DNA of 64,000 nt. Source: Phorcus lineatus. Lineage: Eukaryota > Mollusca > Gastropoda > Trochida > Trochidae. Of the stretch, positions 1-64,000 are shown in pieces. Every line of letters begins with the position of its first letter. Position 1 is the first letter of the stretch. The stretch covers positions 10,422,001 to 10,486,000 of the forward strand of contig OV121092.1 in assembly GCA_921293015.1 (NCBI GenBank), in the 5' to 3' direction. Position numbers and translations under genes: made by a program. The notes below the pieces were generated by a model that saw only the letters and a program-made list of their open reading frames with translations, had not been told where the DNA came from and ran no database searches.

Positions 1-712
1 TTGGTCTGAGGCGGCATTATTTTCCCTGTGTCCATAGTATGTGTCATAGTTTCATGTGTATCTCTTGTGTCCTTTGGTGTAGTTTCACGTGTGTCCTTTG
101 GCGTAGTTTCACGTGTGTCTCTTGTGTCTCTGTTGTCCTTTGGCGTTGTTTCACGTGTGCCCCTTGTGTCCTTTGGCGTAGTTTCACGTGTGTCTCTTGT
201 GTCTCTGTTGTCCTTTGGCGTTGTTTCATGTGTGTCCCTTGTGTCCTTTGGCGTAGTTTCACGTGTGTCCCTTGTGTCCCTTGTGTCCTTTGGCGTAGTT
301 TCACGTGTGTCCATGGTATCATTTGACGTAGTATCATGTGTGTTCAGACAGTTGGTGGATGTTGGATTTGTAGGAGTGGCCTTTCTGAGGGTTGGATATT
401 GGTCAGCGTCTGCACACGAAGCCGACATGAAAACAGCAGATTTAACTGCCTCAGAATAAGAAGACTGGCGTTTCTTCAGGAATGAGACTTTACCGTCAAT
501 AGACTTCAGGTTGCTGTCAATCTGGTAATTAAGTCGAATTACATGATCTTCTAATTCCATTATTTTATCACGTAAGGATTTATGTTCTTGTGAATTGAGT
601 TTTAACTCTGCACGTAATTCACTTCGTCTATTCTCAGACTCCTCCAGACGTTGGCTCAGGCTCTGTATTTGCTTATTTCGAATCACATATTGATATAATG
701 ACCTTTTCAATG
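1..712 (-). CDS. Coiled-coil protein with TTPKDTRD-type repeats, partial
   Basis: On the minus strand one frame is open from about 712 to the window edge at 1, with the C-terminus outside the window. Its N-terminal part (about 690-480) is a charged, heptad-like coiled coil (IQSLSQRLEESENRRSELRA, then KIMELEDHVIRLNYQID). A linker follows with SSYSEAVKS and YPTLRKATPTNPTSTN, then a threonine/aspartate/arginine-rich run built from ETTPKDTRDTR and ETTPKDNRDTR units. An in-frame TAA lies just upstream, after which a T-rich tract ends in an AG at 713-714, so this may be the last exon of a spliced gene. The first ~25 bp overlap a sequence repeated near 4880 and 12080, so the 5' boundary is unsure. 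I do not recognise the family. A coiled coil followed by a low-complexity tail would fit a LINE ORF1 or a host structural protein. Confidence 0.45.
40..340. repeat. Minisatellite (~33/42-bp units) inside the minus-strand ORF
   Basis: Units of 'tcctttggcgtagtttcacg' joined by 'tgtgtc(c/t)cttgtg' recur about nine times, alternating long and short forms. Every length change is a multiple of three, so the minus-strand frame stays open through all copies. The plus-strand and opposite minus-strand frames are also open, but only because of the repeat. Confidence 0.8.
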
Positions 713-1440
713 CTTTGATTGTGATATTTTAAAAAAAACAAAGATCGTTTCAAATTATTAAGGTATTTACTTCTACTCTAAAACCTTGAGGTTTAATATT
801 TAAATGATTTGAAATCTCATTTACTTCTAACATTTCATGTTCGTTAAAAGAAATTAAAGATAAGTCTGCCAAATTTAAATCGGTATGTAAACCCAGTTGT
901 GGCTAATAACATTTTGATAGGGTGTTTCGGTCACCCTGGGCCTACTTTCACAAAGCAACCTGAACTAAGGTTAACCTTAACTCCCATTCTTTAAAATTGC
1001 GCTAAGGTTACCATAAGGACTTACGATCACCTTAGGGCTTCGTGATGATTAGTAATAGTGTAATTGATACATGACAAAGATGGGGGTGGATTCAAAACCA
1101 CACTCAACCCCCATCAATCCACCCTTCTTCTGCCTCTATATCATCAATTGTAGTCGATGGCCCTGCTGTGCTGCAAGGACTTGACGTGTCTTGGAGTGCT
1201 TGGAGTGATCATTGAACCGGTCAGCCTGAAATTGATTGAGTATACAGTGATGCTAGTATTTTCATCATTATGTGACAACACGTTTCACGTCCAAAGTGTC
1301 TTGTTGTACAGTATCAAGAACATCAACCTACAGTCTGAGTGGGAAGGACGTTGGATTAGGTACTTTTTATTAGTTACATTTCATGAAAGCATATCGGACG
1401 ATGCTTTTCGTGAATATTCAAAAGTTACAATTCATAATTT
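687..1440 (+). repeat. Segmental repeat, partial copy C
   Basis: Landmarks shared with copies A and B occur in the same order: 'cacatattgatat...gacctttt' (690; also 4882 and 12084), 'aagatcgtttcaa' (also 4936 and 12124), a 'gta/tgttacccagt' block (885; also 12250), and 'tacgtccaa.gtg...aagaacatnaacct' (1288; also 12791). Identity looks moderate, so the duplication is old. A broken Tc1-like transposase begins directly after this copy. No gene is visible in it. Confidence 0.55.
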
Positions 1441-1482
1441 TCTCTTGTAAAACATTTCTTAAAAACATCGTAAAATATATCC

Positions 1483-2317
1483 ATGTATGAAAGACTACTG
1501 AGAGAGGATAGATCATTGTTTGTGCTTGTAAGAAGACATCCTTTCGCTTCCAGTCAAACCCAAAAACGACAATGGATTCCGCATCGTCTGTTCTGTAAAC
1601 AAACTGTCAGAAGTCGATTCAAGACCGCTGGATTGAAGTCCAGAAGAGTAATCAAGCGACCGAAACTCATTTACATCCACAAGCACTTGAGTCTGGCATG
1701 GTGTAGTGAAAGACTTGGATGCATTTAATATCAAGAAAGACGGTTCACTGTTCAGAAGAAAGCAGGTTTCATCTGCACTATTTGGATGGCAGGATCATGG
1801 TTTGGAGGTGTCCAGTAACCGCGGATGCAACACGAAACATCATGCCAACATTACCATATGGCGGGGATCTGTGATGGTATTGTTGTGCTTTTCGTTTGAC
1901 TGCAAACTTGATCTTATGACTATGCGAGGTAACTTGACAGGAGATGTCATTCCTAGAAATCCTTGAACCTGTTGTCATGCCCCATTTCGACAACCATACA
2001 CTTATAACTAGAAATGTAGTCATGGACGATAATGCTAGACGGCATCGTTCACGAGCTGTTAGGCAGCTAAGCCAGAACAATCCCCTGACATACCGCCCTA
2101 GGACTGCTATAAGTCCGGATACTAATCCGCTTGAACATGTTTGGGACAGTTTTAGACCAACTGCTACAATGTAGGGCTCCTCCTCCTCCTGCATGAAGTT
2201 GAAGCGGCATGAGGGTGGCAACGATTGGCACAAGAGCGTTTTCGACGTCGTGTGAGGGGGATGAGGTGAAGACTTCAAGCTGTCATTGAAGTGCATGATG
2301 GAAGTTTGCGATACTGA
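1483..2317 (+). pseudogene. Tc1/mariner-type transposase, decayed
   Basis: Conceptual translation across several frames gives the order expected for a Tc1-like DDE transposase: VKSRFKTAGLKSRRVIKRP (HTH/linker side), LAWCSERLG, GGSVMV.LCFSFDCKL, MRGNLTGD, ILEPVVMPHFDNH, then VVMDDNARRHRSRAVRQ (second catalytic Asp) and SPDTNPLEHVWDSF (catalytic Glu region), ending AVIEVHDGSLRY-stop at 2315-2317. The frame changes near 1706, 1950 and 2175, and there are in-frame stops, so it cannot make protein. The N-terminal DNA-binding part is missing or unrecognisable, and I find no terminal inverted repeats. It sits at the end of segmental copy C. Confidence 0.8.
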
Positions 2318-3589
2318 CTTTTTCTGTACCTCAAGACCCTGAATGATCCTTTAAACCAATCCCAGTTATTGTTTCGTAATTAATATTTGATTTATGATCA
2401 TACTTAACTTGTTGTCTTTTTGGACAACCTAGAACCAAAATTGAGAGCAAAAGAATTATATACCATGGCCATTTACATTTACAATGGAATGCTTTTCAAT
2501 CTTTCAATCATAAATTTGATTATGCTGTTATCTTCCACAACCACCAAAACGTTTATGAAAATGTATATAACATTGTTACGATTATATTTATTTCAATCAA
2601 AACATTATTCATAGAATTTTTAATATCAAAATCTAAGAAATGCAAACGCAATAAGACGCTGGAAAAATAAAATCATATGTTATTCTTATTTTGAATGACT
2701 ATTTAAAAACACACATTTACAGTAAGTGATTCTCTGGCACGTTTAAACATTCCAAGCTTTTTGTCATTGTCCTTTTCATAGCCCGGCATAAACCCAACAA
2801 CGAAATGTCTAAATTGATATGTTTCATTTTTAGCATCTAAACAAAACTATATCTAATTAAAGAAACCATCATGGATAGACGAAACATCTTCATCTGACCG
2901 TCACAGCTTACTATTGAATTTGACACATCTCAACCAGACAACCCATTTTGGGCAGTTGATTCAAGAGTATAAGACTTTAAGACAACTTGGTAAGAAATGA
3001 AACCCGAAATGAGACATCATGACTTGATTGAAGACATTTGGAGATCTAAAAGAATAGAATGGTATATTTCCTTCCTTACGTTTGGTAGGCAATATGGTAA
3101 CGACTGGCTTTAATCAGATGTTATCTGGTACCAATCAAAAGTTATTCATGAGAGAGAAGAACAAAGAACAAGAAAACTGTTTACTTTGCATTCGCTTTTA
3201 CTTCGATTTCTTATCGTTAAGTACCCTAACATTCGAAGTTCAGAATTTGCGTCAATAAATAAATGGACACGTTTATTCTATATATAAAACTTTTTTAAAT
3301 AGTTAACCGAGTAAAGTCTTATTGAAAAATATAATAATTGACATTGAAATTTCTTTGTTAATGATAATGTCATGATTAATAATTCTGGCTCGTTTATTCA
3401 GAATCATTTATAGATTTCCATGCCATGTGAACCTTTTCAAGATGACCAGACAGACTCTGACTAAGAAGTGATGTTCATCACTGTCTTGCTGATACCACAT
3501 ATCCAAAATATCAAACTGGAATCTGAAAAAAAAAACAGAATGTTGTTAGGCTTTTTCAAAATCTAAAGAATCATATAAACTAATTAATG
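2318..3589. other. AT-rich non-coding stretch
   Basis: Only very short, low-complexity open frames occur here and no family motif is visible. I see no RNA gene or repeat boundary. Confidence 0.5.
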
Positions 3590-3839
3590 AATGATAAAAG
3601 TAATTATTTACTCTGTAAAACATTTGACCATCTTATGACATGAAAGGGGTCGAACATGAAGGGCTCAGTTTCCTTTTCGATGACTTAGCGAATTTGCCCT
3701 TTTGTTATTGATATCAACGTCTTCTAAATATTCTGTATCATGCTTGCTACAAAATAAGTAAGTGAAATAAGTATTAACACCAAACCTTGATCATGAATGT
3801 GTTCATCAAACCTGAGGTCAAAGCATCCAATAAAAAGGT

Positions 3840-4110
3840 GGATTGCTAATTCATAAACATTGGACTGGGTACAAGAGTACCTATTCAACAAAATTTGTTT
3901 GTGTCGAATAACTAATTGGGAAAACAAGGGTCGCTTACACATAGGACACGAACTGGGTTTGAAAGAACCTATTCAAAAGAAATTTGTTTGTGTATAATAA
4001 CGAAATTATATAAAGCAGAGGGGTGATTATTCATAGGACACAAACTGGGTATGAAAGCGCCTGGTCAGAAGAAACCTTTGTGTTTGAAAACTAAATAACA
4101 TCATATCGAG
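3840..4110 (+). repeat. Diverged tandem repeat, ~95 bp, three units
   Basis: The phrase '(attcat)aggacacgaactgggtatgaaagaacctattcaaaagaaatttgtttgtgta' recurs, diverged, at about 3860, 3944 and 4038. Copy B carries four related units, so the array varied after duplication. Confidence 0.6.
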
Positions 4111-4569
4111 TCTGTGAAACCAATTTAAAGATGAGAATTGGTTTACATAACTTTTGTCCTAAAGTTCATTAATCTGTAATACCTTTTGACAATTCTATAG
4201 TGTTATCATTTAAGTTGATATTCAGAAAGTGTTGATATACTCATTTTTATTTGAGATCCTTATCTACATCAATGAAAAATATTTTAAAAATTCATTCATA
4301 TCTGTGTAAATCAATGATTTGTTCTATTTAAAAATATAAAAAATAACAGGGATGATTATATCTGTTGTATAATTTAACTATGAAAATTCGGTGGCCTGAT
4401 ATTAGAGTTCCATTAGACTACCCAATTTTCTACAGTTAGATCATACTCTCTGACTTTGTCATGCATTGGATGTGAATCAAACCTCTGGTTAGATCTCATA
4501 ATGACATTTGAATCTTCCTCCTGTTAATGGGCATTGGACATACTGTTCATGTACACGTATGTGTTTATA

Positions 4570-4750
4570 TCAAGGGTCGAGACTATATTGATAATTTGTC
4601 CCTATGCGGACTTCTCGTTTCTGACATTACCTCTCGCCTGGATCATTTCCTGACCTACCATGTTATTATCCTGTTTATAAGCTTAACAGATGAGCTTGTG
4701 GAAGATCAGACGTTGTTGGGATTCAACATCCGATTGTCGGGATATTAGGT
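4570..4750 (+). other. Best-conserved island of the segmental repeat (copy A)
   Basis: From 'gataatttgtccct' to 'gtacac' this block is about 90% identical by eye to 11815-12000, well above its flanks. Both copies share an open plus-strand frame of about 50 codons (DNLSL.GLLVSDITSRLDHF, then LTYH.IILF.SLT). I recognise no domain. Roughly eight of thirteen codon differences change the amino acid, so protein-level selection is not evident. It may be an exon relic, a regulatory block or a structural RNA. Confidence 0.3.
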
Positions 4751-5902
4751 ACACGAAATTATTGAACATGAAGGAATGTCGCTCTTGGCCAAATGTCTCT
4801 TAATAATTATCATGAAGATCAATCATCGGCTTACTTTCCTAATGAACTTTTGAAATTAGCGTTTTAAATGATAATAAATTCACATATTGATATATAGACC
4901 TTTTAAATGCATCGACTGCGATATTAGGAGTACAAAAGATTGTTTCAAGAAGAATGAAATTATCAACGATTTTGTTGAGCAGTCAAACTACCATGTTAAG
5001 CCAGTGGAAAATAATAATTGTGAATGGGGAGATGGGTTTGCTTTTGCCTATTAAAGGGTGTTGGGTTTTCGATAAGGATTTAGTATATTTGAGATACGAC
5101 AAATTAGTTGGCTGAGTCCAATCTGCAACACCAACCTTCAAAGCCAACAACCCCCCTCCTTGCGTCCCCCTCATGGTACCGCACTTGGCTTTCATAAGTC
5201 GAAACACCAATGAAGATAATATTCATTTAAAGCATCTCATATATGTATAAAAAAAATACAAATAAATTTTTTTCAATGAAAATCAAATATAACCAATTTT
5301 TATATTGCGTCGACAATAAATCAAATTGAAACACACCTTGCATGTTCATGACTACTATTTATATAATCCTTTAAACACGATCAAATTAATTTTTGGACCT
5401 GCTTTATATATTTTCAAAAATCATGTTTGACTAATTGACGAGCATTAATGTCAAGTTTCCTGTCAATATCCAGACTTCATAACATTATATTTTGCTGTTT
5501 GGCTCTAAAATGATAATCGTTAACAACAATCAGGAATTATCGACAACTTTATTCATAAAGTTTGCTATGGGACCAACAACTAACTGTGCGCCCTTTGAGG
5601 TGCTCATAACAAATCCAGAATCTACCCAAATCATGTTTGCACATTTTCTTCCTTGTAGCTTTTAATCTAAGGTACTGACAGATTTGCTGTTATAAGCACA
5701 TATTAAAGCCAGCTTTCAATAGACTTTAAGTGATCAGGATTGTTTTTAAGCTGTTTATATACTTGTATGTATCTTCAATAAGAGAAAAATAAATCATATG
5801 ACCCAAGTTGAGTTCAAGTCGCTTCGTTAACTTTGTTGTTTACAAAGATACTTGCAAAACGACTGTAGAAATGATAAGGGTTCAAAATTCTGACCTATTT
5901 AA

Positions 5903-6619
5903 CATTCTACCATGAAAGTGCTGGATACTCGATTCTGATTGGCTGTTTTCTCCAATTCACCATTGAAGTCGCTTTGTTTACCCGAAATCTGTTTTCAATG
6001 TATTAATACATACATTGACTTCCAGCTATCCGACTGGTGACTTCAGATTCGATATTCCGCTTGCAAGTGGGATTAATTTCTTTCCAAAAGGAATTAACCG
6101 TATTTGTTTTCGTGTGTTTACACGGAGAGAGCAAATTGTTTTAATTTTATGTCATATTTTTTTTACAAAATAAGAAGTTTGAGTGAAAAATCATCGTAAA
6201 ATAAGCTTTCCGCTACTGGGCATGCAACATCATTCCTTCGAATGCGGCAACAAAACTATGACGTCATTTCGCGAGTGCTTCTGACGTCATAAACCCTATT
6301 ACGACGTCATAGTGGTTTACTGTTAGAGTCAACTATTAGCATCATAGGGGGTGTCGCGGTCTTTGTTTGCTATCAAAACAAGATAAAAGGCTTTTTAAAC
6401 GATTCGATATTTACATTTGTACCACATACTAGTACGAAACCATTTCGTGAACACGCAGTAATAGGTTTAACTTTGTTAACGGTTTAATTTTAGTTCAGTA
6501 CTATGACGCAAAATCCCCGATGCTGACGAGTTCATGTTTGTCTCCAGGAGTCGTAACAATTTACACTGTGCATTTCGCGATGAAAAAGAGTTCAGCATTA
6601 AAATCGTCATGGTAGAATG
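5903..6619. mobile_element. 717-bp TIR element with three CRE-like sites
   Basis: A 13-bp inverted pair, 'cattctaccatga' at 5903-5915 and 'tcatggtagaatg' at 6607-6619, bounds a segment found in copy A but not at the matching place in copy B. No transposase is inside. Between 6258 and 6315 are three close copies of a palindrome of the TGACGTCA/CGACGTCA type. A non-autonomous DNA transposon is the simplest reading. I could not define a target duplication with certainty. Confidence 0.5.
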
Positions 6620-7674
6620 GAGATAAACCTAGTGTGTTTGAAAATCAGAGACATGTTATACTGGATTGATAGCGAGTAAATTTTAAATTGAACCTCAGTC
6701 TCCTAATTTGAAGAGAAAGATCGCCATACGATTGGCTGAAGACATGAAAGTTATAGTTTTTCTCATTGCAAAACTTGAAGGTTGCGATAAAGAATAATAA
6801 CGTTGTACTTGATGACGTGTACATCTCTATTTGACCTAAAATCGAGATTTCGTTTCACGTCCTTTTGGGGCCACTTGGGTAATAGCTTAGAGGTCCCATG
6901 TTCAAATTAATAACTAACCTTCCGACTACACTTTTACTTTGTTTAATAGTTGTATTTCATATCCATTGCAACAAGACATATATGGTACCTTTTCGTAAAT
7001 AGACCAATTTCGTTCAAATCTTGTTTTATCCTACGTCAGTTCTACAAGAAGAAAACGAGTATCATAAAATACCAAAAAAGATACCAAAAATCAGCTTAAC
7101 TGTAAAAAAATGTTTAAAGCAGGAAGTCCTGACAGCTTGAAGCTTTTATCATTGCTACTCCATTATCTCATTAATTGTTTAAAACAACCTGAATTTACAG
7201 GAGGGATGGGTGTTGATAGATGGTTGAAGTAAAGACACAATAAGGAGAAAGCCATATTTGTTAGCATGTATACTTTGGAGATAGGAAATTATAAGTAACA
7301 ATGTGTTATCTACTGATGTCATTGATCGCTCATCAATATAGAACAGTTATAACTCTTATGGTTAATCATAAGCGTAGACATATTTTCTATATGAGCACAT
7401 GTGAACATATCACTTTTTCCAGTCAACAAGTGTTTCAGCATGAGTTACCGTCGTGTCGTTTGTGACGTCAAGTATGTAAACTGAGCACAATGAAAACTTG
7501 ACACTTTGTCTTGCACAAACATTTTAATATTTGTTTAAATCAGTTATTGTATTCGTATGTTGTGCAAAGATCAGAAGACAGAAACACATAATCATGTTTG
7601 TCTTTAACGTGGATAACTTAATGACGTCTGAATACCCTCCCAATTGAATTTCACAGAATGGATAAAATCGATCT

Positions 7675-8225
7675 GAGGTGATCAGTAACGATTGTGTCCA
7701 CCTCTTGCGTCTCGTACAGCCACACAACGTCTCTTCATGGATCTTAGAAGGTTAATGAACACTGCCCGAGGAAGACATCGCCGTTTCGTCCCAGTTCGTC
7801 CAAGGTGAATCGAGATGCGTCACTAAAAAACAGTGGAATTCCACTGTCGTTGAGTTAACCATTAGTGCCTTGTGGTCTACGCAAGACGATTACGGCGATG
7901 AATAGGTGTAAGGATAGGTCCTCTATAAGGTCTCCGTGCACAAAGTCCAGCGGGTTATCCGCCCACCAAACATCTCCGGACTTGTGGAAGTCGCAGTTAA
8001 AAATCGGTTACGAAGATAACGTAAACGTATTGCTGCATCTTCCACACTTGACGCTCCTGGCCGCGAGCGGTCTGCAACTGTTCCCGTTTGATGCACTCTC
8101 ATCCTGAGATTTGAAATTGTTTGTCGTGATCAGTTGAAGGCTCTTGCCACAATGACCACAGACTGACCAGCATGGAGCCTCCCCATAGCGCGTTGACTTT
8201 CTTCATTTGTTAGACGCGGCTATGC
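7675..8225 (-). pseudogene. Tc1-like transposase, N-terminal two thirds, decayed
   Basis: The minus strand reads, with frameshifts and stops, RLTNEESQRAMGRLHAGQSV (first helix-turn-helix), then QTGTVADRSRPGASS (the G-R-P-x-x linker typical of Tc1-like enzymes), IRLRYLRNRF, then VEFHCFLVTHLDSPWTNW in one frame or SDASRFTLDELGRNGDVFLG in another. The latter is the region of the first catalytic Asp, and the segment ends in VWLYETQEVDTIVTDH. The second Asp and the Glu region are absent, so the element is 3' truncated. It lies between segmental copies A and B. No TIRs were found. Confidence 0.7.
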
Positions 8226-8934
8226 CAAAAGGTCATCAAATTTCAACTTTTGTTTTTTTCTAATGAGCTTCAATGTGCTTACTCAGGTCATGCAAACATG
8301 CATTAATTAACCTCAGAATTTGTGTTTGCGCGTGCATTCACAGTTTTCCAATGTTTTTAGCTACACAGTCAATGATTAGACGTGACTTCAAAACCATTAC
8401 TTTCACTACAAATAGTGTTGAAATATTTCAATGAAAAGACGATTTCATAAACCTACCTGTGTCAAGTTTTCAATTTTGCTAACAATAAAAGCAATGGGAC
8501 TAATCGCCATTTTTCAAAATCAACAGTAAATACGTTGTTTAAGCTCGAGAACTCAACCCCTCTGCTTGGTTTCAGGCGTTGACACACGTTATCATTGGCA
8601 ACGCAATGGTGATGTGAGTTTCATAGTGCCGAGGACCTAGCTGACTCTAAAATATGTGTTACATAGTGAAAAGGGCACATTTGGATCATATGTTATATTT
8701 TACTCAAGGGCAGCTTGTAAGATAAGTTATGTTTACCAAACGATAATAAGTAATTTCTTTTTTAGTTATTGTAAGAAATGCTATGTTTGAAAATGAGTAC
8801 CCATTGTTCAATTTCATTATGTACATAAGTAAATTATATAGCTCTATATGTATTATAATGTATGTATAATGTATACTCTCTCCACAAAGGAGGAAATACG
8901 GGTAAAATACATTCCCATTTAATGCAAAATTATA
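8226..8934. other. Non-coding spacer
   Basis: AT-rich sequence with only very short open frames. I see nothing I can name. Confidence 0.5.
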
Positions 8935-9228
8935 TCCTGCTTCATCAGTGTAATTGAATCCGCTGATCCAGCTCCTTCCATATACCCTGATATCCTTTAT
9001 CGCTAGCTATCTCACCAGCCAATGAGACGAATCGCATCCAGCAACAGCGGCACAACCCGGATGGAAAATTCCGTTAAGTTAACGACATTTCATTGGCTTA
9101 AACAATAACAGGTGAGCACTGCCACGAACATCAAGCCGCGGCAGCCGTACGCGGGATTTGGCTCGAAAGAGATCAGGATATATGGAAGGAGCTTGGTCAG
9201 CGGATTCAATTACGCCGATGTAGCAGGA
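8935..9228. mobile_element. Foldback MITE, family I, complete copy
   Basis: A 294-bp element with ~57-bp terminal inverted repeats. It starts TCCTGCTTCATCAGTGTAAT and ends ATTACGCCGATGTAGCAGGA, and both arms contain 'ccatata..ctgat' and 'gaatccgctga.c'. It is flanked by TA on both sides, as expected for a Tc1/mariner-type target. The centre contains 'cagccaatgagacga' and 'cggatggaaaattccg' and has no ORF. Related copies are at 12428-12747 (inverted) and 27551-27613 (one end only). Confidence 0.8.
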
Positions 9229-9779
9229 TAGGAAAATTATTCCATGTTTGGTTCTTAAGCAATACTTAAGATGTTATGTACTGATTTCAAACGATTCCAA
9301 CAACTAAGAACAACAAATTTTTAAGCCATCAAAGACCATTTTCCCTTAAACATTGCAAAGAAAACGATCATAATGTGTTAATTAATTGAAATTACCATTT
9401 TTAACTTGCTATACCTCACCAGAGAAATTTACTGAAAGTGTAAGACATATTCGTCTTTTTTATGTGAATGTCATGTATATAAAAAAGTAACACACGTACA
9501 AATTTGAAATCAAAACGCACTATTGTAGTGCTATCAAACTACAAAGGTCAAAGGTAAATGAATGTAGTTCTATCCAAACTACAATCGTGAAAATGTACTT
9601 TTATTTTACAGATTATTAGGAGTATAACAACATCTTCGGATTTCACGGCAACAGGCAAACTAAACTAAACTAGGATGCTTTGTATCTGCTTACATTAATA
9701 TGGAATGCATGGGAAAGGTTTTCAGAAGGTTACAGCAATGGGCAACTTGAATTTGGTTTGCATGAACAGCATCTAAAAA
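9229..9779. other. Non-coding spacer
   Basis: AT-rich, no open frame of note and no recognisable element. Confidence 0.5.
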
Positions 9780-9999
9780 TAAACAAGTAGAATGATAGCC
9801 GTTTATTGAACCAATAAAGTGTAAAAGAATTATATACACGTTAAACATTTGACCATTTTATTAATGGGTGCCTTCAAGAAGGGTTAAAAAATCAGTAAGT
9901 GACATAAGTAAAAAGTCAAAACGTTACCGTGAATGTGTACCCGATGTGATCATCTAACCTGACGTCGAGGCATCGATTATCAAATAAAAGCGAGGGTTG

Positions 10000-10340
10000 C
10001 TAATTCATAGGATCCGAACTGGATCCGATACATAGAATTTTTTCTTTTGTTAACGGAAGGCGCTTATTCATACGACACGAACTGGGTATGACCTGGTCAG
10101 AAGAAAACTTTTGTATATGATAAATGAATAATATAATACTGTGTTACTGTATACTCCGTAATAATACATCATCGAATGAAAAAGTGGGTCGCTAATTCGT
10201 AGAACACGACCTGGGTACAAGAAAACCTATTAAAAAGAAATTTGTACGTTAATAAAATGATGTATACCAGAGAAAGGCTGATTGATAGGACACGAACTAG
10301 GCATGAAAATACCTGATCACAGGATAACCTTTGTGTATAT
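10000..10340 (+). repeat. Diverged tandem repeat, four units
   Basis: Variants of 'gacacgaactgggtatgaa' occur near 10007, 10076, 10204 and 10291, followed each time by a 'cct.gtcagaagaaa' or 'cctattaaaaagaaa' phrase. This is the copy-B counterpart of 3840-4110, with one more unit. Confidence 0.55.
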
Positions 10341-11814
10341 AATAACTAAAAACATTATACTGATTGTTTCTGCTGCTACATTCTTTCTGTGTTTTCTGGA
10401 AACGATTATGGTAATTTTGTTGACTTTTTTGTCCGCAATAGATCTAAAATAACTATTGTACATGGAATTGTGATACGTAAAATGTTACAATGACACAGAG
10501 TATGTTTCATGATTTTTAATTTGGTTTAAGTAAAAGCTAAAATACCTTATGACCTGAGTTAAGTTGGAATCGCCTCTCTGGACTTGCATCTTCGTCTCTA
10601 AAATGCCAAATTTGTGAGATTTTGTTCTTTTCACTGATAAACGGAAAACGGGCCTGTGTATGTTAAGAATTCGACCTTATGTGTACAATTAAGGTTTATT
10701 TTACTGAAACCTTCTAAACACTATCAAAAAATATTTGTGTTTTTTCGTCTGCAGTAAATACGTTTCCGAAATTACGTTTGAATCATTGACGCGCGCCACT
10801 GTCCTGTTTTTAGATCACAAATAACGACATTAACTCGTTTATTGTCATCTTCTGAACTGATAAGCATTAGGATTCTAATTTTCTGAAACAACCTCTACTT
10901 CTCGATTTAAAAAAGCTCCAATAACATACCCCTTTGAAGCAAATTGGATTTGTTCAGCTTAACCGAACCCGCTCGTTCCTTTTAAGACAACTTTTATTTA
11001 TAAACAACACATGTAATCCATTTGGTAAGATTCTTTGCTTTCCCTAAGTAAACATTCTCGATGTCAAAGTAGACTCCAGGAATCGAATACTAGAAGCCCG
11101 GGGGAAAGTTCTGCCATAACATATCAACTTTATTTTATTACTTGACGATTAGACGATTAAAACAAGTATTTGGGGAATTTATTTAATTAAATGACACATG
11201 TATGAATTCAAATTTCAAAATCAACATACGGCAGACTTTGGACAATACGTGTGTCTGAACGAGATCTTTTAAATAGACTCTCATCCGAAATAACTTGTCC
11301 TGATTTAAATGTCTCATATAGAGTCTGTATACATGTGGTAGAAGGAAGTTCAAATGCATAAGATTTGTTGTTTAGATTATCAGCTCCTTATATTTTTGCA
11401 GAATGATAAGTATTTTTGTCATTTGAGATAATATCACCGAAATAAATGGCAAATATAAATTCATACATTTGTGTCAATGAAATTGCTGCATGATCCCTAT
11501 GAATTGAGATATATTCATATCAATTCAAATTTGATTTAATCAACATTTTGACTTCTCAAGAGTGGTAATTTAAAACCATAAAAGGCAACTCGTCTTACAC
11601 GCGGTTTCTGTCTGATCTAGATATGAAACATCTGTGACATAATGTCAGAAGATAGGCTCCTAAAATTGATACAATCAGATTATACTGCCTTCTATTTTAT
11701 GCAACAGATGTGGGTCAAAACTTTGATTAGATCCTCTTAAACGTTTAAATCATTCCCCAATGTACGGGCACTGACCATGCGGATAATGTACACTTATGTG
11801 GAAGTATCACGAGT

Positions 11815-12000
11815 CGTTACTGTTTTGATAATTTGTCCCTGCGTGGACTTCTCGTGTCTGACATTACCTCTCGCCTGGATCATTTCCTGACCTACCATCT
11901 TATTATCCTGTTCTTAAGCTTAACAAAGGAGCTTATGGCAGATCAGACGTTATGTGGATTCAACATTTGACTGTTGGGATATTAAGTACACAAAAGAAGT
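11815..12000 (+). other. Best-conserved island of the segmental repeat (copy B)
   Basis: Counterpart of 4570-4750. The same frame is open for ~45 codons and then ends at a stop after GFNI. No domain is recognised. Confidence 0.3.
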
Positions 12001-12427
12001 TGAGTCTCGCAGTCATTAGCATAAAAATCAATAGTAGGTTACTTTACTATATCAACATTCGTACAAAAGTGTTATTTAATGACATAACATATTGTTATAA
12101 AGACATATATAATAAGGTATAAAAGATTGTTTCAAATAGAAGAAACTATCACGGTATTAAATTGTGCTCTTAATTATTTAAATTCTGGATATCCCCAACA
12201 TTTTCTCTTCTTTCATGAAATAAAGAATAAATAAAACAAACATGAATCGGTATGTTACCCAGTGGCGGCTTAGTAATATTTGGGTGTTGGGGGTTGATTC
12301 CAAACAACCCACAACCCCCACCCATCCCCCTTTGATTCGCCACTGTTACATCATTCATGATCATTGTCTCCTGGTCAGCTCACTGACCATGCACCTTGAT
12401 GGACTAGAAGTGCTGAGATCATTGAAC

Positions 12428-12747
12428 TAAATCAGCGTATATGAATCCGCTCTCGTTCCTTTCTAATATCTCATTCGAGCTAAATCCCTAGTATGGCAGG
12501 CTTGCGGCTTGATATTCGTGGCTCAGCACACCTGTTATTTTTTCAGCCAATGAAATGTCGTTAATTAAGGAGCTTGAAGCTAATACCTTGCGCTAAACGG
12601 ATTTTTTCCATCCGGGTTGCGCCGCTGTTGCTGAATGTGAGTCGTCTCATTGGCTGGTTTGATAGCTAGCGATACGAGGGTTTTGACCCGAAGGAGATCA
12701 GGGCATTAGGAAGGAGCCAGAGCGGATTCATATACGCTAAGCAGGAT
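12428..12747. mobile_element. Foldback MITE, family I, second copy (inverted)
   Basis: The arms 'atcagcgtatatgaatccgc' and 'gcggattcatatacgct' bound a core that holds the family I centre in reverse order ('gatagctagcg' right of 'cattggctg'). The outermost 'tcctgc' is missing on the left and present on the right as 'gcagga'. The insertion is in segmental copy B only. Confidence 0.7.
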
Positions 12748-12939
12748 GGATTAAGAATAAAGTGATTTTCACCAATGTGATGATTCGCTCTACGTCCAAG
12801 GTGACCTGCTTTACATTGCTAAGAACATGAACCTAGAGTCTGCCTCAGAAGAACGTTGGCAAATTACACGGAATCTCTTTAATATCTGTTTATTGATAAT
12901 GAACATTAATCTTCAGCAGTGTTTAAACAGTGTTTTAAA

Positions 12940-13350
12940 ATATTGACTGGAACGGGTTTCCAACGTACTCCAGTAAGGGCTGTTCTCTCCACAACGGTCT
13001 GACAGCACCCGCCTTTCTCGCACGTTCTGACGCAATCTCAACTAGCCAATCACAATAACTGCGGCAAAAGCCTTCGGTATCTGTATCTAGGGGCAATTAA
13101 CTCCCGTTTGCCATTCGTTAACCTTGATCGCCGCTATCGTTATTTCAAACTAGATGATATGATTGGTCCGCTAATGACTAGGTTTTGTCTGCGCTGAACT
13201 GGTGAAAGAACGTACGAGCAAGGTGAGTGCTTTCAGACTGTCGTGGAGAGGACAGCCCCTGATAGAGTACGTTCGAGTCCCGCTAAAGTCAATGTTCATA
13301 AACATTTATTCCTCGGAATGGAATGGAACATGGTCGATTTTAATCAGACT
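12940..13350. mobile_element. Foldback MITE, family II, copy in segmental repeat B
   Basis: Long imperfect inverted arms of about 75 bp. The left arm 'cgtactcc.gtaagggctgttctctccacaacggtctga' mirrors the right arm 'tcagactgtcgtggagagga', '...cagcccctgatagagtacg'. The core 'aaccttgatcgccgctat' is shared with 24858-25274. The right arm contains 'gttcgagtcccgc', which resembles a polymerase III B box. The outermost left TIR is decayed. No coding capacity. Confidence 0.7.
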
Positions 13351-14510
13351 GTAGATCAATGACAATGAAATATGAGAATGTAAATAGCTAGTTGCTTTAA
13401 CTTACTCGTGCCCAAAACGATATGTTTGAATACCATATGTGACGACAGGAGTCAGAAGGAATCTGCAAACACGCTGATATTTGGGAACTTGTTAACATAT
13501 CCATTATTTGTACCCAAATTATGCTCGTATGCCGTATGCCTTGTAACTTTTAATCAAAGATACTGACATATTTGCAGTTAACAGAAGAAATGTTGACATT
13601 TTTCAGTAGACTAAACACGCGATAGTTCGCATTTTTTCTATTACTTGGGTTATAGATTATATATTGAATGACCAGGTTTAGCTGATGACAGCACTGTGTC
13701 TGTGTTTGACCCCAAATGACGATTTTCTTGTATGCTTTATGGGATAGTTGTATAATAGTTCAATGATCCTTTGTTTCTTCAAAGGAATTTTAGAGGATAT
13801 TTGACATTTCTCATCGAATACCATGTATATCTCATCGAGTGCACTATTTCTCTGAGTACAATACCATTATTATTGCACTCAGTAAAAATACGGATTTCAT
13901 TTTCACCGATAAATGGCATATTTAACCAATGAAAATATAATAAACTAACCTACTCATCTGAACAAGGTATACGGGTATTTCTTCTTGAAAATCATATTCC
14001 ACAGCAGCACGTTTAGCAATGCTCATTTTGGTAAATATTTGCATTGAAAGAACAATTAAGGATAGCACATGATAACAGAAATAAGAATTTATCTTCCAAA
14101 ATTATCAATCTAAAGATAGACTTTTTGTAAACCTATGCGTTACCCTACGTCAGTGCTACAAGAAGAAAACGATATCATAAAGAAATTGGATAACAATGTT
14201 GCCGAAAATAGTTACTCGCTGTGAAAAATTACGTCCTGACAGCTTGAAGCTATTATTATTTGACTCCATTATCTGTTTATCTTATAAAACAACCTGACTT
14301 CACAGGAGGGAATGGTGTTGATGGATGGTTGAAGTATAGACACTGTAAAGAGAAAGCCTTGTTTGTTAACATGTGCATTAACAATTTGTAAACACGATTA
14401 ACCTGATGGGTTTTGTGGGCAAAATGTTTGTATAATTTTTAGATGGAAAAATAAGGAACAGTGAGTAATGTACCGACGTGATTGATTACTCATAAAATAT
14501 TGAACATTTA

Positions 14511-14883
14511 CATTGTGTAAGCAATTGATTGTTAAAATGTTCACCATAGTTGATAGGTTGTTTTATCGAAAAGAGGTTCTTTTTAAAAATAGTCAATTAT
14601 TTTAAATTGATAAATTTAAACTAGATTCAACTAAAGCTAAATAAATTAACCCTTTATTTTACTTACTGTGTAATTACTTAACTGATACAGAGTGATGAGT
14701 TTATATAATTCTAAAACAACAACAACCTACATGATATTTTGTGACCTCTATCCTTCGATGCAAGCATTAGAGATAAATAACGTTAGGATATAAGTTACAA
14801 AGGTCTTTTACGAAAGATGTAGTGGCTGAAGAATAAAATTTATGACTGGAGCTTAACATTTTATTTAACTGATAAAATCCAGT
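14511..14883. other. Non-coding spacer
   Basis: AT-rich; nothing recognisable. Confidence 0.4.
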
Positions 14884-15020
14884 ATTTCATTGCTCATTAT
14901 GTAATAAATATTATCATTACATGATTATTTCATTGCTAATTATGTAATAAATATTATCATTACATGATTATTTCATTGCTAATTATGTAATAAATATTAT
15001 CAATACATGATTATTTCACA
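14884..15020. repeat. 43-bp tandem repeat, three units
   Basis: Three almost identical 43-bp units begin with 'atttcattgctaattatgta' at 14884, 14927 and 14970. A fourth begins at 15013 and breaks off. Confidence 0.9.
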
Positions 15021-18000
15021 ATTCATTTGAAGCAAGTTATTGAGTGTTTGGTGTTTTGGTTGCTTAGTCTACTCAAAACACAAACATTAGGGAATGATCG
15101 TGGTGTAGAACGTTTTGCTACGGCATGACAACGTATTGGTCATAAAGAAAATCATTAATCATTTGAAATCTGTGAATATTTTATAAAAAATACATTTAAT
15201 GTAATTTTTCTATTATAGCTATCAAAATACGGTTTTTTTCACGTAACGCCAAACCCATTAGATGGAGAAAATATAACCGAACGCCGACGGTCTTTTCTCA
15301 AAAATTTTCCTCAAAAGATGCAATTAGAGATGAGAAAAACTTCAATACCCAAACAAATATTTACGATCACGTTTCTCACGTTTTTAATCAATAATTCAAA
15401 CGAGAAAGATAACTGAAATTCTGTTCTGCATCTTCTTACCTAAAATTCTCACGTGTGGTACATCAGCTACCAGACTAGGAAGAGTTACTCCCCTTGTCTT
15501 AGACTAAACAATGAATTAAGCTTTTAAAAATAGTTGTACAATCTTGATCAGGGACGCCGTCTTTGCGCATAAGGTAGAAAACTGACTTATGTATGAAGCC
15601 AATGTCAATGTATCTTCTACTTTGGGTTTTATCGTCACTAAATTCATAATAATAATTTGCAATTATCATGATTAAAGTATCAAAATATCTATATTAGCTT
15701 TCTACTGCTTTTATTTCTGGGAAAAGAACTAGCTTCCTTATTGATATATGAAACTTCAGCTCAATGACATAAGCTCAAACATTCACTCAAGTCCTAGTGT
15801 CGGTATATTTGTAACAAAGTAGAATATAAAAAATACAGTATAGTTGACAAATAAAGAGTACCTTTCCTTGTCCTTAGTTAACTAATGCATTACCTTCAAT
15901 GTTGCGCCGTTATTGACTTTTTCGATCCTTGTAGCCGATTACTTATTTCCATATTTATGAAGTGTGACGTATCCGATATTGCTATTTCCCATTATGAATT
16001 AATGAATTGTTAAGAATTCAGCTTTCATCATTATTTTAATTGGGAATGTAAACGTCAACGTTGCGTGACGTTTTTTTATGATACATACACCACTCTCCAG
16101 TTGCATGAATGTTAGATACATCCAAGATCATCCTAGATCTTGTATTAAGTTTGCAGAGAATCAAGCACCTCATCACTCAACCGGATTGACAGATTAACTG
16201 ATCAGAGATGAAAGTATCAAGTATCAAGCAAGCAATACTTGCGACACGGCCATTTTAGTGTGAACACATACTACCCATTTATGGAAGGGAAATAGATTCG
16301 CGTAACTGAATCGAACATAATACGTTCGTTTTAGAACTTGTTCTGTTGAGTGATAAAGAATGTTTTGCAATTTCTAACATGTATTTTCCTGTTCATGAGT
16401 TCCCTTGTTTGCCTTCAAAAACGTGCTAATGTCCCATTTCTACACGCATACACTAATTTGAATATTACCGGTTGATTTAATCATCTCACTTAGAAATTGA
16501 GCTGTTTTAATTATTATTTAATTACTTCGAGTCGAATAAGCATAAAAGTAGAAAATGATGATTACGTTTACGTTTGCGAATTGCCCACAAACTAGTGAGA
16601 AAGTTGTAAGAAAGGCGTGGTCATTTTCTGTTCAGAAGCTTTATGATCGGGAACCAAAGAGAAAAAATAGAAGAAATTTGAACATCATTTTCGAGTATTT
16701 TCTTTTTAAAACATACAAGCCAAATAAAAGATTAACATTCCATCTTTTCGTTTTCTGCTGTTCCTTTCTTACAGTTGCCTGACTAGACAGAGAGACAGAC
16801 AGACAAATATTTCATTCAAGTCTCACTTGTGTACATGCATTTATACATAAAAACGATAAAATTCACAAAGTACACAACCAGTCACTTAGTGATTTATGAG
16901 AGACTAAAACCATTCAATGATATAAAGAAGTTTTATAAGTAGGTTTATATACATTTATCTATTTGAATAGAAATAAAACTATGTTAAGAGAAAATATAAG
17001 AGATGACGTCTTTTTTATAAGTTGAGATTGCAGGTTCTGGCAGCGTGTAAAACTACATGACAATCACTAAAAAAGCACGTTAAACTTTAAAAAATCAGAG
17101 AAAATAGTAGAATTTGTAATGAATAGATTTTTCAATTAATTTACTACAGTAAGGGCCCTTGCGTCAACATACAATCTTATTCAAAACATAAACACATTAT
17201 AAGGAATTCCCGGGAAGTAACTTTTAAAGCAGCAAGATGTTTTGTATCCATGCAGTTATACCTAGTAATTCAAAATTCAAATATTGTAAGAATCGTATTC
17301 TAAAAGTCAATAAGCTTTTGATCTAGGTATCGATTTTAAGCATTTACTTAAAACAAATGGCCAAAAAAATGTTTTCATATTGTGAACTTGGGCAAAATAC
17401 TTATCAATTTAATTCTATTGAAGGAAATACTCATCTTGTAATGGTATAACGAAATATATATAATGCCATGCTTTGTGAAATTAAAATAGTCACAAGAAAT
17501 GATGTAATAATATATTTACAGTCTCAAAACACCCTATATATCAAACTAAATATGACTATAGAATTGAACAAAAAAACTTATTTTGTCTTCTTTGTTTCTT
17601 TTGCCCGTGAGTTTAGAACAGCATGAAAGAGAAAGATAATTTTCAATCTATATTCAATTTTTCAGTGGCATTCTATAACATTTCTATTCAAGCTCATCAA
17701 CTGAAGTCATGCGAGTACATCGAGATTACATTTACTGTTTAAACAAGTACTATATAAGATAGTTGATCAGATGAGTTGTCAACTGAGGCCGTATTGTGTA
17801 CTCTATCATTATGTGCATGTGCTGTTATTGTAGTAAAAAATATATATTTGGTGAAGTTAATGAAACTGTTTTGAAGAAGTGGACTGGCTGCTTCTCTACT
17901 TAATAACCCTTTCTATTATCTCCCCTATCCTTCCACTTTTATCTCTATCCTCTTTAGTTTATCTCTGTCTCCTCATTTCTTTCTTTTTCTATATTAGGTA

Positions 18001-18081
18001 ATAACTTTACACACGATGTACATTTAATTACTAATAAGAACATTACACGACTCTTCACCACGTAGAGTCGAAGTCAATGTA
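15021..18081. other. 3-kb stretch without a recognised gene
   Basis: AT-rich sequence with only chance open frames (the longest, 16555-16782, is 75 codons and low in complexity). A short (GACA)n run lies at 16790-16806, followed by 'aaatatttcattcaa'. This resembles the microsatellite tip of a LINE 3' end on the minus strand, but nothing behind it supports that. Confidence 0.5.
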
Positions 18082-18283
18082 AAATCGTGGGGGTCGACCC
18101 GATATGCCAGTTTCTAATCCCTGACTAGTTAACGAATATCGGATTATAATTAACGACACTGATTGGCTTAATTAAGTGTGCCAGTTGGTGTCAGCCTAGG
18201 TGATATGTGAACTTTTATATTAACCATTTTGATGAGCAATTTATTATGAGTGGTGAACTCCTTTCATTGGAAACTACATATAT

Positions 18284-19274
18284 ATGGGACCACTGTCCTA
18301 TGTCAGATATCACAAAATGGCAAACGTTCAGGTAGATGTTAGCTTCATTCCAAATGCTCGTGGTGGTCAGAATTTAGTGTACAGAGGACATAAGTTTAGA
18401 ACCAGGAAAGGAGAAAGTATACATTGGAGATGCTGTAAGGCTACTTGTAGATCAACGATCAACACCCTCAACAACCTGATCACCACATACAGAGATTGTC
18501 ACAACCATCAGGCCAACAACGACAAGATTGCAGTGGACAAGTTCCTATCGAATTTGAAGGATCTTGTGAAGACTGACCACAGACCAATACCAACAATCTA
18601 CCAAGAAGAACTTACAAGTAAGTTATCAAGCAATGTTTATTCTTCATTTATAGTCTAACTTTATAATTTAAAATTTAGCATACTTAAAAATGCCTGTCAT
18701 TGATCAAATGTGAAAATGCATAGAACTAACGTTTTGCTCTTTTGTTTTCAGGGGTTGGCCAAGAGGAATTCGCGCAGCATATTCCCTTATACCACTCAGC
18801 AGACTCTTCCAGGTTGTCCGCAGAGCAGCAGCACTTCCACTGGTGAGACCAACCGACATCGACGACTTCTGGCTCAATGCTCTCGAGGAAGCTGATCTGG
18901 ACTATCCAGGAGTTCTCAGATTCACTGATTACGTCACCGATCAGTGGGTGGAAGGAGGAAATCGAAGTGTTTGGAACCATTTCGAGACTGCTGGTCCCCG
19001 CACTACCAACAACGTCGAAGGCTGGCACTCCAAAGTCAACAAACTTGTCACCAGCCACCCCAACATCTACCGCTTCATCAACCTCATCAAACAGGAGCAA
19101 GCGTTCTGTGAAGTGACTTTGAAGCAGCTTGCAGCTGGTGCTTCCTTGAAACCCAGAAAAAGGAAGTACCGACAACTGGAAGAGAGACTGGTTACAGAGA
19201 AACGGCGTCTTCACGAAGGTCACTACACCGTTGTTGAATACGAGGATGCTGTCTCCCACTTAGTGGGTTTGTAA
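18284..19274 (+). pseudogene. FLYWCH zinc-finger MULE transposase lacking its catalytic core
   Basis: The 5' ORF carries a FLYWCH-type zinc finger: GGQNLVYRGHKFRTRKG, WRCCKATCRSTI, then HNH, giving a C-C-H-H set. It runs to a GTAAGT donor at about 18615. A T-rich acceptor at 18750-51 follows. Joining there keeps phase and continues QEEFAQHIPLYHSADSS before meeting a stop at about 18845. The C-terminal module lies in another frame: DIDDFWLNALEEADLDYPGV, then GPRTTNNVEGWHSKVN and FINLIKQEQA, typical of the end of MULE transposases, with its stop at 19272-19274. The ~200-residue DDE core that normally separates the two parts is missing, with the break near 18800-18825. Either part could still be translated, but no active transposase is possible. 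Confidence is high for the family and moderate for the intron. Confidence 0.8.
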
Positions 19275-19299
19275 TTTATTATTGTAAATTTTGTCAAGT

Positions 19300-19580
19300 A
19301 TTCGTAAGTGCATAACAAATGATGGAAAATGATGTATATTTTACATGAACATGTTTATTACTGATTATTGATAATGCTTGTACATAATTAAAAATGTATT
19401 TATATAAAATATTTAATAAAATATTGAATCATAAACTGTATTTTAATGCTGATGGAGAATGATATATATTTTACATGAAAATGTTTATTACTGACTGATT
19501 ACTGACACTGCTTGTATATCATTAAAAATGTATTTATTATAATAATGTGTATGAATGTAAAACTGAATAAAATATTGAAT
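19300..19580 (+). repeat. Tandem duplication (~130 bp) in the MULE 3' region
   Basis: The order 'atgga.aatgatgtatatttt', 'acatgaa.atgtttattactga', 'aaaaatgtatttat', 'aataaaatattgaatc' occurs at 19322-19430 and again at 19449-19580. Each copy supplies an AATAAA, so the gene has two candidate polyadenylation signals. Confidence 0.75.
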
Positions 19581-19641
19581 CGAACGGGCGAACTGTCCCC
19601 GAACAAAGAAACTGGCGTAGTGGGGTATGATCAAATCGTGG

Positions 19642-20146
19642 TAAGTTCTGTGTAATTAAAAAAAAAATTTAAAAAAATTCTTCATCATCAGCATCATGAT
19701 TACGATCATCATCAATATAATCATTATCATTATTTTATATGCATGTGTCTGCACATATATATATATGACAATTTCGATTAAACTGAGTGTCATATACTTG
19801 TCATTTGGGAAGAATGTGTGAGATGGTTTGAACTATGTCACCATGTAGTGTATTAAGGTTCGTGTTTAGACAAAACAATATGTAATGTCATGAAAATTAC
19901 TAAACGTTTGCTAAGAGATTCTTTATTTTGTGTAATTTTACATTAAATACACAAAAACTTGTAGTCAATTTTCTCTGTCATCGTATGACAGTCACATTCG
20001 CATTACATTGTCCAGTTTTCGACAAACATGTATATGAATTTAGATTTTAGAGTCTGGTTGTCACTATACCATACTATCAATAAAATAGTTAATAACAGCA
20101 GTATTGGTTTTGGTTTTTTTTAATAAGATCAATTTTTGGCATATTT
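19642..20146. other. Non-coding spacer
   Basis: Contains 'catcat' and (TA) low-complexity patches and nothing else recognisable. Confidence 0.5.
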
Positions 20147-20440
20147 GAGGTGAGATGATTTGCGGTTTAACGCCGCTTTTCAAGAGTATTTCACTCATAT
20201 CGCGGCTGCTCGTATTCATGCAGGGAGAAAGCCCACAATACTGTTATGGCTAAGTGTTGTGGCGAAACTTGCGAGCATCGGCTGGAACTTGCGAACCATG
20301 TGTGGAATTCCGCCGAATTTAGTTTAGCATCGCACCCAAACCTTACTTAATGTAAAACACTTCTCTACTGCTGACAAAGTTGCCGAGCCCCTGGCGGGAT
20401 TCGAACAGGCTAACCATCGCCCAATTCCTTGATATATTGA
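20147..20440 (-). mobile_element. tRNA-type SINE with molluscan-style 3' end
   Basis: On the minus strand the element opens with 'gggcgatggttagcctgttcgaatcccgcc', whose GTTCGAATCCC matches a polymerase III B box. It continues through 'ctcggcaactttgtcagcag' and ends '...aaaagcggcgttaaacc'. The same body recurs, split, at 38655-39863, and the 3' tag at 33162-33215. SINEs with the 'gcggcgttaaac' 3' tag are common in mollusc genomes (from memory). Exact ends and target duplication were not resolved. Confidence 0.65.
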
Positions 20441-20700
20441 CCCCAACAACAATCTTTGAGACTTAACCAGAGGGCCCACATTTTGATAACGATATATCAA
20501 AAACTTCAACAAAGTAACAGATTCCAAAGATACACCGATAAACTGTCGGGGAGTCAAAAGGAAAATAACGTCAACATATTCTGTTGTATTTGTATTAAAA
20601 TCAAAATGATCGCTTCAGGTTTTGTAAGAGTATGACAGATTCACGTTGTTTGTGTTATAATGAGGTGACTGGATCATACAACGGATGCTTTGAATAATAA

Positions 20701-20852
20701 GGAGATAAATCCATTCTGTTTTTTATTTTGGGGTTGTATGTCGTGCATTTTTCACCCCTAAATATACATTTCAAACCGAGTGAAATGTATATTTAGGGGT
20801 GAAAAATGCACGACATAAACCCCAAAATAAAAAACAGAATGGATTCATCTCC
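20701..20852. repeat. Near-perfect 152-bp palindrome (hairpin)
   Basis: The left arm 20701-20773 and right arm 20781-20852 are reverse complements over ~72 bp, with one substitution and one single-base indel, around a 7-base loop (aaccgag). Termini read GGAGAT...ATCTCC. It fits a foldback MITE or a recent inverted duplication. It has no ORF. Confidence 0.9.
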
Positions 20853-22449
20853 ATTCTAACATGACTAATTAGAAAAATAATGAGGAACTAATTTGCCTTG
20901 CGCAACAACAATGTGATAAGGTCGAACCAGTACAGACCAGTTCCACTCGTTACAAAACTACGGTACAGTTCAATTTTCAAAGAACATAAAAAATATATTT
21001 AAAAGATAAACCAATAGGTTTTTATACAAAACCCCTAAATTATTTATTTCATTTAGGAGAATATCTACAAAAGACATTTTTATCCCGTCAATGTTACGTT
21101 TTAAATGTAAATACATAGGACACCTATCACCCCTACAATACCGGCAAGGACTGACCCAATCAAGGGACGTTAATTTAAAAGTAGTTTTTAACTGCTAGCG
21201 CTAACTCCTCACGATTGAACTGATTTAATGAACGATCAAGAAAGCTTTTTTTTCTGGAAATGTGGTTACTTATCAATGAGAGGGGGGAAAGGGATGCAGT
21301 TTGTAAAGATGAAGAATAACGAACGTCTCCTCTCTTCACTTTACGAGTCGCTATTACCTCGAGTTACGATACGAAGAGAGCTCGGTTTGAAATTGAATTT
21401 AGTGATAAAAAAATAAATACTTCGGCAAAAATTAAAACACAAAATGGATGTATCTTCTAAATTTCATGAAAAACACGGTATTCTCAATGTCTTTATAGAA
21501 TTGATTTAAAATTTATTTTGCTGTTGTCTGTAAGGCGATAAAAACATTTCAAACAGTTCAGCGAATGGAGTTTGTCGACGTGCGCGAATGAATGTGAATC
21601 GGTCGTAAATATTTAGAGGTGATTATTAGCGAAATACTCACTCCAAAATTGATTTTGGTAACCAATTCATTCTAGTTTTCGTGTCATGTTAGAATTTATA
21701 TTTTTAGAATTTGACAAATGTAGCCTCGACTCATTATTTATTACGTTAAATCTTAATGAATGACGTTCCTTTAACTCGAAAGTATATCTTTCTATTCCAA
21801 TGAATGTCTTCAACAGATTCAAGTAATAATCAAGCGTGAAATCATTAATCATTCGTGTTATTTACAACAGTTTTGTTTATTAGTGATTCATATAGTTAAC
21901 ACTCCTCCGCTAACAACATCGTCAAGGTTCAGTGACAAGAAATCTGGAATGAAAATATGTTATTGATAATTGGTACACATAACTATACATGATTACTAGG
22001 ATTATTCAATATTTTTAAAACAAACTAATTAAGAAATGTAAGTAGATAACAAAGACGTTCTCTGCGTGTCGATGAATGCAATGGGTAAATAAAGAACGAA
22101 ACAACATTCACTTTTTACAACAATGAATTCAATTTTTAGAAATCTGGGTTTTTTTAAATTACCAGTATAATTCTATTTGAACGTGCTTATTAAGTTTGTC
22201 ATGTATAAAGTATAAACAGATCAGATTACTTTCAATCAGATTTATGACGGTATTGATTTCTACATGAATCGCCCCTTGAGCACATCTATCAATACAAACA
22301 CAACTAGACCAGAAATTGTCTCTAACCGTGTAATGATCACTCGACGCAACTTATCATTTAAGTAAGTTTTTACGTCAACAGAGACATGAATCAGTTTATA
22401 TCTCGGTTAATAAACGGTCGTTGGAATTTAATAACATTTTCAACAAATT
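20853..22449. other. Non-coding stretch
   Basis: AT-rich with short chance open frames only (for example 21228-21416). No repeats or motifs recognised. Confidence 0.5.
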
Positions 22450-23430
22450 AGTGAGCCATTCAAAACCAAGGTCAAGATCAAGATCAAAAGACCAGCGTAC
22501 GATGTGAGTTCTAAAAACCAAGGTCAATGTTCAAAGACAAGCTTAAGATGCGAGTTCTAAAACCACGGTCAATGTCAAACGACAAGCTTAAGATGTGAGT
22601 TCTAAAACCAAGGTTAATGTTTAAAGACAAGCTTAAGATGCGAGTTCTAAAACCACGGTCAATGTCAAACGACAAGCTTAAGATGCGAGTTCTAAAACCA
22701 CGGTCAATGTCAAACGACAAGCTTAAGATGTGAGTTCTAAAACCACGGTCAATGTCAAACGACAAGCTTAAGATGCGAGTTCTAAAACCACGGTCAATGT
22801 CAAACGACAAGCTTAAGATGCGAGTTCTAAAACCACGGTCAATGTCAAACGACAAGCTTAAGATGTGAGTTCTAAAACCACGGTCAATGTCAAACGACAA
22901 GCTTAAGATGTGAGTTCTAAAACCACGGTCAATGTCAAACGACAAGCTTAAGATGTGAGTTCTAAAACCAAGGTTAATGTTCAAAGACAAGCTTAAGATG
23001 CGAGTTCTAAAACCACGGTCAATGTCAAACGACAAGCTTAAGATGCGAGTTCTAAAACCACGGTCAATGTCAAACGACAAGCTTAAGATGCGAGTTCTAA
23101 AACCACGGTCAATGTCAAACGACAAGCTTAAGATGTGAGTTCTAAAACCACGGTCAATGTCAAACGACAAGCTTAAGATGTGAGTTCTAAAACCACGGTC
23201 AATGTCAAACGACAAGCTTAAGATGTGAGTTCTAAAACCAAGGTTAATGTTCAAAGACAAGCTTAAGATGCGAGTTCTAAAACCACGGTCAATGTCAAAC
23301 GACAAGCTTAAGATGTGAGTTCTAAAACCACGGTCAATGTCAAACGACAAGCTTAAGATGTGAGTTCTAAAACCACGGTCAATGTCAAACGACAAGCTTA
23401 AGATGTGAGTTCTAAAACCACGGTCAAAGT
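22450..23430. repeat. 45-bp minisatellite, about 21 units
   Basis: Unit: 'aagatg(t/c)gagttctaaaa' plus 'ccacggtcaatgtcaaacga' plus 'caagctt', 45 bp. A variant with 'aaggttaatgttcaaagac' recurs about every 270-360 bp, suggesting duplication of blocks of six to eight units. Because 45 is a multiple of three, a 294-codon minus-strand frame stays open across the array (SFDIDRGFRTHILSL per unit). The flanks give no start context, no splice signal I trust and no non-repetitive coding sequence, so I treat it as non-coding. Confidence 0.9.
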
Positions 23431-24857
23431 CAAAAGAAAACTGTGTGTTCTCATGCTGAATTTAATGTCAAAATTTACAAAAGCGATTGTACACTGCGTT
23501 TTCCATGAAAGAGGCTTTGTGTTCATTATTAATAAAATCAAGTCTCTTGTGATGTTATGTTTTCTCTGCCAACAGCAGGTTACCTTGTTGAGCATTAAAT
23601 TGATCAGTGTTTCGCTTTCGCCAAAATTGCTTGTTTAATCTCAAGCACAAAACCCTCGAACTTCTTACACATTGGTGAACTCGTGTGTAAAGTACGAAAA
23701 AGAACAAATATTTTATTATCATATTGCATTTCGTATGGAAGAATGGATATACGACGCTGCTGAATACTATCGTATTTTCATTAATAGACCCCTGTCTCCA
23801 ATTGCAACAAGCGCAGGGCTCTGATTACGTCAAAAAGCGGCGTCAAAGGGTGCTGAACAAATAATTGCCTGGGTGGAAGTCCGTTATAACCCCTGATTCA
23901 TGGGGGACAAATTTTGATTATTTAACGTTATTATTCGTCTCTTATTGTCTCCATTCAAAAGAAGCGCCGAGAGTAGCGATAGACCCCTCTCTTTACTTAC
24001 CCAAACTTTCTATCGGAGGTTATACTCACCCCATTCTCCCACAAAGGTGACCCGGGTCAGTTATTCTTCCGGTGACACCTCTGTTACGAGTAGACTGCTT
24101 TCAGGGCTACATATACAGAATCCTGACGTTGATCATTATGTCTATTAATGTTCTTGTCGACTTCCTCCGTTGGGGCAATGTTCATTATTTCTTACAGTAA
24201 CTCGTTGATTCAAAACCAAAGAGATTCACATGACACAAAACCTTGCTAGATTATGAAGAACAGAGATATAGGGTCATTTCTTGATTTTATTATTTTCACT
24301 ATTGTTTTACCTTACTTCATATTGTTATACATGACCTGAAAAGCTACAGAAACAAATTGCCTCTCATAATTAGTAGAATTTTGTCATTAAAATATATACA
24401 TTCTGTCTGTAAGAACTTTTAGCTCGAGACGGGTGGTTGATGATATGATTAACTTCGATATTTCTACAACACAATATAAAAGAACTCGAATTCTATAAAC
24501 AAATCTATAAAACCTCATACGGCCTCAGAAAGGTCTTCTTTGGTACAATTCATAATTTCGCATATACTTATGTGATAACTCTTTCTTATTCGCATGCATA
24601 TTAGAACGAGACAATGTAGGGGAGACAGTGAATTTTAATTGACGAAATCACATTTACATTTAAAATACACCTCTAACTTATACAGTCAGGTAAAAAATTC
24701 TTTAAAAGATTTACGATTAAAAGGCATCACATTGTTTCTTTTAAGAGAAGCATTAATAGTCTGTAACCCGGGTGTGTGGGTGGTCGCTGCCTGGTCGGCC
24801 GGTGAGAGACTAGTTCCGTGCAGGTAAATGCACGTGCAGGGGCTCTTCGTACGTTTC
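23431..24857. other. Non-coding stretch
   Basis: Short open frames only (for example 23865-24050). The 'aatcacatttacatttaaaatacac' phrase at 24645 recurs at 25397 beyond the MITE, so the MITE flank is partly duplicated. Confidence 0.5.
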
Positions 24858-25274
24858 CAGTCTGATTAAAATAGACCGTGTTCCGAGGAATAAAAGTTTA
24901 AAAATATTGACTCTACCGAGATTCGAACTCAATCTGTCTAGGCTATCATCTCCACAACGGTCTGACCGCAGCCTACTGTAGCGCACGTTCTTACGTAAAC
25001 TCAGCTAACCAATCACAATGTGTGCGGCAAAAGCATTCGGTAGCTAGGGGCAAGTAACTCCCATTTACCATTTGTTAACCTTGATCGCCGCTATCCTTAT
25101 TTTAAACGCGATGATGTGATTAGTTCGCTAAGGACTAGGTTTTGTCTGCGCTAAACTGGTGTCAGCACGTGCGAGCAGTGAGACTGCCTTCAGACCGTTG
25201 TGGAGAGGAAACCTCGCTGGAGTCATTTAAACAAACTTTTATTCCTCGGAACACGGTCGATTTTAATCAGACTG
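24858..25274. mobile_element. Foldback MITE, family II, complete copy
   Basis: Terminal inverted repeats of ~42 bp (cagtctgattaaaatagacc... at 24858 and ...cgattttaatcagactg at 25274) contain the mirrored phrase 'gaggaataaaagttt'. A second inner inverted pair (ctccacaacggtctga / tcagaccgttgtggag) follows. The left arm carries 'gattcgaactc', the reverse of a B-box-like GTTCGAATC. The core is shared with 12940-13350. No ORF. Confidence 0.8.
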
Positions 25275-25877
25275 CGTGCGTTTCCGTTAAACCAAGTTAA
25301 ACATAAGATAATAATAATATATTTCTTTTTAACTTTTTTCTTAATTGCATGCTCATTAGAACAAGAAAATTTTGGGATACATGTCAGTTTTAATTTACGA
25401 AATCACATTTACATTTAAAATACATCTTCAAAACCCCCAACCTCAAAAGTATGAAGCTACACTTGCTGCCACGTGTACAACCAAGGCACGTGCAAACTTA
25501 GAGTGAGTCTCTGATTCTAACACGACATAGCGCCCAAACGCATTAGATTTCCAGTCCCCTTGATATTTTATCAAAACACTAGGAATGTCAATAGAAAAGG
25601 CAAAAGAGCAGCTACCCCATCTGAAGGAATGACCACTGTCCTGGGACGGGGGGTAGCAACACTGTCGTAGTCACGAACGAAGAGTTAGGCAAAGCACAAA
25701 TCCGTCCGTCATTCCAAAAAGGGTAAAGGTGCTGGTCTTTCAGAATTCCCAATTCTTATTGTCTTACTATGTTTTTTTGCAAATCACTCAGCTTCATACA
25801 AGTTATGAATTTGAAGTAAATCATTGTAATGGTTTCTTAGATGTGTTAAAAGTTTTTGCCTTAATTTGCTGAAACAT
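25275..25877. other. Spacer downstream of the fibrinogen-domain gene
   Basis: No open frame of note. Includes the repeated 'acgaaatcacatttacattt' phrase at 25397 (see 24645). Confidence 0.4.
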
Positions 25878-25883
25878 TTTATT
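25878..25883 (-). promoter_or_regulatory. Candidate polyadenylation signal (AATAAA)
   Basis: A minus-strand AATAAA lies about 100 bases past the stop codon of the fibrinogen-domain gene. AATAAA is frequent in AT-rich DNA, so position is the only support. Confidence 0.4.
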
Positions 25884-25981
25884 GTTACTTGTAAATTTAC
25901 AAACATATCTGGAGACAATTGCAATTATTAAAAAACTGTTGTCGATACAGCGACATTGATGGAAGGAAATTAACAAATTAA

Positions 25982-28900
25982 CTACTGATAGTTTTGCGCC
26001 CTTGACACATATATTGGTCTCAATTTCATGGTGGTTGCCTTCAAAGAATACTTATAGCCATGCCAAGTTTCCCAGTTGATGCCATCACCATGCTCCATAC
26101 TGTCATACAGGCCATTTAGGTGGCTTTTGTGACATTTGTCATACCACCAGCCCCCTTGGTGGACGACAGCACAGGATTGTTGGTCGTCTTTGTCGTTATC
26201 TCTGTCGTGCGTACTGAACATCATCCCGTCGTGGGGAGAGAAGGAGTCATCTGTAATAAATGAATTTATTAATACTGAGTAATCACATAACCACGCAAGG
26301 TATAGCTTGTGCCAGTTTCAATGATTAGCTAATTCATGACATGCTGCTTTTCGTCAACTTTCTGTGCCACTCCTACGGCTTACTGCATATGGACATAATA
26401 GTTTCATAATATATCGCATAACGGTTGCTACTCACCATCGTTAAAGGCGCCACATCTGCGCCCAAGACACAAATTTTGCGCTTCACTGAAAAGCCACAAA
26501 TACGCCTATGATTATTACTGCAAAGAGTTATGCCTTAACAAAGGAGTTGTGACTCATCATGGAAAAGCAAATTTTGCGAACATCTGTCTACATCAAGGCC
26601 CCTCCCCTTAGCACATTTCCTGTAACGTTGCAAACTCAGAATTATAAATGAACCAAAATTCAGAATGATTATGATTCAAAGCTTTACAGCGATGACTGTA
26701 GGACTTTGCTAAAAGAGCAAAGTTGACTCCAACAATAAGAATGTTTGAATATTGCCAACTTATTCAAATGCAAATAAAACCCACTTCTATTTCCGTGAAA
26801 CCCAGAAACATTCAGGCGGTAGTTGCTAATTTCATCACCAACACTGAAGGTCGAATACGTGGCAAATCCTGAGTGCCCCTCCCTATCGGTCATGTCAATC
26901 CTAAGCTGCATGCTGCGTGTAGTTGTCAGAAAGTGGATTTTTTCATTTCCTGAAAGAAGATGCAGAGAGGTTATTTCCTGAAAAAGATGCGGATGTCTCA
27001 CCAGAAATCTCTGACAAGCATACGGCATTACACTTTTATCGTATCTGGGGATTCTGAATTTTAAGATGGAATGGGATGGCCGGGTGACCGTGGATGTATT
27101 TGAAACATATACCCCTGCTTCCTTCACAAAATAATAAGGCTAATTGATGCTTTCATCTTCTACGCTGAAATTCCTTGGAGTTGTCATAAATGATTTTTTC
27201 CTGAAAATTACTGCTTTGAATATCTATAGACATTTTACGCAGAAAAAAATCAGTGAAGGGTGCATAGCCTGACAGTTATCAGTTAGGAATAATGTCTAAG
27301 TACCAACTTTCGCTATGAATTAAGAGAATAGGATATCTGAACTATTACTGTAGGAAGGAATTATTAAGTCTTAAATTAACCCTGAGGTACCATATCCTTT
27401 CCATTAGTGACCGCCAGAGGAAGCTGTTCAAACTTATATTATCAGACCTATCACTGAAAATGATTCGGTGGCCTATTTAGCCTAACAGATCATTAACTAA
27501 CTTGTCCTTACTTGGTTATTGCTTGATCTCAACCCTATTGAACATTTGTAGATTTGAAGGAGATCAGGGTATATGGAAGGAGTGAGAACGGATTCATATA
27601 CGCTGATGTAGCAAGTTGCTCATACATACCAAGCCAAAACTCCCCGGTCAAGTTTCCAAAGCCTTGTTTATAAGTGTCCCAGTCATTGTAAAAATCCTGA
27701 GATCCGTCTTGCCGTCTTTGAATTACCTGCAAATGTAGCAAAGGACTTTCTTCGATCATAATCAAATAATTTACATCCTCGGTTACCCAGGGCTGATTGT
27801 TACGATGCTCTTTACTTTAAAGAGGAGACGTAACGCATAATCGTGATTATTACAAATTATTATCTGTAGTCGCTTCACTTATAATAATTAATAGAGCCAA
27901 AAAATGAGAAAATATACGCTTTAATTCGACCACTAGGAGACCTTTTATACCCCTGTTTTGGATAACCGCCTAATGAGCCTGGCGAACGCTTAGACAAAAT
28001 CACCGAAGCATGACTCGAAGCCACGCCCAGTGTGTGACGTGCTAGTCGTCAGCTGCAAGTCCAGCCCTTTGATTTTCTCTGTATTTTTAAGCTAATTCAA
28101 CAGCAAAATAGAGGCAATAGCATGACCCAAAGAATTCCAAAATATGATATGTAACTGCTTCATGATATCGACTTTCCCTCTTAGTCGTCAAATCCATTTT
28201 GATTGGACTCTGACAATCCTTGGACGCGGTTTTCTTGGGTGGGTTTATATCAAAAAGGTTAAGAACTTGGTCGGTGAGAGATCCATTACTATGGGATATC
28301 CCGTAAGTCGGTGAGAGATCCATTACTATGGGATATCACGTAGTGTTACAACATGTATTTATTGATATGAAGTTCTAAATTGTCTCCAAAAAATGAAGGT
28401 TTTTGTAATAAACGGGAAAGAATGTAAAAACTTTTTTAATGTTTACTGTAGAAAAAATAATTTTGTTTTACTTCACTTTATGACAACTTAGTAGTTAGTG
28501 GATGATTCGTTTGTATTTAACTAACACATATTATATTGTTATCTAGTATAACATCTCACACCGTGTTGCAATATCTCTGTCTTTGAATTTAACAATCAAT
28601 GACATGAAAACATACCTTAAACGTTAGAAACATACGTTAGAAACATCCTATGTAATCCTAAAGAATGTTGGTACCCGTTATTCACGATGTACTTTTTTAA
28701 ATGTGTCATCATCCGTAGAAGTGCACGAGCCAAATCTCCTTCTCCTAATTTATTGGTTGAATATATATTCTACAAGTTCATTGGTTCAAAATGACTGGAC
28801 GCCGTGACAATAAACTATGTAGCAGTCGAATGCCAAGATTACGCCATTATGACAGGACATCTATTTCGGTTGGTGGGTCCAAGGCTTTAAAATTCAAAAG

Positions 28901-30660
28901 GTATAATTAGAGACGATTAAATCAAGAATTGAAATTGAATGCGATAGGATTAGATAAAGGCCACCTGTGTGTCATAAAAAATAAGACTATTTGAATCAGT
29001 CTGATTGTTGTGACAACATTTGGCAGACGTCGTAATTGATGTACACATGCTATGGGATAGTGCGCATAGCATCACATTTAAACACTGTCTTTCGCTTGGA
29101 ACAATACAAATAATTAAAGATATATTTAACATCAATTCATCGGAGGTTTGATTTGCTTGGATGACTTTAGATATGTTTAAACAGTTGTTTAGAATGTGAG
29201 TTTTCTGTTGTTTTTTCATTAAGGAGTTTATACTTCCGCCGACTAGCACGTCACGCGGCAGGATAAGCGGCTGGACACGCCTCAGTGACCACGGGCCAGT
29301 TCAGTTCTGTTCACTGGTGCTAATTAGCTGGTGATTGGAAAAAGCCGTATTAAAGTTGTTTATAGGCCGATTTCGAAAATTTAAACTCAAGTTACTGGCA
29401 AATTAGAATTCGTATTTTATGAATCACGAAAGTTGCCATGGGTCATTTCAGTCGATCTTTAACACCCCTAGAAGGTTTTATCAGGAAAATCTGATCTGAG
29501 ATTGCCCGCCCTTCATTTGAGTAAGCCAATGAAACTGCTACGTCGACCTGGCCTGCCTTAGTTGTATATTTTTTTCTGCTGAAAATTCCCAGGGGTGATA
29601 GTGAAGCAAACAACAATAAGGACTCGATGACCGAAGACACATGGCGTGAGAACCTAAAGCTAAGCACTAGACTATTTTGCTTCTCTAATCAATCATTATC
29701 ACCATCATAACCAATCTCTCCCCACAGAGGCAACTCCGTCGTAAATTCCTATACAACCACTGTTTAAATACGAAGATTTCAAGGTGTCTTAGCATGGACG
29801 GACACGCTGACGCTATATACTAACGACTACCTCGTACAGAGCATATAACTAATGGAAGGTGAAAGGTCACATGCACGACTCCTAAGGAGCCGTACTCGTA
29901 AACGAAGAGGGACACGTGTCATCGTCTCTCTAATTTCAATTACATTGAATCAACTGGGAACTGTTTGCTAACTTCACAGACCCGGTAATCGATGCTTTTG
30001 ATCGAGATGCAGGATAACGCTGTGTCAGCGATACCCCGAAACTCCCGATACACCCGAGACACTTAGACTGCCATCGATGACAATATCTTGATAGATTGTC
30101 TGATATAGATAGATTTTTCTACCCATCGAACACTCTTGTGACCATCACGTATAAGGATGAAACCTCTTATCGCCACCGAAAAAGTAAAACACATTTTTCC
30201 AAGCTTCATGTCGGATATTTTGACTCATGTATCCAGAGACGTTTGGAACATGTGAAATACTATATGTTTGTTTTTTATATTTTCTATAGCATCCGTTTGT
30301 ACTGTAAATTGTCCTTTACCACCAGTTCATTCGTTTCACTATATTACGGATATCGCATGTGCCATCTTGTAAAGTTCATTATTATATCTAACATTTGATA
30401 TAGTTGATGGCCAAAAAAGAATTGTTGGTAAAGTTTTCCTTTTGTCCTTTACTTTTTTCATAGTTTGCTTGAAAGAAACACCAAATCTTACCCTGAGGAA
30501 GGAGAACTTACCGTCCATCCTCGGCCATCGTTGGTCATGTCACAGTAGACATCCATCGGGTCTCCCTCCCCGGGGTACACTGTGTACACCCCACTCGCTG
30601 CATCAGGATTGTGTTTCAGCACATCAGAGCAGTCCCACAGATCTCCGAAAACATAAATGT

Positions 30661-30703
<43 letters not shown>

Positions 30704-31643
30704 TAAAATAAAACTAAACTTCCTTACTTTCACATATCTCAAAAGTCCCATTTCTTTACGTAAAGATACAAAATCTGTGAATGTTCATTATATATATATT
30801 TTTTTTAACAATTTTTAAATGTGTCAACTCAAACCACATAGAATCTAAGACAGAAAACTTCAATTAATATGGCGATACCCAATCTCAGTGTAACATGATA
30901 GTTTTATCCCCAAAACGTGTCGTTTGTAAAACCAAGAAAAACCGTCAAAATTCTATAAGGCAATTCATATGCCCCTCTGGAGCTTCAACGTTACCAAAAA
31001 AGTCAAGGTAAGATTCATTTTAATAAAATAAGAGCTTTTGTCATTTTTCTAAGTGTTATCAACATCTGAACTTACAATTCTTTAAACCTACGTACCTGCC
31101 CACTGATCAGCTGTCCCAGTGAGACGAGGACGAAATGGGCAGTAAACACCACGGAGACGTGTGTAGCTTAGAAATAGGCATTTATACTTAAAGACGCTGG
31201 CCCATCACTAGATAAGTAAAGCAAAATATCATCCATTTGGAAATAAGCAAATTGTAAATTAAGGAAATAAAGAGTTTTTGTAGATTTTCACAATGTTACC
31301 TAAATATATCTCAACTTACAATTTTGTTTGAAAACTTACCCACACTGTAGCACATTTCCTGTCCACTGGTCAACTGTCCGGGTGAGACGAGGACGGAGTG
31401 GGCAGTACACTCGTCTTGCAGTGAGTTGTACAGGAACGAGAGACAGCGTTCATCCCGACCACAATCACTTGCACACGCAGCTGAGGACCCAACTCGAGAC
31501 TTATTCCAAAGTGACGACTGTGATGACAAGAGACTCACAGAACCATTTAGCAAATGAAATGCTCTTTCTATCTTACAAGACTGTCTACAGGATATCGTGC
31601 CAAGAAGTAAAGTCATTATCCCGGTGATGCTTCCTAAAGTCAT
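25982..31643 (-). CDS. Secreted PAN/apple-like plus fibrinogen C-terminal domain protein (five exons)
   Basis: Exons on the minus strand: 31643-31340, 30642-30512, 27726-27630, 26949-26785 and 26250-25982. All phases agree and give 321 codons plus a TAG stop. Exon 1 encodes a signal peptide ([19 protein letters not shown]) and a PAN/apple-like module with spaced cysteines ([20 protein letters not shown], then DECTAHS and EMCY). Exons 2-5 encode a full fibrinogen-related domain of ~220 residues: [62 protein letters not shown] (calcium site), [22 protein letters not shown] and KATTMKLRP. Donors are GTAAGT, GTAAGT, GTATGT and GTGGGT; the last is weak but fits the family's intron position. The protein is probably extracellular. 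Fibrinogen-domain proteins in molluscs are often lectins or pathogen-binding, so that role is inferred. No disabling change is seen. Confidence 0.85.
27551..27613. mobile_element. Foldback MITE, family I, one-ended fragment in intron 3
   Basis: The sequence 'ggagatcagggtatatggaaggag' through 'cggattcatatacgctgatgtagca' matches the right arm of the family I MITE. Its partner arm is absent. It ends 15 bases inside intron 3, next to the GTATGT donor at 27629. Confidence 0.7.
28271..28345. repeat. 37-bp direct duplication in intron 2
   Basis: The phrase 'tcggtgagagatccattact' plus 'atgggatatc.cgta' occurs at 28271 and again at 28308, identical but for a base. Confidence 0.9.
30665..30702. repeat. 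(TA)n microsatellite in intron 1
   Basis: About 19 uninterrupted TA dinucleotides, just upstream of the exon 2 acceptor at 30643. Confidence 0.95.
31020..31155 (-). pseudogene. Duplicated tail of exon 1 plus its intron start
   Basis: On the minus strand, 'actgcccatttcgtcctcgt', 'ctcactgggacagctgatca' and 'gtgggcag' matches the end of exon 1 (31355-31420). The following intron also matches the true intron 1 ('gaattgtaagttcagat' versus 'aaattgtaagttgagat'). The copy has lost the final ~20 coding bases, including the last PAN cysteine, and ends in CAG|GTACGT, a strong donor. There is no upstream acceptor, so I call it a relic. Confidence 0.65.
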
Positions 31644-32097
31644 GGATTACGCTGAGGAGAATCAGAACTTCTTCCTGTTGTGTTACTAGTCTGAAGTCTC
31701 GAGTGAAACTTCCTTTGAATTTCTGTATACATGACTGATTGATTCTTCACACAATCAATGCAGAACTCAAAACGAGTTAATGCTTAATTGCAGAGGAGAA
31801 GATACAATTACTGATCATGATTGATCGATGGAATACAAACCTGGCTGATCGTAATGTGAATATGTTCCGTGCATCTGGGAATGATCACAATCTGCAGATT
31901 GTACGAACAATCTAGGAATTTTTTTTCATTCCCAGGATGTTTAAACACATTAAAATACAAGTCAATAAATGTTTAATTGAGAAATATGATATTACATGAA
32001 ATAAAAAAAGGTTTTAGTCCATATTATCCCTCTCTACCGACGTTCTGTTTTATTTTATTTTGTTTTGTTTTTGTCATCGAGGGGTAGGAGGGTATTA

Positions 32098-32161
<64 letters not shown>

Positions 32162-33161
32162 ATACATATTACATTCATTGAAAATGTTCTTCTATAGAGC
32201 TAAATTACCAAGCAAGTGTGTCATAAGACGCTTTCCTTGCAACGGCCCGGAAGTGTGACGTAAGTGTAAGTGCAACAATGGTTTTATGACGTCAAAGACG
32301 ATGCTGTTAGATTGACATTCGTACACCACCTGTATATGGCATGTGCGAGGGTAAATCCTGCAAATCCCGATTTCAACATTTGTGTTTTTAATTTTTGCAA
32401 CTGGTAATGCCAAGATCACGTGTAACGGACGTCTAATAAGTTTATGGCCAGCAGCGTTGTGGATTTATATTGACTGATTATCGAGTTCTATGAACCAATG
32501 ACGTTTTGATTAACATTTCGTCTCTTTCATGCTGTCGAGCGTTGAATTCATTTGCGTATATAGCGCAGCTTTATTTGTTGCAAAGATATATGTGCCGAGC
32601 GGTTATGATAAATTAACTCGCGAGGGCGTAGCCCAAGCAGAGTTTATTGCCATAACGCGAGGCAATCGGGTTATCATTTGGCTTGCACTTCCGCGGGACA
32701 TTCCTTAAAAGATTCAACTAAATAATTTGTATACAATGAATTTTTAAACGTCATACTTTTACACTTTGCGGGTTTATGTGTTCAGACCGAACGATTCCAA
32801 ATTAATATTTACGATACATGCCTGCTTCAGATTTTAAAGCTTAACACTAGAAGCTTTACATCAGAAATATATAACACCTATTACCTGCAAATACCTACTT
32901 GTCAACAGAGTTCGAATCCTTCCTAGGATCTAAATACATCTTTTTTAAGTCTAACCTATTGAAAATAACCTATTTTACAAGTCCATTTGTGTGCACATAT
33001 GTAATATCTGATAACCGAATAATGTGTTAAATAACTGAATTGTTGTTGAAAAAAACCGTTAGATCCCAACTCACCTACTCACTCATAACCGACCATTGTA
33101 GTAGAGAGATAACCAACCTGTGAACATGGTGGTTATGGCATATAACCTACAAATAAAACAA
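31644..33161. other. Upstream region of the fibrinogen-domain gene, no gene seen
   Basis: Should contain the promoter, but I cannot point to a convincing TATA box or initiator. Holds a long (TA)n run (32101-32157) and, at 32590-32700, an imperfect inverted 'ataac.cgcgaggcaat' type repeat. The ORFs are chance. Confidence 0.4.
32101..32157. repeat. (TA)n microsatellite
   Basis: About 28 uninterrupted TA units. Confidence 0.95.
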
Positions 33162-33215
33162 TGGAGTGAGTGAGTGAGTTGTTGTTTAACGCCGCTTGGG
33201 CAATATTATAATCAT
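33162..33215 (-). mobile_element. SINE 3'-end fragment
   Basis: Plus strand 'gagtgagtgagttgttgttt' followed by 'aacgccgcttgggcaatatt' is the reverse complement of the 'gcggcgttaaac...ctcactcactc' tail seen in molluscan SINEs and in the element at 20147-20440. Confidence 0.6.
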
Positions 33216-33414
33216 TAGCGGTAAAACAATGAAATTAACATCCCAAGGTAATAAAACCTTATGAAAACACCAAGTATGAGTAAATTTATTCATTAGAATT
33301 CACTTCAAAATTATCAATTTCATGGAGGTATAAACTTAAAAAGCGATGGGCGGCATCCATTACCATATGGACAATAAATAGGGATAGGGATCTGGGGCTT
33401 TCATCAATCGCCAT

Positions 33415-34320
33415 CTGTGTTGAATGTGCATGAAAGGTTCTGTAAACAGATTTTAGGTCTTTCTAGAAATACGCCGAACATCGCGGCGCTTGCTGAACTT
33501 GGTCGCTATTCATTAAAGGTAAATCAGTATGTCAAAATCATTAAATATTGGGTTCGACTTTTGTCTCAAACTGAAAACACAATATTAAAAAAGGTGTATA
33601 ATTATCAGTATGGTCTGGCTGAAAAGGGTTTAGATTGTTGGGCTTTTAAAGTGAAATCACTTTTGTCTACTTACGGGTTTGGTAATGTGTGGCAAAATCA
33701 ACGTATCGGAAACATTTCGACGTCTGTAGAATTGTTCAAGCAACGATGTATAGACAATCAGTTATTCTCATCGGACATTAATTTGGTCTCAAAACTGGAT
33801 TTTTATCGTAGGGTAAAAACATTTATAGAGTTTGAGTTTTATATTAGTAGTGTCAGTGTGAGACAGTTTCGTATTTTTCTTAGTAGGTTTCGCTGCTCTA
33901 ATCACAATTTGATGATAGAATACGGTAGATATATAGGTCTTAAAAGGGACGATCGCCTTTGCCCGCTCTGTATTATACCTTATATTGAAAACGAATACCA
34001 TTTTTGTTTAGAATGCCCTTTTTATAAGAAATTAAGAAATGATATTCTTCCAGAATATTTCAATACATATCCTTCAGAATTAAAGCTAGCCCAATTATTT
34101 ACATCAAAGAATATTCTTGTTATCAACTGCCTCGCAAAATACTTATTTCTTGCTATGAAAAAAAGAAATAGATTTCTGTCAATTGTTACAACCAAAACTA
34201 TCTAACTAGTTGACATCGATGTGTTGATAATGCTCCACGGTGCTCTCATGTATACCAAAATGCTGTATGACCTCATGTATAATGGGCCTGTGGCCCCTTT
34301 ACTGAATAAAATCTCTCTCT
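33415..34320 (+). mobile_element. 5'-truncated LINE, C-terminal part of ORF2 and 3' UTR
   Basis: An open frame of 262 codons (33417-34205) is clearly related to the C-terminus of ORF2 in the LINE at 49576-53591. Shared motifs: CKQILGLSRNTPNI versus CKKFLGVKQNTPNI, GRYSL, RFRCSNHNLMIEYGRYI versus RFRCSSHDLFIEKGRYV, and a zinc knuckle CPLC...NEYHFCLECP versus CKLC...DEYHFLLVCP. The 3' UTR phrase 'gggcctgtggcccctt' before AATAAA also matches. The reverse transcriptase and endonuclease are absent. The frame is intact but has no start of its own, and the copies are about 40% identical by eye, so this is a different subfamily. Confidence 0.8.
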
Positions 34321-34621
34321 CAATAGGGATACGTAATTCTCATTATAGGACACTTCATCTAACACAACATTATATTACATTGAATTATTTACACATCTTT
34401 TATGAATACTTGCATGAAGAAAATAAATATATGAAACGAATATATGTATAGTATTATAAATACTTCATTATGTCATTAATGTTCCAATTTAAATTCTACT
34501 CAGTTTATGATGTATATTTTCTCTTATACTTAAAACTGCAGATTACCTAAATTAACTGTTAACGTGTATATAGTTCACCGTATAAACAGGATTGGTCAAG
34601 AGAAGAGGAAATATCAAGGTA

Positions 34622-37600
34622 TTGACATAATTGCTCATTAGTACTAATAAATGTTTTTCAGGAATGCCCGAACGTCTGTTTTTGTATTTTTTTCAGCTTT
34701 TCGCTGTTTTTTCTTTATTTTCTTATTTTTATGGGTTGTTGGTTTGTGTTGATAGTTTTTGTAATTATTGCTCATTAGTACTAGTAAATGTTTTTCAGGA
34801 ATGCCCGAATGTCTGTTTTTGTATTTTTTTCAGCTTTTCGCTGTTTTTTCTTTATTTTCTTACTTTTATGGGTTGTTGGTTTGTGTTGATAGTTTTGTAA
34901 TTATTGCTCATTAGCACTAGTAAATGTTTTTCAGGAATGCCCGAACGTCTGTTTTTTGTATTTTTTTCAGCTTTTCGCTGTTTTTTCTTTATTTTCTTAC
35001 TTTTATGGGTTGTTGGTTTGTGTTGATAGTTTTTGTAATTATTGCTCATTAGTGCTAGTAAATGTTTTTCAGGAATGCCCAATCGTCTGGGTTTTTTTAT
35101 GTTTTCAGCTTTTTGCTGTTCTTTCTTTATTTTCTTACTTTTTTGGTTGTTGGTTTGTGTTGATAGTATTTGTAAATATTGCTCATTAGTACTAGTAAAT
35201 GTTTTTCAGGAATGCCCGAACGTCTGTTTTTTGTATTTTTTTCAGCTTTTCGCTGTTTTTTCTTTATTTTCTTACTTTTTTGGTTGTTGGTTTGTGTTGA
35301 TAGTTTTTGTAATTATTGCTCATTAGTACTAGTAAATGTTTTTCAGGAATGCCCGAACGTCTGTTTTTTGTATTTTTTTCAGCTTTTCGCTGTTTTTTCT
35401 TTATTTTCTTACTTTTGTGGTTGTTGGTTTGTGTTGATAGTTTTTGTAATTATTGCTCATTAGTGCTAGTAAATGTTTTTCAGGAATGCCCGAACGTCTG
35501 TTTTTGTATTTTGTTCAGCTCTTTGCTGTTCTTTCTTTATTTTCTTACTCTTTTGGGTTGTTGGTTTGTGTTGATAGTTTTTGTAATTATTGCTCATTAG
35601 TACTAATAAATGTTTTTCAGGAATGCCCGAACGTCTGTTTTGGGTTTTTTTTCCAGCTTTTCGCTGTTTTTTCTTTATTTTCTTACTTTTATGGGTTGTT
35701 GGTTTGTGTTGATAGTTTTTGTAATTATTGCTCATTAGTGCTAGTAAATGTTTTTCAGGAATGCCCAATCGTCTGGGTTTTTTTATGTTTTCAGCTTTTC
35801 GCTGTTTTTTCTTTATTTTCTTACTTTTATGAGTTGTTGGTTTGTGTTGATAGTTTTTGTAATTATTGCTCATTAGTGCTAGTAAATGTTTTTCAGGAAT
35901 GCCCAATCGTCTGGTTTTTTTTATGTTTTCAGCTTTTTGCTGTTCTTTCTATATTTTCTTACTTTTTTGGTTGTTGGTTTGTGTTGATAGTATTTGTAAA
36001 TATTGCTCATTAGTACTAGTAAATGTTTTTCAAGAATGTCCGAACGTCTGTTTTTTGTATTTTTTTCAGCTTTTCGCTGTTTTTTCTTTATTTTCTTACT
36101 TTTTTGGTTGTTGGTTTGTGTTGATAGTTTTTGTAATTATTGCTCATTAGTACTAGTAAATGTTTTTTCAGGAATGCCCGAACGTCTGTTTTTTGTATTT
36201 TTTTCAGCTTTTCGCTGTTTTTTCTTTATTTTCTTACTTTTGTGGTTGTTGGTTTGTGTTGATAGTTTTTGTAATTATTGCTCATTAGTGCTAGTAAATG
36301 TTTTTCAGGAATGCCCGAACGTCTGTTTTTGTATTTTGTTCAGCTCTTTGCTGTTCTTTCTTTATTTTCTTACTCTTTTGGGTTGTTGGTTTGTGTTGAT
36401 AGTTTTTGTAATTATTGCTCATTAGTACTAATAAATGTTTTTCAGGAATGCCCGAACGTCTGTTTTGGGTTTTTTTTCCAGCTTTTCGCTGTTTTTTCTT
36501 TATTTTCTTACTTTTATGGGTTGTTGGTTTGTGTTGATAGTTTTTGTAATTATTGCTCATTAGTGCTAGTAAATGTTTTTCAGGAATGCCCAATCGTCTG
36601 GGTTTTTTTATGTTTTCAGCTTTTCGCTGTTTTTTCTTTATTTTCTTACTTTTATGAGTTGTTGGTTTGTGTTGATAGTTTTTTTAACTATTGCTCATTA
36701 GTGCTAGTAAATGTTTTTCAGGAATGCCCAATCGTCTGGGTTTTTTTATGTTTTCAGCTTTTTGCTGTTCTTTCTATATTTTCTTACTTTTTTGGTTGTT
36801 GGTTTGTGTTGATAGTATTTGTAAATATTGCTCATTAGTACTAGTAAATGTTTTTCAAGAATGCCCGAACGTCTGTTTTTTGTATTTTTTTCAGCTTTTC
36901 GCTGTTTTTTCTTTATTTTCTTACTTTTTTGGTTGTTGGTTTGTGTTGATAGTTTTTGTAATTATTGCTCATTAGTACTAGTAAATGTTTTTCAGGAATG
37001 CCCGAACGTCTGTTTTTTGTATTTTTTTCAGCTTTTCGCTGTTTTTTCTTTATTTTCTTACTTTTGTGGTTGTTGGTTTGTGTTGATAGTTTTTGTAATT
37101 ATTGCTCATTAGTGCTAGTAAATGTTTTTCAGGAATGCCCGAACGTCTGTTTTTGTATTTTGTTCAGCTCTTTGCTGTTCTTTCTTTATTTTCTTACTCT
37201 TTTGGGTTGTTGGTTTGTGTTGATAGTTTTTGTAATTATTGCTCATTAGTACTAATAAATGTTTTTCAGGAATGCCCGAACGTCTGTTTTGGGGTTTTTT
37301 TCCAGCTTTTCGCTGTTTTTTCTTTATTTTCTTACCTTTATGGGTTGTTGGTTTGTGTTGATAGTTTTTGTAATTATTGCTCATTAGTACTAATAAATGT
37401 TTTTCAGGAATGCCCGAACGTCTGTTTTGGGGTTTTTTTCAGCTTTTTGCTGTTCTTTCTTTATTTTCTTACTTTTATGGGTTGTTGGTTTGTGTTGATA
37501 GTTTTTGTAATTATTGCTCATTAGTACTAATAAATGTTTTTCAGGAATGCCCGAACGTCTGTATTTTGTATTTTTTTCAGCTCTTCGCTGTTTTTTCTTT

Positions 37601-38465
37601 ATTTTCTTACTTTTATGGGTTGTTGGTTTGTGTTGATAGTTTTTGTAATTATTGCTCATTAGTACTAATAAATGTTTTTCAGGAATGCCCGAACGTCTGT
37701 TTTTGTATTTTTTCAGCTCTTCGCTGTTCTTTCTTTATTTTCTTACTTTTATGGGTTGTTGGTTTGTGTTGATAGTTTTTGTAATTATTGCTCATTAGCA
37801 CTAGTAAATGTTTTTCAGGAATGCCCGAACGTCTGTTTTTGTATTTTTTCAGCTCTTCGCTGTTCTTTCTTTATTTTCTTACTTTTATGGGTTGTAGGTT
37901 TGTGTTGATAGTTTTGTAATTATTGCTCATTAGTACTAATAAATGTTTTTCAGGAATGCCCGAACGTCTGTTTTTGTATTTTTTCAGCTTTTCGCTGTTT
38001 TTTCTTTATTTTCTTACTTTTATGGGTTGTTGGTTTGTGTTGATAGTTTTTGTAATTATTGCTCATTAGTGCTAGTAAATGTTTTTCAGGAATGCCCGAT
38101 CGTCTGTTTTTTTATGTTTTCAGCTTTTTGCTGTTCTTTCTTTATTTTCTTACTTTTTTGGTTGTAGGTTTGTGTTGATAGTATTTGTAAATATTGCCCA
38201 TTAGTACTAGTAAATGTTTTTCAGGAATGCCCGAACGTCTGTTTTTTGTATTTTTTTCAGCTTTTCGCTGTTTTTTCTTTATTTTCTTACTTTTTTGGTT
38301 GTTGGTTTGTGTTGATAGTATTTGTAAATATTGCTCATTAGTACTAGTAAATGTTTTTCAGGAATGCCCGAACGTCTTTTTTTTGTATTTTTTTCAGCTT
38401 TTCGCTGTAATTTCTTACTTTTTTGGGTTGTTGGCTTGTGTTGATAGTTTTTTTAATTATTGTTG
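34622..38465. repeat. 137-bp satellite array with six-monomer higher-order repeat
   Basis: About 28 units of ~137 bp, each with 'attgctcattagtactagta', 'aatgtttttcaggaatgccc', 'gaacgtctg', a T-rich middle and 'gttggtttgtgttgatagt'. Blocks starting at 35453, 36278 and 37102 (spacing 825 and 824 bp, six monomers) are almost identical, a higher-order repeat. The plus strand is very T-rich. Overlapping open frames in both strands repeat with the unit and are not genes. Confidence 0.95.
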
Positions 38466-38654
38466 TTGACGTTATTTTAATAGCAAAGACAAGTTTGTGT
38501 GTTGTTTGTTTGGTTTTTTTGTCGGGTTTTGGTTATTTGTGTCTGTTGATTTTGCAGTTTTGTTTAAATACTAACGATTCCGTCCATCCAAAACATTTTT
38601 GCCGACCAATTTTAGAAAGTTATTCAACTGATTCTTTTCAAATTCTTGAACATT
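38466..38654. other. Short spacer between satellite and SINE
   Basis: T-rich transition sequence; nothing recognised. Confidence 0.4.
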
Positions 38655-39863
38655 GAAACCTTCGAGCATCGGCTGGAACTATCGAACCTCGATTTAAACA
38701 GTATGTTATTTCCATAAAACACGTAATGCACAACATTCAGAATATATATATTGGTCGCCGCTCAAGATAGATTTTATTGTTATATCGTTTTTTAAAAAGT
38801 ATTGATTTGATCGGAATCTATCATATAGTGGGCATTTAAAGAAGTAATGAAAAGGATCCTCTCTAATGTTTCCACAAGAACAGACGCGATTTACTGATAA
38901 CCCTCTATCAAACAAATGTGAATTGAGATCGCTGCAACCGAGGCGCATGCGGCAGAGAAGAATTTGACTTCGCCTTGGACCATAAGATGTATAATATTTG
39001 AATGTAGGAGATAAAGTCCTGTCACATGAATCAAAGTTTTAAATTGTGTCAGTGAGGCTGTATTTCTAATGGTTGTATCCAGCACGTTCCAAGCATTAAC
39101 AGTTGATGGAAGAAAAGTGTTATTAAAATGAGACAAACGCCCCGAAGTGCCGCGTAGATTTTCGGAATTTCGTAAATTATAACTGCTTACATCAGAAACG
39201 TTTGGTGGAACCCATATCGACAGATATTGTGGAGTTAATCCATACACCATTTTATTAAACATACATAATTTGTGAAAGTGGCGACTTTCCATTAACGAAC
39301 AATTGTGCCCTTAACTGCACCTGAGATGGTCCTCAGAGCGTCTAAATGTAATTTTTCTAACATATTAGCTTGCTCTTTAGTGCAATTGTCGCAGATGGTA
39401 TCACAATAGTCACAGATGGGCAAAATAAATGATCTATACATAGTTTCAAGGGATAATCGATTTAGCCTATATTTCAAACCTCTCAGACAATTGATAAGTG
39501 GACTTGCTTTGCGCAGTATATTTTCAACATGATGCTGCCATTTTCCATCTTCTTGTAGAGTTAGACCGAGATGTTTATGTTCACTGACTACATGAATTAA
39601 AGTATGGAAGTTTTGGACTTGCATTACTTTTTTTGAAAATAAGATCGCTTCAGTCTTTTCAGGACTGAACTCAACCTGCCACTTGTTAGCCCATTTTGAA
39701 ATTTGTTTTAAATCATTGTTTAGCAGGGTCTGAGTCTGGATCTTCTATAACAAGTTATAGAGAAGTGTCATCTGCAAAGAACCTTGGAAGGTAATATAGT
39801 GTAGCATTGCACCCAATCTTTACTGCACGTAGAACAATTCTCTAATGCAGACAAAGTTGCCTG
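38655..39863 (-). mobile_element. SINE split by a nested LINE
   Basis: 38655-38691 ('ttcgagcatcggctggaact') and 39797-39863 ('tagcattgcacccaatc...gcagacaaagttgcc') match adjacent parts of the SINE at 20147-20440 in the same orientation. About 1.1 kb of LINE sequence lies between them. Roughly 25 bases of SINE at the junction are lost or replaced. The LINE therefore arrived after the SINE. Confidence 0.65.
38695..39790 (-). pseudogene. 5'-truncated LINE ORF2 (reverse transcriptase C-terminus), decayed
   Basis: Translation of the minus strand starts within reverse transcriptase at the catalytic motif RFFADDTSLY. It continues through KQISKWANKWQVEFSPEKTE and EHKHLGLTLQEDGKWQHHVE to LETMYRSFILPICDYCDTIC (39625-39300). 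After a frameshift near 39292 comes NLRGTSGRLSHFNNTFLPST, and after another near 38950 MRLGCSDLNSHLFDRGLSVN and CSCGNIREDPFHYFFKCPLY. This order (RT end, thumb, cysteine-rich tail) is usual for LINEs of the I/Jockey-like groups. It is a different family from the LINE at 49576. An in-frame stop and two shifts make it dead. It lies inside a SINE. Confidence 0.8.
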
Positions 39864-39869
39864 TTACAT

Positions 39870-41253
39870 GTTGTTTTTAATTTTGAAATTTGATATAGAT
39901 TTCTATATTTTGAATGTAGTTATACTCTACGGTCAGAATTTGTTCGATTGCAGAAAGAAAATGTAATCAATTTGAAATTTGTACGTTTTTCTATAATCTG
40001 GAATTTTCCCAAACCCGCCCCTTCAAAGCCTCTAGCTTATGCAGAAGACTTTCTTTATCCATCCCTACTGAATTCCTATGAATGTCGCCTCCAATCCGAG
40101 AAGAGGGCGCTGCATTCAAACAAATTTTGGTACTCAGCGGTAAGGCTTATATTACTCAGTGATTTGGCATGGGACAAATCATACGTTATTAGAATCTTTA
40201 AGAGATCGGCACCCATAGTCCTTTTCGGTTTTAACACAGACAGAATTGGCTCGACGTTGCTACCCGATACATGCAAAGGAAAATGAAAATTTTGTGAAAT
40301 TCGCTCTGTAGTATACTGTCACTGCTTCAGTTTACGAACGACACTATAACAATTGAAGCTTTTTTATATTCACAGGGACGTTAATACTGCGTACAATTTG
40401 AAACGGAAAGGATAGACTATAAAGTATGTTACGTAAATCATTTAATAAAAAATGAAAGTTTTGTTAGCTCCGCCGAATGTCGATTCATTGCCCATAAAGT
40501 ATATCGTGAAATTCTACTTTAATCAAAATTGGTGAAACATTTCATAGTTTCTTGAATCGTTAAATGTTTTATATGTGTTGTTAGTTTAAATCCTTACCTC
40601 ATAAACAAGCAGAACTATTTTCGACGGGCGCACGACAATTCTGTTAAAGTAATGTCATCTTGGTCTCTTACATTATTTTTTCTAATAGAGGTGTTATAAT
40701 TATGGTGATGATATAAATATGTCGTAAATCAAGTCGTTTCAACTTTCAATAATGTCTTTGTTTATGTAACGCTATTTATCACTCTGTTCATAACATGCTA
40801 ACGGTCACGAATGTATGTTATATGTATTTCTTTCTATGGGACAACTATTTTCCCTTGTTTTTCTTTATTGTATTTTGAACGCACTTGTTGTCAATTTGAT
40901 CTATTGTAAAATACGAAAAATATGGAAATAAAAAATTTTAAAAAGTCGTTTCAGAAGGTCATCAAACCACTCCGGTCAGCGTCACGGTTTAATCAACAAC
41001 TTCAACGACTAAACAAAAGACACTCGCGGTCTAACTGAGTTACGAGATGGTCTACTAATGGGAGGATACTTTTATTTAAGTTTATCCGTAATGCACGGTC
41101 GGCTGTATTAGTTAGCCATGTCAAATTTTATTTGTTGTATTGTTGTTATCATTGTTATCATTTCAAATAAAGTTTAGGGTTCCAGGTTCTTATTACTCAA
41201 TACCCACCGACGATGGTACATGCGTAATATTCACATAATTACATACAAATATA
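39870..41253. other. Non-coding stretch
   Basis: An open frame at 39948-40286 (112 codons) has no recognisable motif, and an opposite-strand frame is equally open, so I do not call it a gene. The rest is AT-rich spacer. Confidence 0.4.
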
Positions 41254-41255
41254 TA

Positions 41256-42748
41256 CTATCCAAAAAAAGAAACGCATAGCCAGATTTGTTAGGAGAAATT
41301 GTTGTATATTCAAACGCATTTAAATTCAAAGGAAATGAAGTTACAAGTGTGATTTTTTACATCAGATTTAAAGAGATATCAATTAACAAAATTACGTAAA
41401 AATGTTAGATATGGCTTTCACAATATTTCACAGACGTCCGTAGAAAGTCAGTATCTGCTGTGGCCACCTTGTGCGTTGATGACAGTTCTCACCCGCCTTG
41501 GCATTGACTGGACTAGACGCTATATGGTTGGTTTTGGAATCGTCTGCCACTCCTGCTGCACAAATAAAGCCAGTTCTTGTAGGGTTTGTGGCTGTTGTTG
41601 ACGCTGACGAAGACGTCGACCAAGTTCATCCCAAAGATGCTCAATCGGGTTCAAATCTTGGTAACGAGACGGCTATTGGAACTTATTAATGTTGTTTCTG
41701 GCGAGGAATTCTCCAGTGACTCATCCATCATGTGGCCTGGCGTTGTCCCGCTGGGACAGTTCACGTTGGACGTCAATAACGGGCAGGAGGTGTAGCTGCA
41801 GGATGTTGTCTCTGTGTATTAAATTGATACGACCAGTGTACGATATCGCCGCCCACATCATAACGCTGATTCCACCAAATCTGTCCACCTCAAGAACACA
41901 GTAAGCGGCAAAACGTTCGTCCCGACGTCATAAAACACGGTTTCCGCCATCTCGCCTCCGCAATAGGAAGTTGGATTCATCACTGAACCAAACTAGGCGC
42001 TAGTTGCGAAAATTCCAAACACTCACTGTGTTACACCAACGAAGTCGATTGACAAGGTGTTGACGACGTAGAACGTTGCCAACGTAGGGTCTCCTGGCTC
42101 TCAATCCATGCTCCCTCAACCTGTTCCGTACAGTCTGGCTTGAAATTCTTCTCAGTCCTGGTATGTAGCCTGCAGTACTCTCGGCGGTAGTTGTGCGATA
42201 ACGCAAATGGATGCCCCGGATGAAGCGATCTTGAGCTGGTGTGGTGACACATGGCCAGCCTGAATGAGGACGGTCATTTGTCGTGTTGGTCTTGACGAAC
42301 CTGGCGAAAAGTCTTGAAATGGTGCTTTGGCTAACATGGAAACATCCTGCTACCGAAGATTGGGACTCTCCAGCTTGAAGTCTTCCGATGGCGATGTTTC
42401 TTGTTATAGCGTCAAGACGTGCCACCATGGAGTGTCTTTTAATCAATCTCCAAACAAGTGGCAAATCCGAATGCGGTATCCCTTTTTAAAGCAACACACT
42501 GCATGTATTTTCTACAAAAGTTTCACGTGCGCAAAAAATTGCGTTGTGGCGAAGCGTTTTTGATTTACCCTTAAAATGTTCAACAAAGTCAACATTTCGA
42601 TGTAAGATCCATTTTTGGAAAAGAAAACGAAAGCAACTTGTCAGTATCATCAATATCATTACTTTTTTGGACAATAAAATTAATACAAATAAAAAATATT
42701 TCGATTTCAATTATGAAAAATTACCTATGCGTAACTTTTTTGGGATAG
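41256..42748 (-). mobile_element. Complete Tc1-like transposon (1493 bp)
   Basis: TIRs of ~26 bp: left CTATCCAAAAAAAGAAACGC + atag at 41256, right ctatgcgtaacttttttggg + atag ending at 42748. TA stands on both sides (41254-55 and 42749-50), the normal Tc1/mariner target duplication. One minus-strand transposase gene fills it. Length and layout are standard for the family. Confidence 0.85.
41448..42464 (-). pseudogene. Tc1-like DDE transposase, lightly decayed
   Basis: The first 154 codons are open (42464-42000). They hold ARLDAITRNIAIGRLQAGES and QSTISRLFARF (helix-turn-helix), RPHSGWPCVTTPAQDRFI (linker) and SSQTVRNRLREHGLRARRP (second HTH). The catalytic part follows with defects: WFSDESNFLL (first Asp), ISYTGRINLIHRDNILQLHL, LSQRDNARPH (second Asp), [19 protein letters not shown] (Glu), and the end QGGHSRY-stop at 41448-41450. 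In-frame stops occur after GNRVL, after DNARPHDG, before PSRYQDLN and after PKPTI. The DNARPH-to-NPIEHLWDE spacing is consistent with a D34-type second interval. It acts on the TIRs of 41256-42748 but is now inactive. Confidence 0.85.
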
Positions 42749-42750
42749 TA

Positions 42751-45700
42751 TACATTCACCAATATGACATTTACATATATAGTTATAATATAAAATTGTC
42801 AGTATAAACTCATACAAACATTACACACAAGTGAAATTTCATCTTATTTGTGTTTATACATATGATAAAACTATGTGGAGCGATTGCCTTCATGATCGTT
42901 GGTGATATTCCAGGACATACTGTAGAAACGAATGAATAAAAGTATCGGTATCAACTCTCTGAATTGCAATTATTCCTGATAATATACCGTGCATTCGGTA
43001 TTTATATCTCTAGTAGAGGTTATCTTTGAAATATCGATATTTGTCAACGAAGGTATTCGACTTAACTATTCTTGTAGTTAAGATGTCATATTTGTGTGTA
43101 TTTATTACTATTTCCTCTCGCCACACTTACTGGCTTGACGTTGGGGACTCGCTTATGAGCCTGCGAGAGGCACTCTTTCAAATAATTACAAAGGAAGGTT
43201 TTTCATTATTTTATTACAAAAACATTCAAAGCTGTTCACATAAATGCACAATTCCCGTTCTAACCTTTCTACCTATCATACGTTCCTACCCCATACTTAC
43301 TCTACTCCCGATATACTTAACCCATCCTGGGCGGCCAAAGTCCCGCGTCTCCCAGGCTTGTCTAACCTCCTAGTTTTTCTTGTCTATCTCCACTCTTCCG
43401 GAAAGTTCCTCCATTGCTTACTTCACTAACTGACTTCTTCCTGGGTCAGCTCTGCTCTTCCGAAAGGTTTTTCAAACTGCCCGTGCATCCCCTTTTAACC
43501 CTTGATCACATTAATCTTCTCATGGGTGTGTTTTTCTCTTGACCAATCATTTCTTTACTATACCCTATGACATACGTCAGTCAGAAGTGTACTCTGACCT
43601 TCGACCTCGATAACTTTGAACCATAACCTTTTTGTGACGTCACTGCCTACTTTATCTAATTGGATAATACACTTTAGCAAATGCTTAGTAATTAATATTG
43701 TCACGATAATGCATTCTATCTCTCATTTATTCTTCTTACCAAGCTGTTTTTGACATAAGAATGATTACATGTTAGGCTTGGTCTTTAATTCCCATTGACC
43801 AAATGTCACATATGTCAGAACACTTGGCCTAAACTCATTTCTCTTCCTTGTTCCTCATAATTAATAACTAAAGAACACGCAGCTTTTGATCACCTGTCCT
43901 ATTATGTCTTTTGTCTACACATTTGCTACTTTCAAATAATATTTAACTATTCTAACCTTATTTTAAATATACTGAATATTTCCTAAAAACCCATATTCTA
44001 ACTTACTTTTAATCTCACTACATAACAAAGACATCAACAACTTAACAATGCAAGGTTTAATATAGGAGATAAAAAAACTGTTTTTATATTAATTTAGTCG
44101 CCCGTTCACGTAGCTATTATATATCCGCTACACCCAACTTACACGATGAGAATACTACAGGCTGACTAAACTTATTCCCAACAGAAAATCGTTATCAATA
44201 AATACAACTTATCATATAAGTAGAAAGGTCCCTGGTTTGACATTTATGTTTTAAAGTTTGATAATAAATGAGGGAAGAAACAATTCTATTGAAAAATAGG
44301 TGATATTGTCCTTTATATTACCAAAAATTAGAGATGAAAACCATTTTACACTCAAATGTCCTTTCTATGTCGAATTTCGACAGAAATACCAATTCATTTA
44401 GAATAAAAAGCAGCTACGAAATGCATATCTTCATATTTCAATACTGTTGGTCGCAGCCTTTCATAAAAAGAACATTTTAAGATTAGTGGACCATGGGTCC
44501 ATGTGTTGATGATATGATGCAACTATCATTGTATGCTTATGATACTAGCATATAAGATTCAAGTCCTGAAGCATGGTTGAAAACCGGACAATGTACTGTG
44601 GCAACAGCCTGGCCATAACTCGAAAAAAATATAAACTTATCTAAAGAAGACAAAACGCTCGATTATAGTTGATAGGATATGTTGTCATGTAATGATTTAA
44701 GAAGTGATAACTCTTTTTTAGTGGTTAAGGGAATTGCCTCCATCTGTGTTATAGCCTAAAAGGTAGTTTTTTATTTATAATTATTTCTCATTTTCTTTAA
44801 GTTTCATCTTTATAATGACTCTCTATTCATATATAAGTTATTATTTTTCAGGAAAGTATTTTTGTGTTATTTTAAAGGATTAACTGTTTATTCAGTGTTT
44901 CTTTCATTGTCATTTTAAATTCAGTGTAGATTTCTATTTTTATAAACCTCACTAGGATAGTACATTTTGCCTTGAGAACCATTATCCAAAGGGTGGCAAT
45001 TTCATCTTTTTAGGCTCAGGTGTTTTTAAAATATAAAGGGAGACATGCCAGAAGGGGGTGGGCGGTTGTTACATAAGATTGACGTTTTAAGTTTTGATGT
45101 GCTTCATGTTTTTCTTGCTTGTTTCAAGTAAAATAAGCCATTTTATAAATTAACTCTAGCTACTCTCTGTTTGAAATGTTAGTTTGATGGGACTATTCCA
45201 AGGAATTGCAAGTTGTAGTGTTTTTTATGTTACTTTTATATTATATTTTGGGTAGAAGTAAGTAACAATTTTCACGTAATAAGTAATTTCAAGTCCCCAG
45301 TAATCAAGACTGAATTTTCTCCAGCCTTGTTTCACATTTATAAACATCATATGTCATATTTAACATTTACTGTTTTTGTTAGTCACTTTCAAAAAGTAGA
45401 GTTTCTATCTATTGCAGTTAATCTACTACTACTGACATAAAATGAAGAGAGAACAGATAAACCTTTTAAGACAGCTAAATTCCAGCTGTTGGACATTTTA
45501 TATAAAGATGAGTGAAGTTTGTTGAGTAAGTCAATGTGATTAAAAACAAATGAACGTATCGCTAGACACTATAGATTGTTAAACTAAAACGAAACGAAAC
45601 GAAAAGGGAATAAAACGAACCGAAATTATACAGGCGGAATTCCATCTGATTTTAATCGGTTTGTTGAGTTGCTACTATTAGTTTGACTCTCGTGTTATAG

Positions 45701-46846
45701 CCACGTGACATCAAAGAGTTCATTAAGCGCCATAGAAATTAAGCAGATACGGCTTCTCTATCGTCAACTCTAAATTCGCTATTAAGTTCAGGTTCTTCAA
45801 TCTCACTAGTCCAATTCTCAAGAAATGTAATAGTAACAAGTGTCGTATATCACATTCAATAACCTTTGTAAAAGATATTGTTAAGGGATTAATCTTGTCA
45901 ATGTTGGAACCACACAGATAATGAATTAAGACACAACATGTTTTACTTTCATAGAGGTTTTGATGTAAAATCAGTTTTATTCGAAAATATAAACTGGAAT
46001 ATAAAATATGGAACTTTTAATATCAGTGCACGAATTTATAAATTTAACAGGCAGATTTGCAAAATGATTTATTGGTTGATTATAATTCAATTTTCTGCAT
46101 TACTTGCATTTGTTGTGTTTGTAATGACCTTTTGGCGTTTGTATACACAGATTAGCACTCAATTTTCTGCATTAATTGCATTTGTTGTATTTGTAATTAA
46201 CTGTTTCTGTATATAGATATATCATATATTGTAAAATCACCATGACATCACATAAGCCTATGGCTTGTTTACATACCCAATTCTTTTTTTAAATAAATAT
46301 GTTTAAACCATATTGAATTAAGTGATAAGCTTACTGAAGTGTACCTTGCATGCAATCAATCTCTACATGTCAATCGTTCGTTAATAAGGAGTTAAACGCT
46401 GTTAATTAAATTCAAATGGTCTTTTGTTATACTCGTACCAATAACTATGTTCGTTGGTCAATTCGCGGAATTGCAGTACAATAAACTTTATGGCTTTAAA
46501 TAATTAAGACTGTTCTACAATGAATTATTTTTCAAGGTAAATAATGATTTGTAAAGTAACCAAAGACCGGGAGTCTTTATTGAAATAATGGTCACACGGC
46601 GAATGAATCGACACTTAGGTTTATATACTGGTAATTCAAAAATTATTTAATTGCTTAATTAAAGGTTAATGTTTTCAAATGTCGTTGAAATGTATGAAAA
46701 TTAAACGATAACATTTTGACAGTAAGGTCCGTATGAAATATTTACATAAATATATCATCATTTATCAACATAGAGTGTCAAACAAAATATCGAGCGGACC
46801 GTTTCCATGGCTTTTTTTTATATAAAAACAAGCATAGGCACATCTG
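42751..46846. other. 4-kb stretch without a recognised gene
   Basis: 43100-43520 is unusually C/T-rich with short open frames and no motif. 46086-46190 contains a direct duplication ('tcaattttctgcatta.ttgc' plus 'atttgttgt.tttgtaat') inside a 92-codon open frame (45938-46216) of low complexity. I see nothing else. Confidence 0.45.
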
Positions 46847-46890
46847 TAGCGACCCAAACCGGGACACGACCCAAACTGGGGAAATCGATC

Positions 46891-48039
46891 CAAGTTTTAG
46901 ACTCAACTCATTTCCATAATTTGCTGCGGAGAGTTTTAGATCACGTGAAGGAAGTCATTGAAAACTTGTAATGTAGTTTAAATGGAAAACGATTACGGCA
47001 AATTGAAAATCATTGGTCAGAGGTCCATAATATTTGGAAAGGTTTATTTGGTATAAATCACTTATTTTGCCATATGTGTTTCATGAAATATATGAATGAT
47101 AGTGTCAGAGAGGCCCATTTAAACCTAATTTGGAACAACAATGTTCATTTGAGGTAAATCACTTTTAAAGATATTGACATATTTTTCATGCTTATGTAAT
47201 CTAAAAAATGAATGTAAACATTAATGTCCAAATTTGTTTTTATTGTTTTGAATGTCACAGAGTTAGTGATATATAATTATTTATACTTAATCTCCAGTCT
47301 TATGTCACTATATTGATTATGAGTGGTTTGGTACATTGAGAAAGAAAGCTGAATGAAATAATTAGTGGATTTATCAAACCACGTATTTTTAACAGGTGAA
47401 TAAACCTCTGTATGGCGTGCTGCATAGTCTAGTTCGATAACAGTTTTCGCTTCGTTTTTCTTCTACGATTACTAATAATCAGATTGAGTCATGAAGTGTT
47501 TGACCCTCTGAAGATAATGCATTTGGGATAAATATTAACCTCATTTGGGAAAATTTTAAGAAATAAGCTTTCCCAAAACGTGCTACTGCTCCTTTGAAAT
47601 TCTATTTCTTAAGTTTTCTGTCTACTGTCATCGGACTAGGAAAAGAATATATGCTATGTACCAGCTACATATGAATACATTCATAAGTGTAATTTTTCTG
47701 AGATAAAAATATAACCATTTACCATTGAACTTTCAAAAACAAAAAAGATTTTGATAGATTTCCTTCTACAACCTTTCCGCACATTAAAAAACAACAACCC
47801 ATAAATACAAGACGGCATGTCAAGGTTTCATAAATGTATGGGCATAAATGTATATAAGCATAGCCTTGATGTAATCAGGTTATCAAGTTTGGATTGAGGT
47901 TATGACACGAGTATAAACATATTTGTTTTAAAACTTAAATGCGTACCCTCGGCAGAAGAATAGATTTCGTTATGTTTTCCGTCCGCATTTGGTCGAAATT
48001 GTATTCAATTACACTTATGCAAAATTTTCAAAAAGCTTA
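46891..48039. other. Left outer arm, unique sequence
   Basis: AT-rich, no open frame of note, no visible match to the right outer arm (60701-61876). Confidence 0.4.
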
Positions 48040-49575
48040 ACATGTTGAAACAAAATTGCGCACTGTTTGGTGTGCAGTATAGAATTTAAAGACGTTTTAC
48101 CGTTTAGGTCCAGGGTCCAACGAACAATTTCAAAATATGCCAAATAACTAAGAGTTGATGAAAATTAGCCAACCTTATAAAATTCACCCGCGAATCATGA
48201 ATCTATATATATCAAAAGTATAGATTTTAAAGGCGTTTCAAAATTGATATATTCAAACTTATGTCAAATATCTATTGCGCATATCAAAATTGATATATTC
48301 AAACTAAAAAAATAAAATATCTATTAGTTGACAAAAGGTAGCCAAACTTGCCAGATCATCGTGTATCATGATTATATACATGTTAAAACAAAATTGGGCA
48401 CCATTGGGACGAAAATATAAATTTTAAAGACGTTTTCCCGTTTTGGGTCGAGGTCCTGTCAAAATTAACAAATTCAGACCTATGTAAAATATCTAATAGT
48501 TGACCAATGGTAGACAAACTTGCCAGATCATCGTGTATCATGAATCTACACACGTTAAAACAAAATTGCGCACCATTAGGTCAAAAGTATAGATTTTAAA
48601 GACGTTTTCCCGTTTTGGATCGAGGTCCTGTGAAAATTAACAAATTCAAACCTATGTAAAATATCTAATAGTTGACCAATGGTAGACAAACTTGCCAGAT
48701 CATCGTATATCATGAATCTACACACGTTAAAACAAAATTGCGCACCATTGGGACCAACATATAAATTTTAAAGACGTTTTCCCGTTTTGGGTCGAGGTCC
48801 TGTCAAAATTAACAAATTCAGACTTATGTAAAATATCTAATAGTTGACCAATGGTAGACAAACTTGCCAGATCATCGTGTATCATGAATCTACACACGTT
48901 AAAACAAAATTGCGCACCATTAGGTCAAAAGTATAGATTTTAAAGACGTTTTCCCGTTTTGGGTCGAGGTCATGTCAAAATTGAAATATTCAAACCTATG
49001 TAAAATATCTAATACTTGATCAATGGTAGCCAAACTTGCCAGATCATCGTGCATCATGACTCTACACGTGTTAAAACAAAATTGCGCACCATTGGGACGA
49101 AAATATAGATTTTAAAGGCGTTTTCCCGTTTTGGGTCGAGGTCCTGTCAAAATTGATATATTCAAACCTATGTAAAATATCTATTAGTTGACCAATGGTA
49201 GCCAAACTTGCCAGATCATCGTGCATCATGAATCTACACATGTTAAAACAAAATTGCGCACTATTGGGACGAAAATATAGATTTTAAAGGCGTTTTCCCG
49301 TTTTGGGTCGAGGTCCTGTCAAAATTGAAATATTCAAACCTATGTAAAATATCTAATACTTGACCAATGGTAGCCAAAGTTGCCAGATCATCGTGTATCA
49401 TGAATCTACACATGTTAAAACAAAATTGCGCACTATTGGGACGAAAATATAGATTTTAAAGACGTTTTCCCGTTTTGGGTCGAGGTCAAATATCCAATAG
49501 TTGACCAAAGAAAACCAAACTTCCAGATCATCGTGTATCGTGAATCTACATATGTTAAACATAATTATGCACTAT
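48040..49575 (+). repeat. 172-bp satellite array, left, first part
   Basis: The phrase 'cgttttcccgttttgggtcg' recurs at 48431, 48603, 48775, 48947, 49119, 49291 and 49463, always 172 bp apart. Two more degenerate or truncated units lie upstream. Other constant parts are 'acttgccagatcatcgtg.a' and 'gttaaaacaaaattgcgcac'. The array is cut at 49575 by a LINE and resumes at 53592. Confidence 0.95.
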
Positions 49576-50049
49576 ACAGAGAGCAAAACCAAAGTCTTGG
49601 AGATCCTCAACAAGGCTAGAGAAGGGAAGGAACTCCCCCCTCTCGTCCCCCGTGATATTGAAAGAGCACACAGGATATCGACCAGGAAGACTGACTCCCC
49701 TAGACCAGTTATAGTGAAGATATGTCACTGGGAGGATAAATGGCACTCGGTAAAGATGAGGGGTATACTAAAAGATCAAGGTGTCGGGATCGCAAATGAC
49801 CTAACATCGACACAGCGACAGGAGCTCCACAGAAAGAGAAGTGATCACCCAGACAGGAGGTTCTACTATAAGGGTAATAAACTTATGGACGAGCCGAGAG
49901 AACCACCTGTCGACCGGGACAGTACCACGAGCACACAACAAGACACACAGCGATCTTCTACTTCGCAAGGAAGCACACGACAGAATCAAGATCGCAGTCG
50001 TGAATTGAGATCAGGACCCCGTCGCTCGAACAGAAATCAGTACAGATAA
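49576..50049 (+). pseudogene. LINE ORF1, C-terminal part
   Basis: In the frame ending at TAA 50047-50049: SKTKVLEILNKAREGKELPP, RDIERAHRIS, RPVIVKICHWEDKW, ILKDQGVGIANDLTSTQRQE, then a serine/arginine/glutamine-rich basic tail. The IERAHRIS...RPVIVKI...LKDQGV order is that of LINE ORF1 RNA-binding proteins (RRM plus C-terminal domain, L1/transposase-22 type). These coat the element RNA and act as nucleic-acid chaperones. The N-terminal coiled coil is lost at the insertion breakpoint. The frame opens upstream through satellite DNA (from 49501), which is not part of the protein. ORF2 follows in the same frame after the stop. Confidence 0.75.
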
Positions 50050-53000
50050 TGGGATGGCCAGGGCCAGGATTTTACGGCGCACCCTAGACAATCTATTGAC
50101 ATTAACATAACTGCTGATAAGACAACTGATGATGGCATTGTTAATTTAATATTTTGGAATATATCTGGTTTAAAACAGAAACTAGCCGACAACAACTTCT
50201 TAAATTATATAAAACAATTCGACATAGTTGGCTTAATCGAAACTTGGTGTACTGATATTGATCTAGTTAATTATTTTCCTGACTACATACCTATTAACAA
50301 AGAAGCTGAGAAAATATCACATTGTGGGAGACTTTCTGGTGGAATTATTGTTTTGATAAAAAGTGAACTTGATACATTTATAAAATGGAAAAAGATAACT
50401 GAAAATAGCATATTTATCTTATTTGACAAATCCTTGTTTGATCTAAAATGTGACCTTTTGTATGCTTGTAACTATATTCACCCAGAAAAGTCCACATGGT
50501 ATGATCAGCCGTCGCTGGATTGTAAAAATGGAATTACTATGTTTCAAAATGATCTTTTAGAAATAATTTCAGGTTTGCCAGATGTTTGTATCTTGTGTGG
50601 CGGCGATTTTAATGCACGAACTGGTACAAAGCAAGACTTTGTTGAAGATGATATTTTGGAATACACGGAAAACGAAAAGCAATCGCAGGCGTTTTTCTGC
50701 CGACAAGATAGTAAACAACTTTGGTAAACATTTGCTAGATCTATGTTCGATCCTCAATATCCATATCATGAACGGGAGATGTGGTTCTGACTCAGAAACT
50801 GGGGATTTTACGTTTATCGGATCAAACGGAGCTAGCGTGATCGATTATGTTATAGCCTCTACGCCGCTATTTGATTTTGTCAGAGATTTCACTATACCGT
50901 CCAGAGCAGAGTCAGCCCATCTCCCGGTCACGTTGAAGTTACGAGCGCTTCATGCTCGACGGTCTGATGTGTTAGATAACGCCAGCAGTGGTGATATCGG
51001 TTTTAAGCTCTCTTGGAATAATGACAAATTAGAACAATTTAGACAAAATATTTTATCTGAGAATGTTCAAGAACTCCTTGATAAATCAGTAGACAATGTA
51101 TTCACATGTATTGATAGAAGCATAGACCTCATCGTTGAGGCACTTTGTCTAGCGGCATCAGATATGAAGAGCAAACGTAGGATAAGTAATAGTATACATG
51201 AAAATGACTGGTTTGATAAAGAATGCCGGAGATTGAAATTTGAACGCTGTAGATCACTGAACAGATTTAGAAAATATAAAGATAGAAAACTATAACAAGA
51301 CAAGAAATAAATATAATTCTGTGTGTAATCATAAGCGTAAGGAATACTACAAAAGAAAGCAAGAATTGATAGAAAACAGCATTAATGATTGTAAAAGATT
51401 TTGGAATGAGTTAAAACTCCTTAATGCAAGGCCTGTGGAAAGAAATGAAATTCACGCAAACGATTGGTTTGAACATTTCAAAAGCCTATTTTCGTGCGAT
51501 AATTCAGTTAATACCGATGATTCTGTAAATATTCGCCAGTGCGTAGATCCAAATCTTGAACTGTCAAAACAAATACTTGATTTGCCTATATCTAGAGAAG
51601 AAATATCAGACAGCATTCAAAGTCTAAAAAGTGGAAAATCTCCAGGAATAGACAACGTGATACCAGAATTTTTTAAGTACTCTGCTGACCTTATACTACC
51701 GTATCTAGATTTAGTATTTAATCAGATACTAGAAACAGGAAATTTCCCTATGGAGTGGTCAATGGGAATTATAGTGCCGATACATAAAAATGGTGATGTG
51801 AACAACGTAAATTACTATAGAGGCATTACACTTTTGAGTATTTTCAGTAAAATATTTACTTCGATTATCAATAAGAGATTAGTATTTTGGGGAGAATCAA
51901 TGAATAAATTGACAGAATGCCAGGCAGGCTTTAGACGAGGTTATACAACTATTGATAATATGTTTGTTTTACAAAGTATTGTACAAAGATATCAAAATCA
52001 GAAAGGGGGGAAATTTTATGCTCTATTTTTCGATTTTTCAAAAGCTTTTGACTCTGTCCAAAGAAACAAACTATGGCACTTTATGAATTTAGGTGGTGTA
52101 AGCCCAAAAATGAATAAACTACTACAGAGCATATATGAAAATGTCAAGGCTTGCGTCCGAAATAATAATATATTTTCAGACACTTTTGAAATACAGGTGG
52201 GAGTGAGACAAGGGTGTGTACTGAGTCCATTTTTATTTTCCTTTTTCATAAATGAATTGGCTACACAGATTGAGAATAATTGCCAGCATGGAGTACAATT
52301 ACACCCCGATGTATTTCAACTATTTCTTCTACTTTTTGCAGATGATATCGTTCTTATATCAAGCACTATTATAGGTCTTCAAAAACAAATTTATGAACTA
52401 GAAATATTTTGTGATAAGTCTAAGCTGAAACTAAATCTGGATAAAACAAAGGTATTAGTATTCAAAAATGGTGGAAAACTCTCAAAAAAAGAAAAATGGT
52501 ATTATAAAGAGTGTGAACTTGAAACAACAAATTGTTATAAATATCTCGGAGTATATTTTAGTAACCAGTTATCATGGTCTGTGCATGCGAATTATGCAGC
52601 AGTTCAGGCAAAGAAAGTATTATTAGGGATCCTTAGACAATTAACTGTTGTAGGTGACCTCAGCATGAACTCCTTTTTTAAAATATTTGACGTAAAGATA
52701 TACCCTATTCTTCTATATGGGGCAGAAATTTGGGGACTAAATACATTTGCAAATCTAGAAATGGTACATCTGTATGCATGTAAAAAGTTCTTGGGTGTCA
52801 AACAAAACACACCAAACATTATGGTTTATGGAGAATGTGGCAGATATCCTTTATACATCTACTCCTATTGTAAAGTAATTCGGTATTGGATAAAACTGTT
52901 ACATATGCCATCATATCGACTACCTAAGAAATGCTATAAAATGATGATTTTATATGATAAAAATGGACATAAGAATTGGGTAACTGATGTAAAACAACTA

Positions 53001-53528
53001 CTATTTTCAATTGGTTTTGGAAATATATGGCTCAGCCAAAATGATGGTGTGAACTTAGACTTCATGAACATATTTACCCAAAGACTTAAAGATATCTATT
53101 TTCAAAACTGGCAAGAAAAGATTAATGCTTCAAGCAAATGCAACCTTTACTCTGTGTATAAGAACAGTATGAATACCGAATTATATCTAACTTGTCTAAA
53201 TGTGAAAAAGTATAGGATAAATTTAGCACGTTTTAGATGTTCATCGCATGACCTATTCATTGAGAAAGGCAGATATGTAAATATAAGTAGGGAAAATAGA
53301 GTTTGCAAACTCTGTAATTTGAATGCTATTGAAGATGAGTACCATTTCCTACTTGTTTGTCCAAGTTACTTTAATATTCGAAACGAATATATAAAAAACA
53401 AATATCATGTCAATCCTAATAAATGTAAATTTAAGGAATTATTAAACAGCACGAGCACTCGAGAACTAAAAAATCTGTCCATGTATATATATTATGCATT
53501 TGTACATAGAACGCATGTTGTTACTTGA
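50050..53528 (+). pseudogene. LINE ORF2: APE-type endonuclease and reverse transcriptase, two frameshifts
   Basis: Segment 1 (to ~50685) has endonuclease motifs FWNISGL, VGLIETW and CGGDFNART. Segment 2, in another frame (~50690-51290), has GDFTFIG, ASVIDYVIAS and ESAHLPV, where the usual catalytic Asp of S-D-H is Ala. Segment 3 (about 51276-53528) is the open 735-codon frame with reverse transcriptase: KSGKSPGIDNVIPEFFK, PIHKNGDVNNVNYYRGITLL, AGFRRGYTTIDNMF, LFFDFSKAFDSVQRNKLW (first catalytic Asp), VGVRQGCVLSPFLFSFFIN, LLFADDIVL (catalytic Asp pair), LNLDKTKVLVF and YLGVYFS. It ends in a cysteine knuckle CKLC...DEYHFLLVCP. No RNase H motif is seen. Single-base shifts near 50685 and 51285 break it. 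The clade is not assigned. Confidence 0.9.
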
Positions 53529-53591
53529 ATGTATGCAATGTATTTCATGTACTATAGGCCTATGGCCTCTTAAGTACCAGAATAAAGATTG

Positions 53592-53755
53592 AATTATGCA
53601 CTATTGAGTAAAATATAGCTTTTAAAGACGTTTTCCCGTTTTGGGTCGTTTTATTTTCGAAATTAACAAATTCAAACATTTACCAAAAATTTATTAGTTG
53701 ATCAATCGTAGCTAAACTTGCCAGATAACCGTGTGTAATGAAGTTTGGCGACCCA
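53592..53755 (+). repeat. 172-bp satellite array, left, last unit after the LINE
   Basis: The interrupted monomer resumes ('cgttttcccgttttgggtcg' at 53625) and ends near 'gtgtgtaatgaagtttggcg', where 'cgacccaaact' appears in the orientation of the left terminus. Confidence 0.85.
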
Positions 53756-54043
53756 AACTAAATTTTTTTAAATAGGGCTCAATAGGTTAGTTGTTAGAAA
53801 CGTTTTCTCTCTTTACATTAACGCGTAATGGTATATAAACCAACATACTAATCCATTGTTCTTGACGATTTCGTAGATTACTTAAAAACATTTGTCATTG
53901 TTTTGGAGCACAGTTCACTTTTAATCAAGAGGTTTCATTAAGCCGCCTCCAACTTAAATAGATTGCATCACTGTTTATCATATTCTCATGATTTCACTAG
54001 TATAAAATTGTTTTTTTAATGCTTTTCTTATTTGCTAATCAGA

Positions 54044-54110
54044 TTTGATAAACACCAACAGTTTTTATCTATTGATTTTGGCCAGGCATATGACTGTATA
54101 TACATTGAAA
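54044..54110 (+). pseudogene. Reverse transcriptase crumb (motif A)
   Basis: One frame reads KHQQFLSIDFGQAYDCI, which fits the F-x-D-F-x-x-A-Y-D-S/C core of LINE reverse transcriptase motif A. Flanking frames are shattered, and 'ttctgaagggagtggtgtaa' at 54229 may be a remnant of the later G-x-R-Q-G region. Confidence 0.3.
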
Positions 54111-55529
54111 TAATTTCTGAATCTTAAAGTTCAAAGTAAATGGCCTTACATTTAGTTTAATAATGTACAGGTTGCATTTTTGATTTCTATAGAAGTTATC
54201 ACATTTATCAATCGGTTGTTATTACCTTCTGAAGGGAGTGGTGTAAGTGCCATATGATATTTAAATATTATCGTATTCTGGTTGTTTTAGTTTTGTGGAG
54301 GAATTTTCTGGTAAGTGACTATAGGCTACTTTCAAACTCAATTAAAAAATATAGTTAGAGTCCTTAAACTGAAATACCGAGGACTGATTAATATGGATGT
54401 TGTCAGTTGATAACGACAAAGTTGAGTCCTGAACCATTCTTAACTTCAGGCTTAAGTGACTAGACTTGGAAGCATTTTACAGACTTCCAATAATTTTCGC
54501 AATAGGGTCTTTACTTGACATCAACCGCAGACCAATTTGATAAATATTACAATTAATTTCAAGTGAGTATCATTTCCCCCATAGTTAATCGTATTAATTT
54601 GATGGATAATCATTTCAAAAACTTTGATCAATTATTCAAATGCTTATCTTCCTTAGCTATAGCATTTTTAAAATGTTGAAATAAGAAAATACTCATATTT
54701 ATTGCTTTCCGACAATTGCTTAGGCACATTATTCTTAAAGTTTACCGTCTAAGGCTCAGAGAGACATACAGAGAGTATATATTTGGTATAAATATTTTGA
54801 ATTTCGAAAATTTAAGATATGAAGTAAGGAGTTAGTAGATACCAAAAATAAGAGAGCCATGGTGTATGTAGTTCAACAGACTTGGTAGTGTTGATGTTCA
54901 AGACGAAGATGTATATCCGTTAGATCTCCAAATGAAATACCAAAATTGTCCAGTGTCAGTGCACTAGATAAGATGTCTTAACACAAATTTCGAAGAAAGT
55001 TGATGAAACCATGTGATATTCCTGAAATCATAATCCTGAAAAGACAACAGATTTGTTTTTTTAAATAATGATAGTCATTCATTCATTTACACAATAGTCT
55101 TATACATTTGCTCTTTTATGTCTTAACGCATTTAAAACAACTAAAACATGCTTTAAATGAGCAAAAAATCTATTTCCAACAACATCCCACTTCTATCTTC
55201 TGACCCCACCACTTTTGTTATCAACCTTTCCCAAATTAACGTTCACCAAACCCCTGCCAATACGCAACAGAAATTGCAAGGGTGTCAGATGTCGACTTGC
55301 TTGTCCCTTTTTACTGTGTGCCCAGTCCACTGTTTGCAAGGGCTGTCTGAACAAGCTCAGTCATACGCTTCAAAATTTATTAATTGTTTTTTAGTTTACT
55401 TTTTAATTGAGCTTCAGACATGAACTTGGGCTCGATTGAATCCTCCTAACCGCATCAATATGATTCAACTTCACTGATCACCTGACAAAGCTTTTGGAAA
55501 TTATTGGCCTTTTTATTTTGCAACCCGAG

Positions 55530-55700
55530 AGCTGCAATCAAGAGGAAGAGGCGCGGCATGTTGACTGCTTGAGTTATGCTTCTTCATGACAATGCTCCAG
55601 GGCACAAGAGTAGTATTGCACAGGCTGCGTTTCAACAATTTGGCTGTTAACATCTTAACCTTCCCCCTACAGTCCAGATCTGTCCAAGTGCATCGAGGTC
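55530..55700 (+). pseudogene. mariner transposase fragment
   Basis: Reads IKRKRRGMLTA-stop-VMLLHDNAPGHKSSIAQAAF, then NLPPYSPDLSKCI. The LLHDNAPxH (second catalytic Asp) and HxPYSPDLxxxD region are hallmarks of mariner (DD34D) transposases. Here the third Asp region is altered and stops interrupt. Only ~55 codons remain, and no TIRs were found. Confidence 0.75.
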
Positions 55701-56662
55701 CAGGGAAAATATATTGAAAAATGAAATCAATATCGCAACCATTGGCTTCTGTTTTATATCCTTTTCGATTAACTTATTTACTTCCCCTCGTAGTAACTAG
55801 CATTCATGATAACTAACAACGTGATTTCGCGTTGTTCGGTTTTCATTCAAAACATTTGTAAGTAGATAAGTGTCTTTTATTTACCTAATCCCTGTCAGAA
55901 ATGTATTTAAATTTGTCTGTATGATCAGTGAAGGGGTTCATATTTTGTTTAAGAAAACTTCCGTTTATTATTTTTCTGTGCATAAGCGGGAGAATCTAAA
56001 TAATGATAATATATATTTTTGACAATGATTGAGGAAATTAGTCATTGATTGATGAGATATGCATTATCAGTGTTTATCATTACAAAATATGTAAAAAAAA
56101 ATGTAATTCAACCGATAGATTTACGATAGGTGGGTAATAACTTAACTGAAATAATGTTTTAAATGCAGACATTTGAACAAAAGATATTTCCTTTGCTGAT
56201 TGTTTTTGTTGTTTTTTAAGAGGGTTATAGTTTGCAAATTTATCAAAGTTTTATTAAATTTGTTTTAAAAGATAGGTGTCAAACCCCTAATTTGTTAATT
56301 GATTATGCATAAGTGCAAAAATTAACATAATATTTTTTACGGAATATCCTAGCTTCGTGCCATAAATGTTTCATGAATGGGAAAACAGTCTACTTCTCAC
56401 GTTCCACATAAATTCAAATATTGCTTAATTACCTGACGAAACTCAAAAACGAAAATTTTAAAGAATTACACTTTATCCTTATTTTGAAACGTAAACTTAC
56501 ACTGGACCAAAATTGTTTTTATCATTATGCTTTAATCATTTCGATTTGAGTCTGAGTTTTAATATCACAGTAATTCGATAAACAAATATCTTCAGAAGAT
56601 CACATTTCACACAAGTCTCTCAGAATTCGTGACGTACCTCTTTGTTATACTAAAAAAACCTT

Positions 56663-56683
56663 CCCCCCCCCCCCCCCCCCCCC
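56663..56683. repeat. Poly-C tract (21 C)
   Basis: An uninterrupted run of 21 cytosines, G-quadruplex-capable on the minus strand. The length could also be affected by sequencing error. Confidence 0.9.
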
Positions 56684-58744
56684 ACGAAGCAAAGCTTCAT
56701 TTGTACAGAGTCAAAATGCAATCTTGCAATATACATGCACAATTTAACCTGTCCATCAAGGTATTGATTGATGGGGAATAGTATTAAGAAAAGATTTTTG
56801 CTCAAAAAATAAGTCAAAATTTCCATTGAAACAAATACGAAATATTTTCTTTCAGAATTCTGAAAATATCAAAAGGCACCGCCTCAGTAGTTGGTTAGTA
56901 CTTATGCAAAGTTTCAGTAAGATTTAAGTTTTTAGTTCTGTTACAGTAATTATAATTATATGAACGGACGGATATATGCCACGTGATATGTATCGTAGCG
57001 ATCAAAACAATTAAAATCCATAATTTCAATTAACACTCAAAACGAGAACTCACATACAGTACACTCAAATGATGTTCTCAAATACCAAGGCAAACATTAC
57101 TAAACAAGAGACTTAATATTAAAAGAATGAATTAGTTTTGAATGAAATAAATATCAGCCATCAGAATTCTGCGCCAAAGCAGAGAACCACAATATTTCCA
57201 TGGAAATCTGAGAAACTGGGAAAGATCTAGACTTGGTTATTGACAAATTTCTACACGACTTATATATTTCAGCAAAGTGAAAGTAGTTCAAAGGTGGTGC
57301 TCTATCGAAAGCTATAAAATCTTCAAGAAGACTGCTAGAGCGCGAGTATACTGAAAATTAGACTTTGAGACAATTTTTGAAAATAACGAACTTCTGTTTC
57401 TGATTTCAATTTCTTGGTCTTCTTGTGTCTTCTTATAGTTTGAATTAGCGTAAATATGACTTAGACTGTTTAAAGTGCTCTTATTTTATACACATTCTTG
57501 GAATTGGACAAGAATGAGACAAAAGACATTGTTTGCCTAGAATAACACATTTCAATACCCCCTTGCTGAGTTGAATATAACCCCAACTGTCATTCTTGCG
57601 TTCATTTCCAGTGTAGAAAATGAACATATCTTAATCATATTTATTGTTATTCAAAGAAGACTTAAACAGAAGAATGTTAAGGTTCAACGCTTTAAAAGCA
57701 CGACCCTAAAATTAAGCTCTTAGAGTTCTTCAAGTTTTGTGTCAAGTGAATCTCAATCTAGTTAAAGCTTGCTGTATTGATAATGTTTCAAGGGATAAAT
57801 CTGATATGTAAGACTGCACAGACTCTGCACAAACATCATACTGAAACAGGATTCGTGAATCCATGGTGATAGTCGTTGATTTATGTATGTTATGGTGGAG
57901 ATTTACATACTAAGTCATAGATACTTTTCTAAATCATTACTAGATTGCAATTATATCAGGGCTACGGTGTTTTAGTCTATGAATCTTTAAGCCAAACATA
58001 ATCTTAAATCTTAAATCTTGAACTACATAGCATTATCCGTTATGCGTTATTCTTAAAATAATTATTGCATTTCCTTAATCTTCGTCTACGTATCTGTTCA
58101 GAGAAGACTATTGCCTGATTGACATAAAAATATCAAGTCATCATATTGAAATGTGGCACTTATCAACTATATGTTATGTTTATGTTAAGTTGGTAATAAA
58201 ATTTATCTGCTTCATTACAGTTATTAGTAACGATTCGTGTTGTTCTATAGCCCATAAGGCTCATCATACAATGTAAACAGTTACAAAAAAATAGAGGCAT
58301 TGGCTCTGTAGCACATGAGGATTCATACACTATATCAATAGGTTTGACAGGCTCACCAAATCTATAAATCTATTAATCTTAGTCTGTACACAAAACAAGT
58401 TATCTAGGCATTCACCAAATCTACAATTAATATCCAATTTTGGCTTATGTACCTCTACACAAGATTAGAGCCTTTTATGACCTTTTTTATTATAGAAGAG
58501 AATGGGCCACATTGGAGGCCACAGAGTGATCAAATATATCAATGTTCTTATCAGTTTGGTCTCAATTGTCATGTTCTTCTTGATCAAAATACTTGCTTTT
58601 AATCCCTTAATCTTGTTACGTGTTCACCTGTATCTGGACCTATACTAGATTGTTTGCGTGATATTCTGTTGATATATTCGGACTTCAACTCAAAGTAGAA
58701 AAACGGAATTCATTTCAATACTATTGACTCAATAGAGCGCAATT

Positions 58745-60700
58745 CGGGTTTTTAAACATATAAATTTCTTTACACACAATGATCTGACAATTTTTGGCTA
58801 CCATTGGTCAAGTATTATATTTGTGGGATAGCTTTGAGTCTGTTAATATTGAGAGGACCTCGACCCAAAACGGGAAAACGTCTTTAATATCTATACTTTC
58901 GACCCAATGGTGCGCAATTTTGTTTTACCATGTATATAATCATAATACAAGATGATCTGGCAAATTTGGCTACCTTCTGTCGAGTATTAGATATTTTACA
59001 TAGGTTTGAATATGTTAATTTTGACAGGACCTCGACCCAAAACGGGAAAACGTCTTTAAAATCTATACTTTTGACCTAATGGTGCGCAATTTTGTTTTAA
59101 CATGTATATAATCATGATACAAGATGACCTGGCAAGTTTGGCTAACTTCAGTCAACTAATAGATATTTTACATAGGTTTGAATATATTAATTTTCAAAGG
59201 ACCTCGACCCAAAACGGGAAAACGTCTTTAAAATCTATACTTTAAAGCTAATGGTGCGCAATTTTGTTTTAACAAGTGTAGAGTCATGATACACGATGAT
59301 CTGGCAAGTTTGGCTACCATTGGTCAACTATTAGATATTTTACATAGGTTTGAATATATTAATTTTGACAGGACCTCGACCCAAAGCGGGAAAACGTCTT
59401 TAAAATCTATACTTTCGAACCAGTGGTGCGCAATTTTGTTTTACCATGTATATAATCATAATACAAGATGATCTGGCAAATTTGGCTACCTTCTGTCAAG
59501 TATTAGATATTTTACATAGGTTTTGATATGTTAATTTTGACAGGACCTCGACCCAAAACGGGAAAACGTCTTTAAAATCTTTATTTTCGACCCAATGGTG
59601 CGCAATTTTGTTTTAACATGTATATAATCATGATACAAGATGATCTGGCAAGTTTGGCTAACATGTTCCGAGTATTAGATATTTTACATAGGTTTGAATA
59701 TATAAATTTTACAGGACCTCGACCCAAAACGGGAAAACTCCTTTAAAATCTTTATTTTCGACCCAAATGTGCGCAATTTTGGTTTAACATGTGTGGAGTC
59801 ATGACACACGATGATCTGGCAAGTTTGGCTACCATTAGTCAAGTATTAGATACTTTATATAGGTTTGAATATATTAATTTTGACAGGGCCTCGACCCAAA
59901 ACGGGAAAACGCCTTTAAAATCTATATTTTTTACCCAATGGTGCGCTATTTTGTTTTAACATGTATATAATCATGATGCACGATGATCTGGCAAGTTTGG
60001 CTACCTTGTGTCAAGTATTAGATATTTTACATAGGTTTGAATATGTTATTTTGACAGGAACCCGACCAAAAACGGGAAAACGCCTTTAAAATCTTTATTT
60101 TCGACCCAATTGTGCGCAATTTTGTTTTGACATGTATATAACCATGATACAAGATGATCTGGCAAGTTTGGCTACCTTGTGTCAAGTATTAGATATTTTA
60201 CATAAGTTTGAATATGTTATTTTGACAGGAACCCGACCCAAAACGGGAAAACGCCTTTAAAATCTTTATTTTCGCCCCAATGGTGCGCAATTTTGTTTTA
60301 ACATGTATATAATCATGATACAAGATGATCTGGCAAGTTTGGCTAACATTTTCCGAGTATTAGATATTTTACATAGGTTTGAATATATAAATTTTACAGG
60401 ACCTCGACCCAAAACGGGAAAACTCCTTTAAAATCTTTATTTTCGACCCAATGGTGCGCAATTTTGTTTTGACATGTATATAACCATGATACAAGATGAT
60501 CTGGCAAGTTTGGCTACCTTGTGTCAAGTATTAGATATTTTACATAAGTTTGAATATGTTATTTTGACAGGACCTCGACTCAAAACGGGAAAACGCGTTT
60601 AAAATATGTACTGTTGACCCAGTGGTGCTTTTTTTTTTAACATGTTTTGGCACATAATTCCGTTAGTCAACTATTGAAAATTTAGCATTGGTTTTAATTT
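58745..60700 (-). repeat. 172-bp satellite array, right, inverted
   Basis: Reverse complement of the left array. 'cgacccaaaacgggaaaacg' recurs at 58861, 59033, 59205, 59377, 59549, 59720, 59892, 60063, 60234, 60405 and 60576 (171-172 bp spacing), plus degenerate end units. Variants such as 'ttccgagtattag' near 59666 and 60352 recur four monomers apart, a hint of higher-order duplication. The small open frame 59286-59471 is a repeat artefact. Confidence 0.95.
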
Positions 60701-61876
60701 GTTAAATATGACTCAAAACGCCAATATCATCTTTACTGATTATTGCGCTGTTTTGTTCACTATTGTACATTTGACATTTTTCTAAGACGCTAAATTTATC
60801 TAACTTTGAACTGACGACATATAGCTGATGTAGGGAAACGTTTTTGGATATATATTCATATTGGTAATCCTAAATATCAGTTCAATATATCTTGAACCTA
60901 ATTTAATCATTTCTAGCACGTATTCGATACAGCATTACAAAATTATAGAATAAATTTTAGCCAAAGTTATTATTTTTTCAAATAACTATACAATGTATAA
61001 TATACATATTACATATGGCGAGATAATTGAATATTTATATATAAGATGCATAACCTATCTACGTCCAATACGATAGTTTGAATATAGAGGTCAAATTAAA
61101 TCTTCGGCATTTTCCCTTGAAATATTTCAAAATGCGATGCAGTTCAACTCATGACGGTTCATTTTCTGTTTTATTTGTTTGATACATTTATTGTTCCCTA
61201 TCATATTTTTTTCTAATTTGAATTGAACTCTAATTTCGATCAATGCATTTTGCTCCCCAATAACTCAAGAGAAAGTCGACACAAAATGTATTTGATCTAC
61301 TTTAACTCAAAGTCTCAACTTTTTCATATTCACATTCAACATTTTACTTCAACCTAAGACCTCGTAATATAAGGATTATCTTTATACCTCTATGTTTGGG
61401 TATTCCTGTTTCCGTTGTTCTAGGCTCCTTTCAAATTTATTTCATATGAGATAGTCAAAGATTAGATAAGTTAGAATGTCATTTTTGTAGAAATAACTGA
61501 TAAGTATGTTTTATTTAGAACACTACATACGTTTAATTTTTGTTTTTAACCTCAATTTATTTTTTATAATGAAAATATTAAGAAAATATTTGTCAGACAG
61601 CAAATAAAAAACAACGAAAGAGACTCAAAACTATTTTCATCAACAGCAATAGTCAACCAGCGTGAGCAGAAAGAAGGTATAGTGATTATGGTTCGTTTCC
61701 ACAACGCAATCCTACTTTTGCAGCTACGGGGCAAATCGCGCTCGACTTTCCAAGCGGACGATATCGAAAATAGGCTAATAAAACCAAAGGCTGCTTTCCT
61801 TGGCACACAAAGGCTTTTTTTCACTTAACCATACCATTTAATGATTTTCAATGAGGCAATTGGATTTATTCATATA
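60701..61876. other. Right outer arm, unique sequence
   Basis: AT-rich. An 86-codon minus-strand frame (61564-61824) has no recognised motif. No visible match to the left outer arm. Confidence 0.4.
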
Positions 61877-61912
61877 GATTTCTCTGTTTGGGTCGTTTCC
61901 CGGTTTGGGTCG

Positions 61913-62640
61913 TAACACGTCCCTCGTGGCCATGTTCATAATCGTTCATGCATAGATATCTTGACTCTTCATTCAGGCATAGTAAGGCCTTGGAAACTGT
62001 GAGTGAAACAGAATTGTACGTAAATCACTGGACCGACACTTGCTTGGGTGGGTAGACATTTCATCTCGCTTTTAGAGTATGTATATCATCTAGTGTATAG
62101 ATTTACTGCATCATCTTTAACAAAATACAGCTGCATGTCAAAAGTTTGTTCACCTACTACTGTATGTTGCTGCTAATATCATATAATTTAGGTTTAGTTT
62201 GAACGTCAATAAAATAACTGTAGGAGAACTGACTAAAGTTAATGTGTGAAGTAGCCATTCTTTAGCTTATTTATTCTTTCCTACAAAAATTCGAATTTTG
62301 ACATGATGAATTAGACAGAAGGGATCATATTTTCGAAATTCCATTTCGACGCTCTGAGACAACATTTAGAAAAAAACATATTGCCTTAATGCAAATGTAC
62401 AAACATGACTTGTGTTTAAAGCTGTTGACCATTCATAAAGGATTTTGTAGAGAAATATACAAATTAGTGTTTTAGAAATTTTAGCCCCTGGTCACTGCAG
62501 TAACCTGCCAAAACTATTACGGTTTAATGTCGGGTGTGGCACACAACTGTTTTTAGGTGCAATATACCTTCGCTTCTATATTGAAAATTTTGAAATAATC
62601 CGTTTCTTTTTCGCATCGCTACAATGCTTTAAAGATATGC
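61913..62640. other. Non-coding spacer
   Basis: Nothing recognised. Confidence 0.4.
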
Positions 62641-62659
62641 AGCTGTAAGCAAAAGTGAA

Positions 62660-62662
62660 AAT

Positions 62663-62693
<31 letters not shown>

Positions 62694-63095
62694 ATTTATT
62701 CAGTTTCTATTCCCTCTGACTCATACAACATACATGTATGATATGAATCATAGCATGCTTTATACCTTTACAACTAACTGTAGCATTATTGAAGTGAAAA
62801 CTTAATTGCGTACTTTACTGAGATACTTCCCATTTGTTTAAGAGTTTTTATATTTTGTGTGTACATTAAATTTAAGAACTTGTCGAGAGATGGTGGACTG
62901 AAGTGGTTGTCATGAAAGCAGAGTTGAAATTCATCCTCAATATGAGATATATTTTAAGAAGAACAAAAAGAGCAGTCTTTCTTCCCTTAGAATGTTATAA
63001 TGGCGGCCAATTTCTATGGCTAGAAATATAATGTTAGAAAGGTTTAAAGGCAGCTTTGAAGTTGTAATTTGAATGTACAAAGAAGCACTGCGTCA
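62660..63095 (-). pseudogene. LINE C-terminal relic with (TCTG)n 3' tip
   Basis: On the minus strand, with frameshifts, IEDEFQLCF, SPPSLDKFLNLMYTQN and IKTLKQMG resemble the end of LINE ORF2 proteins of the kind at 33415 and 49576 (DEYHFLLVC, then a helical tail). The 3' end reads 'actgaataaattctgtctg' followed by (TCTG)n, a plausible microsatellite tail. It is heavily decayed. Confidence 0.5.
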
Positions 63096-64000
63096 TGTTT
63101 TACTTCCTATTCTCAAAAACTACTTGTAATACAAGTTAACCTATGAGACACAATTGATCAACGATTATTCAGAAAAAATAATGATTGGTCAAAATAGTAG
63201 TTGTTCATTTAAATAAGGTAAAAATCGATGTTCGCTTGTTTACAGCATGAATATTTTCATGAACATTGCTAAACACTTAAATAAAGAGAAAAATGGGGGT
63301 GCTAAATTTTAGTGAACTGATTTTCACAAAAATCCAAGATAGCCGCCAATACGGCCACGAAACCCGAAAAATTTTCATACAAGTGCGGTTACATTCAAAG
63401 CAAATGGCAGAATAAAACAATTGAACTTAGTTGAGATGACATTAGGGAATTTCTTCACAGTTGCGGCCATGTTCATACACTGAAGGCTTTGTCTCTGTGG
63501 ACTTAACTGATGCTGTGTAAGACTAATTATAAATTCACATAGGCGTATATACATCCTTTGTCATCTGCTTTCTTCGTTCTTAAGCTCTTTTTATACTCAG
63601 AAACTCACTTCATTACACAGACGTTAACATACTAAATCTCGCTCGACTATAACCTTACTTGTTGCCAGAGTTCGCTGCCCCCTTTGTAATTGAATAATGG
63701 ACATGACCTCCTTTTAACGACGTTCATTTCTGAAGGGGATGTATGTAGTCATTGTGCTTCAGCTTAAAAGAACCTTTTTGTTGGTTCAATGTTTGACCCT
63801 GAGTCTACAAAACATAATTTTTGTTATTACAGTAGTAATAGCGAAAGCAATGTCTTGTTGAAAGGATTAGTGATAAACGGGATAAGTATGCCTACCTACA
63901 GGTACCTTGCAATGTCTGTCCGCTATAACCTGTTGTCCTGAAGACGTCTGCTTACTGTCAATGCGCTGACACGGTGCCATAGATTTTATTTTTCTGATGA
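63096..64000. other. Window end, no gene recognised
   Basis: AT-rich spacer. 63900-63980 is more GC-rich ('ctgtccgctataacctgttg') and could be the edge of an element that continues beyond the window; nothing names it. Confidence 0.4.

Follow-up and report, generated by a model that had tools for sequence, protein, structure and literature searches.

The 64,000-nucleotide stretch of DNA that was analysed (the window), from the gastropod Phorcus lineatus, carried a 15,073-bp element with short inverted ends, a subterminal region in each arm, two satellite arrays and a core (Table 1). The initial annotation had recognised inverted termini, CGACCCAAACCGGG, at 46850 (+) and 61912 (-); these were indeed present at both ends, but the true element ends, 5'-TGT...ACA-3' (TGTAG and TAACA), lie 5 bases further out on each side. 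The family end sequence is TGTWRCGACCCAAAC, and each end holds two copies of a 17-mer in tandem. In the window copy the inverted repetition is limited to ~45 bp, and the ~1.2 kb that follows is unrelated between the arms.

The arrays consist, as first described, of one 172-bp unit in opposite orientation (48313-49487 and 58779-60628), and with degenerate units they extend to about the limits given in Table 1. A 4-kb LINE, flanked by a 13-bp duplication (AATTATGCACTAT), lies inside the left array and is the sole coding content of the window element. Subtracting this LINE from the 9.3 kb between the arrays leaves a core of ~4.9 kb, in line with the ~5 kb reported before; the label "giant" is likewise supported, although part of the 15 kb in the window comes from the later LINE insertion. 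Nothing matching the LINE was found in the parts read of 10 other copies. Both the LINE and the old mariner of the core are passengers of the element. The mariner was rejected as the mobilising transposase because mariners are described as producing TA duplications (PMC10045372) and its reading frame was fragmented in the copies read. A strict pattern search for the inner-boundary motif near 53750 matched the window only, and an Rfam search returned nothing at gathering scores.

Table 1. Features of the element and its flanks, in window coordinates.
Feature	Position	Strand	Description
Whole element	46845..61917	.	15,073 bp, 5'-TGTAG...TAACA-3'; boundary common to copies with unrelated flanks
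Left target-site duplication	46839..46844	+	CACATC; against the right, 2/6 in strict register, 5/6 with a 2-bp shift
Left terminal inverted repeat	46845..46889	+	TGTAG, then two tandem 17-mers
Left subterminal region	46890..48039	+	No homology to the right subterminal region; occurs in other copies
Left satellite array, main part	48040..49575	-	17-mer motif on minus strand
LINE target-site duplication, left copy	49563..49575	+	By sequence
Nested LINE (passenger)	49576..53591	+	Endonuclease and reverse transcriptase, overlapping frames
LINE target-site duplication, right copy	53592..53604	+	By sequence
Left satellite array, last unit	53605..53756	-	Severed by the LINE; by sequence
Core	53757..58679	+	No long open frame; missing stretches found in other copies
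Mariner remnant	55531..55687	+	157 bp; length about 1.3 kb in two further copies inspected
Right satellite array	58680..60646	+	17-mer motif on plus strand
Right subterminal region	60647..61873	-	By sequence comparison
Right terminal inverted repeat	61874..61917	-	TGTTA, then two tandem 17-mers
Right target-site duplication	61916..61921	+	CACGTC; overlaps terminal CA

Copies, target sites and excision-like scars

Across the 958-Mb animal genome, a 15-mer end search gave 104 matches, compared with 4 for the reversed pattern, and 40 matches were scored for each end. Among the 100 of 104 end matches listed, at least 29 pairs less than 30 kb apart faced inward, compared with 4 facing outward and 10 lying on the same strand, and at least 24 non-redundant inverted end pairs lay 9.3-22.1 kb apart, so the termini pair at many other loci. 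Separate copies had unrelated flanks around common boundaries. A perfect 6-bp duplication flanked 16 of 30 end pairs versus 10 of 870 mismatched pairs, and all 16 perfect duplications fit N-R-C-G-Y-N. In strict register, 13 of the 30 pairs, the window included, had no duplication at ≥5/6; with shifts allowed, one was detected in 21 pairs, but also in 204 of the 870 controls. The window's left CACATC is perhaps a CpG-decayed CACGTC, and the overlap of the right duplication with the terminal CA may reflect a dinucleotide slip. Recurring inverted end pairs and target-site duplications bear out the earlier suggestion of a mobile element.

Unpaired ends accounted for 46 of the 100 listed matches; 41 were read, and the 40 stretches concerned (140-1,481 bp) comprised 16 family ends, one duplicate, 12 scar-like ends and 11 that were unexplained. 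One end (L090, C9:56880966) was single-copy and 77% identical to the left end along 53 bp, and another (L108) had, by eye, the appearance of a diverged right end. Among 23 distinct truncated solo ends, 12 repeated the flanking 6-mer at the break at ≥5/6 (shuffled mean 3.4, maximum 9, 0/5000) and 8 did so perfectly (shuffled mean 0.7, maximum 5, 0/5000), the scar being absent at the other 11. An identical 20-bp remnant occurred at eight scar sites. The duplication started with CACG at 6 of 8 20-bp scars versus 2 of 16 intact copies (p = 0.005); the two such scars that have GACG duplications are a poorer fit to microhomology. Judged by sequence, these 12 truncated solo ends look like excision footprints. 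The flanks of two copies were unique and, when joined, gave no paralogous empty site; the scars only stand in for such sites.

Ten other copies showed no open frame as long as 150 aa (longest, 147 aa), in agreement with an element that had been called probably non-autonomous. In the search for an autonomous partner, ends altered at base 15 (22 versus 17 for the reversed control) and at base 11 (12 versus 26) showed no excess, and no gene-bearing relative was met in the short stretches read at unpaired ends, which hold little internal sequence. Profile searches of the genome returned 130 matches to rve_3 and 63 to the IS481 transposase, none of the latter over the cut-off. Many lay inside frames >1,000 aa, which we take for LTR elements, and none of 54 checked against 29 element intervals fell inside one. 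Four matches covering most of the IS481 model (C37:10083645, C16:32855668, C39:35468914 and C25:931492) are candidate integrase-type genes. Integrase-like genes are thus present in the genome, with none linked to the element ends.

Organization and turnover of the satellite

Each 172-bp unit also holds the terminal 17-mer, with 23 matches in the window versus 0.10 expected from shuffles. Outside the 17-mer, similarity between terminus and unit was close to the shuffled maximum (25 versus 30 on the left, 30 versus 29 on the right). In either arm the motif faces outward within the array and inward at the terminus, which is not like a simple continued TIR. All 11 copies read, the window included, had one array per arm in mirror orientation, with 2-35 motifs on the left and 4-21 on the right. 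Five copies diverging by 0.1-0.5% over 1.1 kb of the left end spanned 5-35 left motifs, and this combination is an indication, drawn from sequence comparison, of recent activity and fast array turnover.

The initial annotation had asked whether the satellite occurs independently of the termini; all 150 matches listed, from a total of 596, fell inside these elements. For 238 of 260 units the nearest neighbour belonged to the same arm, and for 6 of 260 to the opposite arm of the same element, so homogenisation between the two arms was not supported. Small derivatives of 2.4 and 3.3 kb also exist; the 2.4-kb copy (C12) has no arrays, yet has a perfect duplication, and its arrays may have been lost after insertion.

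Nature of the element and alternative explanations

The same layout at other loci, the target-site duplications and the apparent scars of excision show that a mobile element carries the satellite with it. Features typical of TIR transposons were found, namely terminal inverted repeats that bound the element on both sides at many loci, a duplication of fixed length and, by sequence, excision footprints at about half of the truncated solo ends. Most probably, these copies form one family of giant, non-autonomous TIR DNA transposons, with a satellite borne in mirror-image arms. The proposal of a foldback element holds for the inverted tandem-repeat arms and fails for the long TIRs that a foldback would have running in from its ends. 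With inverted ends so short and a following sequence that differs between arms, the element is foldback-like with internal inverted satellite arms, rather than a strict foldback such as FB or Galileo. Polintons/Mavericks, which carry polymerase, integrase and other genes, were rejected given the lack of 150-aa frames in the ten other copies and the LINE as the only coding content in the window.

The 6-bp duplications and TG..CA ends suggest a transposase of integrase type, from relatives of GingerRoot/IS3EU. A tentative further reading, which we favour less than the general one, is that of a new integrase-type, foldback-like lineage characterized by internal arrays as rows of putative transposase binding sites, a transposon-only satellite and a 20-bp scar made through CACG. 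Under the general explanation, a transposase from another element would bind the CGACCC 17-mer at the ends, excise the element and reinsert it with a 6-bp stagger. With the 17-mer once per unit, an array would form a row of extra putative binding sites. By analogy with Galileo, in which the arm repeats are described as holding transposase binding sites (PMC3688188), the arrays may attract transposase and aid pairing of the ends. Arrays probably grow and shrink through unequal exchange, and the broken ends left by excision would often be sealed via CACG microhomology at element bases 21-24, giving the 20-bp scar.

Among other explanations, a composite transposon, in which two shorter array-bearing inverted elements captured the core and now move from their outer ends, is unlikely but deserves most consideration. 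The array motif points as an opposite end would, so that either arm resembles a short element whose inner end was multiplied; the small derivatives fit this, and bivalve KolobokP is described as having a composite-like layout, there with direct repeats (PMC9587614). However, the left and right subterminal regions have only the ~40-bp terminus in common and units cluster by arm, and the arms are therefore not recent copies of each other. A classic foldback of the Mutator (FB, Tetris) or P (Galileo) superfamily seems very improbable: inverted tandem-repeat arms with a short stretch in common with the outer end are shared with Tetris as described (PMC4079207), but here the arms are discontinuous with the ends and the duplication is 6 bp, against 8-10 bp in Tetris (PMC4079207).

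Two further accounts can be given almost no weight. To our knowledge, Helitrons have neither target-site duplications nor inverted ends, whereas the element here has both, as well as inverted arrays; these features oppose a rolling-circle Helentron-type element, even though non-autonomous Helentrons of Crassostrea gigas are described as holding satellite arrays (PMC7492417). Recombination, by which a satellite locus was inverted around a core and spread through segmental duplication, could draw on the copies or scars that do lie within duplications (C15 right ends separated by 16.6 kb; L079 and L080 identical), but is opposed by sharp common boundaries, unrelated flanks, the perfect duplications and many unlinked sites.

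Significance and comparison with known systems

A TIR transposon family of this kind provides a satellite that is dispersed by a large DNA transposon and, among the 150 matches listed of 596, confined to it, with near-identical copies already differing several-fold in array length. It is a testable case for the birth and spread of satellites and for why some transposons have long repeated arms, and the CpG-centred target and recurrent 20-bp scar yield sharp predictions about the transposase.

Galileo has a target-site duplication of 7 bp, against 6 bp in the element, and Helentrons differ from the element in termini and mechanism. As in the element, a mobile element disperses satellite units in the C. 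gigas Helentrons described (PMC7492417). Pearl CvA of bivalves is also interspersed with tandem units, 2-6 of ~156 bp; compared by description, it has one short core array and our element two inverted arrays (PMC5874043). GingerRoot and IS3EU share the 6-bp duplication, and GingerRoot termini, TA..TA or occasionally TG..CA, accommodate the element, whereas the TA..TA of IS3EU differs from TGT..ACA; the portion of their description consulted makes no mention of satellite arms (PMC10045372). In Galileo of Drosophila, which has a P-superfamily transposase and long TIRs rather than TIRs of ~45 bp, arm tandem repeats are described as extra transposase binding sites, a role that is putative here (PMC3688188). 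Tetris of Drosophila virilis, as described, is likewise non-autonomous with inverted tandem-repeat arms of variable unit number and no autonomous partner identified; its ~220-bp repeats have a 37-bp stretch in common with the outer domain. Its TIRs, however, reach 1,735 bp, unlike the ~45-bp TIRs and unrelated subterminal regions of our element, and the Tetris repeats occur in long satellite arrays as well, whereas none of the 150 matches listed of 596 here lay outside elements (PMC4079207).

Termini, copies and target-site duplications

The inverted 36-bp termini and two opposed 172-bp arrays reported in the initial annotation of the window were present where it had placed them. Ten further copies (c1 to c10), each read across 20 kb, had unrelated flanks and shared the boundary TGTAG-CGACCC...GGGTCG-T(A/T)ACA, with small exceptions (an extra G in c2; TGT changed in c8). 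Across the genome searched (957.8 Mb, 74 contigs; window at C19:10422001-10486000), there were 40 scored matches to the left end (from 61 candidates) and 40 to the right end (from 62); by position, 31 of the 40 left ends had a correctly oriented right end ≤40 kb away, using 29 of the 40 right ends. Searching with TGTWRCGACCCAAAC gave 104 matches, versus 4 for the reversed pattern, and the 100 matches listed formed 29 inward pairs (<30 kb), 4 outward and 10 same-strand. Excluding three redundant or nested pairs left 26 element pairs, 24 of them spaced 9.3-22.1 kb (median 14.4 kb) and the other two 2.4 and 3.3 kb. Three right ends on one strand of C15 (12094841, 12111417 and 12127981), ~16.6 kb apart and without a scored left end, are perhaps a tandem duplication. 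Two diverged ends, L090 (C9:56880966, single-copy in the genome) and L108 (C16:46378661), had the terminal 15-mer in common with the family and little else, and are possibly ends of a related element.

The 6 bp flanking TGT/ACA were identical in 16 of 30 paired ends, versus 10 of 870 mismatched pairs; the 30 are the 31 paired left ends minus an overlapping pair at C9:26127220, with one right end counted twice and a 1.8-kb copy included. All 16 perfect duplications fit N-R-C-G-Y-N. The window copy matched at 2 of 6 bases in strict register, and as CACATC / CACGTC with a 2-bp slip allowed. Allowing register shifts, 21 of 30 pairs had 5 or 6 matching bases, but this score is weak because 204 of 870 controls reached it too.

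Inverted satellite arrays and the element interior

The 17-mer CGACCCAAAMNGGRAAA had 23 matches in the window (≤2 mismatches) versus 0.10 in shuffles; each element end carries a tandem pair of them, and every satellite unit a single one. The end 17-mers of the left arm are on the plus strand and its array 17-mers on the minus strand, and the right arm is the mirror image. Across 11 copies including the window (c10 read over 19.5 of its 22.1 kb), array 17-mers were all minus-strand on the left and all plus-strand on the right, numbering 2-35 and 4-21, respectively; the left array of c10 was split into two blocks. Because the nearest neighbour of a satellite unit came from the same arm in 238 of 260 units (6 had theirs in the opposite arm of their own element; c2 left array contributing none), the two arms look like separate lineages predating the spread of the element. 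Five copies (c5, c6, c7, c9 and c10) differed by 0.1-0.5% across 1.1 kb of left end, in a comparison that excluded c3, and despite these near-identical ends carried 26, 5, 17, 5 and 35 left-array motifs. A genome search with the satellite gave 596 matches (40 of 118 candidates scored), and all 150 matches listed lay within elements, 133 in 29 paired-end intervals and 17 ≤15 kb inside an unpaired end.

Within the window copy, a LINE is flanked by a 13-bp duplication, with its insertion point inside a satellite unit, and the parts read of the other 10 copies gave no match to it. An additional 182-aa open frame upstream had no Pfam match. Both cores examined for mariner (c1 and c6) held a mariner-like stretch of ~1.29 kb with inverted ends GTTGCGATATTGATT, of which the window core retains 157 bp. 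Open pieces from six cores matched Transposase_1 (2.1e-10) and a Mos1-type HTH (0.0047, below the model cut-off); the longest stop-to-stop open frame in the 10 other copies was 147 aa.

Features of the window
Feature	Position	Details
Element	46845-61917	15,073 bp
Left array	48040-49575, 53605-53756	minus strand
Right array	58680-60646	plus strand
LINE	49576-53591	endonuclease (1.8e-8) and reverse transcriptase (4.1e-33), overlapping different frames
Tc3-type transposase fragment	42000-42485	HTH_Tnp_Tc3_2, 1.1e-9
137-bp tandem repeat	34630-38462	28 copies, 93% matches
Fibrinogen C-terminal domain fragment	26684-27139	1.6e-13
45-bp tandem repeat	22484-23434	21 copies; a 316-aa frame stays open on the minus strand

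Excision-like scars

Among the 100 end matches listed of 104, 46 were unpaired, and 41 of these were read, as 40 stretches: 16 family ends, 1 duplicate and 23 truncated solo ends. The 6-mer preceding the end was repeated at the break at 5 or 6 of 6 bases in 12 of the 23 (shuffled mean 3.4, max 9, 0/5000) and perfectly in 8 (shuffled mean 0.7, max 5, 0/5000); 11 of the 23 lacked a scar. At eight distinct sites the remnant was the element's first 20 bp, and the right-end scar L101 retains 33 bp. Duplications starting CACG occurred at 6 of the 8 20-bp scars versus 2 of 16 intact copies (Fisher p=0.005), and the element itself has CACG directly after its base 20. Microhomology repair at CACG is therefore the simplest reading of these scars; two GACG-type scars fit it more poorly. 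Identical 420-bp stretches ~29 kb apart (C1:2018392 and C1:2047656), both with the same 20-bp scar, perhaps reflect duplication after excision.

Mechanism and affinities

Judged from sequence, the element inserts with a 6-bp duplication, leaves excision-like scars and carries arrays that are fixed and inverted. A transposase from another element would bind the 17-mers, and the arrays may supply extra binding sites, as has been proposed for Galileo (PMC3688188). Against this role for the arrays stands the 2.4-kb copy without them, which has a perfect CACGTA duplication, although deletion after insertion is possible there.

As to superfamily, PMC10045372 gives IS3EU a 6-bp TSD and TA..TA termini, and GingerRoot a 6-bp TSD and, occasionally, TG..CA termini. 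A GingerRoot-like assignment is a better fit than IS3EU, Mutator or P, and is to be taken as a lead. Frames at C37:10083645, C16:32855668, C39:35468914 and C25:931492 match the IS481 transposase model over most of its length with sub-threshold scores, and are candidate integrase-type DNA transposons.

The best-ranked papers of the literature searches described no such element from molluscs, nor any with a 6-bp TSD, which is a weak negative. The oyster satellites CgiSat35 and CgiSat47, annotated as IS3EU-related (PMC8268682), are a possible parallel to this satellite-bearing element. The nearest architecture met in the literature was that of Tetris (PMC4079207).
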